From contig JAKIVZ010000011.1 of assembly GCA_022750295.1 (NCBI GenBank), positions 1 to 64,000 on the forward strand: 64,000 bases of DNA, in the 5' to 3' direction. A program made the translations under genes and the position numbers. Shown in pieces: positions 1 through 64,000 of the stretch (position 1 is the first letter of the stretch; every line of letters starts with the position of its first letter). This DNA is from Candidatus Lutacidiplasma silvani (GTDB lineage: Archaea > Thermoplasmatota > Thermoplasmata > Lutacidiplasmatales > UBA184). Below the pieces are notes generated by a model that saw only the letters and a list, made by a program, of their open reading frames with translations, did no database searches and had not been told where the DNA came from.

Positions 1-1898
1 TCGCCCATGTTGAAGATCTGCTGGACCTCGTCGATCTGGCGCTGGATCTCGTCGCCGGCGCCGCCCATCGCCTCGAGGGCCCGGCCCTCCTCCTCGAGCG
101 CTTCGACGAGGGACGAGGCGTGGGCGGCGAACACCGCGGCAAACTCCCGCTCGGCCCGCTTCAGGCTCTCGAGCGAGGCGACGAGGTCTTCCTTGACGCG
201 GAGCGACACGTCGGCGTCGGCGAGCATCCGTCGGGCCGGTGCGACGAGCGCCTCGTCGTGGATCTCCCCGAACCCCCGCTCGAGCTCTTCGACGACGCGG
301 GCGACGTACGGCAGCGCGGCGGTCCGGAGTTCGACCTCGGTCCGCGCCAGGAGTTCGGCGGTGTCGGCGAGGGCGCCGTCGGCAAGCCCCTGACGGGCCG
401 TCGCGACCGCCGCCTCCGCGCCCTCGGGGAGGAAGCCGCGCTCCCGGGCGATCTCGACCAGCTTGGAGAGCCGTTCGGCGGCCGCCTCCAGGTGCTCGAG
501 GGCGGTCCGGCCGAGCCGACGCATCGTCTCGCGGATCGCGTCGCGGGCCGGGCCGACCTCGAACTTCTCGAGACGGTCCTGCGCGGCCCGGAGCGGCTCG
601 TAGTACGGCTGGACGGGAACGTGCAGGGCGGTGAGCTGGTCGAGGAGCTCGCGGAGCGAGTCGGCCTCCTCACGGGCCGTGTCGAGGTCTTCGGTGAGCC
701 GGGACGCCCGGTCCATCGCCTCCTGGCTCGCGGCGAGCGCCTCGCTGTAGATCTTGAGACGGAGCGCCTCGCGGGCCCGGTTCATCGCGGCGAACACATC
801 GGACGCATCCCGGCCGAGCCATCGCGCCTCGGCGAGCTTCGGTCGGACCTCGTCGAGGAGTCCCGCGACGATCGCAACTACCGGTTCTTCCGTGATCTGC
901 CGGGCTTTCGTCAGGAGCTGGGGAAGCTCCGCGGGGCTCGCGCCGGGGACCTGACCCAAGAGCTCCCCGACCTCGACGAGGCCGGCTTGGACATCGCTGC
1001 CCGACCCCCGGAGCGTCTCGAGCGTCGCGCGGAGCGAACCGACGGCCCCCTGGACCCGGCCCCGCAACTCCTCCCCGACGTCCGCGCTCGCCCGCTCGAT
1101 CGCCGGGACGGTCTCGTCCCATTCGAGCGGAGTGGCCGTCTGGTCGGTGGCGAGGGCGGAATCCAGGGAAGCGTGCGCCGAACCGAGGTCGCGGGCCGCG
1201 AGGAGGATCGATTGGCCCGCGGCCCGGACGAGCTCCCGCCGCTCGCCGGCCGCCGGGATTTGGCCGCGGATCTCCCCCGCGAGCTGCTCGAGGGCCTCTT
1301 CGACCTTCCCGTCCCCGATCGGGGCGATCGCCTGCCGGAACCGCCCGTCGAGGGCGGCCATCTGGTCGTCGGGGACGCCGGCCCACTTCGCGATGGCCCG
1401 GGCCCGTTCCCGGAGCTGGGAGGAAAAGTCGGTCTGCGATTGACGGACCACCCGGAAGAGGCTCGCGATCCGCTCGACGGCCACGGGGAGTTCGTCGGCG
1501 ATCGCCGTCCCGGCCAGCTGGTCGATGAGCGCCGGGGTGTCGGCCGGGAGCGGCGCCTTCGCCTTCTGGAGCGCCTGGGCCCGTTCGACGACGAGCGTCC
1601 GTCGCTCCTCGAGAGCCGGGGCGACCGAGCGCTGGATGTAGGCGACGAAGTCGCGGGCGCAGATCTCGACCGCTTCCCAATCGGACTTCCGGGTCAGTTC
1701 GCGGAGCTTGGTGATCCGCTCCGGAGTCTCCGAGAGGTTGACCCCGATCTCCTCGAGAAGTTTCAGCCGGTCCTCGACCTCGGCGCTCGCCTGGTCGGCG
1801 AGCTGGCGCCGCTTCTTCAGCGACTCCGCCTTCTCCTGGAGGATGCGGGTGAGCCGGGACGAGGGGACGCTCCCGAGGCCCCCACCCGTACCGGACAT
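1..1898 (-). CDS. Large coiled-coil protein of unknown function, 3' end outside the window
   Basis: Reading the minus strand from an ATG at 1898 gives an uninterrupted frame of 632 codons that continues past the left edge, so the C terminus is missing. The product is almost entirely alpha-helical and heptad-rich, full of Glu, Arg, Ala and Leu (for example LTRILQEKAESLKKRRQLAD near the start), with no signal peptide, membrane segment or recognised catalytic motif. It lies downstream of aIF5A on the same strand, with a TATA-like stretch at about 1975-1984 between them, so it may have its own promoter. A structural or scaffolding role is only a guess from the coiled-coil character. Reality of the gene is well supported by the long open frame and codon-position GC bias; function is unknown. 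Confidence 0.8.
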   Translation of the reverse strand, partial: MSGTGGGLGSVPSSRLTRILQEKAESLKKRRQLADQASAEVEDRLKLLEEIGVNLSETPERITKLRELTRKSDWEAVEICARDFVAYIQRSVAPALEERRTLVVERAQALQKAKAPLPADTPALIDQLAGTAIADELPVAVERIASLFRVVRQSQTDFSSQLRERARAIAKWAGVPDDQMAALDGRFRQAIAPIGDGKVEEALEQLAGEIRGQIPAAGERRELVRAAGQSILLAARDLGSAHASLDSALATDQTATPLEWDETVPAIERASADVGEELRGRVQGAVGSLRATLETLRGSGSDVQAGLVEVGELLGQVPGASPAELPQLLTKARQITEEPVVAIVAGLLDEVRPKLAEARWLGRDASDVFAAMNRAREALRLKIYSEALAASQEAMDRASRLTEDLDTAREEADSLRELLDQLTALHVPVQPYYEPLRAAQDRLEKFEVGPARDAIRETMRRLGRTALEHLEAAAERLSKLVEIARERGFLPEGAEAAVATARQGLADGALADTAELLARTEVELRTAALPYVARVVEELERGFGEIHDEALVAPARRMLADADVSLRVKEDLVASLESLKRAEREFAAVFAAHASSLVEALEEEGRALEAMGGAGDEIQRQIDEVQQIFNMG

Positions 1899-2022
1899 GG
1901 CTAGCGCCTGCGGAGCCGCCCGGCCGATACCGCCGAAGCGGGAACGTCGGGCGCACGAAAAAGATGCGGGCCCCCCGATATAAAGCGTCGGGCGGGATGG
2001 CGGCCCTCCAGGGCGCGCCGAC

Positions 2023-2409
2023 CTACGGTTTGGTGATACGCCGCTTGCCCATCGCATCGAGGTACTGGACCTCGGTGCCCGGGGTGAGTTGGCCCTTCAG
2101 CTCGGCCTCGATCGGGAGGCTGAACGTCTCGTAGTTCTCCATGTCCATCAACTGGACCTCCACGTCGGTGAGCGAGAGGACCTGCGCCTGCTTCTTGCCG
2201 ATCAGCGGGACGAGGACCTTGTGCTTGACCGGGAACACGACGCTCCGCTTCGAGCCATCGAACAGTCCGATCGCATCGATCCGGGCCTTCGCTTCCCCGT
2301 GCTTCCCGGGTTTCGACGTCTGGATGGAGAGGATCCGACACGGCTCCTCTTCGAGGAGGATGTACCGGCCTTCCTTCAGCTCGCGGACCTCTTGCTGCGT
2401 CCACGCCAT
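2023..2409 (-). CDS. eif5A: Translation factor aIF5A (hypusine-containing)
   Basis: This 128-residue protein has the length and two-domain layout of archaeal IF5A. The N-terminal SH3-like domain carries the loop [11 protein letters not shown], in which the lysine between PG and HG is the residue that deoxyhypusine synthase modifies. The C-terminal half is the OB-fold ([18 protein letters not shown]). The factor acts on the ribosome in the cytoplasm and helps peptide-bond formation at stalling sequences such as proline runs. A TATA-like GGTTATCC lies roughly 30 bases upstream on the minus strand. It is divergent from the IleRS-like gene and precedes the coiled-coil gene. Confidence 0.96.
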
Positions 2410-2561
2410 CGATGGGTCCCTTCCGGTCGCCTCGGAGGAAATCCGGGGGATAACCGTTGCCCCCGGCGTCCGACGAAAACCCCCCGGGGCCGAGCGAGGG
2501 TTTATCGCCGCCTCCCGGCCATCGTTCTAGCGCGGACCGCCGGTCGCGGACCGCGAATCGA

Positions 2562-5500
2562 ATGGAGCGGCTCGCGGAACGCTACGACCCGGCCGAGGTC
2601 GAGGCGGCCGCCCGGTCGTTGTGGGCCGAGCGGTCGCGTCGCCCCGACGGAGACGGCGGGCGGCGCGCCGGCCGTCCGGTTCGCCAATTCCTCGGGACCC
2701 TCGCACCCTCCGACACGATCGCCAGCACCCTCCAGCGCAGCATCGTCGCGGACGCCGAGGCCCGCTACCTCCGGCTCTGCGGACGCCGCGTCGAGCCCTC
2801 GCTCCGGATCCGGGTCCCCTGGCTCGGGCCCGGCCCGCAGGAGAGCGTCGCCCGGCTCGGCCTCGCGGGGGTCGTGACCCCCAGCCAGGACGCCGCGGGA
2901 CTCCCGGAACGCCGGCAGTGGATGCTCGGCCGTCTCGCCGACGCCCGGCTCCTCGTCGCGCGCGACCTCCCGCTCCGCGTCTGCCCCCGGTGCGAGACGC
3001 CGCGAACCCCCGAGACGATCGTGTACGAGTCGGCTCCCGGCCACGCCTACCTCGTTCGATTCCCCCTCCCCGACGAAGGCGAGCCGACGTCGTTGCTCGT
3101 CTGGACCGACGAGGTTTGGAAGCTCCTCGGGACGGTGGCGCTCCTCGTGAATCCCGAGACGACGTACGTGGTGGCGCGATTCACGCGTCGCGGAGTGAGC
3201 GAACGAGTCGTCGCCTCCCGCAGCGCCCTCACCCGGCTGACCGAGTGGATGGCCGGCGGCGAGGTCGACGTCCTCGAAGAGAAGCTGGGGGCGGACCTGG
3301 CCGGAGCGCCGTACCGTCACCCGTTGGCGCTCGAGTACCCCCCGCTCTCGGACCTCATGTCCCCGGCGGGGACGGTCGTGGCCTCGAACGACGTGAGCGA
3401 CACCGGGTCCGGGATCGTCACCCTGACGCCCGCCCACGGCGCCGGGGACGCCGCGGTCGCCCGGGCCCACCGGATGGAGGGCCCGGCGGTCGTCGGACCC
3501 GACGGCCGGATCGAGTCGAGCCGGGGGCACAAGTACGCCGGTCTCGAGCTCGACCACGCCGAGGCGTTCATCCTCCGCGACCTCGCCGAGGGCGGCTCGC
3601 TGTTCGCCGAGCTCGTCGTCCGGCGGGGCGTTCCCCACTGCTCGGTCTGCGGCTCGCCGCTCCGGTGGGTCCCGGGTCGGGCCTGGTGCCTCGAACCCGG
3701 GCGCCTGAGCGCCGAATCGCTCGGACAATTCGCCCGTCTCCTCCCCGACGACCCCGTCCCGCTCACGAACGAGGTCGTCCCGTGGACGGTGAGCGCCGCC
3801 GCGGTCTCGGTCGACGCCTCGGACCCGCTGCTCTCCGAGTGCTCGCAGTGCGAGCGGCTCTCGACCGCGCCCACGGGGGAGCGGTGCGCCTGCGGTGGAG
3901 CGTTCGTCGGGGTCCGTCGGAGCCTCCTCCCGGCGTTCCGGGAATCGGTGGACACGTGGGCGTCGGCGCGCGAGCTCGACACGTCGGACCCGGTCCGACT
4001 CTACCTCCCGGGCCGGCGCAGGACCCCGGCGCTCCTCCACCACCTGGCGGCGCGCGAGGCGCTCGACGCCCCCCCCTCGGACCTCCGCCTCGTCACCCTG
4101 CCGACCCTGCCGTCGGGGGTGCTCGACCCGGCCTACGGACAGGATGCGCTACGGGCCGCGCTCCTGCGGACCTCCTCTCCGCCGCGCAGCCTGGGCGCCC
4201 TCGATGGACGCGTCGCGCAGGAAGCTCGCCGGCTCCGAAAGCTCTGGGCGCTCGCGGGCCGGATCCTCGACCGGTCGATCGCCGATGGGTTCGCTCCGGA
4301 CCCTTCCATTGCGGCCCACGTCGCCGAATTGACCGACGAGGACCGGGCGTTCCTCTCCACGTTCGAGCGTCTGCGGGCCGACGTCCGACGGTACTACGAC
4401 GTCGGCGAGCTCGCTCGGGCCCAGGGAGCCCTCGCCCAATTCGCCGAGGAAGACCTCCGGCGGGGGTACTTGCCGATGGTCGCGGCCCGCCTCGCGCTCC
4501 CGGGGCTTCCGGCCGAGAAGGTCGCCGCGTATCGGGTCCTGTACCACGTGCTCCCGAACTGGGCGGACCTCTACGCCCCGGTCGCCCCGTTCGCGATGGA
4601 GGCGATCCACCGGGCGTTCCGTCCCGATGGGAACTCGATCTTCGACCGGACCCTCGCCCCCGGCGTCGACTCGGTCCGGAACGTCGAGGGGGAGGGCGAC
4701 TACGACCTCTGGCTCTCCGTCGTCGAATCGGTCCACCACGGTCGCCGCGCGCTCGGCGTCCCTTCCGCCACCGCGCTCCCGCGGATCGTGCTACTCGCGG
4801 AGGACGAGAGCGTCGCCGGCCGCCTCCGGGCCACGGCGGGGACGCTCGGGCGACTCCTCCCCACCGCCGACCTCGTCGTCAGCTCCCCGGACCACCCGTG
4901 GGAGGGGCGGCATGTCGAAGTTCGCCCCGTTCTCACGGCGATCCAGAGGACGTACGGCGCGCAGTCGGCCCGGGTCGTCCGGATCCTCGAGCAAATCCCG
5001 TCGAAGCGGGTGCAGGACGGGATCCGCGACGGGACGTTGACGATCGCGTTCGACGGTCGCACGATGCCGATCCTCGCCGGAATGGTCGAACTCGAAGAGT
5101 CGCTCCCCCCCGACGTGGTCCCCGTTCCCTGGGGCCATGGCGAGATCCTGCTGGCGCTGCCGGCCGACGCGGCGCGTCAGCGGCACCGGGCGCCGGCGCT
5201 CTCCCTGGACGGCTACCGGGTCCTCCGGCACATCGAGCGGCGCCTTCGACGCGCGGGGGGCGAACGCCCCGAGCTCCTCGTACTGGCCGCCGACGGGGCG
5301 CTCGCCGACGAGGTCGCCAAGCACGCCGCCGCCGTCGCGGAGTACCTCGGGGTCGGCCAGGTCGCCGTCGACGACGGTACGATCACACTCCCGCCCGGCG
5401 AGACCACTTCCGGGCGTGGGCGACGGGGGTCCCGGTGGCGAGTGTACATTCCGGGTCTCCCGATCCCCCCGCCCCGCGTGAAGGCCGCCGCAAAGCCCCG

Positions 5501-6626
5501 CAGCCACCGGCGGGTTCCGGAGCTGGCGGTCGCGCGTCCCGAGGCCGAGGCCCTCGAGTTCCTCGACCAGCCCATGCTCGACCGCGAGGCGACGCTGCGC
5601 GAGATCGTCGACCAGGTCGACCGCGCCGTCGGCCGCCCGATCGTCGGCCCCGCCAAGGTCGGGCTCGCGTTCGACGCCGGATTCCGCACGTTCGAGGCGT
5701 TCTCCCACGCCCCGTTCGAGCAACTCGTCGTCCTCCCCGGGTTCGGCCCGTTCGTCGCGGGGGAACTTGTCGGCGCGTTCGGCGGCCACGTCCCCCCGCG
5801 TCCGGCCCGACCGCGCCCGATTCTGCACCGGCCGGGGTCGGACATCGCGGAACCGACTGCCGCGCCGCCGGAGCCCGAGCCTGCTCCCGAGCCGACGCCC
5901 GCTCCGGTGGAGGTCGTGCTCTCCCTCCCGACCTTGAGTGCCCCGACCGTACCCCTCGCGGCGACCGTCCCCTCCTCGCCCCTCCCCGCCGGGCCCGACA
6001 ACCTGACGGCGGCGGTACCCGGGGGGGTTCCGAATCCGCCGCCCTCGGGTCGGGCCGTATTCCCGACCATCCCGCTGCAGCGGCCGACGTCGCCGTCGTT
6101 GGCCTCCGCTCCCCTGGTGGCTCCGGCTGCGGCCGAACCGGCCCCGCCGGCGGCCCCCCCCGGACCGACGGGTCCGCCCTCGGGCGTCCGACTTTCGCTC
6201 AGCGGGCGGGAGGATGAGTCGTGGCGGAAGTTCCTCGACGCCACGAGCGCGGGCCATCGGGGCCTCTGCCTCAGCCGCGAGTTCCCCGAGCGCCGGCGGG
6301 CCCTCCTGGGGCCGCGGGACGTCGAGGTCGTCTGGCTCTCGAACGTCGGGAAGGCGTCGGCCGTCCGTCCGGGCGACCTCGCGGCGCTGACGACGATCTT
6401 GACGAAGGCGCTGACCGAGCGGGACGTCACCGCGGTGTTCGTCGAGGGAGGGGAGTACCTGGTCCGCCTGCACGGGGCCGTATCGATCGCGGCGCTGCTG
6501 AAGCAGCTCGACGGACTCTCCGTCGAGCGGAGCGCCCGCGTCTGGGTCCCGATCAACCCGGCCCTGATGGCCGCCGGGGACGTCGAGGCGCTCACCACGG
6601 TCGTCGCCTCGGAAACGGTCGAGTAG
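2562..6626 (+). CDS. Isoleucyl-tRNA-synthetase-derived protein without catalytic motifs, fused to HhH and DUF835 domains
   Basis: The 1354-residue product follows the order of an archaeal IleRS but lacks its active site. Residues 1-60 resemble the IleRS N terminus (MERLAERYDPAEVEAAARSL), yet where HIGH should be there is LGTLAPSDTIAS. Roughly 160-420 match the CP1 editing domain (DTGSGIVTLTPAHGAGD) with CxxC pairs near 141, 360 and 427. Roughly 550-690 match the helical anticodon-binding domain (ELARAQGALAQFAEEDLRRG, then APVAPFAMEAIHRAF). Roughly 745-950 match the IleRS C-terminal region. No KMSKS is visible. A helix-hairpin-helix-like stretch (about 1035-1085), a Pro/Ala linker and a DUF835 domain (1225-1350; VVWLSNVGKA, VFVEGGEYLVRL) follow. 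The start at 2562 is chosen because it matches IleRS N termini; an earlier in-frame start exists at 2457. Aminoacylation is unlikely; tRNA binding, editing or signalling are inferences. Confidence 0.82.
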   Translation: MERLAERYDPAEVEAAARSLWAERSRRPDGDGGRRAGRPVRQFLGTLAPSDTIASTLQRSIVADAEARYLRLCGRRVEPSLRIRVPWLGPGPQESVARLGLAGVVTPSQDAAGLPERRQWMLGRLADARLLVARDLPLRVCPRCETPRTPETIVYESAPGHAYLVRFPLPDEGEPTSLLVWTDEVWKLLGTVALLVNPETTYVVARFTRRGVSERVVASRSALTRLTEWMAGGEVDVLEEKLGADLAGAPYRHPLALEYPPLSDLMSPAGTVVASNDVSDTGSGIVTLTPAHGAGDAAVARAHRMEGPAVVGPDGRIESSRGHKYAGLELDHAEAFILRDLAEGGSLFAELVVRRGVPHCSVCGSPLRWVPGRAWCLEPGRLSAESLGQFARLLPDDPVPLTNEVVPWTVSAAAVSVDASDPLLSECSQCERLSTAPTGERCACGGAFVGVRRSLLPAFRESVDTWASARELDTSDPVRLYLPGRRRTPALLHHLAAREALDAPPSDLRLVTLPTLPSGVLDPAYGQDALRAALLRTSSPPRSLGALDGRVAQEARRLRKLWALAGRILDRSIADGFAPDPSIAAHVAELTDEDRAFLSTFERLRADVRRYYDVGELARAQGALAQFAEEDLRRGYLPMVAARLALPGLPAEKVAAYRVLYHVLPNWADLYAPVAPFAMEAIHRAFRPDGNSIFDRTLAPGVDSVRNVEGEGDYDLWLSVVESVHHGRRALGVPSATALPRIVLLAEDESVAGRLRATAGTLGRLLPTADLVVSSPDHPWEGRHVEVRPVLTAIQRTYGAQSARVVRILEQIPSKRVQDGIRDGTLTIAFDGRTMPILAGMVELEESLPPDVVPVPWGHGEILLALPADAARQRHRAPALSLDGYRVLRHIERRLRRAGGERPELLVLAADGALADEVAKHAAAVAEYLGVGQVAVDDGTITLPPGETTSGRGRRGSRWRVYIPGLPIPPPRVKAAAKPRSHRRVPELAVARPEAEALEFLDQPMLDREATLREIVDQVDRAVGRPIVGPAKVGLAFDAGFRTFEAFSHAPFEQLVVLPGFGPFVAGELVGAFGGHVPPRPARPRPILHRPGSDIAEPTAAPPEPEPAPEPTPAPVEVVLSLPTLSAPTVPLAATVPSSPLPAGPDNLTAAVPGGVPNPPPSGRAVFPTIPLQRPTSPSLASAPLVAPAAAEPAPPAAPPGPTGPPSGVRLSLSGREDESWRKFLDATSAGHRGLCLSREFPERRRALLGPRDVEVVWLSNVGKASAVRPGDLAALTTILTKALTERDVTAVFVEGGEYLVRLHGAVSIAALLKQLDGLSVERSARVWVPINPALMAAGDVEALTTVVASETVE

Positions 6627-6823
6627 CGGTTCCCCGCGGATCCCGGAACGGCGTTCCGGCCGGCCGGATCGCTCCAATTCGCAGCGCGCGCCGGGAACTC
6701 GGACGCCGGAGGGCCGAATGGCCGGAGGGTTCATATCCCCGAATTTACAGGTTACTTCCTCGCCGACCCCACCGGCGAGGCACCGGGTCTCGCCTACCGG
6801 ACGAGGATCGGCACCGGGACGCA

Positions 6824-7750
6824 ATGACGAACGCCAACTCCCCGCGTGCGTTGAGCTTGGCCGGCCGCACGGCCCCCGGGGAAGCAACCCTGTCGCGCGA
6901 CAGCCCTCCGACACCCCGTCTGTCGCCGACCAGTACCGCCTATGAGGACGTTCCCCGCGACCTCCCTGCCTCCCTTGTCGCAGAGTACCGCGCCGTCCTC
7001 AGCGAGCTCGATTGGCTCGTGGCCGCGTTGGGCGTCCCGCCGACGGCCGAATCCGCCCGTCCGACCCCCCTCGATCCGGCGCCCATCGCTCGCCCCATTC
7101 CCCCGCGCCGAGTCCGTCCGGAACCGGAAATTGCGCACGAGGAGCGCTGGGGGGTTCCGAGCCCGTACTTGGACGAACGCCTCGCGGCCGCGCGGGCCGT
7201 GGCCTCGACGCTTTCGAACGAGTTCGGCCGGATGGAGCGGCGCCAGCAGGGGCTCCGGAGTTCGGTCGCAAACCTCGAGTCCGAGCTGGCCCGCGCGACC
7301 GAGGAGCTCGCCTTCCTGCGCTCGAACGGCGGGTTCGACGGCCCCGACGAGGAAGAGGACGACGACGGAGAAGCCGCCCCGGCCCGGACGCGGTCGCCCC
7401 CCTCGGTCGGATCGTCGCCCATGGCCGGACCCCGCTCCGCGGAGACCGGCACCGCGGAGCCGTCCGAGGCTCCCTCGTACGGTGCCTTCACCGTCGCGCG
7501 GTACGACGCGACCGTCCGGGACACCCAGTCGCGCCACGGCTGGGTCGCCGGTTTGACCGTCGCCCTCGCGGTGGGGATCAGCGCCGTCCTCCTCACGATC
7601 ACCTACTTCGCCCACGAGGCGATGCCGGTCTGGTGGCTCGCCGTCCTTCCGGTGATCTGGATGATCCCCGTCCCGTTCTTCCTCGCCTCGTTCCGTGGCA
7701 CCCACCGTCTGCTCGGCGGGAAGCGCCTCGATCTGTCGGAGGCGGCGTGA
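6824..7750 (+). CDS. Coiled-coil membrane protein with two C-terminal transmembrane segments
   Basis: The 308-residue product has a long, polar, Pro/Ser-rich N-terminal half, a coiled coil around residues 120-170 (SNEFGRMERRQQGLRSSVAN), an acidic stretch (EEEDDDGE) and two hydrophobic helices near the C terminus (GLTVALAVGISAVLLTITYF and WWLAVLPVIWMIPVPFFLAS). It is probably anchored in the cytoplasmic membrane with both long tails on one side. The stop codon overlaps the GTG start of the downstream glycosyltransferase, so the two are probably co-translated and may work together. No family is recognised. A TATA-like GGTTCATATCC lies at about 6727-6737. Confidence 0.75.
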   Translation: MTNANSPRALSLAGRTAPGEATLSRDSPPTPRLSPTSTAYEDVPRDLPASLVAEYRAVLSELDWLVAALGVPPTAESARPTPLDPAPIARPIPPRRVRPEPEIAHEERWGVPSPYLDERLAAARAVASTLSNEFGRMERRQQGLRSSVANLESELARATEELAFLRSNGGFDGPDEEEDDDGEAAPARTRSPPSVGSSPMAGPRSAETGTAEPSEAPSYGAFTVARYDATVRDTQSRHGWVAGLTVALAVGISAVLLTITYFAHEAMPVWWLAVLPVIWMIPVPFFLASFRGTHRLLGGKRLDLSEAA

Positions 7751-8904
7751 GGCCGCCGACGGTCATCTTCCAGGTCACGGCGATCGGGAAGAACCCGCGC
7801 GCCCTCGCCGCGTCGGTCGGCTCGGTTCTCCACTGGGTCCGCAACACCCCGCGCCTCACCTACCGCCATCTCGTCTGGCTCGTGATCGAGCCGGACGGGT
7901 ACGCGACCGCCCCCGACGTGTACGAATCGCTCCGTCGGCAGGGCGTCCGGCTCCTCGTCGTGCCGAAGGAGTACCGGACCCCGCTCGGGACCACCGGGAA
8001 GGCCCGCGCCCTCCAGTACGCATGCGAAGTCCGCCGGCGCCTCGACCTCTCCTCGCCGAGCGTCTGGGTCTATCACCAGGACGAGGAGACGTGCGTCGGG
8101 CAGGACACGCTCCAGGGGATCGCCGCGTTCGTCCGGCAACGGGAGCGATTCGTCGGAACGGGCGTGATCCTCTACCCGCTCGATTGGAGCGGGTCGCCGA
8201 GCCACGTCCAGGAGCTCACCCGCTCGTACGACGATTTCCGGGTGCTCGACTCGATGACGAGCCCCGGCAACCCGACGTCCGGGTTCCACGGCTCGCACTT
8301 CCTGGCCCGGGCCGACGTCGAGGACACGATCGGGTGGGACGCCGAGGGATACGCGCCCGCGGAGGACCTCCTGTTCGAGGCGCGCGTTCGCCGCGAGCTG
8401 GGTTCGGTCTTCGGACTCCTGAAGGGGTTCGCCTACGAGAAGGGGGCGTTCACGCTGAAGGACCAGCTGAAGCAGCGTCGGCGCTGGATGCACGGCGTGA
8501 TGCACGCCATCCGGAGGTCGCCGGAGATCCCCCGTCGCCGCCGGGCCTCGCTCGTCTACTCCGCCCTCTCCTGGTTCTCGGCGCTCCCCTCCGTGATCCT
8601 CCTCGTGGCGAGCGCGTTCGTCCACTACGGCCCGTTGCTCCTCGCCACCGGGGTCTTCACCGGGTTCATCTGGACGTCGATGGTCCTCGCCTACGTCGAG
8701 GGGTACCGCCTGCACAGTCGGTACGTCGACCGGCGGATCTCGATCCCGCGCCTTGCGATGCATGGGATCGTCGGCGCCCTCGTGGACGTGACCGCGCCGT
8801 GGTACGCCCTCGCGACCCGGCCGTCGGGCGGGGACTTCATCCCGAAGGACCGGCCGGTTTCGGCGCCGACCCCGCGCGGGCCGTTCGTTCCCGCCTCGGC
8901 GTAG
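7747..8904 (+). CDS. Family 2 glycosyltransferase, membrane-associated
   Basis: This 385-residue protein is a processive-type GT2 enzyme, resembling the Egghead/beta-mannosyltransferase group. It carries an acidic nucleotide-sugar site (YHQDEETCVG, about residue 115), an acceptor/base motif (YAPAEDLLFEARVRREL) and an R/QxxRW-type motif (LKQRRRWMHGVM). Three or four hydrophobic helices follow in the last 130 residues. It would transfer sugar from a nucleotide donor to a lipid or growing glycan at the cytoplasmic membrane; the exact substrate cannot be told. The GTG start overlaps the stop of the upstream membrane protein (GTGA), which sets the start and implies translational coupling. Confidence 0.85.
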   Translation: MRPPTVIFQVTAIGKNPRALAASVGSVLHWVRNTPRLTYRHLVWLVIEPDGYATAPDVYESLRRQGVRLLVVPKEYRTPLGTTGKARALQYACEVRRRLDLSSPSVWVYHQDEETCVGQDTLQGIAAFVRQRERFVGTGVILYPLDWSGSPSHVQELTRSYDDFRVLDSMTSPGNPTSGFHGSHFLARADVEDTIGWDAEGYAPAEDLLFEARVRRELGSVFGLLKGFAYEKGAFTLKDQLKQRRRWMHGVMHAIRRSPEIPRRRRASLVYSALSWFSALPSVILLVASAFVHYGPLLLATGVFTGFIWTSMVLAYVEGYRLHSRYVDRRISIPRLAMHGIVGALVDVTAPWYALATRPSGGDFIPKDRPVSAPTPRGPFVPASA

Positions 8905-9022
8905 GGCCGATGGGCCGTCCCGGTTCGTGGCGCACCGTCTCCCGCACCGCAGGCCGGCGGCGGCACGCCCGGGAAGCAGGGAGCGCGAAGGGATAAGAAG
9001 CGGGAACGCCCCCCGAGGGTCG

Positions 9023-9289
9023 ATGCAGCTGAAGGTGGCGGATTCCTCGGACCCGATCGGCGCCGCGCTCGACCTCGCCCGCTTGGCGGCCGCCGACCAC
9101 ACGGAGGACCACCCGCTCACCCCGGAACTGTTCTGGACGCACCTGACCGAGCACGGGTTCGCGTTCCCGGGCAATCCGGCGGGAAGCGACGAACACGGCC
9201 GGTTCTTCGCTCACCTGGTCCTCGACCACGCCGTCGCGATGCGGCGGATCACCGGGAACACCGCCCTGCACCACTACTGGCCGCTCTGA
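9023..9289 (+). CDS. Small hypothetical protein, 88 residues
   Basis: The product is a soluble 88-residue protein with several histidines (DHTEDHPLTPELFWTHL, LVLDHAVAMRRITG, ALHHYWPL). No family is recognised and no cysteine cluster or membrane segment is present. The start ATG lies in GGTCGATG after a purine-poor leader. It follows the glycosyltransferase by 118 bases and is convergent with the MFS transporter gene. Its base composition matches the neighbours, which supports it being a host gene. Confidence 0.6.
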   Translation: MQLKVADSSDPIGAALDLARLAAADHTEDHPLTPELFWTHLTEHGFAFPGNPAGSDEHGRFFAHLVLDHAVAMRRITGNTALHHYWPL

Positions 9290-9329
9290 GCCGACCGCGC
9301 GACGCCGCCGGCGGCACCCGCCATCGTCG

Positions 9330-10607
9330 TCACGGACCCGGCGGCGCCGGATCGGTCGGGCGGACGATCCGGACCCGGCCTCCGCCCCCGGGAGGCGTAG
9401 GGGTCCGGTAGATCTCCCAGTACAGCAGGGCCGCCATTCCGGCGAGGACCGAACCGAGCCCGATGCCGGCATCGGCGAGCCCGACGACGCCCGACAACAC
9501 GCCCACCCCGATCGTCGGGATCGCGACGGAGAGATAGCCCGCGGAGTAGTACCCCGCCAAGATCTCGTCGCGGTCCGCCGAGGGGGCGACCCGGTCGACG
9601 AGCGTGGCGCTCCCCATGAAGGTGAGGCCGACCGCGACGCCCAGGACGGCGGCGACCCCGGCGAGGTCCACCCACGAACGCTGGGTGAGAACGACGACGA
9701 GCCCGACGAGGGCGACGAGGAGCGCGGGAAATCCGGCGAGAAGCGCCCGGCGATCTCTCAACTGGGCGGTCGCGAGTTGGGTGACCGCCGCCATTCCGAA
9801 CATCAGCGCGACGATCGCCCCGGCCACCGCGGGGTTCGAGATCTGCAGTCCGGTCCGCACGTACGAGGGAACGAGCGCCGCGAAGAGGCCGTAGATCGAG
9901 TAGCACGCGGCGACGCCCCCGGCCGCGACCCAGAACGGTCGTCGTACTTCGGTAGGTACCGAGATCCGTTGGATCCAGTGGCGCGCCCGGCCCCCGAGGT
10001 CGGGCGCGGTCTCGGGGATGGAGCGGAGGGCGAGGAGGCCGAGGAGGGCGGCGGCGACGGTCAGGACGTAGACGAGGTGGGTCGTCCACGGACCGTACGC
10101 GACGAGAAGCCCGCTGACGACCGCGCCGATGGCGAACCCGCCGAAGTTGGCGGCGACCGCGACGCGCGCGACGTGGTGCGGGTCATGGTACGGTTCGAGG
10201 TCGCTCATCGCGGCCGTCGCGACGCTCGTCGTGGCCCCGACCGCAACCCCGGCGAGGAACCGCGCGAGGGCGAGCCACACGATCCCGGGGGCGAAGGCGA
10301 AGACCGCCGCGCCCAGGATCGCGAACCCCATCCCCGCCGCGAGGAGGTTCTTCCGGCCGATCCGGTCCGCCTGGGGAGCGACGAGGAGGATCGTGAGCAG
10401 GACGCCCGGAGTGTACGACGCAAAGACAAGGCCGAGGACGCTCGCCGAGAAGTGGAACTCCGCGGCGTAGAGCGGGTAGAGCGGCGTCGGGATCGCCGCC
10501 GAGAACGAGCTCACCGCGAGGACGTAGGCGGTCCATCGGAACGGACCCCGAGGGCCTCGGACCACCCGCGACCGCGGGCCGCCGTCGGCACGTGAATTCG
10601 CGGTCAT
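9330..10607 (-). CDS. Major facilitator superfamily transporter
   Basis: The 425-residue protein has about twelve hydrophobic helices in two six-helix halves separated by a charged cytoplasmic loop. The MFS signature between helices 2 and 3 is present as LLVAPQADRIGRKNLLAAGM (G/A-x3-D-R-x-GR-K/R pattern). The family moves small solutes, often drugs or metabolites, across the cytoplasmic membrane by proton coupling; the substrate is not predictable here. The cytosolic C-terminal tail is Pro/Arg rich. The gene stands alone on the minus strand, convergent with the small gene at 9023. Confidence 0.9.
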   Translation of the reverse strand: MTANSRADGGPRSRVVRGPRGPFRWTAYVLAVSSFSAAIPTPLYPLYAAEFHFSASVLGLVFASYTPGVLLTILLVAPQADRIGRKNLLAAGMGFAILGAAVFAFAPGIVWLALARFLAGVAVGATTSVATAAMSDLEPYHDPHHVARVAVAANFGGFAIGAVVSGLLVAYGPWTTHLVYVLTVAAALLGLLALRSIPETAPDLGGRARHWIQRISVPTEVRRPFWVAAGGVAACYSIYGLFAALVPSYVRTGLQISNPAVAGAIVALMFGMAAVTQLATAQLRDRRALLAGFPALLVALVGLVVVLTQRSWVDLAGVAAVLGVAVGLTFMGSATLVDRVAPSADRDEILAGYYSAGYLSVAIPTIGVGVLSGVVGLADAGIGLGSVLAGMAALLYWEIYRTPTPPGGGGRVRIVRPTDPAPPGP

Positions 10608-10896
10608 GGAACCCCGGGGCGACCTCCGCTCGAGCGGAGCCCCAAAGCGTCGGCCCCGGTCGTTCGCGCTCGTGGCGAGTCCCCGAGCCGTCGTCGATCG
10701 ATCGTGCGTCGCTCCTTCTGCGTCGGTCCGGACCGGGGGGGTTGCGCGCGCTGACGTCGGTCCGGGTTAAGACCCCGACGCGAGGGCGGCGGCGGGTGGC
10801 CGACCCAGCGGGAATCCGTGGCGCCGGGCGGCGATTACCGCCCGGGAACGGTCGGTATATCGCGGGCCCCCGCGTTGCCTCCCGCCAGGGATCGGA

Positions 10897-11067
10897 ATGG
10901 CGGTGCACACGATTTCGTTCACGTCGGCGGTGGTCCTATTGCTCGTCGCGGTCCTGCTCCTCTACTTGATCGGACCGCTCGCGCTCCTCCTTGCGATCCT
11001 CGGAGTGTTCCTGCTGTGGTGGGCACTCGGACCGGGGAGCCGGCAGATCGTGGTGACCACCCCGTAA
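10897..11067 (+). CDS. Small two-helix membrane protein, 56 residues
   Basis: An ATG at 10897 opens a 56-residue frame that is almost all hydrophobic: two adjacent segments (SAVVLLLVAVLLLYLIG and LALLLAILGVFLLWWALG) and a short polar tail ending GSRQIVVTTP. A TATA-like GGTATATCG at about 10853-10861 lies some 40 bases before the start, supporting transcription. No family is recognised; similar short membrane proteins are common in archaea and mostly uncharacterised. It sits alone between the MFS and response regulator genes. Confidence 0.62.
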   Translation: MAVHTISFTSAVVLLLVAVLLLYLIGPLALLLAILGVFLLWWALGPGSRQIVVTTP

Positions 11068-11175
11068 GGGGGGGTCGGGTCGCGAGCCCCACGCTCCGCG
11101 GCTCGCGGGGCGACCCCCCGCCCCCACGCGGGGAGCGAGTTCCGTAGGGGGCCCGCCGCGCGCGAAGGGATGACG

Positions 11176-11700
11176 TTAGTCGTCGAGCGCCGCCGGGCGG
11201 GGACCCGCCCCCGGCGCTTCGAGGACGGCTTGGATCCGGGACGCCACCACCGGCTTGGTGACGAACTGGGCCCTTCGGTCCGCGAGGAGCCCCTGGATCC
11301 GAGGATCCCCGGGGTCGGTCGCCGAGCAAAGTACGATTCGGAGGTTCGGGCTCCGCGCGAGGAACTCGGTCGCGAGGCCGATCCCGTCCCGCGGGGTCCG
11401 CTCAGAGCCAGGATCTTTCCCGGCGGACCCGACCGGAGCGGGGGCCCGGAGTTCGACGTCGACGATGACCGTCTCGGGCCGCCAGTCGACGAACATCCGG
11501 AGCGCCTCGTCGGGAGTCGTCGCCATCCGGAGCTCGGGGAGCGTGTACCCGAGCCGGAGCAAGATCGCTTGGAGCAGCTTGCGGGCCGACGGGGAATCGT
11601 CGACGACGAGCAGCCGGGTCTCCCGACGGGGCGGTCGTCGGTCGGGGTCTCCCCCGATGCGGCCCCATCGGCCCCTCGGCGGGGTCGGCGTTCCGCTCAT
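11176..11700 (-). CDS. Response regulator receiver-domain protein
   Basis: The 174-residue product is a single receiver domain preceded by about 28 Arg/Pro-rich residues. The acidic pocket (LLVVDDSPSARK), the phospho-acceptor region (VIVDVELRAP) and the conserved lysine (FVTKPVV) are all present, with an insertion of about 20 residues after the phospho-acceptor. There is no output domain, so signalling is probably by protein-protein contact. The ATG at 11700 overlaps the TGA of the next regulator gene upstream, making it the third gene in an operon with the histidine kinase. An earlier in-frame start at 11787 would overlap that gene by 90 bases and is less likely. Confidence 0.85.
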   Translation of the reverse strand: MSGTPTPPRGRWGRIGGDPDRRPPRRETRLLVVDDSPSARKLLQAILLRLGYTLPELRMATTPDEALRMFVDWRPETVIVDVELRAPAPVGSAGKDPGSERTPRDGIGLATEFLARSPNLRIVLCSATDPGDPRIQGLLADRRAQFVTKPVVASRIQAVLEAPGAGPRPAALDD

Positions 11701-12080
11701 GGCGACCCCCGGACCCGCGCGAGCTGGGCCTCGACTTCCTCGACGAGCACAGCTCTCCGGATAGGCTTCGTCAGATACGAGGTACACCCCGCCGCCACCG
11801 CCTTCTCCCGGTCGCCGGGCATGGCGAACGAGCTGACCGCCACGATCGGGACCGCCTCGGTTCCGGGCCGGGTCCTCAGCTTCCGGGTCAGGGAATACCC
11901 GTCCATCCCGGGGAGACCGAGGTCCATCAGGATCAGGTCCGGGGGACCGTCGGCGAGCGCCGCCTCGGCCGATTCGCTGTCGGCGACCCCGACGACCTCG
12001 TACCCCCGGTCCTGGAGGATCACGGTCGCGAGCTTCCGGTTCTGGGGGTTGTCCTCGACGACGAGGATCTTCGCGCTCAC
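11697..12080 (-). CDS. CheY/DivK-like single-domain response regulator
   Basis: This 127-residue protein is a stand-alone receiver domain with all hallmark residues: acidic pair in VVEDNPQNRK, phospho-Asp in LILMDLGLPGMDGY, the Ser of AVSSFAMPGDREKA and Lys of LTKPI. It closely resembles the DivK/PleD receiver type. It would take phosphate from the adjacent hybrid-less PAS kinase. Its start overlaps the kinase stop by four bases and its stop overlaps the start of the following regulator, so the three genes form one transcriptional and probably translationally coupled unit. Confidence 0.93.
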   Translation of the reverse strand: MSAKILVVEDNPQNRKLATVILQDRGYEVVGVADSESAEAALADGPPDLILMDLGLPGMDGYSLTRKLRTRPGTEAVPIVAVSSFAMPGDREKAVAAGCTSYLTKPIRRAVLVEEVEAQLARVRGSP

Positions 12081-15000
12081 GGCGACGCTCCGGGTGAGGT
12101 TCCCTCAGGGCCGTTCGGCATCGCGAGCGGGAGATGGACGGAGAACGTCGTCCCCGCCCCCACCTCGCTCTCCACCTCGATCGACCCGCCGAGGAGGTCG
12201 ACGAGCTTCTTCGTCAGCGAGAGGCCGAGGCCGGACCCCCCGAAATGCCGGCCCGGACCGGTCTCGAGCTGCTCGAACTCCCGGAACAACCTCGGAAGGT
12301 CGGTCGCGGCGATCCCGATCCCACTGTCCCGGACGCTCAGCGTGAACTGGCCGGGGTCCCGCCGGACGAGCCCCACCTCGGCCGGCCCCCCGTCCTCGGT
12401 GAACTTGATCGCGTTCGAGAGGAGGTTGTAGAGGATCTGCTTGAACCGGAGCGGGTCGAGGACCACCGATGTGAGGTCGGGGTCGACCCGGAGGGCGAGG
12501 GTGATCCGCTTCTCGGCGGCGAGCGGGCGGACCGACGTCATCACCTCCTCGACGGCGGCGCGGGGCGAGAACGTCGCCGGGGCGACCTCCATCTTCCCGG
12601 ATTCGACCTTGGCGAGGTCGAGGACGTCGTTGATCAGCTGGAGGAGGTGGTTGCCGCTCGTGAGGATGTCCCCGAGGTACTCGCGCGCCTCCGGGGAGAG
12701 CCCCGCCGACTCCTGGGAGATCAGGAAGTCGGAGAATCCGATGATGCTGTTGAGCGGGGTGCGGAGCTCGTGCGACATGCTCGCGAGGAACTCGCTCTTC
12801 AGCCGATTCGCTTCGAGGACCCGCTGGTTCTGGACCGTCAGCTCCCGGTTCTGCCGCTGGAGCTGTTCGCGAAGGCGCAACGGCTCGGTGACGTCGCGCG
12901 CGGTCGCGATTACGCCCTTCAACCGACCCTCCTTGTCGAAGAAGATCGCCGCGTTGCACGACACCGGCGTCGTCGTCCCCGACGCATGGCGGATCCCGAG
13001 CTCGAGGTCGACGACCCGGTTCTCGGCGAGGACCCGGCGCGTGAGCTCCTCGGCCGCCGTCGCGTCGGTGACGTGGTCGCGGAACGGGGTGCCGATCAAG
13101 GCGTCCCGCGGGATCCCTGCGAGCGCCTCCATCTCCTGGTTGACGTCGGTGATCCGACCGAGGAGGTCGGTCGTGACGAGCGCGTCGATGTTCGAGTCGA
13201 TCAGGCTCCGGCTGTACCCTTGCGCCTCCCGGAGGTCCGATTCCAGCCGCTTGTTGTCCGTGAAGTCCCGCGCCGCCACGAGGACGCCCCGGATCGCGCC
13301 GGTCGGATCGGCGAACGTCCCCGCGTTCACGGAGACCGGGAGCCCGGGCCCGGTCCGACGGTTCACCGTGAGCTCGCTCCCGGTGACCTGCTGGCGCTCG
13401 AGGGCCCCGCGGACCGTCGCCGCGGCCCGTTCGGTCTCGACGAACAGTTCGGGGAACCGGGAGGCGAGGAGCTGCTTGCGCGTGAGACCGGTCAAGCGCA
13501 GCATCTGCTCGTTGACGTCGGTGATCGCGAGCTCGGGGTCGACCGTGATCAACCCGTCGAGCGACGCTTCGATCAGGCCTCGGTTGTAGTTGCGGGCCTC
13601 GCGGAGCCGGTGCTCGAGCGCCCGCTGCGCGGTCATGTCGCGGGCGACGAACACCACGCCCTGCACCTGACCTTCCGCGCTCCGCAGTACCGACGCGCTC
13701 GCCGAGATGGGCAGTTCGTGGCCGGACCGGAGTCGGAGCGTGAGCTCGTAGTTCGCGAGCGCGCCGTTGGCGAGGGTCTGCTGGACCCCCATCACGGCCC
13801 GTCGGGGGTCGGCGAACAGTTCGCGGAACGGACTCCCCGTGAGCGCCTCGCGGGAGAAGCCGGTCACTCGGAGCGCTTGCTCGTTGACGTCCGTGATCGT
13901 CATCGCCGAGTCGACGACCAGCAGGACGTCGGGCGACGCCTCGATCAGGCTCCGGTGGTAGCTCTGGGACGCCCGCAGGCGACTCTCGGCCTCCTTCTGC
14001 TCGGAGATGTCCCGGGCCGCGGCGAAGATCCCCCGGGTCTCGCCCGTCTCCCCCCGGAACACCGACGCGTTGACGGAGACGACCCGGGTCGGGCCCGACG
14101 CGGGCCTCAGCGTGATTTCGAGATTCGAGGCGCTTCCCACAGTCAGGGTCATGCCGAGCGCCGACGTGGCGGCGGCGGGATCGGTGAACAGGTCGGCGAA
14201 CCGCGTCCCCAGGATCTGCTCGCGACGGAGGCCGAGCGCCACCTCCGACTGCCGGTTCAGGTCGGTGATCACCCCGGACGGGTCGATCGAGAACAAGGCG
14301 TCGATCGACGCCTCGATCAGTCCGCGGTTGTACACTTGCGATTCGCGGAGAAGGGCTTCGACCCCGCGACGGTCGCTCACGTCGCGGACCCGCAGGACCA
14401 TCCCGCCGACCCCGCCGCCCGGCGAGGCGTACGCCGCCGCGCTGACGTCGACGGCGACCGAGGGCCCCTCCGGTCGCTTCAGTCGGAGGTCCCAGTCGGT
14501 CCGTCGACGCTCGACGAGAACCGAGTGGAGCCCGCGCTCGGCGGAGACGGGGTCCTCGAAGAGGGAGGCCCACCGGGCGTGCTCCAGATCGGCCCGGGGC
14601 CGCCCCGTGAGGTCCTCCATTCGACGGTTGACCTCGGTGATGATCCCAAGCGCGTCGGTGACCACGACCGCGTCGGCGTCCGCCTCCACGAGCTCGCGGC
14701 GGTGGGCCTCCGAAGCCGACAAGCGCGCGAGCTCCTCCCGGAGGTCGGTCACGTCGCTGGCGAGGAGGAGGGCGCCGCCCGCGGCCCCGGCGTCGTCCGG
14801 TCCGAGGGTCGAGATCTCGACCTGGGCATGGGCCATCCGCCCGTCGCCCCGTCGGGTCGTCACGACTCCCGACCACCTCCCGGTCGAGCGCGCTCGGGCG
14901 AGCACGTTGGAAAACGCCGCCTCGGAGTCGGCGGACGTCGGGCCCTCCGAGGCGATCGTCTCGAACCTCCGACCCACGATCTCCCGGGAACTCCGGCCGA

Positions 15001-15145
15001 ACACCCGGTGGGCGGCATCGTTCCAGAGGAGGACCGTTCCGTTCGCGTCGAGGACGACCGCGGCCGTCGTGCCGCATTCCGCCACCAGACGCCAGAGCAG
15101 GAGCCGCGGGTCGCGCGGCCCGGTCGGAACGATCGGATCGACCAA
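12077..15145 (-). CDS. Multi-PAS sensor histidine kinase
   Basis: The 1022-residue cytoplasmic kinase begins with six PAS domains in tandem of about 120 residues each, most starting with a repeated (Y/H)xRxLIEAS linker, which points to duplication within the gene. They are followed by a coiled linker, a HisKA dimerisation domain with the phospho-His motif FLASMSHELRTPLNSIIGF and a HATPase domain with N box (LLSNAIKFTEDGG), G1 (VRDSGIGIA) and G2 (FGGSGLGLSLTKKL). There is no transmembrane segment and no receiver domain, so it senses an internal signal and passes phosphate to the two downstream regulators. The ligand is unknown. A TATA-like GTTTATAGC lies about 60 bases upstream. Confidence 0.95.
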   Translation of the reverse strand: MVDPIVPTGPRDPRLLLWRLVAECGTTAAVVLDANGTVLLWNDAAHRVFGRSSREIVGRRFETIASEGPTSADSEAAFSNVLARARSTGRWSGVVTTRRGDGRMAHAQVEISTLGPDDAGAAGGALLLASDVTDLREELARLSASEAHRRELVEADADAVVVTDALGIITEVNRRMEDLTGRPRADLEHARWASLFEDPVSAERGLHSVLVERRRTDWDLRLKRPEGPSVAVDVSAAAYASPGGGVGGMVLRVRDVSDRRGVEALLRESQVYNRGLIEASIDALFSIDPSGVITDLNRQSEVALGLRREQILGTRFADLFTDPAAATSALGMTLTVGSASNLEITLRPASGPTRVVSVNASVFRGETGETRGIFAAARDISEQKEAESRLRASQSYHRSLIEASPDVLLVVDSAMTITDVNEQALRVTGFSREALTGSPFRELFADPRRAVMGVQQTLANGALANYELTLRLRSGHELPISASASVLRSAEGQVQGVVFVARDMTAQRALEHRLREARNYNRGLIEASLDGLITVDPELAITDVNEQMLRLTGLTRKQLLASRFPELFVETERAAATVRGALERQQVTGSELTVNRRTGPGLPVSVNAGTFADPTGAIRGVLVAARDFTDNKRLESDLREAQGYSRSLIDSNIDALVTTDLLGRITDVNQEMEALAGIPRDALIGTPFRDHVTDATAAEELTRRVLAENRVVDLELGIRHASGTTTPVSCNAAIFFDKEGRLKGVIATARDVTEPLRLREQLQRQNRELTVQNQRVLEANRLKSEFLASMSHELRTPLNSIIGFSDFLISQESAGLSPEAREYLGDILTSGNHLLQLINDVLDLAKVESGKMEVAPATFSPRAAVEEVMTSVRPLAAEKRITLALRVDPDLTSVVLDPLRFKQILYNLLSNAIKFTEDGGPAEVGLVRRDPGQFTLSVRDSGIGIAATDLPRLFREFEQLETGPGRHFGGSGLGLSLTKKLVDLLGGSIEVESEVGAGTTFSVHLPLAMPNGPEGTSPGASP

Positions 15146-15258
15146 GATTCACTCCAGGGGGCGACGACTCGGCCCGCGCGCCCTCCGACCTTCGTCGGCC
15201 GCTATAAACCCGTCGAAATTCGGACCGGCGGCGCATCGAGCCGGGCCGAACCGAGCGC

Positions 15259-15801
15259 TTAGGTCCGGACCCGAGACGCGGCGGCGGAGCCGGGCCGGCG
15301 CGGCCGTGGCTCCGCCCCGACCTCCGTCGGCTTCGCTCGGGGCGCTCGGAGGTACGCGAGGATCGGCCGCGCGAGCCACGTCACGGTCCACCCCCGGTCC
15401 GTCAATTCGTAGCGGACCCGGGGCGGCCGGGAATCGACGATCTCCCGCCGCACGAGCCCCTCGCGCTCGAGACCCTTCAACTTGGAGGAGAGGATCCGGG
15501 GACTGATCCCGGGCAACCCCCGGCGGAGGTCCTCGAACCCGGCCGAGGGTACGGAGTGCAGCACGAGAAGGATCTCGGTCGACCACTTCCCGAAGACCGT
15601 CCGGACCTGGCGAAGGTCGTCGGGGAGATCGCCGGTGGGTCGACCCGCCGCGTCCTCGAGGTCGTCGACCTGCTCCACGAGGCGCGCCGCCGCCTCCCGA
15701 AAGGCCCGGAACGCCCGGTCGAGCGCGGCGTCGGTCGAGATCGGCGCGCCGCTCGCCGCCGGTCGGGGGGACACCTTGGGCGTCGCGGGAGCGGTCGGCA
15801 T
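15259..15801 (-). CDS. HxlR/MarR-type winged-helix transcriptional regulator
   Basis: The 180-residue protein carries an HxlR-like winged helix between about residues 65 and 145: FGKWSTEILLVLHSVPSAGF, then ISPRILSSKLKGLEREGLV and the wing RPPRVRYELTDRG. These regulators bind palindromic operators as dimers. About 60 residues of helical N-terminal extension and a short Arg-rich tail flank the domain. It is divergent from the zinc-finger gene at 15843 with only 41 bases between them, containing GGGATTAAACC, so it may control that gene and itself; that is inference from layout. Confidence 0.85.
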   Translation of the reverse strand: MPTAPATPKVSPRPAASGAPISTDAALDRAFRAFREAAARLVEQVDDLEDAAGRPTGDLPDDLRQVRTVFGKWSTEILLVLHSVPSAGFEDLRRGLPGISPRILSSKLKGLEREGLVRREIVDSRPPRVRYELTDRGWTVTWLARPILAYLRAPRAKPTEVGAEPRPRRPGSAAASRVRT

Positions 15802-15842
15802 GCTCGACTAGAACGCCGGTACGGAGTCGGGGATTAAACCTC

Positions 15843-16781
15843 ATGGTCCCCGGCGAGAATTCCCCCGACACCGGCGCGCCGACCGTCGCATCGGGCCCGC
15901 CCGGTAATCGTTCGGTTACGTCGGGCCCCACAGGTGCTCGACGGGTTATCCCCGCGCCCGATGATGTCCCTGTCGGACGGAGCGCCGACGATGAAAGCAC
16001 CACGGCGTCACGGGGGTCCCTCCCCCCCTCGGACCGGACGCGTTCGTTGCGTCCGGGGAGGGACCTCCACGCGGACCCGAGAGCCGACGGCTCTGGAGGC
16101 TCCCCGTACGGTGCGGCGGGGAGCCAGTTCCGGGCACCCCAGATGGAGGTAAGAACCTTGGAGACGAACGTATTGACGAACTGCGAGAGCTGCGGAGCGA
16201 ACTTCCCGACCGCGGAGGCCCTGCGGAAGCATCGGGCCGTCGCCCACGGGACGGCCGCCCCTGCGCGTCCTCCGAATTCGGACCCCGACGCACTGGGACG
16301 GGCCCGCCGTGAGGAGGACGAGTCTCCGAGTCCGCCCGACCGCCAGCCGATGGGCCAAGCGGCGGCCACCGGAGAGGAACCGGCCCACGCGGCGCCCGAA
16401 CGGAGAGGGGACGAAGCCGCGCGCGATCGCCCGCCGGCGCCGTCCTCGGGAGAGGAGAACTCCCCCTCGGATCCGGCGCCGAACGACTCGGGCTCCCGCG
16501 AGGCGGGGTCGGACTCGCCCCGGGACTCCTCCCGAAAGCAGGCTTGGGTGGAGGCCGACGCGCTGGAATCCGGCGGCCGCCGGGAGACGGGTTCGTCCGA
16601 TTCGGGGCAGAGCCCGGACTTGGCCCCGGGCGCCTCCCGCGCCCCGACGGAACGCCGGACCGATCGGCGACGACCCTCGGACGACCGCGGATCCACCGAC
16701 CGGATTCCGACCGAGTCGGACCCGTGGGTCACCGCGGAGGAACGGGCCCGGCGGGGCCGCCGCGATCCCGAGTTGGCGTAG
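15843..16781 (+). CDS. Protein with one C2H2-like zinc finger and a long disordered tail
   Basis: The frame encodes 312 residues, of which the only folded-looking part is a single C2H2 finger, CESCGANFPTAEALRKHRAV followed by AH. Everything after it is polar, rich in Ser, Pro, Asp and Arg, and probably disordered. The first 100 residues are also low in complexity, and an in-frame ATG at 16143 just before METRTL-like sequence (MEVRTLETNVLTNC) would give a 212-residue protein starting 20 residues before the finger, which may be the real start. A nucleic-acid binding role is plausible but not shown. Confidence 0.65.
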   Translation: MVPGENSPDTGAPTVASGPPGNRSVTSGPTGARRVIPAPDDVPVGRSADDESTTASRGSLPPSDRTRSLRPGRDLHADPRADGSGGSPYGAAGSQFRAPQMEVRTLETNVLTNCESCGANFPTAEALRKHRAVAHGTAAPARPPNSDPDALGRARREEDESPSPPDRQPMGQAAATGEEPAHAAPERRGDEAARDRPPAPSSGEENSPSDPAPNDSGSREAGSDSPRDSSRKQAWVEADALESGGRRETGSSDSGQSPDLAPGASRAPTERRTDRRRPSDDRGSTDRIPTESDPWVTAEERARRGRRDPELA

Positions 16782-16866
16782 ACGGCGGTCGGGCCCGAAG
16801 CCGATCCCACCCGTTCCCAGGCCCGTGGGTCTATCGTGAGCCGAGCCAATCGAGCCACGCCCGCGT

Positions 16867-17160
16867 TCACCCTTCTGGCTTGACGCCGTACCCGGCGAGC
16901 TTCACCATGTCGACCTGGTTCTCCGCTCGCCTCTCGTCGCCCTCGTTCTTGACGGCGACGTCAGCGCCGGATTCCACGCGACCGCTCGTCGCGGTCGGGA
17001 CGTGGTAGTCTTGGGTGAAGTACTGGGCCTCTTCGCCGCAGTTCGGGCATTTGTGGGTCAGGCCGCTGATGAGAACCCCCGAGAGACCCTGGTCGGTCAC
17101 CCCGATCGGGGTCGGGAATTCGGTATGGCAGTTGTGGCAGGTCACGTACAACGTCGGCAT
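16867..17160 (-). CDS. Zinc-ribbon protein, 97 residues
   Basis: The product has two Cys pairs that would bind one zinc ion: CHNCHTEFPTPIG near the N terminus and CPNCGEEAQYFTQDYH about 28 residues later. The remainder is polar (ENQVDMVKLAGYGVKPEG at the end). The ATG at 17160 is chosen because it directly precedes the first ribbon strand (MPTLYVTCHNC); the frame stays open much further upstream but that part has no protein-like pattern. It may be a small regulator or an RNA/DNA-binding adaptor; no named family is claimed. Confidence 0.78.
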   Translation of the reverse strand: MPTLYVTCHNCHTEFPTPIGVTDQGLSGVLISGLTHKCPNCGEEAQYFTQDYHVPTATSGRVESGADVAVKNEGDERRAENQVDMVKLAGYGVKPEG

Positions 17161-17276
17161 CGTCCTCTCCTCGCACCGGCACGGGGGAGAGGCCGGATAG
17201 ACCTGCACTATCCGCTCGGATAGGCCGACGATGGAGCCCGGAGCGGCGGGGGACGCGACGCCTCGGTCTCCCGGGC

Positions 17277-17660
17277 TCACGGCTCCGGAGCGGAGGACCG
17301 ACTCACTCGAAGTCCGTCTCCGGCCGCGACGATCAGAACCACCAAAGGGAGGAGCGGAGCTCCTGCCCAGTCCGGCGGGAGGGTCGTTGTGGCCAGGCTC
17401 GCCCCCAAGGCCCCGGCGACGACGAGCGCCACGAGAGCGACGACGGCCCTCCGTAGGGGGCGCGAATCGCTCGACCGCACACGGAGGGAGGCGACGACGG
17501 CGGGCACGAGCCAAGCGAGGAGCAGCAGCCCGGCGACCTCGTGGAGCACGAATCCGGGCCCCACTCCCGCGAGGATTCCGGCCATGAACCCGAGCGCGGT
17601 GACCAGCGCTCCGCCGAACAGGAGCGCCAACCACCGCCGAGCCACTGGAGGGGCGAACAC
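17277..17660 (-). CDS. Small polytopic membrane protein
   Basis: Starting from a GTG at 17660, the 127-residue product has four hydrophobic helices (WLALLFGGALVTALGFMAGI; VLHEVAGLLLLAWLVPAVVA; AVVALVALVVAGALGASLA; LLPLVVLIVAAGDGL). One histidine in the second helix is the only polar residue of note within the membrane. No family is recognised. The frame extends upstream to 18137 without a protein-like pattern, so the start is uncertain. It is convergent with nothing obvious and lies between the zinc-ribbon gene and a broken glycine-rich gene. Confidence 0.55.
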   Translation of the reverse strand: MFAPPVARRWLALLFGGALVTALGFMAGILAGVGPGFVLHEVAGLLLLAWLVPAVVASLRVRSSDSRPLRRAVVALVALVVAGALGASLATTTLPPDWAGAPLLPLVVLIVAAGDGLRVSRSSAPEP

Positions 17661-18027
17661 AGTCGCGCGGGGAGACGGCGGGGAGAAGTGCGTTGCGGGG
17701 GCTCTTCCGCTCGACCGGTCCCCGTCCGCGCCACGAGTCGATTCCCGGGGGTGGAGGAGCGCGGTCCGCGCCGTTGAGATGGGCGCGACGTCGGCGGCGC
17801 GACTCGCCCTGCGCGACAAACGGCGCGGTGGTCGCCGGGCAGGCGTTCGGCCCGTCCAAGCTCGCCTCGGGACCGAACTCCCCGCCGGGAGGCCGGTTTC
17901 ATGGAGGGTGACACGATGACCAGCACCGCAGCCGAACGAGTTGCGACCCGTGCCGGAATCGTCGTGGCCGTCCCGGGGATCGCCCCCCGGCCCCGCCGGG
18001 AGGGAGTCCATCGACCTCCGCGTCACT

Positions 18028-18780
18028 GAGTGCGGCCACCGTTCCGGACGGCGTGGCGGCGGCTCCGGCGGGAAAGTCGGCGTCGCGGGCGACGCCGGCG
18101 GCGGGGGCTCCGGCTCGCCGTGAGCCAAGGGCGGCACCGGCGGGGTCGGCGGAACCGGGGGTGCCGCGTTCGGTGGCGTCCTCTACAGGGCGAGCTACCC
18201 GACCTTGACCTCCGATTCGTTCACCTACAACGCGGCCGTCGGCGGCGCCGGCGGCTCGGGCGGACCGGGCGGATACGGTGGCACCGGCGGGACGGCGGGC
18301 ACGGTGGCTCCGGCGGGGGCGGCGGCGACCGCGGCCGCGGGACAACCCTCGGCCCGGGCGGTACCGGCGGCAACGCCGGGAACGGCGGACCGGGAGGGAA
18401 CGACGGTCCCGGAGGCGCCTCCGGCGTCGGGGGGAACGGAGGGTTCGCGGACGGCGGCGCGGTCTACAACACCACGAAGGCGAACCTCCTCGGGACGATC
18501 ACCTCCGGCGCGAACAGCGTCGCCGGGGGAGTCGGCAGACTCAATGACTGCGCCGCCCTCTCCGGGTGTCCCGGGGCCGGCGGCACGGCGGGCGCCGGGG
18601 GCTCGCCCGGAATCCTCAACCGGGGCGGCACCAACACCGCCGGCCTGAGCCGGGCTCCGAGCGGGGCGAGCGAGACCGCGGGCGCGACGGGGACCGTCAG
18701 TGCGATCGGCGTCAATGCCAGCAATGGGAGTGCCGGCGGCGCGAAGAACCAGAACATCCCGCAGGGCGGACTCCCATCGA
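18028..18780 (+). pseudogene. Broken glycine-rich repeat (PGRS-like / surface-protein) gene
   Basis: Glycine-rich repeat protein sequence can be followed across this stretch only by tolerating damage. One frame reads GGSGGKVGVAGDAGGGGSGS, hits a TGA at 18121, and continues as GGTGGVGGTGGAAFGGVLYR and YPTLTSDSFTYNAAVGGAGG. Near 18300 the pattern moves to another frame (GPGGTGGNAGNGGPGGNDGP, then FADGGAVYNTTKANLLGTIT) and runs on to about 18780. The GG-rich strands followed by LTSDSFTYNAA-type turns resemble secreted polymorphic beta-helix proteins. No start codon or signal peptide is recognisable upstream. It is probably a remnant of a large surface protein; the stop could in principle be a sequencing error, but two lesions make that less likely. 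Confidence 0.6.
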
Positions 18781-18886
18781 GTCTCCCTTCCTGCGAGGGC
18801 CCGACCCAACCCATTCCCCGTGCCGACCGGGGGGCGCGACGCTATCCGCCGAGGCGGAGTCGGTCGGGCAAGGGTGGACCCGAACG

Positions 18887-19042
18887 ATGACGTCGTCCCT
18901 ACGGAAGCGGCCGTCTCCGGCCTCGAAGAAGCGACACCACAAGCTCCGGCAGCGCCGGATCGCGGCTCGGCGGCGCCAGGTGCCGATGGGCGGGAACCGC
19001 GGCGGCCACGTCGGCGGAACCCCGAAGAAGTCCTCGGCCTAA
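18887..19042 (+). CDS. Very basic 51-residue protein
   Basis: The ATG at 18887 opens a short frame rich in Lys, Arg and His: MTSSLRKRPSPASKKRHHKL and RQRRIAARRRQVPMGGNRGG. The composition is that of a nucleic-acid-binding or ribosome-associated peptide, but no family is recognised. The frame is open further upstream through the remnants of the glycine-rich gene, so the start is chosen at the first ATG before the basic segment. It lies between that remnant and the M29-like gene. Confidence 0.5.
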   Translation: MTSSLRKRPSPASKKRHHKLRQRRIAARRRQVPMGGNRGGHVGGTPKKSSA

Positions 19043-19180
19043 GGTCGCGTCTCGCGGAACCCTGCGAGGTTCCGGACTCGAACGGTGCCCGCCTCCCGGG
19101 GGAGGCGGCGCCCCCCCCCCGCCGGCGCCGACTCCTCGGCGGGAGCCGAACGGGCCCGCTCGCCACGGGGGAGCGAGGCC

Positions 19181-20290
19181 CTAGACGAGCTGGCCGGCGC
19201 GGACGACGGGAGACCCGTCGATCGCGATCTCGGAGCCCGCGAGGGAGAACCAAGTGAAGAAATTCGACCGGTTGGTGCCGAGGAGATGCCGGTTCCCTCC
19301 GATCTGGAGAGAAACGCTCCCGCCCTCGATGGTTTCGAGATTGGGGACGTCCTCGACGGCCGGGTTGAGCCCAAGCTTGAGAGCGCTGGTCCGGTCCTTG
19401 CCCGCCGCCGCCGTCTGAAACTGACGGACAAACTCCTCCTCCCCCTCCTCGAACGAGTAGCTCGTAAGCTTCCCGCCCGCGAACTCGAGCGATCCCCCGG
19501 AATGGACGCTCCACCAGATGTTGGTCCGACGGTTCGCCTGAAAGGTCCCTTCCGCGGTCTTGGAGTCGAGGGCCACGTCGAGGGTGCCGCCGGGAGCCTG
19601 CTGGAGCATCCCCGAGGCGGGATCTCCCGTGCGATACGGGCGGGGCCTCCCGTCGGAGACCCGGGGGGCGACCCCGGCAAGGGCGACCTCAAGGTCGGTC
19701 CCGTTGGCGTGGGTGATCCGCACCTTCTTCCCGCGGGAGAGTGATTTGGCGAGTCGAGCGCCGCGTCGGGCCGTCTCCTGGGGGTCGACGAGACTGGCCC
19801 GCAGCACGCGTTCCTCCCACTCCGCGCGATCCCGGCCCCACTTCTTGGCCCGTCCGTCCGTCACGAACCCGACGGTCATCCGCACTCCGCGAAGCCCCGC
19901 CTTCCGGGCGACCCCGTACCAGGGCCAATTCCACGCGAGCGCCTCCTCGAACGTCTTCTCCGGGAGCCTCTCGATGCGGTCGGTGTCGCCCGGGCCCCAG
20001 AAGTTCACGTACACGTCGGCGGCCTTCAATGCCGCCCACTCCGGGGCGCTCGACTTTCCGAGGAGCCGACTCTGCTTCCGGTCGATCGTGCGCCACCATG
20101 CGTCCTCGTCCTCGTGGACGAGGAGGACGTGGCCGCCCACACGGCGGACCTCATCGACCATCGCCCGGGCGATCGGCATCGTGTGGTCCCACGACTCGAT
20201 GATCGCATTCTCCCCCGGTCGGACCCGGAGGTACTGGGTCACGATGGTGCGGGCCGCGTCGCGTTGGAGCTTCGAAGGGATCTCGGACAT
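19181..20290 (-). CDS. M29 aminopeptidase-like protein lacking metal ligands (paralogue 1)
   Basis: The 369-residue product has the length and fold pattern of M29 (AmpS/aminopeptidase T) enzymes: an N-terminal Rossmann-like part (LRVRPGENAIIESWDHTMPI, ADVYVNFWGPGDTDRIERLP), the central GKKVRITHANGTDLEVAL strand pair and a C-terminal barrel (GGKLTSYSFEEGEEEF, LKLGLNP). In active M29 enzymes the C-terminal half supplies two Glu, two His, Tyr and Asp to a two-metal site; here the region that should hold the late His-x-Asp reads TWFSLAGSEIAIDGSPV, so the site looks lost. Peptidase activity is therefore doubtful. A TATA-like GGTTACAAG lies about 30 bases before the ATG. Two paralogues lie at 28453 and 29773. 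Confidence 0.8.
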   Translation of the reverse strand: MSEIPSKLQRDAARTIVTQYLRVRPGENAIIESWDHTMPIARAMVDEVRRVGGHVLLVHEDEDAWWRTIDRKQSRLLGKSSAPEWAALKAADVYVNFWGPGDTDRIERLPEKTFEEALAWNWPWYGVARKAGLRGVRMTVGFVTDGRAKKWGRDRAEWEERVLRASLVDPQETARRGARLAKSLSRGKKVRITHANGTDLEVALAGVAPRVSDGRPRPYRTGDPASGMLQQAPGGTLDVALDSKTAEGTFQANRRTNIWWSVHSGGSLEFAGGKLTSYSFEEGEEEFVRQFQTAAAGKDRTSALKLGLNPAVEDVPNLETIEGGSVSLQIGGNRHLLGTNRSNFFTWFSLAGSEIAIDGSPVVRAGQLV

Positions 20291-20399
20291 GGCCCGGCGC
20301 CGAACTCGACCGGTCTACTTGTAACCCGCGAAGAGGAGGTGAAACCGTGGCCCGGGGGGGCCGATCCCCCCTCCCTCGGAGCGGGGAGTCGGGGGACGA

Positions 20400-20723
20400 C
20401 TACGGAGGTCCCTTGCGAGGCGAGCTCTTCGGCTTCGGGGGAGGCGCCCCGGCCGAAGCGGAGCGGACGACGCGAATGTTCACGTCCATCTTGTACCGTC
20501 GCACGACCAGCGTCGAACCCCGCGCACGGAGGGCGGCGAGGAACGCATCGGGGTTCATCCCGGGGCCGTCCCGCCACTTCGCGACCAGCAATTCGTCGCC
20601 CTGCTGGACCGGGATCGCGGAGCCGTCGGCGACGCACGCGCGGAACGCCTCGTCGGAAAGGGGCGAAAACGGGGTCTTCAGCATCTCGCGTCGCTTCGGA
20701 TAGCTCGGTCGGATCTTCTTCAC
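20400..20723 (-). CDS. Small hypothetical protein, 107 residues
   Basis: From a GTG at 20723 the frame encodes VKKIRPSYPKRREMLKTPFS followed by a compact alpha/beta segment (FRACVADGSAIPVQQGDELL, DAFLAALRARGSTLVVRRYK) and a Pro/Ser/Lys-rich tail. A downstream ATG 14 codons in is an alternative start. The GTG overlaps the stop of the GH12-like gene (ACGTGA), suggesting coupling. No family is recognised; its size and charge resemble small regulatory or antitoxin-like proteins, but there is nothing specific to support that. Confidence 0.6.
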   Translation of the reverse strand: MKKIRPSYPKRREMLKTPFSPLSDEAFRACVADGSAIPVQQGDELLVAKWRDGPGMNPDAFLAALRARGSTLVVRRYKMDVNIRVVRSASAGAPPPKPKSSPRKGPP

Positions 20724-22072
20724 GTGCGTACTCCGATGCGACGACCGCCGCTCGGGCGGCCGGGGCCGGCCCCCGAGGGAGAAGCCGCCGCAGATAAGGG
20801 ACGGCCCACCCCCCGGCGTCGGGGTTCCCAGACGACGGAGCCGGCGGACGAATCCCGGAGGAACGGTTGGGACGCCGGGGAGCGGCCGGGCGCGCCGGCC
20901 CGCCCGACCTCCCCCCCGCCGTCGACTTGGGACGTACCGCAGCCGGTTGCCGCGGCGGAAATCGCGCTCGCGTTCGCCCGCAGGCAGAACGACCGAACGG
21001 TCCAGTTGTAACTGAACGAGGTGCCTCCGACCGCACCGGCCTCCGAACCGAGGTTGACCTGGGCCAGGTAGATGGACGACATCGCGTGGGTCGGTCCGGT
21101 CCAGCACGCGACCGACGTCGCGCGCTGCTCGACGTCCGCGAAGATCTTGCTGAGGTTCACCCCGACGGTGCCCGACGCGTCGCCGACCGACGATTGGCCG
21201 CCGAACGAGGAATCGAAGCTCACGTTCGCGTTGGTGCCGTTGTCCACTCCGTGGCACCAGTACCCGACGCCGATGGGCTCCGCCACGGCGACCGAATTCA
21301 CGAGCGACGCGGCCGACCAGGGGCTGAACTCCGACGGGTACGTGATGCGATGGGCGAACCAGACCATCACCTCCGCGAACGGGCCTTCTTCGTACTCGCT
21401 TGGTACCCCGTCGGTAAGGAACATGTCGAGCGAGAAGTCGTATGCGGTGGTGTCTGAGGCAGACGGGGCCCGGAACGAATCGTTCACGGTCGCCCACACG
21501 CTCTCGTTCACCACCGCGGAGACCCGTTGCGGCAACGCCCAGCTCGCAACTTGGCCGGTGTACGTAGGAACGCCCCCATCCGTGTAGGCCCAGCTGTTCA
21601 CACCGTAGGCGACCGTCGGATACGAGAACCACCCTCCGGGGGCCCCAACGTGGGTCCAATTGGCGTACGCGAGCATCGATCCGGCCGACGAATTGTAACA
21701 CCTCCCGACGGCGCCAGGGTTCCCCGCCGGGACCGAATCGGTGTTCGCCTGCAGGACCCCGTCGGCCAAGCGAACGACGGGTCGGCCGACACCCGGGGTT
21801 CCGGCGATGCACCCCGACCCGGTCCCGGGCGAGAGGAGGAACTGAATCCCTCTTTCGGAGGACCCGGACGGCCCGCCCTTCGCCGAGGCGGAATTCCGGC
21901 TGAGAATCGCGAAGGCCGCAATCCCCACGACCACGGCCACCAATCCCACGACGACCCATCCCCAACGCCGGGGGCCTCGCGGGGCATCGACGCCCGTACG
22001 GTTCGTCACCCATCCTCGCGGGGCCGTCGGGCGCGACACTTCCGAGCCCCGGCGCTCCGTTAACGATGGCAT
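20720..22072 (-). CDS. Secreted or membrane-anchored GH12-type glycoside hydrolase (endoglucanase-like)
   Basis: The 450-residue protein starts with a short cytoplasmic part, one hydrophobic helix at about 38-57 (GWVVVGLVAVVVGIAAFAIL) acting as signal or anchor, and a Ser/Gly linker. The beta-rich catalytic part shows the GH12 pattern: WFSYPTVAYGVNSW (about 148-161), the nucleophile region GPFAEVMVWFA with Glu234, and the acid/base region NLGSEAGAVGGTSFSYNW with Glu344. Spacing between the two glutamates (110) is near that of known GH12 cellulases. It would cut beta-1,4-glucans outside the cell. The last 75 residues are Arg/Gly/Pro-rich and unlike the rest, perhaps a read-through tail. It is divergent from the DUF2079 gene. 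Confidence 0.68.
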   Translation of the reverse strand: MPSLTERRGSEVSRPTAPRGWVTNRTGVDAPRGPRRWGWVVVGLVAVVVGIAAFAILSRNSASAKGGPSGSSERGIQFLLSPGTGSGCIAGTPGVGRPVVRLADGVLQANTDSVPAGNPGAVGRCYNSSAGSMLAYANWTHVGAPGGWFSYPTVAYGVNSWAYTDGGVPTYTGQVASWALPQRVSAVVNESVWATVNDSFRAPSASDTTAYDFSLDMFLTDGVPSEYEEGPFAEVMVWFAHRITYPSEFSPWSAASLVNSVAVAEPIGVGYWCHGVDNGTNANVSFDSSFGGQSSVGDASGTVGVNLSKIFADVEQRATSVACWTGPTHAMSSIYLAQVNLGSEAGAVGGTSFSYNWTVRSFCLRANASAISAAATGCGTSQVDGGGEVGRAGAPGRSPASQPFLRDSSAGSVVWEPRRRGVGRPLSAAASPSGAGPGRPSGGRRIGVRT

Positions 22073-22190
22073 CTTCCTGCGTCCGAGGCACCTCGCGGGA
22101 CGACGGATGCGAGCCCGGTCCGAGGACCGCAGGCCCCTCGAACCCGTACGGGCGGCCCTCGGTAACCGAACTGGGAGCGCCGGGACTCGG

Positions 22191-22200
22191 ACTAAAGTAA
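22191..22200 (+). promoter_or_regulatory. TATA-like box before the DUF2079 gene
   Basis: ACTAAAGTAA is the only A/T-rich stretch in this GC-rich leader and ends 20 bases before an in-frame GTG at 22221. The spacing fits a leaderless archaeal transcript starting at that GTG, and it argues against the earlier in-frame ATG at 22107. Confidence 0.5.
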
Positions 22201-22220
22201 CGCTCCCGCCGTCGGAATTC

Positions 22221-24455
22221 GTGGCCGGCCCGCCGGAGCCCTCCGAGCCGACGGCCCACCCGCCGGCGGCCCCCTCTTCCCGACTCTACCTGCTCGCCTC
22301 GCCGCGAGTGCTTCTGGGGATCATGATCGCGGCGTTCACGGCCGTCTCGTTCTACGCCGGCGTCGTCTCGTTCTTCGACCTCCAGACCCGGAACGCGATC
22401 GACCTCACGATTTTCATGCAGGCCCTCACGTCGACCGTGCACGGCCATCCGTACCCGTTGTACGAGTCGTACGACTGCATGACCAAATCCCGATGCTCGT
22501 TCCTCTTGGTCCACCCGTCGCCGGTGCTCTACCTCGCCGTCCCGCTGTACGCGGCCGCCCCGAGCCCGTTCACCCTCTTCGCGATCCAATCGGTCGGGGT
22601 CGGGCTCGCGGCCGTCCCGCTCTACCTCCTGACGCGCCACGTGACCGGTTCGCCGGGCAAGGGCCTGGTCGCCGCGGCCCTGTTCCTCGTCTGGGCTCCG
22701 ACGTTGAGCGGGGAGGCGTTCTCGTTCCACCTCGAGGCGTTCCTGCCCCTCGCCCTGTTCACCGTCGCGATGCTCTGGGCGATGGGACGGTACCGGCTCG
22801 GCCTCGCCGCCGCGGTCGTCGCATTCCTCGTCCTCGAGATCGCGCCGGTGTTCGTGTTCTTCATCGGCGCCATCGTCCTCACGTATTCGCTCGAGCGGAT
22901 CTTCGTCGCAACCGAAACCGGGTGGCGCCGCCGCCGGGCCCGCGAACCCGGGCCCGGTCCGCTCGGCGCGTTCCTCGCGGCGTTCCGGTCGGAACTGACG
23001 CGTCGGGACGTTCGGTACACGCTCGTCCTGATGGCGGCGTCGGCGGTGGCCTTCGTCTTCCTCTTCCTCTTTCTCAACGTCTGGGGCGCGGGGATCCTCG
23101 GGGTTCCCGCCCCTCCGTTAGCCCCCGGGCTCGCCGGCGTGTTCTACGACAACAGCAGCCCCGGGGCGCAATCGCTCGGGACGATCCTCGGCGGATCCCA
23201 GATCCTTCACACCACCGAATTCTGGCTCATCCTCTACGGCCTCGTCGCGTTCATCCCCCTCCTCGCGCCCCGGACCTGGCTCGTCGCCCTCCCGTGGATC
23301 GGCTGGACGGTGCTGACCGACACGAGCCGCTACGTCCATCTCGGCAGCCAGTACACGATGGTGGCCGCCGTGCCGCTGTTCATCGGGGTCGCGTACGGGA
23401 TGCGGCGAGTGCCGATCCCCGCCCCGACGCCGGCGACGGTTCCGGGACCGAACGAGGAAGGTCCCGCGACCCCGAATCCCCCGGCGCGATGGCGACGTCC
23501 GCGGGCGTACCGGGCGGCCTGGATCTCGGCCCTCGTCGCCGTGGTCGCGCTCAACGCCGTGCTGATGCCCGTCGACCCGTTGCTGCAGGACGCGGGGGTC
23601 AACCTCACCGAGCCGTTCCAAAGCGGGTACCAGAACCACACCCTCGAACTGCTGCCGGGGTTCACCTGGGCGGATCAGCTCGCCGCCCAGGTCCCGCACG
23701 CGGCGACGGTGACCGCTCCGCCGCAGGTGTTCTCGCTGGTGGCGAACGATCCCCATGCGATCGTGCTCCTCACCGACAAGGCGGAAAGCGAGTGGTCGTC
23801 GCTCCCGTTCAACGTCACCGGCGGACCCGACGACGTCCTCCTGTACCCCGGTTACGTCCACAACCTCAGCCGGAACTTCACCTCCAACCTCTCCGAACCG
23901 TCGCTCTACGGGCTCGACGGCTGGGTCGGCTCGACGACGGTCGGTCCGCTCTTCCTCTACGCCCGAGGTCACACGGGACCCGCCACGCTCTATGGACCGG
24001 CTCCAACGCCGTCGCCGGTCACGTGGTCCCCCGAGGGCGGCGGCCTCGTCCCCGGACCGGTCGGGACCGCAGAGACGAATGCGTCCGCGCCCTACGGGTC
24101 CACCATCTCGACCTCCCCCGACCCGAACCGTACGGCACTCTGGTGGAGCTCGCCGGGAACGTTCCTGGTCGCGGGCACGTACACGATCCAGCTGGTGGTA
24201 GCGGCCGACGGGCCCGGTGTCACCCCGTCCGACCACCGGCCGTTGCTGACGGTCCTCACGCAGGGACTGGCCGTCTCTTCGGCGAACTGGACGTTCGGGC
24301 CTTCGAACTTTACGGCCGGGGGGTGGACCACGTTGACGTTCCATCTGTCGCTCGCGTACCCCGTCCCCTCCCTCGCCCTCGAAGGGGTGGTGCACGCCGA
24401 CGGGATCGGGATGGCCATCGCAGCGGTCACGGTCCGGACGGCCGGCGCCGTCTGA
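22221..24455 (+). CDS. DUF2079 polytopic membrane protein
   Basis: The 744-residue protein has about nine to eleven hydrophobic helices in its N-terminal two thirds and a large beta-rich, presumably extracellular C-terminal domain. The DUF2079 hallmark follows the first helix (FFDLQTRNAIDLTIFMQALT, then HGHPYPLYES and FLLVHPSPVLYLAVPLYAA), with the later FSFHLEAFLPL. The family is related to membrane glycosyltransferases and is widespread in archaea, but its reaction is not established. The start at 22221 is chosen for its TATA-like box; an ATG at 22107 would add 38 Arg-rich residues. A Pro-rich loop (PIPAPTPATVPGPNEEG) separates two helices in the middle. It precedes the ABC exporter genes on the same strand. 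Confidence 0.82.
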   Translation: MAGPPEPSEPTAHPPAAPSSRLYLLASPRVLLGIMIAAFTAVSFYAGVVSFFDLQTRNAIDLTIFMQALTSTVHGHPYPLYESYDCMTKSRCSFLLVHPSPVLYLAVPLYAAAPSPFTLFAIQSVGVGLAAVPLYLLTRHVTGSPGKGLVAAALFLVWAPTLSGEAFSFHLEAFLPLALFTVAMLWAMGRYRLGLAAAVVAFLVLEIAPVFVFFIGAIVLTYSLERIFVATETGWRRRRAREPGPGPLGAFLAAFRSELTRRDVRYTLVLMAASAVAFVFLFLFLNVWGAGILGVPAPPLAPGLAGVFYDNSSPGAQSLGTILGGSQILHTTEFWLILYGLVAFIPLLAPRTWLVALPWIGWTVLTDTSRYVHLGSQYTMVAAVPLFIGVAYGMRRVPIPAPTPATVPGPNEEGPATPNPPARWRRPRAYRAAWISALVAVVALNAVLMPVDPLLQDAGVNLTEPFQSGYQNHTLELLPGFTWADQLAAQVPHAATVTAPPQVFSLVANDPHAIVLLTDKAESEWSSLPFNVTGGPDDVLLYPGYVHNLSRNFTSNLSEPSLYGLDGWVGSTTVGPLFLYARGHTGPATLYGPAPTPSPVTWSPEGGGLVPGPVGTAETNASAPYGSTISTSPDPNRTALWWSSPGTFLVAGTYTIQLVVAADGPGVTPSDHRPLLTVLTQGLAVSSANWTFGPSNFTAGGWTTLTFHLSLAYPVPSLALEGVVHADGIGMAIAAVTVRTAGAV

Positions 24456-24525
24456 ATGGGTGCCGGCCGAGCCGGGTCCGGTCGAACCGAGGGGATGATA
24501 ATCCCCTGTCCCGCTCGAACCGGGT

Positions 24526-25473
24526 GTGTCGGACGAGGCGCTCGTCGTCGCGGGCGTCGGCAAGCGGTACGGCGACCGGGACGTCCTGCGGGACGTGAGT
24601 TTCTCGATCCGGAGCGGGGAAGCCGTCGGCTATCTCGGGCCGAACGGGGCGGGGAAATCGACGACCCTGAAGATCGTCGCCGGCGTGACCCGACCGACCG
24701 GGGGGTCGGTCCGGGTCCGGGGCCTGGACCCGGACCGAGAGTCGACCCGCGCACTCCGACGCCTGGGCGCCCTGCTCGAGACCCCCGGGGTCCCGCCGTA
24801 TCTCACCGGCGCGGACCTTCTCGAGTACGTGGCCCGCGTGAAGGGAGTTCCCGCGACGGAGCGCCACCGGGCCGCCCGTCGGAGCGCCGAGGCGATGGCC
24901 GTCGTCGAGCACCTCGACCGCCCGTTCGGGTCCCTGTCGACCGGTCTCACGCGAAGGATGCTCCTCGCTGCGACGCTCGTCGGAGACCCCGACACGCTTC
25001 TCCTCGATGAACCGACGCTCGGCCTCGACCCGGCCGCCCGACAGGACTTGCGGGACGTCCTGCGGGGTCTCCACCGTCAGGGGCTGACTCTCCTCGTTTC
25101 CACGCATCTCCTCGACGACGTCAGCGAAGTGTGCGACCGGGTGCTCTTTCTTCGAGACGGGTCGCTGGTCGGGGACGAGCCCGTCCACCCCGGGGCCGAC
25201 GACGGGTCGGGGACCCGGGGTCGGCGCGTGCGGATGCAATTCGGGGCGCCCGTGACCGCGGCAGAGCTCGCCGGGGCGCTCGGTCCGGCGTTTCAGGTGA
25301 CGCTCGACGGCCCCCGGGCGGCGGACGTACGCTTCGCGGGCGGGGACGACGAGCAACGCGCGCTCCTCGCGGCCGTGGTCCGCGCGGGTCTGCCGATGAT
25401 CACTGCCTCGACGCCCGGGTCCGACCTCGCCCGCCGGTACCTGGAGCGGGTCGGGCGAGAGGACGCGACATGA
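24526..25473 (+). CDS. ABC transporter ATP-binding protein
   Basis: This 315-residue ATPase has Walker A (GPNGAGKSTTLKIVAG), a Q-loop region (RLGALLETPGVPPYLTG), a degenerate signature (LSTGLTRRM), Walker B (DTLLLDEPTLGLDP) and the switch histidine (VSTHLLDDV). It belongs to the CcmA/NatA-like exporter ATPases that pair with a single permease. About 90 C-terminal residues form the extra domain common in that group. The GTG start lies after GATGATAATCCC, a possible promoter. Its stop overlaps the ATG of the permease gene (ATGA), so the two form one transporter. Confidence 0.93.
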   Translation: MSDEALVVAGVGKRYGDRDVLRDVSFSIRSGEAVGYLGPNGAGKSTTLKIVAGVTRPTGGSVRVRGLDPDRESTRALRRLGALLETPGVPPYLTGADLLEYVARVKGVPATERHRAARRSAEAMAVVEHLDRPFGSLSTGLTRRMLLAATLVGDPDTLLLDEPTLGLDPAARQDLRDVLRGLHRQGLTLLVSTHLLDDVSEVCDRVLFLRDGSLVGDEPVHPGADDGSGTRGRRVRMQFGAPVTAAELAGALGPAFQVTLDGPRAADVRFAGGDDEQRALLAAVVRAGLPMITASTPGSDLARRYLERVGREDAT

Positions 25474-26153
25474 GCGGCGAGCTGGCCGCGCTCGGTCGCA
25501 ACGCCCGCTGGGAGCTGACCCGGCTGCGCCGGTCGCGGCGGGTCTGGCTCCTCCTGATCCCGGTCGTCGCGGGCCCGGCGGGCAGCGCGATCGCGGACCT
25601 CTACCTCCGCGTGCCATCCGCCGGAACCGCCGAAATTCTCGGACTCCTGATCACGGCGGGACTGGCCGCGCTGGTGATCCTCGACCTGACGGCGCTCGCG
25701 GTGGGCGAGGACCTCGCCCTGCGGACCCACTACCTAACGTTCGCACTTCCCCAGTCGCGCAGCGCCGCCCTGGTCGGCCGGCTTCTGGTCGTGGTCGGCG
25801 GGTCGCTCGTCGCCTTCGGTTTCGGAGCGGTCGCCGTCATCGCCCTCGCGCAGCTTCTCGTCGGCCCCGGCACGGATTCCGTCGCGCCGCTCTTTGTGCC
25901 GGCCCATCTCGCCATGGGCTTGCTCGGCCTTCTCCTGTTTCTCGGGGGCATCACAGCCGCGGCGGCGGTCGTCACCCGGAGCGCGGCTCAGGCCCTCGTC
26001 GCCGGGGTCCTGGCCGGAGTGGCCGCCGTGGGGGCCGGAAGCTGGTTCCTGCTGCAGCGACAGTTGACCGCGACGTTCCCCGAAATTCTGGGAGTCGTCG
26101 GTGGGGCTGGATTCGTCTGGTGCCTCATCGAGTACGCTCGGATCGAAGCCTGA
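25470..26153 (+). CDS. ABC transporter permease
   Basis: The 227-residue product has six hydrophobic helices (for example VWLLLIPVVAGPAGSAIADL, LLITAGLAALVILDLTALAV, RLLVVVGGSLVAFGFGAVAV) after a short amphipathic N terminus (ARWELTRLRRSRR) typical of ABC-2 exporters. It would form a dimer in the cytoplasmic membrane with the ATPase encoded just upstream. The substrate is unknown. Overlap of start and upstream stop supports a two-gene operon. Confidence 0.85.
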   Translation: MSGELAALGRNARWELTRLRRSRRVWLLLIPVVAGPAGSAIADLYLRVPSAGTAEILGLLITAGLAALVILDLTALAVGEDLALRTHYLTFALPQSRSAALVGRLLVVVGGSLVAFGFGAVAVIALAQLLVGPGTDSVAPLFVPAHLAMGLLGLLLFLGGITAAAAVVTRSAAQALVAGVLAGVAAVGAGSWFLLQRQLTATFPEILGVVGGAGFVWCLIEYARIEA

Positions 26154-26804
26154 CGGCCGGCGCGGCGTCGCCCGGGCCACCCCCGGCGATTCTCCCGGTG
26201 GCCTCACGCATGGACGGTGCCCCGAGCGGATCCCCCCCGCGGGGCCGCGCGCGGGCGCGCCGCGCGATTTGGACAAACGATCCTCACCTCGCATGGGGCC
26301 CCCGCGACGGTGTGCCGTGACCGCCAAGACATCCCTTCCGGAGCCGTCGAGCCTGACGTCCCACCCCCGGCCCCCCGACCCGGAGAATGGTCTTTCGCCA
26401 TGGCGGTCGTCGGGACCCTCGTACTCTCGCCACTGGTAGGGGGAACTCTGACCGGCCCCTCGGGCCCCCCGACAAGTCCGGGGGGCCGCCGGCCGCACTC
26501 GTCCGGTTTCCTTCCGGTTCTCGCGGCGGGGGCCGGCCGTCGCGGGCCGGTCGGCACTCTGAACAGCCGGGTCCACGAGGGGCCGACGCCGAACGAAGAG
26601 CCGTCGATCGCCGTCGTGGGGCTCGTTGCGCGCTTCGTGAACCCGGGACCCCCTCCGTCCCCGGCCCCGAGGGCGTGCCCGGGACCCGCGGGGTCCGATC
26701 CGGTCGGCGCCGTGGCGAATTCCGGCCCGAGCGCCGAAGGCGTCGCGTCGGAACGCTTCCGTCCACTCGATCGGCCCCGCGACAGCGGGGGAGCAGGAGC
26801 GACC
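26154..26804. other. Gene-free stretch, 651 bp
   Basis: Long open frames exist on both strands here but their translations are Pro/Gly/Arg-rich with no hydrophobic core or motif, and they run straight through into the antisense of the next gene. No RNA gene, repeat or promoter is evident. The stretch is best read as non-coding or decayed DNA marking the start of the accessory region. Confidence 0.5.
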
Positions 26805-27086
26805 TCAGGGCCCGGGCGCGGTGGGCGCGGATGGGCGCGGCGCGGCGCCCTGCCTCTCTCGCTTCGGGAAGTAGATGTAGATCAGGTAGGCGAGGATCGC
26901 CAGGTAGAGAATCACCCCGCCGATGATCGCAAGGGTGACGTTCTCCCACACACGAGAGGTGCCGGCGTCCTGGAGGTACCCCAGCAGGCCGGACACCGCC
27001 ACGGTGAACGCAAGCCCGAGCGTGATCTGGAGGCCCGTCGGCCGTCGGCGATAGAGCACGGCGGCAATCAGCCCGGGCGCGAACAT
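26805..27086 (-). CDS. Small membrane protein with three helices
   Basis: The 93-residue product has three hydrophobic segments (MFAPGLIAAVLY; LGLAFTVAVSGLLGYLQDAG; LAIIGGVILYLAILAYLIYI) and a short basic, Pro/Ala-rich tail. A TATA-like TTCACATAAGG lies about 26 bases before the ATG on the minus strand and supports a leaderless transcript. No family is recognised. Confidence 0.68.
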   Translation of the reverse strand: MFAPGLIAAVLYRRRPTGLQITLGLAFTVAVSGLLGYLQDAGTSRVWENVTLAIIGGVILYLAILAYLIYIYFPKRERQGAAPRPSAPTAPGP

Positions 27087-27416
27087 TCCACCTGAGGAGG
27101 TCGGTGGTCCTTATGTGAACCTAGGTGAGAGCCGTGGCGCGAGAACGGCTGGGGCCCGAAGGGGGCCCGATCCAGCGAGGCTCCCGTTCGCCGCCTCGGA
27201 GCGGAGCGCGAAGTTGCCGGGTGGTTCGGGAATGCACGCCCCGTTGGGTCAACTCGGCCCGGTGAGACGTCCCAGTCACGCGGCCCCATTCGGGGACGTT
27301 CGAGCGAGCCCGTTCCTCGACCGGCGGGGCAGGGGCGTTCGGCCAGGGTCCCGGCCCTTCCGAGTCTGAATGGTACACGTCACGTTCCAGGGCCGCCGGG
27401 TCGGGAGGGGGAATCG

Positions 27417-28043
27417 ATGCGGAGCGTTGTGATGACCATGTTCAGGACACTCGACGGGGTCGCCAGGTTTCCGGACTCCCCCGACGACCCCCCGGACTCG
27501 ACGCCCCGGGAGGGCCTCCGATTTGGACCGCGCGCTTCGCGTCGATCGACACCCTCCTCGTGGGGGGACGAACGTACGGGAAGTGGGCGAGTTTCTGGCC
27601 GACGAGGCCCAACGACCGTTCGTGTACCCCCCTTTGATCGCGAACTCTCCCAATTTGCCGACTGCGCCGAAAAGGTCGCCTCTTCCCGAACGCTGACGAG
27701 GGCGAGCTGGTTGAATTCGAGGATCGTCACCGGTGACCTCGGTGCGGAGATCGCGCGCCTCAGGGCCCTCCCCGGGCCGGATATGGCGCTCGCGGGACCC
27801 CGGATCTCGCAGGCGTTCCTCGCGCACGATTTGGTCGACGAGATGCTCCTCCGGGTGTTTCCAATCCTCGTCGGGAGGGGGCGGCCGCGGTTCCCCGACG
27901 AGGGCGACCCAAATCACGACACCGACGTCGTTCCGATCGGGCCGCCGGGGCGCGACGATTTCAAGTTGGTCGACTCGCGACCCCAACGCGACGGCTCGCA
28001 TTTCGTCCACTCCGTCCGGGCCGAGCCAACGAACCTCGAATAA
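27417..28043 (+). pseudogene. Frameshifted RibD C-terminal / DHFR-like gene
   Basis: The family pattern of RibD-C/dihydrofolate-reductase-like proteins can be followed through three frame segments. The start MRSVVMTMFRTLDGVARFPD is in one frame. The central DTLLVGGRTYGKWASFWPTR lies in a different frame (about 27545-27610). The rest returns to the first frame: SRTLTRASWLNSRIVTGDLG, DLVDEMLLRVFPILVGRGRP and LVDSRPQRDGS. At least two indels are needed, so the gene is non-functional unless the assembly is wrong. It is a relative of the intact gene at 31199, and its decay fits the gene-poor surroundings. Confidence 0.75.
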
Positions 28044-28452
28044 CCCCAATTCGAGGTTCGTGCGGTCGGCGAACCCCCGGGGGCCGTCCCCAGCCAACGG
28101 ATCGTTCGGGGTCCCGGGAGTCGTAGTTCCCGGCGGGTCAGCACGTGGGTGCCCCAGCGGTTTCCAGTCGGATCTGAGGCGCCGACAGCTGGGGTATCGG
28201 CCGGCCCCTCCGCAGCCCGGCCGGCCGTGGGGGGCCGGACGGCGGGGTGGCTCCCCCTTCCCCCGGGGTCGACGTCGAAGCGGATCGCCCGGGTTGGGGG
28301 GTCGGCCGGCCGGAAGCGCCGCAATGCGCCACGAATCCGCTCCAGGCGTCCGAGAGTGCCCGTCGACGCTCGACTGGTTGCCATAGTTCTGTGGCGGGCC
28401 GAGGTGCGAGCGTCGGGGTCGACACCGACCGGTCCGGCCGAGGGTGCGGAGT
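28044..28452. other. Gene-free stretch, 409 bp
   Basis: Between the broken RibD-like gene and the M29-like gene, open frames on both strands translate to low-complexity Pro/Gly/Arg sequence with no recognisable pattern. I see no RNA gene, repeat or promoter here. Confidence 0.45.
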
Positions 28453-29553
28453 CTAGCGGATTCGGCCCCCGGAGACGATGAGCTTCCCGTCGACCTCGAC
28501 GTCCGCGCCGGCGACCATGGCGAACCCACGCATCTTCGACTTGTTGGTCCCGTCCGCGAACGCGTTGTTCCCGACGCTGATCAGCACCGCGCCCTCTTCC
28601 GTATCCTCCGCGGGGGCCGCCTCTTTCCCTTCGGGGTTGAGCCCGATCGAAAAGTAACTCAGGTCGTCCCGGCCCTTCCCCCCCTTTGCGAATGCGGCCT
28701 CGAACTCCTTCCCTCCCTCGTCGAACCGGCGCGTCGTGAGCTTCCCCGTCTCGAACGTCCACTCGGCGCCGGCAGAGCGCTTGGCGGTCGCCCCGTCGTA
28801 GACGGCCCGGTTGCTGACCAGGTTCCCGACGGCGCTCGCCTTGTCAACGGCGACCATCAACAAACCGGTCGGGTTGTTCGCGAGGACCCCGTAGCGGCGC
28901 TTCTTCGACGTTGCGTCGACGATGCCGGTGTCGGCGCGGGCGTGCACCCCCTTCAGACGGAAGGTGAGGTCCGTCCCGTTTGAGTGCCGAATGCGGATCT
29001 CCGATCCCTGTTCGATGGCTTTCCGGAGCTTCGCGCCCTTCTGGGCCATCTTGGTGGCGTCCACCGAACCGGCCCTGAGGAGCTTCTCTCGCAGCTCCGG
29101 CCCGGTCGAGCCGAACTTCTCCGCGAACCCGTCCGGCATGAGCCCGATCGACATCCGAGTCCCCCGAAGTCCCGCCTTGTGAGCGGCGTCATACCACTCC
29201 TCGTTGAACGCGAATGCTTTGTCCCGGATCGAACCGGGAAGCGAGTTCAACCGGACCTGATCCCCAGGGCCGAAGAAGTGCACATAGGCATCCGTTTTTC
29301 CGACTGCGGCCTTCTCCGCCTTCGACAGCTTCGCGAACGTGCCGAGATTCTTCGCATCGACCGCCTCCCACCACGCCGTCTCGTCCTCGTACAGCAGCGT
29401 CGGCACGGCGCCGAGGCGACGGGCCTCCGCGACGAACGCCCGCGCGTACTCGAGAGTATGGGGCCAAGTCTCGATGATCACCGTCTCTCCCTTGCCGAGG
29501 GCGAGATTCTTTCGAAGGACCGTACGCGCCAAGGATTCGGCGGAGTCGCGCAT
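28453..29553 (-). CDS. M29 aminopeptidase-like protein lacking metal ligands (paralogue 2)
   Basis: The 366-residue product shares the M29-like architecture of the genes at 19181 and 29773: LALGKGETVIIETWPHTLEY, the ETAWWEAVD segment, VHFFGPGDQVRLNSLP, GLRGTRMSIG, IRIRHSNGTDLTFRLKG and FSIGLNPEGKEAAPAEDTEE. The late His/Asp metal-binding region reads RGFAMVAGADVEVDGK, without the expected His, so a working two-metal peptidase site is unlikely. The start at 29553 is chosen because AGATAAATACC lies 26 bases upstream, an ideal leaderless promoter; the frame is open to 29673. It is the most divergent of the three copies. Confidence 0.82.
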   Translation of the reverse strand: MRDSAESLARTVLRKNLALGKGETVIIETWPHTLEYARAFVAEARRLGAVPTLLYEDETAWWEAVDAKNLGTFAKLSKAEKAAVGKTDAYVHFFGPGDQVRLNSLPGSIRDKAFAFNEEWYDAAHKAGLRGTRMSIGLMPDGFAEKFGSTGPELREKLLRAGSVDATKMAQKGAKLRKAIEQGSEIRIRHSNGTDLTFRLKGVHARADTGIVDATSKKRRYGVLANNPTGLLMVAVDKASAVGNLVSNRAVYDGATAKRSAGAEWTFETGKLTTRRFDEGGKEFEAAFAKGGKGRDDLSYFSIGLNPEGKEAAPAEDTEEGAVLISVGNNAFADGTNKSKMRGFAMVAGADVEVDGKLIVSGGRIR

Positions 29554-29573
29554 GGCCGCTCGAATGCCGCCCC

Positions 29574-29584
29574 GGTATTTATCT
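29574..29584 (-). promoter_or_regulatory. TATA box of M29-like paralogue 2
   Basis: On the minus strand this reads AGATAAATACC, a strong archaeal TATA-type box. Its centre is 26 bases before the ATG at 29553, so the transcript is probably leaderless. The box fixes the start of that gene and excludes the longer reading from 29673. Confidence 0.65.
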
Positions 29585-29772
29585 CGTGAATGGGACTGCT
29601 CGTCGTTCCCTCTCGGTGAATTCCTCGGTCGAGGGCGTAGAGGGGGGGGCTTGGACTCGGAGTCCCGAGACACGGAGCGACCGGGCGGACCCCTCGGACT
29701 CGCGTTCCGTCGGCGCGTCCGGCTTCCGTTGGTGCCGCGATAGCGCCGCGGACCCTCAGGAGGAGCGGGGAA

Positions 29773-30900
29773 CTAGAGAATCTTGCCGGCCCGCACGACG
29801 GGGGTCCCGTCGACGCTGATCTCCGGGCCGGTAAGGCAGACCGATCCCGTATCGTTCGGAGTCCGGCTCCCGCGGGATTGGTAGGCGTTGGCGCCTACGA
29901 CCAACTGGACGCACCCGCGCTCCAACCGCTCCCGGAACGGCAGGTTCCGGGCCTTGGGGTTCAATCCAATCGAGAGCAGGCCCGGGCGGTCCTTCCCAGG
30001 TTTGGGTTGGGCAAAGCGCTTCGCGAACGTGGCTTCCCCTTCCTCGAACGAGAACGTGGTCAGCTTTCCGTCGGCGAACTCGAGCGTGCCACCCGAAAAC
30101 CTCGTCCAGGGGAACCAAGTCTCGTCGTAGCTTCGGGAGTTCGAAACGATTCGTCCCTCGCCGGTCTTGGCGTCCAGCGCGATTCGCAGCCTCCCCTCCG
30201 GGAAATTCGCCAGCATGTCGGCCCCGGTGTAGGCCGAGTTCTTTGGGTGCGGGAATCCGTCGTAGACCCGGGGCGACTCCCGGGCAAGGGCGACCTCGAG
30301 GTCCGTCCCATTCGGGTGGGTGATTCGGACCTTCTTTGCCCCCGACAGAGCGCGGGCGAGCCGAATGCCGGTCCTCCCCATCTCCTGCGGGTCGGCGAGG
30401 CACGCCTCTAGCACCCCGTCCCTCCATCGCTCCGTGCTGACGCCCCAGTGTCGGGCACGGGGTTCGGTCACCCAGCCGAGGTCCATCCGCCCCCCCCGCA
30501 ACCCCGTCGACCGGGCGATCCGGTACCACCGATCGACCCAGCCGGTGGCCCAGTCGTCCAGCGTCCGTTCGGGAAGGTTCTCCAACCGCCCCGAGTCTGC
30601 CGGACCCCAGAACTGGACGTACACATCCGTCGCCCTGAGAGCGGCCCACTCCGGACGGGACAAACGGCCGAGAAGCTTGGCCTGCTTTCGTTCCACGGCG
30701 CGCCACCAGGCGTCGTCGCTCTCGTAGGCCAGGAACGCGCTTCCGCCAAGCCGGCGGACCTCGTCGACCATGGCGGACGACATCGAGATCGTGTGGGTCC
30801 AGGCTTCGACGATGACATTCTCGCCGGGCTGGACTCTCAGGTAATTCTTGACCAAGCTCCGCGCCGCGGCACGCTCGAGGGACGAGGGACTCTCGTTCAC
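29773..30900 (-). CDS. M29 aminopeptidase-like protein lacking metal ligands (paralogue 3)
   Basis: This 375-residue protein is clearly closer to paralogue 1 (19181) than to its neighbour: both share a LRVxPGEN-(A/V)I segment, MVDEVRR(L/V)GG, the AWWR(T/A)(I/V)(D/E)RKQ(S/A)(R/K)LLG segment, EWAAL(K/R)A(A/T)DVYV and GAKKVRITHPNGTDLEVALA. The C-terminal region where M29 enzymes place their last metal ligands reads NDTGSVCLTGPEISVDGTP and has no histidine. The start is GTG (30900). Function as a peptidase is doubtful; the conserved fold may serve another role. It lies in tandem with paralogue 2, 219 bases apart. Confidence 0.8.
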   Translation of the reverse strand: MNESPSSLERAAARSLVKNYLRVQPGENVIVEAWTHTISMSSAMVDEVRRLGGSAFLAYESDDAWWRAVERKQAKLLGRLSRPEWAALRATDVYVQFWGPADSGRLENLPERTLDDWATGWVDRWYRIARSTGLRGGRMDLGWVTEPRARHWGVSTERWRDGVLEACLADPQEMGRTGIRLARALSGAKKVRITHPNGTDLEVALARESPRVYDGFPHPKNSAYTGADMLANFPEGRLRIALDAKTGEGRIVSNSRSYDETWFPWTRFSGGTLEFADGKLTTFSFEEGEATFAKRFAQPKPGKDRPGLLSIGLNPKARNLPFRERLERGCVQLVVGANAYQSRGSRTPNDTGSVCLTGPEISVDGTPVVRAGKIL

Positions 30901-31198
30901 GCTAGGGCCCCCTAGTCAAGCCCACTACTTCTGCCGTCCCCGCCCGGGAAGTCGGGGTCCAAACCCGCGGTTCCGCCCATCCTCACGGTCGAGCCGATGG
31001 GAACTCCGGTCGGGGCGGGTACCGGCCCAGAGAACGGAGACGCGGAGCCGAGGGCCCCTGGGATCAACGGGCCAGGGCGGGCCAGCTGCAATGGTGGGGG
31101 TCTCGAGGGCCCAGAGCGGTTCCGGGCGTGCTCCCTGTCCGCCGCGCCGAGTCTCGCGCCCGACCGACGAAAGGCCACAGGCGTCGCTCGACTCGGCG
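30901..31198. other. Gene-free stretch, about 300 bp
   Basis: The interval between paralogue 3 and the DHFR-like gene contains no frame with a protein-like pattern and no repeat or RNA gene that I can recognise. It presumably carries the promoter of the M29-like gene. Confidence 0.4.
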
Positions 31199-31792
31199 TT
31201 AGGTGCGGAAGCCCCGAACTGTCTCGTAGTGGAGCATTAGCTCGCCGTCTTCCATGGGCTTGCACGAAAGCAGCTTGAGGGTCGCTTGCGCCTTCATAGG
31301 CCCCCAGTACTGCGGGCCCTTCCCGTAGACCACGGGCTGCACCACGAGCCAATAGTCGTCGGCAAGTCCTCGTCGGAGGAACTCGCGGATCAATCGCGGG
31401 CCCCCTTCGGCGATGATGTTGCCGCCTTTCTCGCGCTTCAATTTGGCCACGATCTTGGCGAGGTCGCCCTTCATAATTCGGGAGTTCTCCCATCCCGGCG
31501 ACTTCAGTCGGGTTGACAAGCAAACTTTGTCGACGTGGTCGAGCCACCGAGAGTAATCGATCAAGTACTTCGGGTCGCTCGGCTTGCGAGCCTTCTCGGT
31601 CCAGACGCGCCGGTGACCAACGAACGACCGTCGGCCCATGATGACCGTCGTGACATCGTCGAACCGATTCAGCCACATCTCGCGCCACATGTCGTTGGCC
31701 TCCGTCGTCTCCCGGTCCCAGCCGGGGTACTTCGGGAACGCGCCGCGGCCGTCTAGGGTAATGTACATACTGGCGGTGATTTTTCTTGACAT
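31199..31792 (-). CDS. RibD C-terminal / DHFR-like family protein
   Basis: The 197-residue protein has the family hallmarks: MSRKITASMYITLDGRGAFP at the start, the nucleotide-binding VTTVIMGRRSFVGH, SRIMKGDLAKIVAKLKREKG, NIIAEGGPRLIREFLRRGLA and VVQPVVYGKGPQYW. The fold binds NADPH and either reduces pyrimidine intermediates of riboflavin synthesis or dihydrofolate; stand-alone members like this are usually of unknown substrate. Its codons are less GC-biased than the neighbouring core genes (more AAG, TTC, AAT-type choices in the central part), in keeping with an acquired gene. A decayed relative lies at 27417. Confidence 0.85.
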   Translation of the reverse strand: MSRKITASMYITLDGRGAFPKYPGWDRETTEANDMWREMWLNRFDDVTTVIMGRRSFVGHRRVWTEKARKPSDPKYLIDYSRWLDHVDKVCLSTRLKSPGWENSRIMKGDLAKIVAKLKREKGGNIIAEGGPRLIREFLRRGLADDYWLVVQPVVYGKGPQYWGPMKAQATLKLLSCKPMEDGELMLHYETVRGFRT

Positions 31793-32193
31793 CGATTCTC
31801 CACTCTGCCCTCGGGTCGGCCGGTTCGGAATGGGCGCACTTGGCTTAGCCCTTTAATCCGGCCATCGACGGGGGGAGGATACCACGGAGAAGTCCGATCG
31901 GGGGGCCGGTGGTGTCGGGTTCGAACGGCTGCCGTCGTTTCGAGGGAACTCGAGCGGGTAAGCCCCGCCCGGACCCGCCTCGTCGTCACACGGGAGAGTG
32001 ACCGGGGACCATTGAGCGCCGCCGGCCTGACCGGCGTGCTTCCTGTCGATGCCCCTCTTTCTCCGAGGGAGGTCGGAGATCGGGTGGATGGATCGCCGGA
32101 TCGAGGTTCCCACGGGCCGGTGCCTCCTCCACCCTCGCCGCCGCGTCGGCGGGGTGGGCCGGCTCGGAGGTTCGGGATCGTGGGATCGGATTT

Positions 32194-32227
32194 CCTGTTA
32201 AGAAGGGGCAAGGCGTCTCCGATCCCT
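32194..32227. repeat. Hairpin repeat family, partial copy A
   Basis: CCTGTTAAGAAGGGGCAAGG and the following GCGTCTCCGATCCCT match the right half of the full repeats at 32365 and 33681 (core GGGGCAAGGCGTCTCCGA). The left hairpin arm is missing or diverged. The copy is intergenic. Confidence 0.55.
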
Positions 32228-32364
32228 CCCGCGGCTCCCCTCCGCCGTCGCGCGTCACGGCCGGTTCAACGCACGGAGCGATAGCGCCGTCGACGAACAA
32301 TCCGAGTCACCCCAAGTGCAGGCCGTCGGTGGCCCCCGAGGGGATTCGACGCGAGCCGGGGCCT

Positions 32365-32429
32365 CGCGGGTTGGTGACGAGCGTGCTCCCCTTTGTAAAA
32401 CAATCGGAGGCAGGGCGTCTCCAATCCCT
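32365..32429. repeat. Hairpin repeat family, copy B
   Basis: This 65-bp unit aligns without gaps to the unit at 33681-33745 (51 of 65 positions identical by eye). Both begin CGCG(G/A)GTTGGTGACG and end with a GGCGTCTCC-type segment, with an imperfect palindrome in between. In this copy the inner stem is TTGT/ACAA; in the other it is CTGTT/AACAG, one pair having changed on both sides. Confidence 0.6.
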
Positions 32430-32746
32430 CTGACCGTGACCGCCACGCGGATCGAGCCGGCCAAGAGTTCATCCGCTCGGGCGGATTCGAGGACCGGGCG
32501 GACCGACTAGTCCTCCTCGCAAGCTGGTCGCTCTCGAGTAGGACAGCGATCGGAGACCGCTCAAGCCTCGTGGCAATCGAGCGACAGTCGGCGCCGATGT
32601 TGCGCCCCACGCGATCTACGAGACTGGCGAAGCTGGGGAGGCCGGCCGGAGGTTGACCCGGATCCGGGCCGTGACTCGGGAGAGGCGCCGGCGACCCCTC
32701 GGGACCCCGCCGCGGTTCGGCGACCCGGTCCCTTGGTGTCGGAAGT

Positions 32747-33352
32747 CTACGGAAGTGCCGCCGAAATAGAGCCGGAGTACGCCGCGGTCCCGTAGACCAC
32801 TAGAGTGAGACCCGTGCCGCCGGGATTGGCTGCCGGATTCCCGAACTGGACCACGATGTCCATCGATGACTCGACCATCGTGGTTGCCGAGGCGCCGGCC
32901 CCGAAGTGTTGCCATGACCCCACGGCGAACGCCGAGTTCTTCGAAAGCTGTGAGTACGCGAGGACGGCGCCGTCCACCCCCACAATCGAGAGTCGCGCGT
33001 AGTTCTTCGTGACTTCCCACAACGTTCCGGTGGAGCTCACGACCTTGAACCCCAACCCTCCGAGTGTGACGCCGGAGGTGGCCGAGGCAACGGGCACGTT
33101 GTAGCAAGGGTGCGAGGTCTGGCAGAAGGCATTGGTAGACGACGTCCCCTGGACGGCCCGGGCTGGGCCGACGTACAGGCTGGTCCCCAGAGGCGGATGA
33201 GGTCCTCCGCTGTCGGTTAAGCGGGTGGTCACGACATAAAGGACTGCGGCGAGGACGACGACGATTGCCACCAGCAGAATCGTCGCGAGGATAGGGGTCA
33301 CGCCCCGCAGATCCCGCGGTTGCCGCAGCGCTTCGGTCAGGTGCCGCCTCAT
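32747..33352 (-). CDS. Type IV pilin-like secreted protein
   Basis: The 201-residue product begins with a short basic leader and a class III-type signal: RQPRDLRGVTPILATILLVA followed by a long hydrophobic helix (VVVLAAVLYVV). In archaeal pilins and related adhesins a prepilin peptidase cuts just before such a helix, which then packs in the filament core. The rest is Ser/Thr/Gly/Ala-rich beta sequence with one probable disulphide (FCQTSHPCYN), as in archaeal pilins. ATG 33352 is preferred to GTG 33361. A strong A/T-rich box (ACATATAAATGCATATG on the minus strand) lies about 90 bases upstream. No pilus assembly genes are nearby. Confidence 0.8.
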   Translation of the reverse strand: MRRHLTEALRQPRDLRGVTPILATILLVAIVVVLAAVLYVVTTRLTDSGGPHPPLGTSLYVGPARAVQGTSSTNAFCQTSHPCYNVPVASATSGVTLGGLGFKVVSSTGTLWEVTKNYARLSIVGVDGAVLAYSQLSKNSAFAVGSWQHFGAGASATTMVESSMDIVVQFGNPAANPGGTGLTLVVYGTAAYSGSISAALP

Positions 33353-33680
33353 CCTATACACTCATTCTGCCCGGCAACGGAATCCCGAGCCGGTCCCGCG
33401 GGGAGCAACCGGTCAGTCCGATTCGTGAGAACGAGTTCATATGCATTTATATGTATTGGTGAGGACGGGACGAGATCTGGACAGCTCTCACGCCGCTCAC
33501 GGGCGCGAGTCTCCACTCGACTGGGATCTCTTTCCAGCGAGCTGCGCCGTCGCGGGGGGCGGGCGGTAGCCGGTGTTCGGTCGTCGGGGAGCTTCTCGGC
33601 CGAGACCGGGAGGACGACGTTCCCCGTAGCGTGCCGAGCGAACCGCGGGGTTGAGCTCGGGCCAACCCGCGGGGTCCGCC

Positions 33681-33745
33681 CGCGAGTTGGTGACGGGGGT
33701 GCCCCCAGCTGTTTAACAGACGGGGGCAAGGCGTCTCCGAACCCT
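33681..33745. repeat. Hairpin repeat family, copy C
   Basis: The 65-bp unit contains the imperfect palindrome GCCCCC-AG-CTGTT-T-AACAG-AC-GGGGGC at 33701-33727. Twenty bases of it (TGCCCCCAGCTGTTTAACAG) recur exactly at 35309-35328, at the left border of the casposon, and at 40059-40078 at its right border. It lies about 90-150 bases before the small-gene cassette at 33831 and could be an operator or a mobile-element target. Confidence 0.65.
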
Positions 33746-33830
33746 GCAAGCTCTTCGAAAGGCGAGGACGAAGCAGCGGTAAGGGGCCTCGCGAGGCCGC
33801 GCGGGACGCGTGACCCGGCTTGCCGGCCCC

Positions 33831-34340
33831 ATGTCTCAAGACAAGTTCCAACGGAACGGGCGTTGCTTTCCGACGGAGAATGAGAGCCCTCTTATGGCGG
33901 GAATCGCTCGCGCTTTCGTGGCCGGCGAGCCTTCGCAGATCGCGGCCCTCCCGCCACCTCCATCCGCGCCGAGCCCTCCGGCGGGAGCGACTACTGGCGG
34001 CGCTCCTCCACAGGGAAAACCGCTCACGCCGGAGGACTGGGCGAACCTCGTCGAGACGTTCGGGCCCGTCGGGAAGTGGCTCGGCGAGCAGTGGCGGTGG
34101 AAGGTCGAAAAGGATGCCGAGGAGAACAAACGGGCTGCCGAGCACTCGTTCCGCGTGATTCTCAGCCTGATGGGGTTTCTCGCCGGGATTATCGCCGTAA
34201 TGTCGGTGCTCACCTACTACGGCCGGGTCAGCGGGGACGCTCTGCTGTTCCTCGTCGGAACGGTGAGCGGCGTCACATTGGTGATGATTCAGCGCTATCT
34301 GTTCGAGAGCGAGCCCGACGACTCGTCGAGCCTGCTGTAG
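33831..34340 (+). CDS. Two-helix membrane protein of unknown function
   Basis: The 169-residue protein has a Pro/Ala-rich N-terminal third, an amphipathic middle (WANLVETFGPVGKWLGEQWR, KVEKDAEENKRAAEHSFRVI) and two hydrophobic helices (LSLMGFLAGIIAVMSVLTYY and LLFLVGTVSGVTLVMIQRYL) before a short acidic tail. ATG 33831 is used; a GTG at 33810 and an ATG at 33894 are alternatives. Codon choice is less GC-extreme than in the core genes. It heads a cassette of three small genes on the same strand just left of the casposon; none has a recognised function. Confidence 0.65.
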   Translation: MSQDKFQRNGRCFPTENESPLMAGIARAFVAGEPSQIAALPPPPSAPSPPAGATTGGAPPQGKPLTPEDWANLVETFGPVGKWLGEQWRWKVEKDAEENKRAAEHSFRVILSLMGFLAGIIAVMSVLTYYGRVSGDALLFLVGTVSGVTLVMIQRYLFESEPDDSSSLL

Positions 34341-34386
34341 CCCGACGACGCTGCCCTCAATACCAAGGAAGCCGTCGGCCCGACGG

Positions 34387-34527
34387 ATGATTGCGGGCAT
34401 CTGCGACAAGTGCGGGAAGGAAACGACCAACCTCCGACGTTTTCCCCAAAGCGAACAGTCGTTGTGCCCGACGTGCCTCGCGGAGATGCGCGACTTCTTC
34501 GAGGTCCCGGAGGAAGAACGGACCTGA
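34387..34527 (+). CDS. Small zinc-ribbon protein, 46 residues
   Basis: The frame encodes MIAGICDKCGKETTNLRRFP followed by SLCPTCLAEMRDFFEVPEEE, a single CxxC...CxxC zinc ribbon of the type found in small archaeal and viral proteins. The start follows the membrane protein gene by 46 bases; the next gene starts five bases after the stop. The compact spacing suggests an operon. No specific function can be assigned. Confidence 0.65.
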   Translation: MIAGICDKCGKETTNLRRFPQSEQSLCPTCLAEMRDFFEVPEEERT

Positions 34528-34532
34528 GCGGG

Positions 34533-35114
34533 ATGGCGACCGTGGACTCCGATCTCACCCTGACACTCGTCGGAATCGCCATCGCGTTTTCGGCCCTCGC
34601 GTTCGGCGTTCTCGCGTGGCTCGGGCTCCTCTACGTTCCTGACAAGCTACGACTCGAACTGCTCGAACGTCCCTTCGGCGACGTGGACATAGTCAACCTT
34701 CGGCCTACGCCTGCGCGATTTTTCCACATCGCCGTCAGGAACACCGACGAGCGCCGGGTGGCCCGAAACTGCTACGCCTACCTCCAAAGCCTGAAGGACG
34801 CCGACAACGGCGAGGAGTTGGTCAAGCAAACCGCTGAGCTTCAGTGGCGCGGATACCCGGGCCACGCCAACGTCTCGATTCTGCCCAACTCCTTCAGGCA
34901 GTTCGACGCGTTCTGGGTGTTCAAGTCGGACCCCGAGCGGTTCATTCCGAACGCGATTCTTAGCTCGACCGAGCTACTCCCCACAGCGAAGAAAACGGGA
35001 GACCTGCTGGCGACCTACGTCGTGATTTGCGACAACTACAAGTCTCGGACCGTGCGCGCCCGCATCGACTTGGACAAGGACCTCGCCAAGGTCGGGCTCC
35101 ACCTGCTCTCGTAG
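34533..35114 (+). CDS. Single-pass membrane protein of unknown function
   Basis: The 193-residue protein has one N-terminal hydrophobic helix (TLVGIAIAFSALAFGVLAWL) and a soluble alpha/beta domain with features of a beta-sandwich (FFHIAVRNTDERRVARNCYA, VSILPNSFRQFDAFWVFKSD, DLLATYVVICDNYKSRTVRA). ATG 34533 comes five bases after the upstream stop and sits in GAGCGGG, a weak ribosome site. No family is recognised. It ends about 215 bases before the casposon and shares its relatively relaxed codon use, so it may belong to older mobile DNA. Confidence 0.65.
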   Translation: MATVDSDLTLTLVGIAIAFSALAFGVLAWLGLLYVPDKLRLELLERPFGDVDIVNLRPTPARFFHIAVRNTDERRVARNCYAYLQSLKDADNGEELVKQTAELQWRGYPGHANVSILPNSFRQFDAFWVFKSDPERFIPNAILSSTELLPTAKKTGDLLATYVVICDNYKSRTVRARIDLDKDLAKVGLHLLS

Positions 35115-35314
35115 CGCTCCGAGCGCCCCCGGGCCGCCCGTTCCCCCGCGCCCGCTCGCCCCGCCTCGCCGGGGCAGCGTTGGGGCGCTTGAGCGACCCC
35201 GCGCCGGGACGCTCCGAGCCCCCGAACGGCGAGATCGGCCGAGAAGAACTTCGCCTCGGGTTTTCGCCGGCCGGCCGTCGGAGAGGGTCGGGTCGGTGGT
35301 CGGTCTATGCCCCC

Positions 35315-35329
35315 AGCTGTTTAACAGAA
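35315..35329. repeat. Casposon target site duplication, left copy
   Basis: AGCTGTTTAACAGAA directly abuts the left inverted repeat and is repeated exactly at 40065-40079 next to the right one. Fifteen bases is the usual size for casposon target duplications (14-15 bp). Confidence 0.92.
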
Positions 35330-35388
35330 GGGGGCACCCCCCCCGCGCACCCCTGCCTTTCGACGGGATACAAGTAGGCGAAGATCGG
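35330..35388 (+). repeat. Casposon left terminal inverted repeat, 59 bp
   Basis: It begins GGGGGCACCCCCCCCGCGCA and ends AAGTAGGCGAAGATCGG, and is the exact reverse complement of 40006-40064. The match stops at the next base on the inside. The outermost 7 bases (GGGGGCA) mirror the TGCCCCC that precedes the left target copy, so the true outer edge could be argued by a few bases. Confidence 0.95.
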
Positions 35389-35424
35389 CGGCGGACGGCC
35401 CCCCATAGCGGCGGACGGGTTGGC

Positions 35425-35475
35425 GGACTCCAAGACCTATTGAGGAGAACTCCGCGCCCGAGGCCCCCCTCGGGT
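35425..35475 (+). repeat. Internal direct repeat of the casposon, copy 1
   Basis: The 51-bp unit starts GGACTCCAAGACCTATTGAG and continues GAGAACTCCGCGCCCGAGGC to CTCGGGT. A second copy lies at 35614-35663 and a third fragment (GGACTCCAAGGA) at 35665-35676. All lie in the first 350 bases of the element, before or between the first two genes. Confidence 0.75.
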
Positions 35476-35485
35476 CGGGCCCCCC

Positions 35486-35495
35486 TATTATTATG
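35486..35495 (+). promoter_or_regulatory. TATA-like box at the head of the casposon plus-strand genes
   Basis: TATTATTATG is the most A/T-rich stretch of the leader and ends about 13 bases before the ATG at 35509, with GGAG in between. It probably drives the plus-strand gene row; a similar GGATATATG at 35674-35682 stands before the second gene. Confidence 0.45.
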
Positions 35496-35508
35496 GAGAT
35501 ACCCCCAA

Positions 35509-35697
35509 ATGTCGGAACCGCCGAACCCGCAAACGACACAGATCGCGACAGTTGTCGCACCCTCCGTTCTCACGTCGGCAGAATGGCCTGTCGCGGGTGG
35601 GACTCGTCGGGAGGGACTCCAAGGTATTATGAGGAGAACTCCGCGCCCGAGGCCCCCTCGGGTTGGACTCCAAGGATATATGAAAGGTAAGCCGTAA
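35509..35697 (+). CDS. Casposon small protein, 62 residues
   Basis: The ATG at 35509 opens MSEPPNPQTTQIATVVAPSV and ends GVGLQGYMKGKP-like sequence just one base before the next ATG. GGAG lies 10 bases upstream. The second half of the frame is made of the internal repeat (GLQGIMRRTPRPRPP), so coding may be incidental to a regulatory repeat. No family is recognised. Confidence 0.4.
   Translation: MSEPPNPQTTQIATVVAPSVLTSAEWPVAGGTRREGLQGIMRRTPRPRPPRVGLQGYMKGKP
35614..35663 (+). repeat. Internal direct repeat of the casposon, copy 2
   Basis: The 50-bp unit matches 35425-35475 with one base fewer in the C run and a changed spacer (AAGGTATTATGAGG against AAGACCTATTGAGG). A/T-rich TATTATG within it could serve as a promoter element. 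Confidence 0.75.
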
Positions 35698-36255
35698 ATG
35701 GCGAACTACAAGAGGGCGGTTCCTACCGCCAGAACGACGAGCGAGCCAGCGACGAACGTGCCTGCGCCGATTTGGGACCGACTGAGCGAACCCCAGCGGG
35801 AGGTCGCCCGAAAGGCGGCCGAGTCTTGGCGGTGGCAAGGAGTGCCTGAGAATCACTTTCGGGTATCCCTTCCGCCCGACCACGATCCCAACTACGACGG
35901 GAACGCGGAGACGGCGCTTCGAGCCCACGCGCACAAGCTCGCCGATATGGACGAATGGGCGGGGCGCATTTGGGGCGGGATTGTAGGCGACACGGAACTC
36001 CCCGACCGTGGCAAGTCAAAGTCGGGACGGGCCTTTAGCGCCCTGAATGCCCCCCAACAGGCGGAATGCTTGAGCGGGGTCGTTCGGGCGCTCTTGGACG
36101 CCGACCTCTACGCGGAGTTTATCGCGGAGGCGGAGCGCGACCGCGCCGACCACCCCGCGCGGTGGGCCAAGGTCCTTCATGAGCGGGTGGACCCCAAGGT
36201 CCGAATCGCCATGCTTGAGGCACAGGTTGCCGCGCTTCAGGGGCTCAAGGCATGA
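35698..36255 (+). CDS. Casposon protein of unknown function, 185 residues
   Basis: The product is a soluble, mostly helical protein (PIWDRLSEPQREVARKAAES, FRVSLPPDHDPNYDGNAETA, ALRAHAHKLADMDEWAGRIW, LLDADLYAEFIAEAERDRAD). No catalytic or DNA-binding motif is recognisable. It is the largest small gene of the casposon; its stop overlaps the start of the next gene (ATGA), so the plus-strand genes are coupled. Roles such as accessory DNA binding are only possibilities. Confidence 0.7.
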   Translation: MANYKRAVPTARTTSEPATNVPAPIWDRLSEPQREVARKAAESWRWQGVPENHFRVSLPPDHDPNYDGNAETALRAHAHKLADMDEWAGRIWGGIVGDTELPDRGKSKSGRAFSALNAPQQAECLSGVVRALLDADLYAEFIAEAERDRADHPARWAKVLHERVDPKVRIAMLEAQVAALQGLKA

Positions 36256-36416
36256 GCGACGAATACGACTACTTTGAGCGGGACGGGAAGCTCTACCGAG
36301 TCAAGAAAGGGGCTCCGTCTCCCGTCGTCGTCAAGGCCCCTCCCGCCCCCGCCGAGCCCCCCGAGCCGAGCGAGCCCGAGCTTCCGTCCCACTATGGACG
36401 GGTTCGGATTCTTTAG
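36252..36416 (+). CDS. Casposon small acidic/proline-rich protein, 54 residues
   Basis: The frame starts MSDEYDYFERDGKLYRVKKG and continues with a Pro/Glu-rich stretch (APPAPAEPPEPSEPELP). Its ATG overlaps the upstream stop by four bases, the main support for it being translated. Nothing in it indicates a function. Confidence 0.55.
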   Translation: MSDEYDYFERDGKLYRVKKGAPSPVVVKAPPAPAEPPEPSEPELPSHYGRVRIL

Positions 36417-36424
36417 GCGGGTCC

Positions 36425-36898
36425 GTGCCTACGCTCGACCCCGCCAAGAAACGAGCCCAGCGAGCCCGCTATGAGGCCCGTCACCCCGAGCGGCGGGGAC
36501 GGGCCGCCCGAGCCTTCGGGGACGGCGTGGGCTCGGCGCCGACCCCACGGCGAGCCCCGAGCCCGAGCCCGACCCCGTTCCCGCGCCGAGCCCCGACCCC
36601 CGAGCCAGAGCGGGAGCCCAGCTTTGCGACGCGGGCCCTCGGTGCCCTGACGGGAGGGCTTAACGGCGCCATTCGGGAGGTGAACCGTGGCTCCTTCGCG
36701 GGAGATCGCGAGATACCCCGTCGGCAGGCGGCTGAGGCGGAGCGCACGGAGCGCCTACAGGCGCGCTTTGAGGCTGAGAGGGCCAACCGCATACGTTCGG
36801 AGGCTCAAGCCCGCGAGCGGGCCCGCCAAGGGGCCCTACTCGCAAGCGGCGCGGCCGAGGAGACCGAGGTTTGCGAATACGTCGGGGAGGCCGCATGA
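36425..36898 (+). CDS. Casposon basic protein with charged helical tail, 157 residues
   Basis: From a GTG at 36425 the product has a basic, helical N terminus (PAKKRAQRARYEARHPERRG), a Pro-rich linker (PSPSPTPFPRRAPTPEPERE), a short amphipathic part (FATRALGALTGGLNGAIREV) and a long charged helix (AAEAERTERLQARFEAERAN). The composition suits binding to nucleic acid or assembly into a complex; no family is recognised. The stop overlaps the start of the zinc-ribbon gene by four bases. Confidence 0.6.
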   Translation: MPTLDPAKKRAQRARYEARHPERRGRAARAFGDGVGSAPTPRRAPSPSPTPFPRRAPTPEPEREPSFATRALGALTGGLNGAIREVNRGSFAGDREIPRRQAAEAERTERLQARFEAERANRIRSEAQARERARQGALLASGAAEETEVCEYVGEAA

Positions 36899-37032
36899 GC
36901 GATTGTCAGCGGTGCGGGGCTCCCGCCGTCTCGGTATGGTCCGACGACCGCTCGGCGGCCTACAAGTGTCCCGAGTGCGAACGGGTTTGGGTAGGCCGAC
37001 CCGAGGGGAGACCCCATGTCAAGCGCGGCTGA
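36895..37032 (+). CDS. Casposon zinc-ribbon protein, 45 residues
   Basis: The frame reads MSDCQRCGAPAVSVWSDDRS and AAYKCPECERVWVGRPEGRP: two CxxC knuckles about 17 residues apart, a classic zinc ribbon. Start overlaps the upstream stop (ATGA) and the end overlaps the next start by 17 bases. It resembles small zinc ribbons found in many archaeal mobile elements and may bind DNA or the polymerase; that is inference. Confidence 0.65.
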   Translation: MSDCQRCGAPAVSVWSDDRSAAYKCPECERVWVGRPEGRPHVKRG

Positions 37033-37309
37033 ATCGAAGAAGCTCTACAACGTCGCCGAGCGCGACGCCTACCGATCTTGGGTCGCCCTTCATGGACCCG
37101 TCAGGGGCGGCCAAAAGGGCTTCCGCCGAATCCTGCGCGAACGCGGAATGAAGGTGCCCCATCACTATGCGAAGGGCAGCAAAAGCCCCGAGACGATAGA
37201 GGCCGAGCGCAAGTTCATCGAGGAAGGACTCGGGCGGCAGGGAGCTTACACAAAGCACCGTTACCCCGAGGCGGACGATATGGCGGAGACCGCCGACCGT
37301 GCCGTTTAG
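37016..37309 (+). CDS. Casposon protein of unknown function, 97 residues
   Basis: The product (KKLYNVAERDAYRSWVALHG, RGGQKGFRRILRERGMKVPH, KSPETIEAERKFIEEGLGRQ) is basic and helical, possibly with a helix-turn-helix-like middle, but no family is recognised. It ends inside the start of the polymerase gene (overlap of 11 bases), so it is transcribed and probably translated together with it. Confidence 0.6.
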   Translation: MSSAAESKKLYNVAERDAYRSWVALHGPVRGGQKGFRRILRERGMKVPHHYAKGSKSPETIEAERKFIEEGLGRQGAYTKHRYPEADDMAETADRAV

Positions 37310-39218
37310 TCCCGAACGAAAGAAGGCATACGATAAGGGACGGCGGCGGAGCGGCCGTCACATTCGGCGCGCCGACCGCCCCTTTGTGGGGGTTGACGGG
37401 GAAGGCTGGGGCAAGACCTACGCGCTCCTGGCCGACTCGGGGGGACACTCGCTCACTCGGCCGAGCGGGATATCGAGCCAAGAGGCGTTCGACTGGCTGA
37501 GCTACCTACCCGAGCGGAACGGGGAGGCTAACTTTGTCGGCTTCGCGCTCGGCTATGATATCAATCACTGGCTCCGCGACCTATCGAGTGCGGCGCTCTA
37601 TCGGCTATGGAGGGAGGGGCGCGTTCGGTGGGAAGATTGGTGGATCGAGTGGGCTCCCGCGCGGTGGTTCCATGTCAAGCACCTTCCGAGCGGGCGGTCG
37701 GTTCGGATATGGGACTCTTTCTCGTTCTTTCAAGGGTCGTTTCTCAAGGCGTGCGCCGAGTGGGGCGTAGAGGTCCCGCCCGAGGTCACGGCGGGGAAGG
37801 CGGCGCGGGGGGGATTCACCGTCGCCGACCTACCCGCTATCGAGAGTTACAATCGGACCGAGCTTGCGTGTCTCGTTGAACTGTTAGGCAAACTCCGCGC
37901 GGGTATGCGTGCGGCGGGAATCGAGCTATCCCAGTGGTATGGCGCGGGTGCGGCGGCGACATGGCTCATGTCGTCGCACGGTGCGAAGGCCGCTAACCCC
38001 GCCCTCCCCCCAGAGGTCGAGGCGGCGGCGCTCGGCGCGTATTTCGGCGGACGAATCGAGGCGGGGAAAACGGGGCACGCCGAAGGGCCGATAGAGAATT
38101 TGGACATGAGGTCGGCCTACCCCGACGCTATGCGGAGGCTCCCGAACCTTGGGAGCGGTCGGTGGGAGCGGACGACGGCGGAGCCGAAACTCGTTCCGCT
38201 CTACGATATGGCGGTCTATCGGGTCGAGTGGGACTATCCCCACGGCTGGCCCTACTATCCGCTCCCTTGGCGGTCGAAAGAAGGCGCGATCTATTTCCCG
38301 AGGGTCGGGCGCGGCTGGTATTGGGTTCCCGAGGTCACGGCGGCTATCCTTACGGCCCGCCAATACGGCGGGACGGTCAAGCTCCTTGACGGCTGGCGGT
38401 TCATCCCGACGGACCCGAACGAGCGGGCGTTCCCGTGGGTCGAAGGTCTCTACGGCAAGCGCCGAGAGGTCGGCTCAAAGACGGGGGCGGGGCTCGCTAT
38501 CAAGCTCGCCATTAACGCGCTCTATGGAAAGACGGCGCAACGGACGGGGGTTTTCAAGCGGACCCCCACCTATCGGAACTGGGCTTACGCGGGCTACATT
38601 ACGTCGCACGTCCGCTCCATGCTTTGGCGCATGAGTTGGGACGATTGGGACCGCGTGATCGCGTTTGCCACCGACGGAATCTATCGGTATCCGAGAATCC
38701 TCGGGCCGTGGGGCGAGGACGGCAAAGCCAAGCTCGGGACTTGGGAGCGGAGCCTCTACGCGGAAGGCGACTGGGTAATGGCTGGAGTCTATCGCGTTCG
38801 CAAGGACGACGGCTCATGGGAGCTATTCGGGCGGGGCTATGGTAAGACGGGCGTGCCGTGGGACCGAGTAATCGCGGGCTGGGCCGACGGAACCGACAAA
38901 CTCACAGTTACGGTTTCGCGGTTTCACACTCTCGGCGAGTGTATCCACGTCTCGCGCGGGCGGCCGTGGGTCGATAGGGAGCGGTGGCGATCTTGGACCG
39001 ACGAGCCCAAGGAGATTCGGCTCCGCGAGCCGTCGCTCAAGCGAATAGGGGCGGAGCCGTTCGACCCCCAGTTTGGAGTCCCGTCCGACTCGGCGCCGCA
39101 CTCGCCGAGGTCGAACACCGAAGGACTACCCGCTCAACGAACCGAGCAAGCTCTTTCTCGGGAAACGAGCGAGCGAACCCTTCAACGAGACGCCGACCAG
39201 CTTGAGGCCGAAGCCTGA
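37299..39218 (+). CDS. polB: Casposon family B DNA polymerase (protein-primed type)
   Basis: The 639-residue protein has all exonuclease and polymerase motifs. Exo I is VDGEG (Asp33, Glu35), Exo II is FVGFALGYDINHW (Asp87) and Exo III lies at YNRTELACLVEL. Motif A is LDMRSAYPDAM (about residue 268), motif B KLAINALYGKTAQ, and motif C FATDGIYR, with TDG in place of the usual DTD. The size and the DMRSxYP / NALYGK / TDG set match the short B-family enzymes of mobile elements and viruses. It would copy the element from its ends. The GTG start overlaps the upstream gene. The last 60 codons overlap the casposase gene on the other strand. Confidence 0.92.
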   Translation: MPFSPERKKAYDKGRRRSGRHIRRADRPFVGVDGEGWGKTYALLADSGGHSLTRPSGISSQEAFDWLSYLPERNGEANFVGFALGYDINHWLRDLSSAALYRLWREGRVRWEDWWIEWAPARWFHVKHLPSGRSVRIWDSFSFFQGSFLKACAEWGVEVPPEVTAGKAARGGFTVADLPAIESYNRTELACLVELLGKLRAGMRAAGIELSQWYGAGAAATWLMSSHGAKAANPALPPEVEAAALGAYFGGRIEAGKTGHAEGPIENLDMRSAYPDAMRRLPNLGSGRWERTTAEPKLVPLYDMAVYRVEWDYPHGWPYYPLPWRSKEGAIYFPRVGRGWYWVPEVTAAILTARQYGGTVKLLDGWRFIPTDPNERAFPWVEGLYGKRREVGSKTGAGLAIKLAINALYGKTAQRTGVFKRTPTYRNWAYAGYITSHVRSMLWRMSWDDWDRVIAFATDGIYRYPRILGPWGEDGKAKLGTWERSLYAEGDWVMAGVYRVRKDDGSWELFGRGYGKTGVPWDRVIAGWADGTDKLTVTVSRFHTLGECIHVSRGRPWVDRERWRSWTDEPKEIRLREPSLKRIGAEPFDPQFGVPSDSAPHSPRSNTEGLPAQRTEQALSRETSERTLQRDADQLEAEA

Positions 39219-39918
39219 GGCCGTGACCGAATACCTCCCCGAAATCCCGAGAGTTTAGCTTCTCCTTGACGGCGAGGGCGGTCTTGACGGTCGCGGCGCG
39301 GAAGGGCTCCATCACGTCATAGACCAAGGCGGATTTGTAATTCTGCGGGACGTGGAGGAACCCGACGGACGGCTCAAGGGAGGCGCGATGGATAGCAAGC
39401 CGAGCCCGCGAGCCAAGGAGCCCGAAGGCGTAGTTTATCGTCGCGTTCGTTGGGTCGCGGGCGTTCGGGTAGTCGCGCGTGATACCGAGGTCGGCCCAGA
39501 ATCGGACGGCTTGCCGACCCTCAAACGTCAGCAGATCGTCCCACGTTCGGTAGGCCGACGGAACGTCGCCGACCTTGGCCTCAAGGATGAATCGTGCGAC
39601 CGCGAGCCGAGACTCGGGGTTGAGGTAGGCCGCTATCTGCGCGAGCCGTGCGTTCGGGTTGATGGGACATTCGGGGAGCCACTGGCCGAGGACGGTCCCG
39701 TTGAAATCGAGGGCCGTTAGGGATACCCCGTTCGTTGCCAGCCAGCGGAGGGCGGGGAAAGTGACGAACCCGCCGAGGTGTTCTACGATAATCGAGTCGA
39801 ACGGAAAATCGACGGGGAGCCATTCCTTCCGCTCGCCCGAGTCCTGATTCAGTAGGACCAAACGGCGGTCTTTGGTCTTGAGGCACGTCCCCCAATCCGT
39901 TAGAAGGAGGGGCTTCAT
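39037..39918 (-). CDS. cas1: Casposase (Cas1-family integrase)
   Basis: The 293-residue protein is a Cas1 homologue: N-terminal beta domain (VLLNQDSGERKEWLPVDFPF, DSIIVEHLGGFVTFPALRWL) and a helical catalytic domain with Glu133 (LLTFEGRQAVRFW), the NATINYAFGLLGSRARLAIH core, His189 (SVGFLHV) and Asp201/Glu204 (LVYDVMEPFR). These are the metal-binding residues of Cas1 and casposase. In a casposon it catalyses integration of the ends with a 14-15 bp target duplication, exactly what flanks this element. No cas2 or CRISPR array accompanies it. The final 60 residues overlap the polymerase gene and are Ser/Pro-rich past about residue 268; ATG 39918 follows a purine-rich leader. Confidence 0.95.
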   Translation of the reverse strand: MKPLLLTDWGTCLKTKDRRLVLLNQDSGERKEWLPVDFPFDSIIVEHLGGFVTFPALRWLATNGVSLTALDFNGTVLGQWLPECPINPNARLAQIAAYLNPESRLAVARFILEAKVGDVPSAYRTWDDLLTFEGRQAVRFWADLGITRDYPNARDPTNATINYAFGLLGSRARLAIHRASLEPSVGFLHVPQNYKSALVYDVMEPFRAATVKTALAVKEKLNSRDFGEVFGHGLRLRPQAGRRLVEGFARSFPEKELARFVERVVLRCSTSASAAPSRTGLQTGGRTAPPLFA

Positions 39919-40005
39919 GGCCGCGCTCGGGGCGGCGCGGACACTCTTTCGTTCGGGCTTTGGCGCAAGCTAAGGCTCGGGCGGATGGGCCACACACCCG
40001 CCCCA

Positions 40006-40064
40006 CCGATCTTCGCCTACTTGTATCCCGTCGAAAGGCAGGGGTGCGCGGGGGGGGTGCCCCC
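40006..40064 (-). repeat. Casposon right terminal inverted repeat, 59 bp
   Basis: The plus strand reads CCGATCTTCGCCTACTTGTA and ends GGGGGGGGTGCCCCC. It is an exact reverse complement of 35330-35388, including the run of eight G. It begins 88 bases upstream of the casposase start, so the casposase promoter lies between. Confidence 0.95.
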
Positions 40065-40079
40065 AGCTGTTTAACAGAA
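40065..40079. repeat. Casposon target site duplication, right copy
   Basis: AGCTGTTTAACAGAA matches 35315-35329 exactly. Its inner part, GTTTAACAGAA (40069-40079), is also one arm of an inverted repeat whose other arm is TTCTGTTAAAC at 40108-40118. Confidence 0.92.
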
Positions 40080-40118
40080 CATACACCAAACTAATATAGT
40101 CGTTAAATTCTGTTAAAC
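40069..40118 (+). promoter_or_regulatory. Promoter and operator-like inverted repeat of the ribbon-helix-helix gene
   Basis: GTTTAACAGAA (40069-40079) and TTCTGTTAAAC (40108-40118) are perfect 11-bp inverted arms. Between them lies CTAATATAGT (40091-40100), a TATA-type box whose centre is about 26 bases before the GTG at 40122, so the transcript is probably leaderless. The arms bracket the core promoter, as expected for autoregulation by a ribbon-helix-helix dimer pair. The casposon's target duplication includes the left arm. Confidence 0.62.
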
Positions 40119-40121
40119 GCC

Positions 40122-40520
40122 GTGCGAACGGCCCACGAGCCCCCCCGCTCCGACCACTTCCTCGGCGTCCGACTGACGGCCGAGGAGGTCGAGCAGCTCG
40201 ACCGGTTCCGGACTCGCTCGGGTTCGTCGACCCGATCCGATGCGGTGCGCGCCCTGGTGCGCGACTCGGAGAAGGTCGGCACCCAAGCGAGCGAGATCCC
40301 GGTCGCGCTGCTCGCGAAGCTGGAGGAGGTCGTCGAGGACGGTTGGGTCACGGATCTGGACGGGGCGGTGTCCCTGCTTCTGACTCTGGGGCTCAGCGAG
40401 TTCTCGCGACTGCACGCCGACCGGCTTCCCAAGCTGCGCCAAACAGCGCGGGACGGAGAGAGCCGGCGACGCGACCGGACCCAACTCGACCGGAAGGGAC
40501 GGGGGTTGCTCGACCGCTAG
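40122..40520 (+). CDS. Ribbon-helix-helix transcriptional regulator
   Basis: The 132-residue product has a CopG/NikR-like ribbon-helix-helix near its N terminus: DHFLGVRLTAEEVEQLDRFR then SGSSTRSDAVRALVRDSEKV. A helical middle part follows (ALLAKLEEVVEDGWVTDLDG, AVSLLLTLGLSEFSRLHADR) and an Arg-rich tail. Such dimers bind inverted repeats. The GTG start is supported by the TATA-like box 26 bases upstream. The flanking 11-bp inverted arms are a candidate operator. It lies outside the casposon, directly to its right. Confidence 0.85.
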   Translation: MRTAHEPPRSDHFLGVRLTAEEVEQLDRFRTRSGSSTRSDAVRALVRDSEKVGTQASEIPVALLAKLEEVVEDGWVTDLDGAVSLLLTLGLSEFSRLHADRLPKLRQTARDGESRRRDRTQLDRKGRGLLDR

Positions 40521-40544
40521 TTCGCGCGGGCGGAACGTGGTTGC

Positions 40545-40772
40545 ATGGAGACTTTGGGGATTGCCTGGAGCCAACGGAGCGGATTCATTTGCCGACTGTG
40601 CCGTCAGGACGCCAAGCATAATGAGGTGCTCCACATCTCATTCTGCCCCGTCCACGGGTTGAGCTCGCCGATCGACGCGCTCCCCTGGCGACCGGAGGCT
40701 CGAACCGTACGCGGCTCTATACCCGGACCGGCGACCGCGGCGAGACCGGTCTCAACGGCGGTGCCCGCGTAA
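40545..40772 (+). CDS. Small Cys/His protein overlapping the adenosyltransferase 5' end
   Basis: The frame reads METLGIAWSQRSGFICRLCR and DAKHNEVLHISFCPVHGLSS, with a CxxC...H...CxxH arrangement that could bind zinc, then degenerates into Pro/Ala sequence as it overlaps the cobalamin adenosyltransferase in another frame. It may be a true small protein whose real end is uncertain, or the upstream part of a damaged locus. It follows the regulator gene by 24 bases. Confidence 0.4.
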   Translation: METLGIAWSQRSGFICRLCRQDAKHNEVLHISFCPVHGLSSPIDALPWRPEARTVRGSIPGPATAARPVSTAVPA

Positions 40773-41260
40773 GCAAGGCGTCCGCGCGGATCGCCGCCTT
40801 CGGCACGTTCGACGAGCTCGGCGCCTTCCTGGGCGCCGCCGAGGCGTCGCTCCCCGCCGGGGAGACGGAGGTCCGCGCCCTCCTCGTCCGACTGCAGCAC
40901 CAGCTGTACGTCGCGATGAGCGAGCTCGCGACCCCGCCGTCGGCCAAGCAGCCGGCTCGGCGAATCTCCGCCCGTCATGTCACGGAGCTTGAGGGGCTCA
41001 TCGACCAGTACGCCGGGTCGATCGAGCCCGTCCACGCCTTTGTACTCCCCCGGGGAACGCCGGCAGGAGCCGGACTGCACGTCGCCCGGACCGTCTCCCG
41101 GAGGGCCGAGCGGGAACTCTGGAACCTCCACGAGGAGGCGCCCCAACGCGAAGAGCTTCTCCAGTGGGCGAATCGGTTGAGCGACCTTCTCTTCGCCGTC
41201 GCGTTGGTCGTGAACCGCACCGCCGGGTTTGCTGAGATCTCCCCTGACTATTCCGTCTAA
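40685..41260 (+). CDS. pduO: Cob(I)alamin adenosyltransferase, PduO type; start codon unresolved
   Basis: The product contains the ATP-binding N terminus TRLYTRTGDRGETGLNGG, the ARVSKASARIAAFGTFDELG segment, and the C-terminal signature RTVSRRAERELWNLHEEAPQ and LLQWANRLSDLLFAVALVVN. The enzyme transfers adenosyl from ATP to cob(I)alamin to make coenzyme B12. Homologues begin within a few residues of YTRTGD, but here no ATG, GTG or TTG lies between the TGA at 40622 and that motif. CTG at 40685 is the best candidate and is used here. A small indel or assembly error near 40700 is the alternative, which would link it to the frame from 40545. The gene is followed closely by the YchF-type GTPase. 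Confidence 0.82.
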   Translation: MATGGSNRTRLYTRTGDRGETGLNGGARVSKASARIAAFGTFDELGAFLGAAEASLPAGETEVRALLVRLQHQLYVAMSELATPPSAKQPARRISARHVTELEGLIDQYAGSIEPVHAFVLPRGTPAGAGLHVARTVSRRAERELWNLHEEAPQREELLQWANRLSDLLFAVALVVNRTAGFAEISPDYSV

Positions 41261-41275
41261 GCGGGCGGCGGGATC

Positions 41276-42472
41276 ATGGAGGTCGGGGTCGTCGGCAAAC
41301 CGAACGTGGGAAAATCGACCCTGTTCAACGCCCTCACCCTCCTCGACGTTCCCGTCGCTCCCTACCCGTTCACGACCCTCAAACCGAACCGCGGGGTCGC
41401 GGCGGTCCGCGTCCTATGCCCCCACGCCGAGCGCGGCGGACCGTGCACCCCGGGCAACGCGAAATGCGTCGACGGGGTCCGTTGGGTGCCGGTCAGCCTC
41501 ATCGACGTGCCGGGGCTCGTCCCGGGTGCGCACGAGGGGAAGGGGCTCGGCCATGAATTCCTCGACGAGCTCCGGGGGGCCTCCGGCTTCCTGCAGATCG
41601 TGGACGGAGCCGGAGCCACGGCCCCGGACGGGGTCCCCGCGACCCCGGGGTCGTTCGACCCCGCCGAGGAAGTCGCCTGGCTCGACGAGGAGCTGGTCGC
41701 GTGGGTCACCGAGATCCTCTCGCGGGACTTTGTCCGACTCTCGAAGTCGATCGAGCTCGTCGGGGGGCCTGTCGAGGAGCTGCTCCAGTCCCGCCTGACC
41801 GGGCTTTCCATCACGCCCGGCCACATCGCCGCGGCGCTCCGCGAAACCCCCGTCGACCGGGCCCACCCGGCCCGGTGGACCGACGCCGAGCGGCGGGAGC
41901 TCGCGCGGGCCCTCCTCCGGACCTCGAAGCCGCGATGGGTCGCGTGGAACAAGGCGGACCGGACCACCCCGGAGAAGGTCGCGGAACTTTCGGAACGAAT
42001 CGCGCCGATCGGGTCGACGCCGACGTCGGCCGAGGCGGAGCTCACCTTGCGAAAGGCCCAGCGGGCCGACCTCGTTCGGTACGTCCCGGGGGCCGGGAGC
42101 TTCGAGTTGGTCGATGCGGACCGGCTCAACGCCGGCCAGCGCCGCGCGCTCGACGAGATCCGGACGATCCTGAAGACGTGGGGGTCCACGGGAGTCCAGG
42201 CGGCCTTCGAGCGGCTCGTCTTCGACGGACTTCACCAGATCGTCGTCTACCCGGTCGAGGACGAGCAGAAGTGGACCGACTCGAAGGGGCGCCTCCTTCC
42301 CGATGCGTTCCTGGTCCCGGTCGGAACCCCCGCCCGGGCGTTCGCGTACCGGATCCACACGGACCTGGGGGAGAATTTCCTCAAGGCCGTCGACGCCCGA
42401 ACGCACCGGGCCCTGGCCGCCGAGCATCCGCTCGAGTCGGGGGCGGTCGTGCGGATCGTCACCCGCCGCTAG
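41276..42472 (+). CDS. ychF: YchF/OLA1-type GTP- or ATP-binding protein
   Basis: The 398-residue protein has G1 GKPNVGKSTLFNALTL, switch residues PYPFTTLKPNRG, G3 DVPGLVPGAHEGKGLGHEFL, G4-like NKAD, an inserted helical domain (about 150-250) and a C-terminal TGS domain (IVVYPVEDEQKWTDSKGRLL, AYRIHTDLGENFLKAV). The cysteines CPHAERGGPCTPGNAKC in the switch region are typical of archaeal members. The family binds ribosomes and is conserved across life, but its precise job is unsettled. It overlaps the mevalonate kinase gene tail to tail by four bases. Confidence 0.92.
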   Translation: MEVGVVGKPNVGKSTLFNALTLLDVPVAPYPFTTLKPNRGVAAVRVLCPHAERGGPCTPGNAKCVDGVRWVPVSLIDVPGLVPGAHEGKGLGHEFLDELRGASGFLQIVDGAGATAPDGVPATPGSFDPAEEVAWLDEELVAWVTEILSRDFVRLSKSIELVGGPVEELLQSRLTGLSITPGHIAAALRETPVDRAHPARWTDAERRELARALLRTSKPRWVAWNKADRTTPEKVAELSERIAPIGSTPTSAEAELTLRKAQRADLVRYVPGAGSFELVDADRLNAGQRRALDEIRTILKTWGSTGVQAAFERLVFDGLHQIVVYPVEDEQKWTDSKGRLLPDAFLVPVGTPARAFAYRIHTDLGENFLKAVDARTHRALAAEHPLESGAVVRIVTRR

Positions 42473-43464
42473 GGCGGTTCGACGACCTGCTCGTCCGGTG
42501 GCGCGCTCACAAGCGAGGCCCCCCTCGGCTCCGGGCGGACCACGAACGGGAGGCCGCCGGCCCGGGCCATCCGCCGCGCCGCCTCGAGCTCCCGACCGGG
42601 GAGCGGGAGGACGACCACCGAGCCGCCCGCCCCGGCCCCGGTGAGCTTGCCTCCGACCATCGATTCCCGGGCCGCGGCGAGGAGCGCCTCGAGCCGGGGG
42701 TGGGAGACCCCGACCTTCCCGAGGAGCGCGTGGTTCGCGTCGAGGCACCGGCCGACGGCCGCCCGGTCCTCGCCCTGGACCGCGGCGATCCCCTCCTCCG
42801 CGACCCGCTGGAACTCCTCGAGGAGGCTCGGTCCATCCGGCTCGGCGAGACGTCGTCCGACGGCCCGGACCGCGTCGGCCGTGCTGCGCGGGAGCCCCGA
42901 GTAGGCGACCACCCACGACCAAGACGGGTCGGGAATCCTCCGCGCCGTCCAGGACCGGTCCCCCTCCGCAAACTGGAATACGGTGTCGCCGCCGGGGCCA
43001 TTCAGGGAAAGGTATCCCCCGCCGACGGCCGCCGCGGTGTCCCCGGGACTTCCGACGCCCTGGGCCCCGCGCTCGATGGCGAACGCCCGTTCGGCGAGCT
43101 CGGTACGAGCGACCCCACCCCGGGCGGCGGAGAGTCCGGCCGCGATCGCCGCGGAGAACGCGGCGCTGGAACCGAGCCCGGCGGCCCGGGGGACCCGGGA
43201 GTTCACGCGGATCTCGAGCGGGGCCCCTCCGGGCCAGAGCCGTTCGAGCGCCGTCCGATAGTACGGGTTCGTCGTCGATGCGTCCGGGTCGCCGTTCAGC
43301 CGACCGACGGGGGCCGCCCGGATCCCCACCTGGACGGGAAGGTCGATCGCGAGGACGAGCTCGGGACGGCCGTGGACCACCGCGTGCTCGCCGAACAGGA
43401 TGCACTTGCCCGGGGCCCGGGCCGCGAGGGGGAGCGCCGCGGCCGGGATCGGGTCGCCGCTCAT
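42469..43464 (-). CDS. mvk: Mevalonate kinase (GHMP family)
   Basis: The 331-residue protein carries the three GHMP motifs: APGKCILFGEHAVVHGRPEL, the ATP-binding PRAAGLGSSAAFSAAIAAGL and GKLTGAGAGGSVVVL. It phosphorylates mevalonate at C5 in the cytoplasm for isoprenoid lipid synthesis. Catalytic Asp lies in the GSPGDTAAAVGGG region. It is the last gene of the rpl44e operon, overlapping trm56 by four bases. Some Thermoplasmata use mevalonate 3-kinases instead; this sequence fits the classical kinase best. Confidence 0.9.
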   Translation of the reverse strand: MSGDPIPAAALPLAARAPGKCILFGEHAVVHGRPELVLAIDLPVQVGIRAAPVGRLNGDPDASTTNPYYRTALERLWPGGAPLEIRVNSRVPRAAGLGSSAAFSAAIAAGLSAARGGVARTELAERAFAIERGAQGVGSPGDTAAAVGGGYLSLNGPGGDTVFQFAEGDRSWTARRIPDPSWSWVVAYSGLPRSTADAVRAVGRRLAEPDGPSLLEEFQRVAEEGIAAVQGEDRAAVGRCLDANHALLGKVGVSHPRLEALLAAARESMVGGKLTGAGAGGSVVVLPLPGRELEAARRMARAGGLPFVVRPEPRGASLVSAPPDEQVVEPP

Positions 43465-44012
43465 TCGCCCTCAGCGGGGATCCGCTCCACGGACTTGCCG
43501 CGCTCCATCGGGACGATGGCGTGCGTGGCGCCGGGCCAGGCGCCCGGGGCCGGGATCCCGCGGAGCTCGGCGAGCGCGACGGCGAGGGCGGCGACCTCGC
43601 TGTGCGGCTGGTGGCCGATGGCGACGTTGTACCTCGCGAGCCCGTAGAGCTGCGGAGGCACCTTCGCCCCCCCGACCACGAAGAGAATCGACTTCGACCT
43701 GCGGAGCGCCGGGGCGACGGCCGCGAAGGGCCGACCGTACATCGTCAGGTGGACCACCGTTCCGTCGAACGCCCGGACGAACTTCTTCCAGTCGTCGACG
43801 CCCTCGACAGCGAACGTCCCGCCCCACTGGCGGCCGACCCGGTCGACCCGCCCGGCGAGTTCGACGTCGGGGGGATGGAGGTACAGCCGCTCGGCCCCGA
43901 AGGCGCGGGCCGTGAGCGCGACGTGGGTGGTCAGCCGGGGGTCCCGGCCGGCCCGATGACCGACCCGCAGCACCGAGATGCGGGGTCGCTCGCTAGCTCG
44001 GCGGCGCGGCAT
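43461..44012 (-). CDS. trm56: tRNA (cytidine(56)-2'-O)-methyltransferase
   Basis: The 183-residue protein has the Trm56 signatures ISVLRVGHRAGRDPRLTTHV (N-terminal) and LFVVGGAKVPPQLYGLARYN, NVAIGHQPHSEVAALAVALA of the knotted SPOUT fold. It methylates C56 in the T-loop of archaeal tRNAs using S-adenosylmethionine. It overlaps the HTH gene upstream by 20 bases and mvk downstream by four, placing it firmly in the operon. Confidence 0.92.
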   Translation of the reverse strand: MPRRRASERPRISVLRVGHRAGRDPRLTTHVALTARAFGAERLYLHPPDVELAGRVDRVGRQWGGTFAVEGVDDWKKFVRAFDGTVVHLTMYGRPFAAVAPALRRSKSILFVVGGAKVPPQLYGLARYNVAIGHQPHSEVAALAVALAELRGIPAPGAWPGATHAIVPMERGKSVERIPAEGE

Positions 44013-44517
44013 GGAACCGCTCGATCCGGTGGCCGCGATACTCGAGCTTGTCCGAGCGCTTGACGAGCCCCTTGAGGCGCGTGGGCGTCATGCCGAGTTC
44101 TTCCGCGACGTCGGAGAAGAAGCGGCCGGCGTCGCCGACCGCGTCGAAGATCTTCTTCTCGTACTTCGTGTACTCCTTGTCCGGCATCGAGGCGATCGAG
44201 AGGATCTCGCTGACCTCGCTGAGCGGCGCGGTCGTGTTGATGTTGATCGTCGAGTAGTAGAAGTGGTAGCTCTTCTCCGGCTGCCGCTTCCCCTCGCGCG
44301 CGACCCAGCGGGTGTCGATGAGCTTCAACTTCTCGAAGAACTGGAGCGCCTTCGTCCCTTCCTTGCCGAATTCCCGCTCGACATCGTCGCCGGTGAGCCA
44401 GGCGTCGGCGAGCCGCTGGACGAGCTTCAGCTTGACCGGCGAATCGACCGCGCGGAGGATCGGGACGAGTTCGCTCATGTCGTTGACAACCTTGATGCGG
44501 TGCATCATCGCAGCCAT
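43993..44517 (-). CDS. Winged-helix (ArsR-like) regulator conserved in archaeal translation operons
   Basis: The 174-residue protein has two helix-turn-helix-like parts: LRAVDSPVKLKLVQRLADAW with FEKLKLIDTRWVAREGKRQP as recognition/wing, and a C-terminal IFDAVGDAGRFFSDVAEELG, MTPTRLKGLVKRSDKLEYRG. The middle (YHFYYSTININTTAPLSEVS) forms the dimer core. It lies between nop10 and trm56 in the operon. The target is unknown; autoregulation of the operon is a reasonable guess only. Confidence 0.82.
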   Translation of the reverse strand: MAAMMHRIKVVNDMSELVPILRAVDSPVKLKLVQRLADAWLTGDDVEREFGKEGTKALQFFEKLKLIDTRWVAREGKRQPEKSYHFYYSTININTTAPLSEVSEILSIASMPDKEYTKYEKKIFDAVGDAGRFFSDVAEELGMTPTRLKGLVKRSDKLEYRGHRIERFHAAPPS

Positions 44518-44523
44518 GATTCT

Positions 44524-44700
44524 TCAAGCCCCCGGCACGGCGTTCGCGTCGAAGAGCGCCCGGCGATACTTCGCCCAACGGTCGTGCGGAGAGTAACGGG
44601 CCGGGTGCGGGGTCCGGGTGGGCCCATGCCCCTCGGGGCAGAGGTCGGCGAAGGTGTACCGGCCGCAGGCGCGGCAGACGTGGAGAAGCGACTCCGTCAT
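44524..44700 (-). CDS. nop10: H/ACA ribonucleoprotein protein Nop10
   Basis: The minus strand encodes 58 residues: MTESLLHVCRACGRYTFADL, CPEGHGPTRTPHPARYSPHD, RWAKYRRALFDANAVPGA. The zinc ribbon C..C...C (third ligand CPE-G-H), the PARYSPxDxxxKYRR linker and the size are diagnostic of Nop10, the small subunit of the box H/ACA pseudouridylation complex with Cbf5, Gar1 and L7Ae. Its ATG overlaps the TGA of the aIF2-alpha gene, the usual archaeal arrangement. Confidence 0.95.
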   Translation of the reverse strand: MTESLLHVCRACGRYTFADLCPEGHGPTRTPHPARYSPHDRWAKYRRALFDANAVPGA

Positions 44701-45473
44701 GCGCGGGCGAAGTTCCCCTGGCCGCCCGCGCCTTTGATGGAAGCGATCGCGGCCTCGGTGGCGTGCTTCATCGTTTCCTCGGCTTGTTTGTACTGCGTCC
44801 CGGCGACCTGGATCCGGTACCGGGGCGCGCCGACGTACGACACGGTGACCGATTCGGGGTCGACCGCTTCGGCCGCGAGCAGGGCCGCGCGGACGCTCTC
44901 GAGGCCCGCGGGCGAGGAGTCAGTGAGCTCGATGGTGCCGCGGATCGCGACGTGCGGGGGCACGATGTTCTCGTGGGCGACCTTAACGAAGGCGGCGACC
45001 CAGGCGGCCTTGCCGCCTTCCTTCTGGAACCGCTTCGGGTCGGCGGCGGCGACCTCGAACGCGTCGAACAGGCTGCCGTACCGCTCGATCAGGATCTCCG
45101 CGAACTCGGAATGGGTCGCCTCGGGCTCGATCTTCAACCCCTGGGCGACGAGGTTCAGGAGCCGGACCGCCTTCTGCTCGTTCTTCCAGCTCTGGATCTT
45201 CTCGCGCCGCTGGTGGTCGTTGATCCGCTTGAGCGAAAGGTCGACCTGGTTCTTCGCCGTGTCGATCCGGAGCACCCGGGCGACGATCTTCTGACCCTCG
45301 CGGATGTGGTCCCGGATGTACTTGACCCACCCTGTGGCGACCTCGGAGAGGTGGATGAACGCCTCGCGGTTCGCGTATTCGTCGAGCGTGACGAACGCGC
45401 CGAAGTTCCGGATGGAGGTGACGGTCCCTACGACGAGCTCCCCTTCTTCGGGGAACTCGGGCCTGAGCGGCAC
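44697..45473 (-). CDS. eif2a: Translation initiation factor aIF2 alpha subunit
   Basis: The 258-residue protein starts with an S1 domain (ELVVGTVTSIRNFGAFVTLD, EYANREAFIHLSEVATGWVK, IRDHIREGQKIVARVLRID), then a helical domain (RREKIQSWKNEQKAVRLLNL) and a C-terminal alpha/beta domain that binds the gamma subunit (VTVSYVGAPRYRIQVAG). Together with beta and gamma it delivers initiator Met-tRNA to the ribosome. It sits between rps27e and nop10 as in many archaea. Confidence 0.95.
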   Translation of the reverse strand: MPLRPEFPEEGELVVGTVTSIRNFGAFVTLDEYANREAFIHLSEVATGWVKYIRDHIREGQKIVARVLRIDTAKNQVDLSLKRINDHQRREKIQSWKNEQKAVRLLNLVAQGLKIEPEATHSEFAEILIERYGSLFDAFEVAAADPKRFQKEGGKAAWVAAFVKVAHENIVPPHVAIRGTIELTDSSPAGLESVRAALLAAEAVDPESVTVSYVGAPRYRIQVAGTQYKQAEETMKHATEAAIASIKGAGGQGNFARA

Positions 45474-45489
45474 GAGCGAGCGGACTCCC

Positions 45490-45672
45490 TTACACCGCCG
45501 GACGGAGCAGCTCGCCGCGCAACTTGGCGAGGCCGCCGGTCGGCGTCGCGAGCGTGGCCCCGCAAACGGAGCAGTTGACGGTCGTCGCCGGGCGACTGAA
45601 CATCGTCTGCTCCCCGGAGCAGTCGGGGCACTTGACGATCCAGAACGGAGCCGGGGGATGCATTGTCGTCAT
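45490..45672 (-). CDS. rps27e: Ribosomal protein S27e
   Basis: The 60-residue protein has the S27e zinc ribbon: FWIVKCPDCSGEQTMFSRPA followed by TTVNCSVCGATLATPTGGLA, and ends with the usual LRGELLRP. It binds the small ribosomal subunit. It lies seven bases after rpl44e and 16 before aIF2-alpha, an arrangement conserved across archaea. Confidence 0.95.
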   Translation of the reverse strand: MTTMHPPAPFWIVKCPDCSGEQTMFSRPATTVNCSVCGATLATPTGGLAKLRGELLRPAV

Positions 45673-45679
45673 GGGGCCC

Positions 45680-45964
45680 CTACTTGTGCTCCACGAGTTC
45701 GAGCGAACTCGCGCGCCAGCTCGCGGGCTTGACGATGTACTTGCACTTCTTGCACCGGAATTTGAGGTTCACCCGGCGGACCGCCTTCGCGCGCCCTTCG
45801 GGCTTGGGACGAGGGAACCCTCCATACCCGCTCGTGGCCCGGCGGAACCGCCGCTGCCCCCACTTCAGCTCCGAGGCGGGGCGTTTCTTCTCCTTTTCCA
45901 CCTCGTGCGCGGTGTGCACGTGGCACCTCGGGCAATAGGTCGAAACGACCTTCGGATAGTGCAT
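45680..45964 (-). CDS. rpl44e: Ribosomal protein L44e
   Basis: The 94-residue protein has the L44e pattern: MHYPKVVSTYCPRCHVHTAH, then KKRPASELKWGQRRFRRATS, GYGGFPRPKPEGRAKAVRRV and the second zinc knuckle FRCKKCKYIVKPA. It is part of the large subunit near the E site. It heads a minus-strand operon of seven genes; a TATA box 26 bases before the ATG indicates a leaderless mRNA. Confidence 0.95.
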   Translation of the reverse strand: MHYPKVVSTYCPRCHVHTAHEVEKEKKRPASELKWGQRRFRRATSGYGGFPRPKPEGRAKAVRRVNLKFRCKKCKYIVKPASWRASSLELVEHK

Positions 45965-45985
45965 CGGCGGCGCCCAACCTTAGGT

Positions 45986-45995
45986 TGTATATAGG
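45986..45995 (-). promoter_or_regulatory. TATA box of the rpl44e operon
   Basis: TGTATATAGG (minus strand CCTATATACA) is centred 26 bases before the rpl44e ATG at 45964. The nearly symmetric box could also serve the divergent VOC gene, whose ATG lies 34 bases to the other side and has a good ribosome site (GGAGGGAGGAAA). Confidence 0.7.
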
Positions 45996-46028
45996 TCTAA
46001 TGCGACCGGCCCACGAGGAGGGAGGAAA

Positions 46029-46394
46029 ATGGAGATCACCGAGGTGACGCTCGGAATCCCGGTCGTCGAATTGGCCCGCTCGCGGGAGTGGTACGAACGG
46101 CTGCTGGGGTTCGCTCCGGAACTGGAACCCGTGGCCGGAATGGCCGAGTTCCGGGTCGCCGGCGCCTGGCTCCAATTGATGGAGGTCCGAGCCCCGCGGC
46201 CCGGAGGGGCGTTTCGGATCGGCGTGCGGAACCTCGAGACCGAGTCCGGCCGGCTCCGGGCCGGGGGTTTCGAGCCGACGGAAATTGAGACGATCCCCGG
46301 GATCATCCGGTTCCTGCAGCTGAAGGACCCGGATGGGAACGCCGTGAGCCTGTACGAGTTGCTGCCTCGGACCTCTCCGAAGTCCGGCCCCTGA
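46029..46394 (+). CDS. Glyoxalase/VOC superfamily protein
   Basis: The 121-residue protein is a single vicinal-oxygen-chelate module pair: VTLGIPVVELARSREWYERL LG at the start and IIRFLQLKDPDGNAVSLYEL at the end, with an Glu in the final strand as potential metal ligand (SLYE). Members include glyoxalase I, dioxygenases and antibiotic-resistance proteins; the substrate cannot be told. A strong Shine-Dalgarno stretch, GGAGGGAGG, precedes the start. It is divergent from rpl44e. Confidence 0.85.
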   Translation: MEITEVTLGIPVVELARSREWYERLLGFAPELEPVAGMAEFRVAGAWLQLMEVRAPRPGGAFRIGVRNLETESGRLRAGGFEPTEIETIPGIIRFLQLKDPDGNAVSLYELLPRTSPKSGP

Positions 46395-46567
46395 TCCCCG
46401 CCTCCCGACCGGCCGAAATTTTGGTCCGGCCCCGGTCCCCCTCTCGCGGACCGTTCCGGCGACCCGCCGACGCCGAACCGCGCAGCGGTCGACGGCCGTT
46501 CCCTCGAAATTCCGCCTCAAGCCTTATGTAAGGGTGCAAACTCGGCGGCCCCACCTCTCGAGGAGAA

Positions 46568-47206
46568 ATGGCCGACCGGTCTTCCATCGACGTCGTCACG
46601 GAATCGCTCCAAAAGGCGCCGGAGCGCAAGTTTCCGGAGACGGTCGAGATCGCGATCAACGTGAAGGACCTCGACCTCTCGGTCCCGAAGAACCGGATCG
46701 AGGACGAGGTCCCGCTCCCGAACGGCCGCGGCCGCAACGTGACCGTCGCCCTGTTTGGTACGCCCGAGATGTGCCAGAAGGCGAAGTCCATTGCGGACAT
46801 CGTCATGGCGCCGGCCCAGCTCGAAGAGCTGATGAAGGACAAGAAGGCCGCGAAGAAGCTCGTCGATGAGGTCGACTTCTTCCTCGCGGAGGCCCCCCTC
46901 ATGCCGACGATCGGAAAGCGGCTCGGCGTCGTCCTGGGCCCCCGGGGCAAGATGCCCCGACCGGTCCCCCCGGGCGGCGACCCGACCAACGTGATCAACG
47001 CGATGAAGCGGTCGGTCCGCGTGCGGTCGAAGGGAAATCGGACGTTCCACGCGCCGGTCGGCACGCGGGCGATGCCGCCCGAGCAGATCGCCCAGAATAT
47101 CGACGCCCTGCTCACGCGGGTCCTCGGGAAGCTCGAGCGGGGCCGCAACAACGTCGAGTCCGTTTACATCAAGACCTCGATGGGACCGGCGGTCCGGCTC
47201 TGGTAG
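46568..47206 (+). CDS. rpl1: Ribosomal protein L1
   Basis: The 212-residue protein has the archaeal L1 pattern: RKFPETVEIAINVKDLDLSV, NRIEDEVPLPNGRGRNVTVA, FFLAEAPLMPTIGKRLGVVL, GPRGKMPRPVPPGGDP and SVYIKTSMGPAVRLW at the end. L1 binds 23S rRNA at the stalk near the E site and often represses its own mRNA. GAGGAGAA sits just before the ATG. First gene of the L1-L10-L12 operon; the usual L11 gene is not adjacent here. Confidence 0.96.
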   Translation: MADRSSIDVVTESLQKAPERKFPETVEIAINVKDLDLSVPKNRIEDEVPLPNGRGRNVTVALFGTPEMCQKAKSIADIVMAPAQLEELMKDKKAAKKLVDEVDFFLAEAPLMPTIGKRLGVVLGPRGKMPRPVPPGGDPTNVINAMKRSVRVRSKGNRTFHAPVGTRAMPPEQIAQNIDALLTRVLGKLERGRNNVESVYIKTSMGPAVRLW

Positions 47207-47220
47207 GGAGAGGATTCACG

Positions 47221-48081
47221 ATGCCAGGCCGCGGGAGTGTCCGACCGGAGAAGCTCGCCCACGTCGAGACGTTGGCGACGACGATCCGGTCCCACCGCAC
47301 GACGGCCATTGTGGCCGTGCGAGGAGTCCCCGCCTCCGCCCTCCAGAAGATGCGCCGCTCGCTGCGCGAGAACGGCCACCCGATGCTCGTCGCGACCAAC
47401 AGTTCGCTCCGTCACGCGATCGAGGCCGCGGTTCCCGACCGGCCCGCTCTCAAGCCGCTCCTCGAGCACGTGACCGACCAGACCGCCATTCTCTCGATGG
47501 AGGGGAACCCGTTCACGCTCTACCAGGAACTGGCCCGCACGCGATCCCCGACGCCCGCCCGCGGCGGGGAGCTCGCTCCGGCCGACATCACCGTTCCCGC
47601 TCAGACGACCAGCTTCAAGCCGGGGCCGATCGTCGGCGAGCTCCAGCACGCCGGATTCCCCGCGGCCATTGAGAAAGGAAAGGTCGTCCTGAAGAAAGAC
47701 GCCACGGTCGTCAAGGCCGGCCAGCCGATCTGCCGGGAGGTGGCGGGCCTCCTGACCCGCCTCGACATCTTCCCGCTCGAGGTCGGACTCGAGCTTCGCG
47801 CCGCGGTCGATGGCGACACCTACTACGCACCGTCGGTCCTCGCCGTCGACCTCGATGCGAAGCGGGCCCAGCTCGCTCGGGCCCACCAGCGCGCCCTGGC
47901 GCTCGCGGTCGAGCTCGGGTACGCGACCCCGCAGACGATCCCGCTTCTCGTGACCCGCGCCCACCGGAGGGCGCTGGCGGTCGCGATCGCCGCCGGCTAC
48001 ACGACGCCGGCGACGCTCGCGCCGATCCTCGCCAAGGCGCTCGCGCAGGCGCGCGCCGTTCAGAACTTGACAGGACCCTAG
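47221..48081 (+). CDS. rpl10: Ribosomal protein L10 (P0)
   Basis: The 286-residue protein has the rRNA-binding N domain ([40 protein letters not shown]), the archaeal insertion domain (about 105-180) and a helical spine for L12 dimers. The spine contains an evident internal repeat, [20 protein letters not shown] and [20 protein letters not shown]. The acidic C-terminal tail with a GLFG-type end seen in many archaeal P0 proteins is absent. It forms the stalk base with three L12 dimers. Confidence 0.94.
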
Positions 48082-48112
48082 ATCCACCCTGGGAACAATT
48101 GGAGGGAGAACA

Positions 48113-48424
48113 ATGGAGTACGTGTATGGTGCGCTGCTGCTCAACGCCGCCGGAAAGCCGATCGACGAGAAGGGACTCACGCAGGTCCTCACCGCCGCGG
48201 GCGTCAGCCCGGACGGAGCCCGCGTGAAGGCGCTCCTCGCGAGCCTCGACGGCGTCAACCTCGCCGACGTCTTGGCGAAGGCCGAGACGTTCGCGGCCCC
48301 CGCGGTCGCGGCCGCGCCCGAGAAGAAGGACGAGAAGGGCGCGAAGAAGGAAGAAGAGAAGAAGGAAGAGAAGGGCGTCTCCGAGGAAGAGGCGGCCGAG
48401 GGACTTTCGGCCCTCTTCGGGTAA
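48113..48424 (+). CDS. rpl12: Ribosomal protein L12 (P1-type stalk protein)
   Basis: The 103-residue acidic protein begins [20 protein letters not shown], continues with the helical dimerisation domain ([20 protein letters not shown]), an Ala-rich hinge, a Lys/Glu tail and the conserved GLSALFG end that binds elongation factors. GGAGGGAGAA precedes the ATG. It completes the stalk operon. Confidence 0.96.
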
Positions 48425-48496
48425 TCGAGCCCGCTCCGCTTAAGACCGAAGACCGGGTGGCTCGGGTCGGGAGCCTCGTAGGCACCGCCCCGAGTC

Positions 48497-49903
48497 ATGC
48501 CGGCGCACGAGTTCTGCGGCGTCCTCGGGGTTTCGCTGCAGGGGAAGGGGGCCGCGCCCTACCTCTACCGCGGGCTCCGGGCGCTACAACATCGCGGGCA
48601 GGAGTCCGCCGGAATCGCCACCAGCAGCCACGGGATCCTCCATCACCGCAAGGGGATGGGGCTCGTCCACGAGATCTTCACCCAGGAGGCGATCGAATCG
48701 CTTCGCGGCTCGGTCGGGATCGGCCACGTCCGGTACTCCACGACCGGGCGGAGCGACCTCGAGAACGCGCAGCCGCTCGTCGTGAAGCTACGCGACGAGG
48801 ATGCGGCGCTCGCCCACAACGGCGACCTCGTCAACTTCGAGCGGGTCCGGCGGCGGCTCCAGGCGCAGGGCGTCGAGTTCCTCGGCAGCGCCGACTCTGA
48901 GACGATCGCGCAGATGATCGCCCTGGAGTACGGGCGCACGCGCGACCTCGAGGCGGCGATCCGGCGCGCGTCCGTCGAGCTGATCGGCGGGTACGCGGTC
49001 GTGATGCTCGTCGGCCAGCGTCTCGTTGCGTTCCGGGACCCGCTCGGGATCCGGCCCCTCGTCCTCGGGACCCTCGAGGGGGGGTACGCGGTTGCGAGCG
49101 AATCGGTCGCGATCGAGCTGATGGGCGGACGGCTCGTTCGCGACATCCTCCCGGGCGAGGTCGTGATCATCGACAAGGGCCAGACGATCCACTCGAGCCG
49201 GATGACCAACGTGGGGGAGCGGGCCCACTGCATGTTCGAGTGGGTGTACTTCTCGCGCCCGGACTCCGTCGCCGAGGGTCGAATGGTGTACGAGGTCCGC
49301 CACCGGATCGGCCAGTCCCTCGCGCGGGAGTCGCCCGCGACCGCCGACATCGTGATCCCGGTCCCGGATTCGTCCCGGCCCCAGGCGCTCGGATACTCGG
49401 AGGTGTCGGGGATCCCGTACTCCGAGGGTCTGATCAAGAACCGGTACGTCGAGCGGACGTTCATCCTCCCGGACCAGAAGCGGCGCGAGGACGAGGTCCG
49501 CGTGAAGCTCCATCCGGTCCCCGGGCTCCTGAAGGGCAAGCGGGTCGTCCTCATCGACGACTCGATCGTCCGGGGGACGACGCTCCGGGAGATCGTGCAC
49601 ATGGTCCGAGAGGCGGGCGCGACGCACATCGACGTGCGGATCGGGTGCCCCCCCATCGTCGCCCCGTGCTACTTCGGGATCGACATGAAGGACCGCAAGG
49701 AGCTCATCGCGAACGGCCGGACCGAGGACGAGATCGCCCAGCTCATCGGCGCCGAGTCGGTCCACTACCTCTCGCTTCCGGGCCTCGTCGAGGCGATCGG
49801 GGTCCCGCACGACAACCTCTGCCTCGGTTGCCTGACGGGACGGTATCCGCTCGACGTGCCCGAAGAGCGCCGCCGGTTCCAGAAGTCGCTCGCGGAGTTC
49901 TAG
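48497..49903 (+). CDS. purF: Amidophosphoribosyltransferase
   Basis: The 468-residue enzyme starts with a six-residue propeptide before the catalytic cysteine (MPAHEF-CGVLG), as in PurF enzymes that are processed. The glutaminase domain shows GLRALQHRGQESAGI and VRYSTTGRSDLENAQP; the PRTase domain has the PRPP loop VVLIDDSIVRGTTLREI. C-terminal cysteines (DNLCLGCLTGRYP) fit an iron-sulphur cluster. It makes phosphoribosylamine, the first step of purine synthesis. It lies 72 bases after rpl12 and four bases before nop5. Confidence 0.96.
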   Translation: MPAHEFCGVLGVSLQGKGAAPYLYRGLRALQHRGQESAGIATSSHGILHHRKGMGLVHEIFTQEAIESLRGSVGIGHVRYSTTGRSDLENAQPLVVKLRDEDAALAHNGDLVNFERVRRRLQAQGVEFLGSADSETIAQMIALEYGRTRDLEAAIRRASVELIGGYAVVMLVGQRLVAFRDPLGIRPLVLGTLEGGYAVASESVAIELMGGRLVRDILPGEVVIIDKGQTIHSSRMTNVGERAHCMFEWVYFSRPDSVAEGRMVYEVRHRIGQSLARESPATADIVIPVPDSSRPQALGYSEVSGIPYSEGLIKNRYVERTFILPDQKRREDEVRVKLHPVPGLLKGKRVVLIDDSIVRGTTLREIVHMVREAGATHIDVRIGCPPIVAPCYFGIDMKDRKELIANGRTEDEIAQLIGAESVHYLSLPGLVEAIGVPHDNLCLGCLTGRYPLDVPEERRRFQKSLAEF

Positions 49904-49906
49904 CGC

Positions 49907-50785
49907 GTGGCGCCGTCCGTCCTCCTCCGGGAGGGCCGACGATGGGTCGTGGTCGACCCGGAGCGACCGGTCGAGGGTCCCTCGGAGCCGGTCCGGGCGG
50001 TCGTCGGCGTTCCCGAACCGTCGGCCCTCCGCCGGCTCGTCCAGTCCGCCCCGGACGCCGTCGCCGGGGATCCGGTCGTTGCGCGAGCCCTGACCGGGGC
50101 CGGGTTGGCCCGTCCGATGGCGAGCTCGACCGAGTTCACGCGCGCGCGGCTGGCCCGCGCCCGACGCACGCGAGGCGAGTGGCGCGAATCGCTGCTGGCC
50201 GAGGCCCGTTCCGCCCTCGAGCGGACGCTCGCGAGCCCGGAGGAGACGGTCATCGCGCTCGCCCGGGAGGAGGAACGCGTCGAGCGGGCCCGGACCCGGG
50301 ACGACGGGGCCCTGGCGAGCTGGGTCGGTCCGGCGGACGGCCCCCTCGCCGACCATCGCGTGGCGTGGAACGAGTACCGGGTCGGCCTGGAACGCCACCA
50401 CGCCGAACTCGTCCGGCGACTGGAGGGGGCGACCCGGGCGTTCGCCCCCAATCTCGCGAGGGTCGTCGGCGCCCGCGTCGCGGGTCGGCTCGTGGCCGCG
50501 GCCGGGGGGCTCGCCCCGCTCGGGCGGATGCCCTCGTCGCGCCTCCAACTCCTCGGGTCCCGCCGCCGCCCGTCGGGGGGACGCGGCCCGCGGTTCGGAC
50601 TTCTCTACCGGGCCGAGGGGCTCGACCGGCTCGCGCCGGACCGGCAGGGCGCGTACGCCCGGAGCCTCGCCGCCCTCGCGGTCATCGCGGCGCGGGCGGA
50701 CGGAACGAGCCGGGCCGACGTGGCGGCGGTGCTCGTTCCCCGTCGGGAGCGCCGGCTCGCCCAGCTGGAGCGTCGGGGAGCATGA
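49907..50785 (+). CDS. nop5: C/D box RNP core protein Nop5 (Nop56/58-like)
   Basis: The 292-residue product has a divergent, shortened N domain, a coiled-coil middle (AREEERVERARTRD, EYRVGLERHHAELVRRLEGA) and the Nop domain: APNLARVVGARVAGRLVAAA, GGLAPLGRMPSSRLQLLGS and GPRFGLLYRAEGLDRLAPDR. It bridges L7Ae-bound guide RNA and fibrillarin in 2'-O-methylation complexes. The GTG start follows purF by three bases, and the stop overlaps flpA, its partner's gene (ATGA). Confidence 0.92.
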   Translation: MAPSVLLREGRRWVVVDPERPVEGPSEPVRAVVGVPEPSALRRLVQSAPDAVAGDPVVARALTGAGLARPMASSTEFTRARLARARRTRGEWRESLLAEARSALERTLASPEETVIALAREEERVERARTRDDGALASWVGPADGPLADHRVAWNEYRVGLERHHAELVRRLEGATRAFAPNLARVVGARVAGRLVAAAGGLAPLGRMPSSRLQLLGSRRRPSGGRGPRFGLLYRAEGLDRLAPDRQGAYARSLAALAVIAARADGTSRADVAAVLVPRRERRLAQLERRGA

Positions 50786-51546
50786 GACTCGCCGACCGGC
50801 CGAAGCTGATCGCGTCGGGGGAGAATCTCTACCGACGCGTCGAACGGGATGCCGCGTCCCACTGGACGGTCGCGCTGTCCGACCCCGCGGCGGTCTACGG
50901 CGAACGGATCACCTCGGTCGGCGAGGTCGTACTCCGTCGATGGGACCCTTCGCGGAGCAAGCTCGCGGCGGCGCTCTCGAACGGCTGGGACGGGCCGGTC
51001 CCGAACGCGGGCCAGACCTGGCTTTACCTGGGCGCGGCGACGGGGACCACCGCCTCGCACGTCGCCGACCTCGTCGGGCGGGACGGGTTTGTCTTCGCGG
51101 TGGAGAAGAGCGTGCGGCCGTTCGCCCGGCTCCTCGCGCTCGCCGAGCGGTATCCGAACCTCGGCCCGGTCCTCGCCGACGCCCGGGAGCCGCTGCGGTA
51201 CCTTCCGCTCGTGCCGCCGGTCGACGGCATCTATCTCGACGTCGCGCAGCCCGACCAGGCGGAGATCGCGCTCGCCAACGCCCGGTGGTTTCTCCGACCG
51301 GCCGGCGCGGTCCTCGTGGCCCTGAAGACCTCGAGCATGGGGCGGGGGAGGAACGCGCGCGAGCACCTTGCCGATGCGGTCGGTCGTCTCGAGCCCGCCC
51401 TCGAGCTCGACACGCCGGTCCCGCTCGAGCCGTTCCACCGGCGCCACTTCCTCCTCGCGGGGCGCCCGACGCGGGCGCTCTACGGTACCCCGGTCACGCC
51501 GGGGCGTACGTCGAAGCCCGGCCCCCGTGTTGCACGACGACGGTGA
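50782..51546 (+). CDS. flpA: Fibrillarin-like rRNA/tRNA 2'-O-methyltransferase
   Basis: The 254-residue product has the fibrillarin fold: YGERITSVGEVVLRRWDPSR, RSKLAAALSNGW, SAM-binding TWLYLGAATGTTASHVADLV, FVFAVEKSVRPFARLLALAE, and VDGIYLDVAQPDQAEIALAN. It is the methyltransferase of box C/D RNPs. It overlaps nop5 upstream; its last 50 bases overlap the end of the convergent DRG gene. The C-terminal ~20 residues are Arg/Pro-rich. Confidence 0.95.
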   Translation: MRLADRPKLIASGENLYRRVERDAASHWTVALSDPAAVYGERITSVGEVVLRRWDPSRSKLAAALSNGWDGPVPNAGQTWLYLGAATGTTASHVADLVGRDGFVFAVEKSVRPFARLLALAERYPNLGPVLADAREPLRYLPLVPPVDGIYLDVAQPDQAEIALANARWFLRPAGAVLVALKTSSMGRGRNAREHLADAVGRLEPALELDTPVPLEPFHRRHFLLAGRPTRALYGTPVTPGRTSKPGPRVARRR

Positions 51547-52624
51547 CGATGTCCTCGTCGGCGAGCGGGTGGTCCCGACCGACCGTCTGCCCCGGAAATC
51601 GCGCGCTCTTCCCCCAGACTTGGGCCGCCTTGAAGGCGACGTCGAGCTCCCCGGGCAGGCGTTTCAGGAGCTCGTTCACCTTGTCGCCCCGACGGAGGAT
51701 CACGGGCTCGTCCATGTCCGGCTCGCGGCCCGGCGGCTTGACGTAGATCCGGATAAACTGCAGCGCGTCCCCCATCGCCTCGATGAGGTCGGGGATCGCG
51801 ATCCGCTCCTTGGCCGAGATGAACCGGGGGCGGAACTCGAGGAGCCGAACGGCGAGCCCCTCCCGGTCCGAGGGGGAGAGCTTGTCGCACTTGTTGATGG
51901 CGAGGATCGCGGGTTTGTAGACGCGGTTCGCGGCGAGAACGTCGATCAGCTGGTCGGCGGTGGCGTCCTCGCGGAACACGATCAAACCGTTGTGGAACCC
52001 GAATTCCCGGGCGATGTCGGTCGCGAGACCTCCCCCCAGGTGGGTGAGCTTGACCGTGCTCGAGATCGTCAGGCCGCCGCGGTCGGCCTTGGTCACCACG
52101 ATCCGAGGCGGGCGGGAGTTGACCCGGACCCCGGCGCCCTCCAATTCGTTGACGAGGGCGCGGAAGTCGGTATGCTCCGGATCGATGAGGAACAGGATCA
52201 GGTCCACCGACCGGACGACGGAGAGGACCTCCCGTCCCCGGCCCCGGCCCTTGGCGGCGCCGGGGACGAGCCCCGGCATGTCGAGGACCTGGATCGACGC
52301 CCCCCCCCAGCGGAGCATGCCGGGAATGATCGAGACGGTGGTGAAGTCGTAGGCGGCGGCCTCGCTCTCGGCCCCGGTCAGCCGCGTGAGCAGCGTCGAT
52401 TTTCCGACGGACGGGTAGCCGACGAGACCGACGGTGGCGTGTCCGGATTTGCGGACCGAGTATCCGAGGCCGCCGCCCTTTCCCTTCGCTCGCGCCTCCC
52501 GCTCGAGCTTGAGCACGGCGATCTTCGCACGGAGCCGACCGATGTGGTGCTGGGTCGCCTTGTTGTACTGGGTCTTGCGGATCTCCTCCTCGATCTCGGT
52601 GATGTGCTCCTCAAGCGAGGACAC
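51494..52624 (-). CDS. drg: DRG-family GTPase
   Basis: The 376-residue protein has the DRG architecture: N-terminal helices (LEEHITEIEEEIRKTQYNKA, THHIGRLRAKIA-like), G1 GLVGYPSVGKSTLLTRLTG, YDFTTVSIIPGMLRWGGASI, G3 DMPGLVPGAAKGRGRGREVL, G4 NKCDKL, and a C-terminal TGS domain (FIRIYVKPPGREPDMDEPVI, VWGKSARFPGQTVGRDHPLA). DRG proteins associate with translating ribosomes in archaea and eukaryotes. It is convergent with flpA and divergent from the HerA-like gene. Confidence 0.95.
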   Translation of the reverse strand: MSSLEEHITEIEEEIRKTQYNKATQHHIGRLRAKIAVLKLEREARAKGKGGGLGYSVRKSGHATVGLVGYPSVGKSTLLTRLTGAESEAAAYDFTTVSIIPGMLRWGGASIQVLDMPGLVPGAAKGRGRGREVLSVVRSVDLILFLIDPEHTDFRALVNELEGAGVRVNSRPPRIVVTKADRGGLTISSTVKLTHLGGGLATDIAREFGFHNGLIVFREDATADQLIDVLAANRVYKPAILAINKCDKLSPSDREGLAVRLLEFRPRFISAKERIAIPDLIEAMGDALQFIRIYVKPPGREPDMDEPVILRRGDKVNELLKRLPGELDVAFKAAQVWGKSARFPGQTVGRDHPLADEDIVTVVVQHGGRASTYAPA

Positions 52625-52755
52625 GGACAGCTCCGGCTCACCGACGGCGGACGATACTTATCGACTCCCTCCCCCGAGCGGCCCCGCACCGTTCATCGTC
52701 CGGACCGAACGAATCGACCTTCCCTCCAGCCGCCGACCGTTCCTCGCGAGATCCG

Positions 52756-55125
52756 ATGCCGCCACCGTCCCCGCGGGTCCGCCGAACGTGGGCGTTCCGC
52801 GGGAGCGGATTGGCGCGGACCCGCGACGAGCGCGAACGGTTTGGGGACCGGGTCGCCGCGGCGATGCGAGTCGCCGGAGGGTGGCCCATCGACCTCTCGC
52901 TCATCTGGACCTCCGGCCCGGCCGCCTCGATCGAAATCGCGGCGAACGACCCGTCCACCGAGCGGTGGGTCGCGAGCTCGTTCCTTGCGGCGTACCCGCC
53001 CGGGTGTTGGACCCCGTCGAAGGGGCGGGCGCGGGAGAACGTCCTCGCCGTCGCCTTCGGCCGGGCGGTGTTCGGGCCCGACCGACCGTTCCGAATTGGG
53101 TCTCCGTCGACGGCGCCGTGGTCCGACTCGGTGGTCGCGGCGCTCTTCCTCCTGCCGGCCGGCGAGCGGATTGAATGGCGCCTTCGTCCTCGCGGACATC
53201 CGCGCACGCTCCCTCCAACGCCCGGCGCGAGGCCGCAGCCGCCCGGATTCCGGTTGGATCCACCCGTGGCGGCGACCCGCCGCCTGACGGACCAGACGGC
53301 CGACCGCGCGCTCGCTCCCCAGTGGGACGTGACGGTCGAGCTGTTTGGCCCGGACCCGGAAACGCCGGGACCCTTCGCCCGCCTGGTGGAGGCCGCCTCC
53401 CGGGAGGACGGTGGGAACGGGATCGTCTGGCGGTCGCGCGGTCGATGGATCGGACGCACGGCGACCGGCATCCCCCTGTCGCTGGCCGAGGTCGTGCCGC
53501 TCCTCCCCTCCAGCTGGGTCCGGCTCCCGACCCACGCTTCCACCGGGACGGGAACCCGCTGGGCGATCCCTCTCGGACGGTCGCCTTCGGGAGAGATGTG
53601 GAGCATACCGATCGACCCCCACCAAGGTCGACACGCGCTCCTCCTGGGGGAGACCGGGATGGGAAAGAGCTCGCTCTTGCTCCGGGCCGCGGTCCGGGCG
53701 AGCTCGCTGGGGAGCCTGGTGTTCTTCGACCCGATCGGGGACACTTCCCGCCGTTTGCTCGACCGGCTCCCCTCGGGCGCCCTCGGCCGGGTCATCTGGA
53801 TCTCGCCGGGGCACTCCCCGGTCGGGATCAATGCGCTCGCGCCGGTCGCCCTCCCGCCGCCCGCCGGGGACCGGTCGCTCGGGGACCTCGTCGCCGCCCT
53901 CCGGCGCGTCCGCGCAGGGCGGTACGCCGACTCCCCCTTCTGGGGACCCCGGGTCGAAGAGATGCTGTCGCTCGCGCTCCGCGCCGCGGCCGGGTACCCG
54001 AACGGGACACTCCGGGAGGCCGCGGAGATCCTGGCCGCCGCGGGGGGTCGGGTCGTCGGAGTTCCGCCCGCCGCCGAGGACGCCGTTCGGGCGCTGGTCG
54101 AGCGAGTGCGGTCCCGTCCTGAGGAGGTCGATGGAGCCCGCCGGGTCCTCGACGAGATCGTCGGGACGCCGATCCTCGCCCGGATGCTCGCCTCGCCGAA
54201 CTCTCCGTTCGCCGTCGGGGACGCGATCCGTTCGGGTCGGATCGTGATCGTCTCGGGAGACACGGCCGAGGTCGGCGAGTCGGCCGCCCGCACGCTCCTC
54301 TCCGTCCATCTCGCCCTCCTATGGGGGGAAATCCTCGCGGGCCGGAACGCCTTGAAGACGTTCGTCGTCGCCGACGAGATCCAGTGGTACGCGAACGATG
54401 CCGTCGGGGAGCTCTTCCGTCTCGGCCGTCGATTCAACGTGCACCTCTGGGCCGCGACCCAATCGCTCGACGCGCTTCCCGACGGAACTCGGGAGGCGGC
54501 GTTGACGAACGCCGCCGACGTCGTGTCGTTTCGGGGGTCTCCCGACGACGCCCGGGAACTCGCGCGATGGTCGAGCGAGGTTCCGGTCGAGTCGCTCCTC
54601 TCCCTCCGCCGCGGCGAGGCGGTGGTCCTGTTGGGGAAAGGGAGCGAAGTGAGCTGGGTACGGTTGCCGTTCGAGCCGGACCGGCCGCGACCGGGGCGGT
54701 ACCAGACGGTATGGGAGCAGTGCCGGGGGTGGTGGGCCCCCCCCGCACCCGTCGACCCTCCGGGGAACCGGCCGGGGGACCCGTCGGACGGATCGAACCC
54801 CAACCGAGACCCGCTCCGGCGGGGGATCCTCGTCCTGTGGGCGGGTCTCCTGTCGGAAGAAGGTTCGGCCGCGATTGAGGTCGGTCTGGACGATCTCCGG
54901 GCCACGCTCGGGGTCGATGCGTCGGTGGTCCGGTCGTTGGGGCAGCGGCTCGCGTCGATCGGGGCGCTCACGGCAACCGACGGAGCGGCCGGGCGACGCT
55001 GGCAGGTCCGCCGCGATCGGTTCCCCGAACTCCTCGGGGGCGGCGTCGACCCGGCGGACCTGGCGGCCGCCGATGCGGAGTGGAGCCGGCTCCGGGAGCG
55101 TTCCGAATCTCGAAAAGTGCTTTAG
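52756..55125 (+). CDS. HerA/VirD4-like P-loop ATPase
   Basis: The 789-residue protein has about 280 residues of non-catalytic N-terminal sequence, then a DUF87/TraG-type ATPase: Walker A ALLLGETGMGKSSLLLRAAV, SLVFFDPIGDTSRRLLDRLP, Walker B KTFVVADEIQWYAND, and the sensor region FNVHLWAATQSLDALPDGTR. A winged-helix-like C-terminal domain follows (LVLWAGLL-type, VRSLGQRLASIGALTATDG). The family includes DNA translocases of conjugation and the HerA resection helicase. No NurA or conjugation genes are nearby. It is 25 bases before the first KaiC-like gene, on the same strand, suggesting a shared operon. Confidence 0.85.
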   Translation: MPPPSPRVRRTWAFRGSGLARTRDERERFGDRVAAAMRVAGGWPIDLSLIWTSGPAASIEIAANDPSTERWVASSFLAAYPPGCWTPSKGRARENVLAVAFGRAVFGPDRPFRIGSPSTAPWSDSVVAALFLLPAGERIEWRLRPRGHPRTLPPTPGARPQPPGFRLDPPVAATRRLTDQTADRALAPQWDVTVELFGPDPETPGPFARLVEAASREDGGNGIVWRSRGRWIGRTATGIPLSLAEVVPLLPSSWVRLPTHASTGTGTRWAIPLGRSPSGEMWSIPIDPHQGRHALLLGETGMGKSSLLLRAAVRASSLGSLVFFDPIGDTSRRLLDRLPSGALGRVIWISPGHSPVGINALAPVALPPPAGDRSLGDLVAALRRVRAGRYADSPFWGPRVEEMLSLALRAAAGYPNGTLREAAEILAAAGGRVVGVPPAAEDAVRALVERVRSRPEEVDGARRVLDEIVGTPILARMLASPNSPFAVGDAIRSGRIVIVSGDTAEVGESAARTLLSVHLALLWGEILAGRNALKTFVVADEIQWYANDAVGELFRLGRRFNVHLWAATQSLDALPDGTREAALTNAADVVSFRGSPDDARELARWSSEVPVESLLSLRRGEAVVLLGKGSEVSWVRLPFEPDRPRPGRYQTVWEQCRGWWAPPAPVDPPGNRPGDPSDGSNPNRDPLRRGILVLWAGLLSEEGSAAIEVGLDDLRATLGVDASVVRSLGQRLASIGALTATDGAAGRRWQVRRDRFPELLGGGVDPADLAAADAEWSRLRERSESRKVL

Positions 55126-55149
55126 GGTGAGCCCGCCTCAATCTCGCAG

Positions 55150-55926
55150 ATGGCAACCGCCGCGAACCCAGAGCCGGCGGACGCGAGCGGCATCCGGGCC
55201 CGGTGCCTCACGGGGATCGAGGGCCTCGACAACATCCTGGGGGGCGGCATCCCCCGCGGCAACATGGTCCTCATCGCCGGCAGCGTGGGGACCGGCAAGA
55301 CGACGCTGTGCCTCGAGTTCCTCGTTCGCGGCGCCGAAAAGGGGGAGCGGACGGTCTTCTTCTCGGTCACGGAAGCGTCCGCGAAGCTCATCGAGAATCT
55401 CTCCACGTTCGAGTTCTTTCGGCAGGACCTCGTCAAGGCCGGCGGCCTGATCTTCATCGACGTTCCGGGGATCTACGACCAGCTCGGGCTGAACCACGAG
55501 GAACTGACGCTCGAGGAGATCGACCTCCTGCTGAAGACGTTCCTCGACCTCGCGCGGGAAGCCGGAGCCCAACGGGTCGTCCTCGATTCGTTGACCTCCG
55601 TCTGCTACCGGATCCGGCGCGACGAGCGGATCCGCGACTTCATGCTGAAGCTCTCGCAGGGGCTCGCCGCCCTCGGCTGCACGACCCTCCTGGTCTCGGA
55701 GATCGGGCAGTCGGCCGGGCGGTACTCCCTCCATGGCGTGGAGGAGGCGATCGTCGACGGGGTCCTCCTTCTCGGCAACGCGCGACGCCAGGGCGACATC
55801 CTGCGGATCCTGCAGGTCGTCAAGATGCGCGGGACCTCCCATTCGCGCGCCCAGTACGTGATCGAACTCACCCCGATCGGACTCCTCATGGCGCCCCACC
55901 TCAAGGGCGGACGGCAGGAGACCTGA
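55150..55926 (+). CDS. KaiC-like RecA-superfamily ATPase
   Basis: The 258-residue protein has the KaiC pattern: CLTGIEGLDNILGGGIPRGN, Walker A VLIAGSVGTGKTTLCLEFLV, TVFFSVTEASAKLIEN, Walker B RVVLDSLTSVCYRIRRDERI, and the GVEEAIVDGVLLLGN strand. Single-domain archaeal KaiC proteins are thought to act in signalling, often beside DUF835 proteins, but substrates are mostly unknown. The stop overlaps the next gene's start (TGATG). It is the only one of three adjacent RecA-type genes with a complete Walker A motif. Confidence 0.88.
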   Translation: MATAANPEPADASGIRARCLTGIEGLDNILGGGIPRGNMVLIAGSVGTGKTTLCLEFLVRGAEKGERTVFFSVTEASAKLIENLSTFEFFRQDLVKAGGLIFIDVPGIYDQLGLNHEELTLEEIDLLLKTFLDLAREAGAQRVVLDSLTSVCYRIRRDERIRDFMLKLSQGLAALGCTTLLVSEIGQSAGRYSLHGVEEAIVDGVLLLGNARRQGDILRILQVVKMRGTSHSRAQYVIELTPIGLLMAPHLKGGRQET

Positions 55927-56513
55927 TGACGCCGGACGACGACATCGGCGAGCGGCTGCGGCAGTTGACGGGCGGCTCGGCCGTCGCCATCCGGCTCAAC
56001 CCCCGCGAATACGCCGACGATTACTTCGCCGTCCTCAACGCGACGCTGCGCGACGTGGGCAGCGAGACGAACGCCCACACGATCTACGTCTCGGTCACGA
56101 ACCCGGCGTCGCTCGTCTGGTCGCTCGCCCAGGCGCTCGACGTCGACGCCGGTCGGCTCTCGTTCGTCGACGCGATCAGCCACATCATGATGAACTATCG
56201 GGACCCGCTCCCGAACGCGACGTACGTCGAGTCGCCGCGGATGCTGGAAGACATCATGCTGCGGGTCGAGTACCTGCTGCGCAAGCACCCGAGCCCGCGG
56301 ACGATCCTCGTGATCGACTCGGTGAACTCCCTCGCCATCCACAACCCGAAGGACCTCCTCTCCGAGTTCTTCCATATCCTCGTGAACAATCTGAAGAGTC
56401 GCCAGGTCCTCACGGTCCTCCTCGTCGTGAGCGAGGACACCGAGTCGGAGCTCGACCAGATGCTCGGGCTCGTCGTCGACGAGACGATCGAGGTCGTCCG
56501 GAGACGGAGCTAA
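55926..56513 (+). CDS. RecA/KaiC-like protein without Walker A
   Basis: The 195-residue product keeps the RecA-like strands (HTIYVSVTNPASLVWSLAQA, TILVIDSVNSLAIHNPKDLL, VLTVLLVVSEDTESELDQML, LVVDETIEVVRRRS) but has no P-loop; the N terminus (AVAIRLNPREYADDYFAVLN) replaces it. It resembles archaeal RecA-superfamily proteins in which only the Walker B Asp is preserved. It overlaps the KaiC gene by one base and probably acts as a partner subunit. Confidence 0.8.
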   Translation: MTPDDDIGERLRQLTGGSAVAIRLNPREYADDYFAVLNATLRDVGSETNAHTIYVSVTNPASLVWSLAQALDVDAGRLSFVDAISHIMMNYRDPLPNATYVESPRMLEDIMLRVEYLLRKHPSPRTILVIDSVNSLAIHNPKDLLSEFFHILVNNLKSRQVLTVLLVVSEDTESELDQMLGLVVDETIEVVRRRS

Positions 56514-56518
56514 CGGAC

Positions 56519-57292
56519 GTGGTGGACGACCAGTCGGTCCTCGGAATCCCAGAACTCGACAGCGAGCTCTTCGCCTACATGCCCCCCGGCTGGCTCGGGC
56601 TCCTCGTGGGCCACTCGGGGGCCGGGACGCCGCTCTTCGCGAAGCAGTTCGCCCAGGCGATGGTCGGTTCGTCGCCGGTGCTGTACTACACGACCTACGA
56701 GCGGACCGAGGACGTCCACCGTGCGTTCCGGGACTTCGGGTGGGACCCGGACGGCGTGCAGATCGTCAATCTCTCGGAGGAGTACTTCCGCAACGTCCTC
56801 GTCCACTCGCTCGAGATCTCCCAGCTTCGCGAGCGGGGCCTGAAGCTCGCCGACCTCGACGGCAGCCGAGTGAAAACGCCCGTCCCCTCCACCTACAACA
56901 TCACGAGCCGCCTCCTCGCGGACCTTGCGGCGCTCGACGGCCGGTTCCGCCTCGTCCTCGATTCGCTGGACTTCTTCTTCGAGGTCCTCGACCAGAGCGA
57001 GGTGATGACCGTCGTCCGGCAGGTCCGCCACCGGGCCCAGGAGCTCGGCGGTCAGGCGCTCCTCGTCGTCCAGGGAGAGTTCCACGAGCGACGGGTTTCG
57101 GGGATGCTGGAGGACATGGCCGACCTCGTGGTCGAGCTCAACGCTCGCCCGCGCGGCGAGTCGTACGAGCACACGATCGCGGTGCGGAAGATCCGCAATC
57201 ACCCCGAACGAACCCGGATCCTCCCGGTCCGGATGACCGAGTCCGGCCTCACGGTGGGGGCGGCCGACCCCACCTCGTCGCCGAAAAGGTAG
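56519..57292 (+). CDS. KaiC-like protein with degenerate Walker A
   Basis: The 257-residue product is recognisably KaiC/RadA-like (SVLGIPELDSELFAYMPPGW, FRLVLDSLDFFFEVLDQSEV, GQALLVVQGEFHERRVSGML, DMADLVVELNARPRGE). Its P-loop reads GLLVGHSGAGTPLFAKQFAQ, with Thr-Pro where Lys-Thr/Ser should be, so ATP hydrolysis is unlikely. GTG at 56519 is used, five bases after the previous stop. It is the third RecA-type gene in a row and may form a mixed complex with the other two. Confidence 0.82.
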   Translation: MVDDQSVLGIPELDSELFAYMPPGWLGLLVGHSGAGTPLFAKQFAQAMVGSSPVLYYTTYERTEDVHRAFRDFGWDPDGVQIVNLSEEYFRNVLVHSLEISQLRERGLKLADLDGSRVKTPVPSTYNITSRLLADLAALDGRFRLVLDSLDFFFEVLDQSEVMTVVRQVRHRAQELGGQALLVVQGEFHERRVSGMLEDMADLVVELNARPRGESYEHTIAVRKIRNHPERTRILPVRMTESGLTVGAADPTSSPKR

Positions 57293-57340
57293 CGCGTCGT
57301 TATCTACCGGCCGCCCGGTTCACCCCCGTCGGGAATCGCA

Positions 57341-58117
57341 ATGGACGACGTGCACATCCGGTGGATCGAAAAGGTCCAGTTGAAGGACCCCGTGCTGATC
57401 GAGGGACTCCCCGGAGTGGGCAACGTCGGCAAGCTCGCCGCCGACTACCTCAAGGAGAAGCTCGACGCGAAACCGCTCGCCACGATCTACTCGAAATTCT
57501 TCCCGCCCCAGGTCTACGTCAGCGAGGAAGGACTCACCCGCCTCGTCTCGCAGGAGCTCTCGTACCGGCGGGCCGCCGGTCCGAAGGAACGCGACCTCCT
57601 CATCCTCGGCGGCGACTATCAGGGAATCACGCCGGAAGGGCAGTACGAGCTCACCGAGCGGGTCCTCTCGGTCGCCCACTCCCTGGGCGCGCGGGAACTC
57701 TACACCCTCGCCGGCTTCGCCCAGGGCCGGGTCATCGAAACCCCGCGCGTCCTCGGCGCCGCCACCTCGCCCGAGCGGGTCGAGGCGATGAAGAAGTTCG
57801 GCGTCGTGTTCTCCCGCAACGACCCCGGCGGCGGCCTCATCGGCGCCTCCGGCCTCTTCCTGGGGCTCGGCCGACTCTACGACATGCACGGGGTCTGCCT
57901 GATGGGCGAGACGAGCGGCTACTTTGTCGACCCCCGGAGCGCGGAGGCGGTCCTCCGGGTCCTCACGAAGATCCTCGAGGTCCCGATCGATTTCTCCGAC
58001 CTCGAAGCGAAGGCGAAGGAGATCGACCGGATCGCCCAGAAGATCCACGACGCCGAGCAGCGACCGCCCGACGCTCCGACGCCGTCGGCCCGGGACGACC
58101 TCGGCTACATCGGCTGA
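57341..58117 (+). CDS. PAC2-family protein (proteasome-assembly-chaperone-like)
   Basis: The 258-residue protein has the archaeal PAC2 pattern: KDPVLIEGLPGVGNVGKLAA, YSKFFPPQVYVSEEGLTRLV, DLLILGGDYQGITPEGQYEL, LGARELYTLAGFAQGRV, and GLIGASGLFLGLGRLYDMHG with a helical tail. The family resembles PAC2 and PbaB proteasome assembly chaperones and has ATP-grasp-independent fold; its function in archaea is only partly known. GGGAATCGCA precedes the start. It lies 48 bases after the KaiC-like genes. Confidence 0.88.
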   Translation: MDDVHIRWIEKVQLKDPVLIEGLPGVGNVGKLAADYLKEKLDAKPLATIYSKFFPPQVYVSEEGLTRLVSQELSYRRAAGPKERDLLILGGDYQGITPEGQYELTERVLSVAHSLGARELYTLAGFAQGRVIETPRVLGAATSPERVEAMKKFGVVFSRNDPGGGLIGASGLFLGLGRLYDMHGVCLMGETSGYFVDPRSAEAVLRVLTKILEVPIDFSDLEAKAKEIDRIAQKIHDAEQRPPDAPTPSARDDLGYIG

Positions 58118-58124
58118 CGGACCG

Positions 58125-59207
58125 ATGGCCGTCCCGAGCGGCCCCGCCGAGGTCGTGGCCCGCCTCCGCGACGCCGCCGGGGAGGGGGTCCTCCGCTTCG
58201 ACCGATTCATGGAGCTCGCGCTCTATTCGCCGGGCGGCTTCTACGACTCCGACGTGCCGGCGCTGGGCCCCGCCGGCGCGTTCTACACCGCCGCGCACGT
58301 GACTCCGCTCTTCGGTGCGGCGCTGGCCCGCCGGCTCGAGCAGGAGCAGCGCCGTCTCGGCATCGACCGGCCGTTCCGCGTCGTCGAGCTCGGCCCGGGC
58401 GACGGGACGCTCGCCTTCGACGTCGCCCACGCACTCCCGGCCGGCGGACCCGCCTGGGAGTGGACCTTCGTCGAACGGTCGCCGCGGCTTCGGGCAGGCT
58501 TGAAGGCCCGGATCGCCGCCGAGGGGGCGGGAACGCCGGTCACGTTCGGGTTCTCCGACGCGCTCGGCGAGCGCGGCACGTTCGTCGGGGCGGTCGTCGC
58601 CAACGAATTCCTCGACGCCCTCCCGTTCCGTCGGGTCGTCCGACGCGGCGCCGAATGGCGGGAGCTCGGGGTCCGCTGGGCGGGGAGCCGATTCGAGTGG
58701 GCCGAGGAGCCGGGGCCATCGCGGGTGCCCGGGGAACCGCTCCCCGACGCCGAGGACGGCACCCGGTACGAGCTCCTCGAACGGTCGGAAGGGTCGCTCC
58801 GCGAGGTCGCGGACCACCTGGCGGAGGGCGTGGCCCTGTTCCTGGACTACGGCGCTTCGACCGGCGAGCTCGTCCGTGGACATCCGAGCGGGACGCTCGC
58901 CGCGCTCCGCGCCCACCAGGCCGTCGACCCGCTCGACGCCCCCGGAACGGCGGACCTGAGCGCCTTCGTCGACTTCACCCGCGTCCGCGCGGCCGCGGTC
59001 CGGGCCGGGCTCGTCGAGCGGAGTTTCCGCCGGCAATCGGAGGCGCTCGCAGAGTGGGGGTTCGGCGACCTTCTCGAGGCGGCCGCGGGGCGCGCCCCGA
59101 GTGCGGAGGCGACGGTGAAACTCCGCCTGGCCGCGAAGAACGTCCTCTTCGGATTCGACACGTTCCAGGTGCTCGAGCTCGCGAGCGGCCGGTCGGCTAC
59201 GTCGTAA
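58125..59207 (+). CDS. MidA/NDUFAF7-family SAM-dependent methyltransferase
   Basis: The 360-residue protein has the DUF185 signatures: RFDRFMELALYSPGGFYDSD, FYTAAHVTPLFGAALARRLE, the SAM loop VVELGPGDGTLAFDVAHALP and VVANEFLDALPFRRVVRRGA (NEFLDA). Mitochondrial NDUFAF7 dimethylates an arginine of complex I; bacterial and archaeal members' substrates are unknown. The ATG at 58125 follows the PAC2 stop by seven bases. It overlaps the convergent GINS gene by 11 bases. Confidence 0.88.
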   Translation: MAVPSGPAEVVARLRDAAGEGVLRFDRFMELALYSPGGFYDSDVPALGPAGAFYTAAHVTPLFGAALARRLEQEQRRLGIDRPFRVVELGPGDGTLAFDVAHALPAGGPAWEWTFVERSPRLRAGLKARIAAEGAGTPVTFGFSDALGERGTFVGAVVANEFLDALPFRRVVRRGAEWRELGVRWAGSRFEWAEEPGPSRVPGEPLPDAEDGTRYELLERSEGSLREVADHLAEGVALFLDYGASTGELVRGHPSGTLAALRAHQAVDPLDAPGTADLSAFVDFTRVRAAAVRAGLVERSFRRQSEALAEWGFGDLLEAAAGRAPSAEATVKLRLAAKNVLFGFDTFQVLELASGRSATS

Positions 59208-59862
59208 CCGGGCGCTCGTCCCGTCGAACCTTCGCGGCCAGCCCGCTCTGGACGAGCAGTTGGGCCCGGTCCTCGGGGAGCGCGAGGACGTCCTCGGCCC
59301 GGAGCTCGATCGTCTCCTTCCCGATCTCGACGGCGGGCCCGTCCTTCAGGATCCGAACGTAGGTGAACTGGGGGACCTCTGGCGCCGGGGCGACGGACGT
59401 CGGCGGCTCGGTCGGGCGGAGGGAGGGACCCGGGAGGGAGAGCGGCACGGTGGCGGCGGGCAGCGCCGCCCCGGCGGCCGACGGCTCGAGGAACGGCGCG
59501 ACCGCCGTCCGGTGGTCCCGGAGCACGCGAAGGAGATGGTCGAACAGCCGCCGCTCCTCCGGGAGCGCGTTCGGTACCTCCCGCGACCCGCCGACGCTGG
59601 CCTGGAACGCGAGGCTCAGCACCTTTGACATCCGGGCCTCCACGATGTCCCGGGCGACCTGGCTGGCGCGCGAATGGGTCTGTCGCGCGAGGTCGCCCTT
59701 CTTTCCGCCGGGGTTCTCCCGCAGCTCCGACTCGAACGTTCGTCGAACGTCGGCGAGGTACGACTGGGTCGACTCGTAGAACTCGAGGGGCAATTTCGCG
59801 AGCCCGCGCGCGGCCCCCTCGGCCCGTCGCCACTCCAGGAGTTGGGTGTACGGGTCCGGCAT
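59197..59862 (-). CDS. gins51: GINS complex subunit (Gins51 type)
   Basis: The 221-residue protein has the A-B order of archaeal Gins51: a helical A domain (EFYESTQSYLADVRRTFESE, RASQVARDIVEARMSKVLSL, PEERRLFDHLLRVLRDHRTA), a Pro-rich linker, and a C-terminal beta B domain (TYVRILKDGPAVEIGKETIE, LRAEDVLALPEDRAQLLVQS). GINS joins MCM helicase and Cdc45/GAN at replication forks. A TATA-like CCTATAGGCT lies about 28 bases upstream of the ATG. Confidence 0.9.
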   Translation of the reverse strand: MPDPYTQLLEWRRAEGAARGLAKLPLEFYESTQSYLADVRRTFESELRENPGGKKGDLARQTHSRASQVARDIVEARMSKVLSLAFQASVGGSREVPNALPEERRLFDHLLRVLRDHRTAVAPFLEPSAAGAALPAATVPLSLPGPSLRPTEPPTSVAPAPEVPQFTYVRILKDGPAVEIGKETIELRAEDVLALPEDRAQLLVQSGLAAKVRRDERPVTT

Positions 59863-59945
59863 CGGCCTCCCCGCGAAAGGGCCCAGCCTATAGGAGTTGC
59901 CGCCTCCGGCGAACGGAGGACCCCCCGCTGGGAGCCCGCACCCCG

Positions 59946-60392
59946 ATGGCCGAGCTGACCCCCCGCGAAACCGCCTGGCCCGAGTTCGTCCGGGTCTTCG
60001 CCCGGCTGCGGGAGGAAAGCGCGTCGGGCGTGGTGGTCGTCCTCGTCGAGGGAGAACGGGACCGCCGCTCGCTTCGGAGGCTCGGGGTCGCGGGCCCGAT
60101 CGCGTTGGTCCACGGGGGGGGCACGCTGAGCGCCCTCGCGGCGAAGTTGGCCCGGGGCGGGAAGACCGTCGTTGTCCTCACCGACTGGGACACCGAAGGA
60201 GGCCACCTCGCGCGGAGGCTGCGCGACTTCCTCACCGCCGACGCGGTCGGCCTCAACCTCGAGTACCGACGCAAGCTCGCGAAGGCGCTCCGGGGCGAGG
60301 TCGTCCACGTCGAGGGTCTCCACGGGTGGGCGCGGAGGACCGCCGAGGCGGCCGGCGGCACGCTCGAGAGCGAGTTCGGCGATCCGGCGTGA
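59946..60392 (+). CDS. Toprim-domain protein
   Basis: The 148-residue protein is little more than a Toprim domain: VVVVLVEGERDRRSLRRLGV (catalytic Glu), GPIALVHGGGTLSALAAKLA and the acidic KTVVVLTDWDTEGGHLARRL (DxD). A helical tail follows (NLEYRRKLAKALRGEVVHVE). Small archaeal Toprim proteins resemble RNase M5 and the DnaG catalytic core. Whether this acts on RNA or DNA is unknown. It is divergent from the GINS gene and convergent with L15e. Confidence 0.88.
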   Translation: MAELTPRETAWPEFVRVFARLREESASGVVVVLVEGERDRRSLRRLGVAGPIALVHGGGTLSALAAKLARGGKTVVVLTDWDTEGGHLARRLRDFLTADAVGLNLEYRRKLAKALRGEVVHVEGLHGWARRTAEAAGGTLESEFGDPA

Positions 60393-60404
60393 GGCTCGGC
60401 CCCG

Positions 60405-61019
60405 TTAGGGGATGACCTTCGTCTGCGTCCGTCGCGTGTCGCGGCGGTTCCGCGCGCGGGACGGCCGGAACCGTTCGGTTCCCTTGCCGCTCCACCGCAG
60501 TCCGCGCCCGTCGCGGCCGGCGCGCGTCAGACCCCGGTAGACCCGGCCGGTGTGCGCCGGCCCGGCGATCCAGCCGAGCTGCCGGTCGGCGACGATCTGG
60601 GGGTGGGCGGGGTCGAGCAGGATGACTTCGAAGAACTTCTCCTTCCCGTCTTCGCCGACCCAGTACGAGTTCAACACTTCGAGGTTCGGGTAGTGCTTCT
60701 GCGCCCGCTCCTCCGCAATCCGCTGGACGCTCTTCGCGAGCGTCATGCGGAGAATCCCCTTCCGCTTCGGGCGCCGCCCCGCGATGATCGCCCGCTTGCG
60801 CTGGCCGCCGCGCCGGACGCGGACGCGCACGATGATGAACCCTTCCTTGGCCTTCCAGCCGATCGCCCGCGCCCGGTCGAGGCGGGTCGGGTGCGCGAGG
60901 CGGGTCACCGTGTGCTGGCGCCGCCACGTCAGGAGACGCTCGTGGCGCAGCTCCGCACCCTCCTCCCCGAGGGTGAGGCGGAACGACTGGGAGATGTACC
61001 GGTAGACCGACTGGCTCAT
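60405..61019 (-). CDS. rpl15e: Ribosomal protein L15e
   Basis: The 204-residue basic protein matches L15e along its length: ELRHERLLTWRRQHTVTRLA, HPTRLDRARAIGWKAKEGFI, IVRVRVRRGGQRKRAIIAGR, EVLNSYWVGEDGKEKFFEVI, LLDPAHPQIVADRQLGWIAG and RGLRWSGKGTERFRPSRARN. It is an archaeal/eukaryotic large-subunit protein. A TATA box (CTTATAATAG on the minus strand) is centred about 30 bases upstream. Confidence 0.96.
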   Translation of the reverse strand: MSQSVYRYISQSFRLTLGEEGAELRHERLLTWRRQHTVTRLAHPTRLDRARAIGWKAKEGFIIVRVRVRRGGQRKRAIIAGRRPKRKGILRMTLAKSVQRIAEERAQKHYPNLEVLNSYWVGEDGKEKFFEVILLDPAHPQIVADRQLGWIAGPAHTGRVYRGLTRAGRDGRGLRWSGKGTERFRPSRARNRRDTRRTQTKVIP

Positions 61020-61044
61020 GGACGGCGGCGGGGGACTTTCGGGG

Positions 61045-61054
61045 CTATTATAAG
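61045..61054 (-). promoter_or_regulatory. TATA box of rpl15e
   Basis: CTATTATAAG (minus strand CTTATAATAG) is centred 30 bases before the ATG at 61019. It is a canonical archaeal TATA box and indicates a very short or absent leader. Confidence 0.65.
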
Positions 61055-61182
61055 CGGGAGGGTTCGGCTCCGTCGAAGCGCGGCCCCGTCGGGGCCCCGT
61101 CCGGCGCGGGGACCGGTTCGACCGGTTCCGTCGTTCCGCGACCCGTCGGCCGGAGAATCCGGACTCTCCCGGCCGAAGCGGG

Positions 61183-61791
61183 TCAGTCGGTTTCGGCCCC
61201 CAGGTCGCGGAGCAGCGCGTCGAGTCGACGAACCACCTCGGCCGGGCTCTCCGAGGCGAGGGCGGCGTCCAGGGGGCCGGGAAGCTCTGCGAGGATCTCG
61301 TCGATTTCCCGGTCTTCCGAGCTGCGGGCGGCCACCGGCGGTGGGGACACGGCGGGGCGAACGGGGCGCAGCGCTTCTCCCGTCGGTTCGACCCGGACGT
61401 CCCGAGGGCGGAGGGTGGGGCGCAGCACCGTCGGTGGGCGCTGCGTCACCCTCCCCGGAGCCGGGGAGGGATTCCCCGTCGGGCCGGCGGACGGTTGCGC
61501 CGGGGGCGGCGTCGGGGCGACCGACGGACTCCGTGGAGAAGGCACTGGGACGGCGAGCCTCGGTCGCCGCTCGGCGGGCGCGACGTTCCGGCGGACCGCC
61601 GGGAGGGCGTAGGGCAGGAGGAACGCCCAGGTGATCAGGAGAACGAGCAGCCCGAGGATCGTGTTGAAGATCCCCGACGGCGAGGTTTGCGAAATGTAGA
61701 AGATCAGGTAGAGTCCCCAGAGGAGCGAGCTTCCCCCCACGACGAAGAGGAGGCCGAGGACGAGTCGGTCGCGAACGAGCTCCCCACTCAT
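61183..61791 (-). CDS. Two-helix membrane protein with Pro-rich cytoplasmic tail
   Basis: The 202-residue product has two N-terminal hydrophobic helices (LVLGLLFVVGGSSLLWGLYL and NTILGLLVLLITWAFLLPYA), a long Pro/Ser/Arg-rich linker and a short C-terminal helical unit (IDEILAELPGPLDAALASES, AEVVRRLDALLRDLGAETD). A TTG two codons upstream is open but the ATG at 61791 is preferred. A GGTTTATCC box lies about 30 bases upstream on the minus strand. No family is recognised. Confidence 0.72.
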   Translation of the reverse strand: MSGELVRDRLVLGLLFVVGGSSLLWGLYLIFYISQTSPSGIFNTILGLLVLLITWAFLLPYALPAVRRNVAPAERRPRLAVPVPSPRSPSVAPTPPPAQPSAGPTGNPSPAPGRVTQRPPTVLRPTLRPRDVRVEPTGEALRPVRPAVSPPPVAARSSEDREIDEILAELPGPLDAALASESPAEVVRRLDALLRDLGAETD

Positions 61792-61859
61792 TTCCAATGG
61801 GGAATATTGCGTCCGTGGGGGATAAACCCCGTCGGACGGGCGGCCGAGGGTACGGACGG

Positions 61860-62258
61860 TTACGTCGGGGTGTCCCAGGGGAGCCGGACGTCCGAAGAGC
61901 GGCTCACTCGGGCCGTCGCGTGGCTCTCGGTGAGCACGAGCCGTTCGAGGTGGTGGACGATCTCACTCACCAGCCGGTCGAACCGGGCCCGGTCGGGGGC
62001 CGGGACCGACCTCGGGGCGGTCCAGACGACCGCCGCGCCCCCGCTGGTCGGGACGACGGTGAAGACGAGGTTCCGGGCCGCCTCCGGGACCGCGGGATTC
62101 ATCCGCTTCAGCTCCGCCGAAACCCGACTCTCCGACGGCTCGTTCGTATCGGTCCGTTCGACCGTGTACCCGATCGTCCCGAGGTAGTCGGCGAGGTGCC
62201 CCGCGAACCGCTCTCGTCCCATCCCCCGCACCCGCAGCCACTCGTTACCGTCCACCAT
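61860..62258 (-). CDS. Conserved-looking hypothetical protein, 132 residues
   Basis: The product is a soluble alpha/beta protein (NEWLRVRGMGRERFAGHLAD, YLGTIGYTVERTDTNEPSES, RNLVFTVVPTSGGAAVVWTA, RFDRLVSEIVHHLERLVLTE). It resembles the many small archaeal proteins with one sheet and two helices but no family is named. It overlaps the end of the TrmJ-like gene upstream by 14 bases and so is part of the ftsY-trmJ operon. Confidence 0.75.
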   Translation of the reverse strand: MVDGNEWLRVRGMGRERFAGHLADYLGTIGYTVERTDTNEPSESRVSAELKRMNPAVPEAARNLVFTVVPTSGGAAVVWTAPRSVPAPDRARFDRLVSEIVHHLERLVLTESHATARVSRSSDVRLPWDTPT

Positions 62259-62985
62259 GCGACTTCCTCCCCCATCGGTCGACGCTCTTGAGGAATCCGA
62301 GGAGCATCCGGTACTCCGGTTCGGTCGGGGTCGACCGCCCGAGGACCCGCCGCCACAGCAGCGCGAGGCCCTGGCGCTTGTGGGCGGGGTACCCGGCCTT
62401 CGCCGCCAACTCCTCGACCCGGCGCAGGAGGAGCTCCTTCTCCGACCCGTTCAACGACAGGACCTCGGGTGCGGGCGTGCTCTCCGGGTCGACGGGGCCT
62501 CGTTGTCGGTGGATCGCGTAGAGGACGATCGCCACCGCGTGCGAGAGGTTGAGGGTCGGGAATTCGCGACGGGCCGGAATGTGGACGAGGAGGTCGCACT
62601 GGGCGAGTTCCTCACGGCCGAGGCCATTGTCCTCGGGTCCGAACACCACCGCGATCGTCCCGACGATCGGGAGAAAGAGCTCGCCGAGCCGCTCCGGCGA
62701 GACGGCCCGTCGGAGGTACGACGCGGAGCGGCCGGTGGACAGGTCGGTCGTGCCCACGACGAGGTCGGCGCCAACGGTCGCGGTCGCTAAGTCCGGGACG
62801 ACCTTCGCCGCCCGAAGGTTCGGAATCCCGCCCATCGCTCTGCGCCGGGCCTCGGTCCCGAGCTCCGCCCGCGGGGCGACGAAGATGAGCTGGTCCGCGC
62901 CGAAGTTCCGCGCGATCCGGGCGACGGCCCCGACGTTCCCGTCCTCCTTGGGTCGCACGAGCACGACCGTCAGGCGTGCGCTCAC
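62245..62985 (-). CDS. trmJ: TrmJ-like SPOUT RNA methyltransferase
   Basis: The 246-residue protein has the SpoU/TrmH motifs: LTVVLVRPKEDGNVGAVARI ARNFGAD (motif 1), IAVVFGPEDNGLGREELAQC (motif 2) and FPTLNLSHAVAIVLYAIHRQ (motif 3), with a helical C-terminal domain (ELLLRRVEELAAKAGYPAHK). This set is that of TrmJ, which methylates the 2'-OH of nucleotide 32 in tRNA. GTG at 62985 overlaps the ftsY stop by four bases (GTGA) and is taken as start. Confidence 0.9.
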   Translation of the reverse strand: MSARLTVVLVRPKEDGNVGAVARIARNFGADQLIFVAPRAELGTEARRRAMGGIPNLRAAKVVPDLATATVGADLVVGTTDLSTGRSASYLRRAVSPERLGELFLPIVGTIAVVFGPEDNGLGREELAQCDLLVHIPARREFPTLNLSHAVAIVLYAIHRQRGPVDPESTPAPEVLSLNGSEKELLLRRVEELAAKAGYPAHKRQGLALLWRRVLGRSTPTEPEYRMLLGFLKSVDRWGRKSHGGR

Positions 62986-63959
62986 CCCGCGGTCCCCTCC
63001 GCGAAGAGCCTGCGGACCATCCAGTCCGGGTCGAACGGTGCGAGGTCCTGGTATCCCTGGCCGAGTCCGACGTACAGGATCGGCCGCCCCGTGACGAACG
63101 TCGCCGAGAGAGCGGCGCCGCCCTTCACGTCGGCGTCGAGCTTGGTCAGGATGAGGCCGTCGACGCCGAGCGACTTCTGGAACAGTTTCGCCTGCTCGAC
63201 CACGTCGTTGCCGGACAGAGCGTCCCCGACAAAGAGGGTCAGGGACGGTTGGACGACCCGACGGATCTTCTGGGCCTCGTGGATCAGGTTCTCGTTCGTG
63301 TGCTGGCGCCCCGCGGTGTCGATCAGAACCACGTCGACGCCCTTGGCCCGGGCGTGCTCGACGGCGTCGTACGCCACGGCCGCCGGGTCGCTCCCCTCCT
63401 GCTGGCGAATCACGCGGATCCCGAGGCGCTCGCCGTGGACGAGCAGCTGTTCGATCGCCCCGGCCCGGAACGTGTCGCCGGCCGCGATGACGACCCCGAG
63501 ACCGGCGTCGCGGAGCCGCATGGCGAGCTTCGCCACCGTCGTCGTCTTGCCGGTGCCGTTGACGCCGACGAACAGCACGATGTACGGCTTCTTCTCCGCC
63601 TTCCGCGCGGCCTCGATGAGGTCGAGGGGAGGCTTCGACAGAAGCGAGCGGATCGACGCCTCGAGGCTGCTCTTCACGGCCGCGTCGACGTCGATGCCCC
63701 ATCGCAACCGCTTCCCGGCCAAGCTCTTCCGAAGATCCTTGCGGATCCGCTCGACGACCGGGAGGGCGACGTCGGACTGCAGCAGCACGATTTCCAGCTC
63801 GTCGAGCACGTCCTCGAGCTTCGCCTCGTCGATCCCCCGCGAAAGGAGACCCTCCGCGAACGGGGACCCTCCGGAAACCGGGGCGGGGGTGGAGGTGGAG
63901 GTGGAGGCCGCCGGGGCCGGAGTCCGCCCGGTCAGGCGCGCCTTAATCGCTGCCCACAT
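62982..63959 (-). CDS. ftsY: Signal recognition particle receptor FtsY
   Basis: The 325-residue protein has a short charged N domain linker (Thr/Pro/Ala-rich), the N helical domain (EAKLEDVLDELEIVLLQSDV ALPVVERIRK) and the SRP GTPase motifs G1 FVGVNGTGKTTTVAKLAMRL, DTFRAGAIEQLLVHGERLGI, G3 VLIDTAGRQHTNENLIHEAQ, G4 LTKLDADVKGGAALS and GLGQGYQDLAPFDPDWMVRR. It docks ribosome-SRP complexes at the membrane. The start ATG lies 41 bases from the right edge of the window. Confidence 0.96.
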   Translation of the reverse strand: MWAAIKARLTGRTPAPAASTSTSTPAPVSGGSPFAEGLLSRGIDEAKLEDVLDELEIVLLQSDVALPVVERIRKDLRKSLAGKRLRWGIDVDAAVKSSLEASIRSLLSKPPLDLIEAARKAEKKPYIVLFVGVNGTGKTTTVAKLAMRLRDAGLGVVIAAGDTFRAGAIEQLLVHGERLGIRVIRQQEGSDPAAVAYDAVEHARAKGVDVVLIDTAGRQHTNENLIHEAQKIRRVVQPSLTLFVGDALSGNDVVEQAKLFQKSLGVDGLILTKLDADVKGGAALSATFVTGRPILYVGLGQGYQDLAPFDPDWMVRRLFAEGTAG

Positions 63960-64000
63960 CGCCCGGGACCGGCGCGCCGCTCGTCGCCCGCGCGAGCGCG

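Follow-up and report, generated by a model that had tools for sequence, protein, structure and literature searches.

A complete casposon and a tandem row of elements upstream of a ribbon-helix-helix-type gene in Candidatus Lutacidiplasma silvani

Casposons, CRISPR arrays and integrons

The CRISPR adaptation machinery has been proposed to descend from casposons. Solo casposon terminal inverted repeats (TIRs) occur in M. mazei, and integrons consist of rows of mostly one-gene cassettes at a fixed site. Family 1 casposons are reported from Nitrosopumilus and other Thaumarchaeota, including the tandem insertion NitNF5-C1/C2 (PMC4046053, PMC6563490), and family 2 elements (A. boonei, Methanosarcina) are given as 6–16 kb long (PMC4046053). 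We analysed a window of 64,000 nucleotides from Candidatus Lutacidiplasma silvani (contig JAKIVZ010000011.1), which carries a casposon of 4,735 bp at positions 35330..40064.

This casposon resembles family 1 by its compact Cas1 without added domain, its apparently protein-primed type of family B DNA polymerase (PolB), its TIRs and its target-site duplication (TSD). Five small open reading frames (ORFs) lie upstream of polB, the place that 3–4 shared small genes occupy in family 1 elements. By contrast, its host belongs to the Thermoplasmatota, and its target is an operator-like site upstream of a gene, whereas family 1 elements target the ef-2 gene. With family 2 it shares a TSD of 14–15 bp and site-specific tandem insertion, but its Cas1 has no C-terminal HTH, an HNH nuclease was not found among its scanned ORFs, its polymerase is phi29-like, and it measures only 4.7 kb. 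The first-pass annotation had placed the host probably outside the lineages in which casposons were first described. This holds in part only, since that first set includes Aciduliprofundum boonei, which is listed under Thermoplasmatales (PMC4046053).

The casposon does not stand alone but closes a tandem row on the promoter side. As in CRISPR arrays built by Cas1-Cas2, the locus would combine a Cas1-type integrase, a leader next to its site, short repeats that arise by duplication and units added one after another; the units, however, are mostly genes rather than spacers, the repeats are 15 bp long, and neither an adjacent cas2 nor a CRISPR array was found in the window. The row also recalls an integron, in that its units, mostly of one gene each, share a fixed site, but its ends and 15-bp duplications are of the casposon type, and no tyrosine recombinase was found among the proteins scanned. 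An engineered M. mazei mini-casposon, i.e., cas1-less cargo placed between casposon ends, is reported to move and to form tandems (PMC10359463); that construct is artificial, whereas the cassettes described here are natural. Tandem casposons are already known, and the literature searched gave no account of cassette arrays like these.

The casposon and its proteins

We confirmed that the element at 35330..40064 is a complete casposon, in which the four defining anatomical features are present: a Cas1 apart from CRISPR Cas1, a PolB, TIRs and a TSD of 14–15 bp. The left TIR (35330..35388, plus strand) is the reverse complement of the right one (40006..40064, minus strand) over 59/59 positions, and position 60 differs. 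The element is bordered by two copies of AGCTGTTTAACAGAA, T1 on the left (35315..35329) and T0 on the leader side (40065..40079), both on the plus strand and identical at 15/15 positions, a similarity of which even 14/15 was reached by none of 1800 random spans. Since the left flank also carries TGCCCCC, the final seven bases of the right TIR, the direct repeat extends to 22 bp. All the genes but cas1 lie on the plus strand. The first, a 185-aa ORF (35698..36255), and a 157-aa Pro/Arg-rich ORF (36425..36898) match no family above cut-off; a 54-aa ORF (36252..36416) and a 45-aa ORF with two CxxC motifs (36895..37032) were read from the sequence. A 97-aa ORF (37016..37309), directly upstream of polB and overlapping it, has a 59% match across 76 aa in the genome G051 and, by its position, is a candidate terminal protein.

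The first-pass annotation had thus correctly described a complete and compact casposon of 4.7 kb, with cas1, a family B polymerase, 59-bp repeats identical at every base and a 15-bp target duplication. The absence of HNH nuclease and helicase that it claimed is in line with a scan of the five ORFs of at least 97 aa, which gave no match for either. Its suggestion of recent movement agrees with the perfect ends, but the empty site that it proposed to look for was recovered in 0/78 genomes of the genus and in no viral contig.

The casposase gene (39037..39918, minus strand) encodes 293 aa without C-terminal HTH, and Cas_Cas1 is the only domain found in it (Pfam, E 2.8e-29). In the structural model, residues 275–293 have a pLDDT below 50. 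The closest PDB entry, both by sequence (E 1.9e-23) and by fold (E 1.2e-19), is 6opm, the M. mazei casposase. The residues put forward at first as catalytic, Glu133, His189 and Asp201, are indeed invariant in all 17 aligned Cas1, the window protein counted. Nevertheless, E204 is invariant too, and it is more likely than D201 to be the third catalytic residue, because it lies 15 residues past H189, the same spacing from the histidine as E247 in the M. mazei casposase, the structure of which is reported with the active site E162/H232/E247 (PMC6977970).

In a Cas1 tree of 51 rows (16 of about 49 compact proteins found, the window protein, G047 and a selection of others), the window Cas1 falls within a compact clade of 18 rows (100/99), and a 98/96 branch splits it from the 11 cas2-neighboured Cas1, so that the tree proposed by the first annotators does not place it among CRISPR proteins. 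The group nearest the compact clade is the HTH-type Cas1 (93/88, not a starred branch). L010, L011 and L126 lie on the CRISPR side, yet have no cas2 match. Casposase labels in this tree rest on length and 6opm match, and in some rows also on a PolB or inverted ends nearby; published casposases were compared through 6opm only, none being among the rows. Thaumarchaeal casposases were not named among the best 120 of 743 protein-search matches. A CRISPR-associated Cas1 was ruled out by the tree together with the absence of cas2 and of a repeat array: four cas2 and two cas4 queries, a weak test, gave no match in the window, in which no CRISPR-like tandem repeat was found either.

The polB gene (37299..39218, plus strand), whose 3' end overlaps the convergent cas1, encodes a 639-aa family B DNA polymerase matching DNA_pol_B_2 of Pfam (E 2.8e-6) and a DNA polymerase phrog (E 3.8e-36). 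Its top fold match is the phi29 polymerase, which points to a protein-primed type, and its relatives among phage records are actinobacteriophages of 15–18 kb. Motif C reads ATDG. A broken polymerase was ruled out, ATDG being a family trait in a 19-row alignment in which T458 and D459 are invariant and the preceding residue varies.

The tandem row upstream of the RHH gene

The target is an operator-like site in front of a putative ribbon-helix-helix (RHH, CopG-like) gene (40122..40520, plus strand), assigned just at the Pfam cut-off (RHH_1, 20.6 bits vs 20.5) and present in 67/78 genomes of the genus. Between T0 and this gene lies a leader (40080..40121, plus strand) that recurs in the genus, includes a second operator-like sequence, TTCTGTTAAACG, and presumably acts as promoter for the RHH gene; operator and promoter roles are putative. 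A tRNA target was ruled out, with no tRNA found in the window and no Rfam match in 29000–43000.

To the left of the casposon (32204–35314), three elements of about 185, 1301 and 1593 bp, without cas1 or polB, stand in a row and are separated by decaying copies of the casposon's target. The nearest, el3 (33722..35314), contains ORFs at 33810–34340 and 34410–35114, has no cas1 or polB match, and combines a left end of the type that we call alpha with a right end of the gamma type. Its TSD matches at 14/15 positions at register 0 and at 15/15 when shifted by one. Then come the target copy T2 (33707..33721, plus strand, AGCTGTTTAACAGAC, 14/15 to T0) and el2 (32406..33706), with an alpha-type left end, a beta-type right end and a single pilin-like ORF on the minus strand (32747–33361; Pilin_N 23.2 bits, below the 25.2 cut-off). 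Beyond the degraded copy T3 (32389..32405, plus strand, best 9/15) lies el1 (32204..32388), a short element or remnant of about 185 bp in which no ORF was found and whose ends resemble those of el2, followed by the most degraded copy, T4 (32189..32203, plus strand, best 8/15, weak). The genome holds exactly three copies of AGCTGTTTAACAGA, all at this locus, the third at 33707. The first annotation saw one element, and missed both this copy and the array at 32204–35314. Moreover, any of ten operator hexamers is found at only four places in 20001–35400, which are the four junctions. The copies fade away from the leader (15, 14, about 9 and about 8 of 15); a strict rule that the copy nearest the leader is the youngest fits the window and fails in G109 and G110.

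We consider it probable that the elements of the row, the casposon included, were all inserted by casposases at this one operator-like site before the RHH gene. The grounds are the anatomy of the casposon, its kinship, the shared ends, the shared site, the target duplications and the reuse of the site in the genus. The shared end (GGGGGCA... at the left, ...TGCCCCC at the right) would serve as the binding site of the casposase, which, guided by the leader beside the target, would join both ends at a spacing of 15 bp. On repair, the operator would be duplicated onto each side, each insertion restoring operator and leader on the RHH side. As these would be rebuilt there, the RHH gene would remain intact and the same spot reusable, leading to a CRISPR-like pile-up. 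Where an element has such ends and no casposase of its own (cassettes mostly of about 1–4 kb, and smaller remnants), it would be mobilised in trans, which we infer because ends and site are shared, and the casposon may replicate itself by its own phi29-like polymerase. Activity of the casposase, its recognition of the leader and the polarity of the row likewise belong to what we infer. The A. boonei casposase is reported to depend on a leader motif and to need no more of the TIR than its five terminal nucleotides (PMC6614799); hence, short shared ends could suffice.

Reuse of the site across the genus

Relatives hold other, mostly one-gene elements at the site upstream of the RHH gene. The operator is abutted by alpha or beta ends in 18/63 genomes, against 32/12,400 control positions; this comparison covers 63 of the 67 RHH genomes (all but G013, G035, G040 and G059). 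In G112 and G016, the operator was anchored at a wrong place, and the alpha end of G112, seen by eye, is not counted among the 18. Exact beta ends lie upstream of the RHH gene in 8/8 cases and exact alpha ends in 9/11, with one elsewhere (G010) and one in G015, where no RHH gene was found. When up to one mismatch is accepted, alpha gives 43 matches against 19 for a reversed control, and the inexact alpha matches away from RHH genes are therefore largely chance; for beta, 4/16 matches lie elsewhere. In viral contigs, the single exact beta match, with no RHH gene, cas1 or polB in 9.2 kb, was taken as chance, and the search for casposons gave one distant match only.

Could the RHH protein use the repeated operator, with its C- and G-rich flanks, as a regulatory array that bears no trace of insertion? 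In favour of this, an operator-like core is similarly placed in most of the 63 genomes, whether element ends are present or not; but the sequence between copies varies among genomes in length, genes and orientation, and exact 15-bp duplications surround different cargo, even at an unrelated site in G038:C74, making this explanation highly improbable.

A TSD of at least 14/15 borders 8 of 18 delimited elements, against 0/1800 controls. Of these eight, one is the window casposon, six are elements lacking both cas1 and polB, and one is a 17-bp unit. The six have duplications of 15/15 in G005, G018 and G038:C74, 15/15 after the shift in el3, and 14/15 in G112 and in E3 of G109. In the other ten, the flanking copies match at only 8–13 of 15 positions, which overlaps with the range of the controls. 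The element of G038:C74 (2,480 bp) combines a near-beta end with its perfect TSD. These cassettes bear on a plainer explanation, that of a single ordinary casposon whose neighbours are degenerate remnants of older complete tandem casposons, their genes being chance host leftovers. Tandem and decaying casposons are indeed published, e.g., in M. burtonii and Methanosarcina (PMC4046053, PMC9939771, PMC6563490), and element B of G000:C16, at a tRNA-Val, retains a truncated casposase. However, in G005, G018, G112 and G038:C74, TSDs of 14–15/15 enclose one ORF, neither cas1 nor polB, in about 1–2.5 kb; tblastn of the TSD-flanked one-ORF elements found neither gene; and alpha ends enclose a gene for an M29-type peptidase in G018 and likewise, below the Pfam cut-off, in G109. 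We regard such an origin by decay as unlikely.

Insertion by a casposase also has to be weighed against cassettes of another mobile system, with an unknown transposase or recombinase, the casposon just using the same operator. The compact casposase is full-length in 5/78 genomes, plus a broken fragment in G044, so that the result which the first-pass annotation had named as refuting, the same genes at this locus in all relatives, did not occur; and it was not seen in most array-bearing genomes, which are incomplete MAGs. Several elements also have a left end unlike the right one, and the cassette ends have only about 7–22 bp in common with one another and with the casposon TIRs. On the other hand, in G047 (alpha) and G105 (beta-like), casposons terminate at the same operator with ends of cassette types. 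In G038, a casposase lies 3.4 kb upstream and a beta end adjoins the operator, the stretch between them containing a single further operator-like hexamer, which has no end motifs beside it. As for the casposons of G038, G047, G050 and G105, their left part was not recovered: the contig ended, or no end was found. Where TSDs are perfect, they measure 15 bp in casposon and cassettes alike, and no transposase or recombinase scored above cut-off among 20 proteins (some of them flanking genes) and the two ORFs of el3, a scan that did not extend to many cassette ORFs (those of G005, G110, G032, E1 of G107 and G038:C74). A separate mobile system thus appears rather improbable.

Beyond insertion by the casposase, it is an evenly balanced proposal that the Lutacidiplasmatales casposases form a natural gene-capture system, in which casposons and one-gene cassettes are added serially at a fixed leader next to an operator, a 15-bp repeat being duplicated each time. 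This would be an integron-like locus written by Cas1, with shrunken units, the smallest 17 bp long, that resemble the intermediate missing between tandem casposons and CRISPR arrays. If so, the step from casposons to CRISPR would be a Cas1 that assembles unlike units into ordered arrays beside a leader, and the locus would give soil archaea a new way of gaining genes and provide a natural model for the origin of CRISPR-like arrays. Units, repeat, leader and a complete casposon are found side by side and the genus offers 78 genomes to compare, which makes it testable how the target is chosen, how ends are recognised and how arrays grow; the enzyme for such tests has 293 aa, with no cas2 beside its gene.

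The casposon and its Cas1

The element at 35330-40064 is a casposon, complete as the first-pass annotation had proposed: it encodes Cas1 and a family B DNA polymerase, its 59-bp ends match perfectly, the first difference falling at base 60, and the 15-bp duplication AGCTGTTTAACAGAA lies on both sides of it. From left to right, it carries small ORFs of 185, 54, 157, 45, and 97 aa, then the 639-aa polymerase and, convergent to it, the 293-aa Cas1. The polymerase matches DNA_pol_B_2 (Pfam); in the fold comparison, the phi29 protein-primed polymerase comes first. Its 14 matches in phage records (29-32% identity) are all actinobacteriophages, which we take to be tailless, with genomes of 15-18 kb. 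Ahead of the first casposon gene, a 44-nt repeat (89%) is found at 35425-35468 and 35614-35657, possibly corresponding to promoter copies.

The window Cas1 matches Pfam Cas_Cas1 (E 2.8e-29). Among solved structures, it comes closest in both sequence and fold to 6opm, the Methanosarcina mazei casposase; the mean pLDDT of the AlphaFold2 model of the window Cas1 is 90. In the Cas1 tree that the annotation had called for (51 rows, with HTH-type and bacterial labels assigned by us), a 98/96 branch has on one side 11 Cas1 with adjoining cas2 and three rows without a cas2 match, and on the other the window Cas1 in a compact clade (100/99), plus HTH-type and bacterial Cas1. The rows include no published casposase, the tie to these being the 6opm match. 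E133, H189, and D201, the residues named in the first-pass annotation, are invariant across 17 aligned sequences, as is E204; counting from M. mazei numbering (PMC6977970) along the 6opm alignment, the third catalytic residue is more likely E204. A 98%-identical Cas1 is reported on a 49-kb JGI contig. Another, 64% identical, is carried by MAG SubAcS15-120, tabulated among Lutacidiplasmatales in PMC9287336; our literature text search found no paper pairing Lutacidiplasmatales with the word casposon.

An operator-like target and the array beside it

To the right of the casposon lies a ribbon-helix-helix-like (RHH) gene (40122-40520, Pfam score at cut-off), present in 67 of the 78 genomes of the genus and in 25/25 of the good ones. 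Its upstream region combines a TGTTTAACA core with a TATA-like stretch and a second TTCTGTTAAACG, from which we infer an autoregulated promoter. Further rightward come genes for a cobalamin adenosyltransferase, a GTPase, and a GHMP kinase, and this neighbourhood is ordinary chromosome.

AGCTGTTTAACAGA occurs in exactly three copies in the genome assembly (91% complete), all within the window: one by each casposon end and the third at 33707. Leftward from the casposon follow el3 (33722-35314), el2 (32406-33706), and el1 (32204-32388), each with a GGGGGCA-like start and a TGCCCCC-like finish (with changes in el1 and el2); no cas1 or polB match was found in them. Leftward, the target copies between elements match the leader copy at best at 15, 14, 9, and 8 of 15 bases, the last two scores being weak alone since at least 9 is reached at 57 window positions. 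Between 20001 and 35400, any of ten operator hexamers occurs in four places only, which are the four junctions.

Reuse of the site and cassettes across the genus

We named three end types: alpha (GGGGGCANGGCGTCTCC), beta (GGGGGCACCCCCNNCACCAAC), and gamma (with GACCACCGACCC). Over the 78 genomes, exact beta ends give 8 matches, all 8 upstream of the RHH gene, and exact alpha ends 11, of which 9 lie there. Allowing one mismatch, beta ends give 16 matches (12 upstream of the RHH gene; reversed control 0), and alpha ends 43 versus 19 with the reversed control. An alpha or beta end directly adjoins the operator in 18 of the 63 genomes examined. In the control, 32 of 12,400 positions drawn at random from upstream sequence show such an end, and several of the 32 are junctions themselves. 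A four-C run lies within 10 bases of the operator in 25/63 genomes (background 5%).

A full-length compact casposase is present in 5/78 genomes: directly at the RHH site in the window's own genome, G105, and G047; in G038 on the contig of the RHH gene, 3.4 kb upstream of it; and away from this site in G050. G044 retains a broken fragment. Between casposase and operator in G038 lies an HFX_2341/DUF6293-type regulator (locus L013, 2897-3667, minus strand); in M. mazei, casposon cas1 is reportedly affected by a CARF protein.

The elements that could be delimited and contain neither cas1 nor polB, here called cassettes, mostly hold one ORF each (simple ORF caller). The family scan, which left out G005, G110, and contig C74 of G038, gave an M29-type peptidase in G018 (1.52 kb) and in G109 (2.4 kb, below Pfam cut-off), an A4 peptidase in a G109 cassette, a cyclase-TPR protein in G033, and, both below cut-off, a terpene-cyclase-like protein in G112 and a pilin-like one in el2; E1 of G107 (12.9 kb) holds several ORFs. 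Flanking target copies match at 14/15 or better in 8 of 18 elements and in 0/1800 random spans (maximum 13), the ten remaining elements matching at 8-13 of 15. At a different palindromic site, ATTTCCACTGGAAAA, a 2,480-bp element without cas1 or polB has a perfect target-site duplication (locus L135, G038:C74, 3717-6196). In G109 (locus L088), identical 15-bp target copies flank a 17-bp unit, GGGGGTATCCCCGCCCC, which is spacer-like in size and lies roughly 4.25 kb ahead of the RHH gene. An M29-type peptidase gene also lies in the window (29773-30900, minus strand); homologues sit ahead of the RHH gene in 14 of the 42 related loci searched; their distance and orientation vary, and in two cases they are enclosed in alpha-ended elements.

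Proposed movement in trans and a second hotspot

We infer from the sequences that the cassettes may be moved in trans by the casposase, which fits their shared TGCCCCC end; in most array-bearing genomes, no casposase is seen today. According to published work, the A. boonei casposase depends on a leader motif and, of the TIR, on just the five terminal nucleotides (PMC6614799), artificial mini-casposons move and form tandems in vivo (PMC10359463), and tandem casposons exist (PMC4046053; PMC9939771; PMC6563490). What is new here is the upstream-operator target together with natural cassette arrays, of which no description was found in the literature searched.

A second hotspot lies 3' of tRNA-Val(cac), where contig C16 of the window's genome carries two tandem elements with GGGGGGCATCCCCC ends (L025, G000:C16:66000-82000, 4816-10708). 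In G024, an HTH-type casposase and PolB share a stretch with a GGGGGGCATCCCCC-like end abutting tRNA-Val(cac), which is a candidate end of that casposon. One C16 element contains a truncated HTH-type casposase; the same element bears a 798-aa ORF, PKD-like in appearance.
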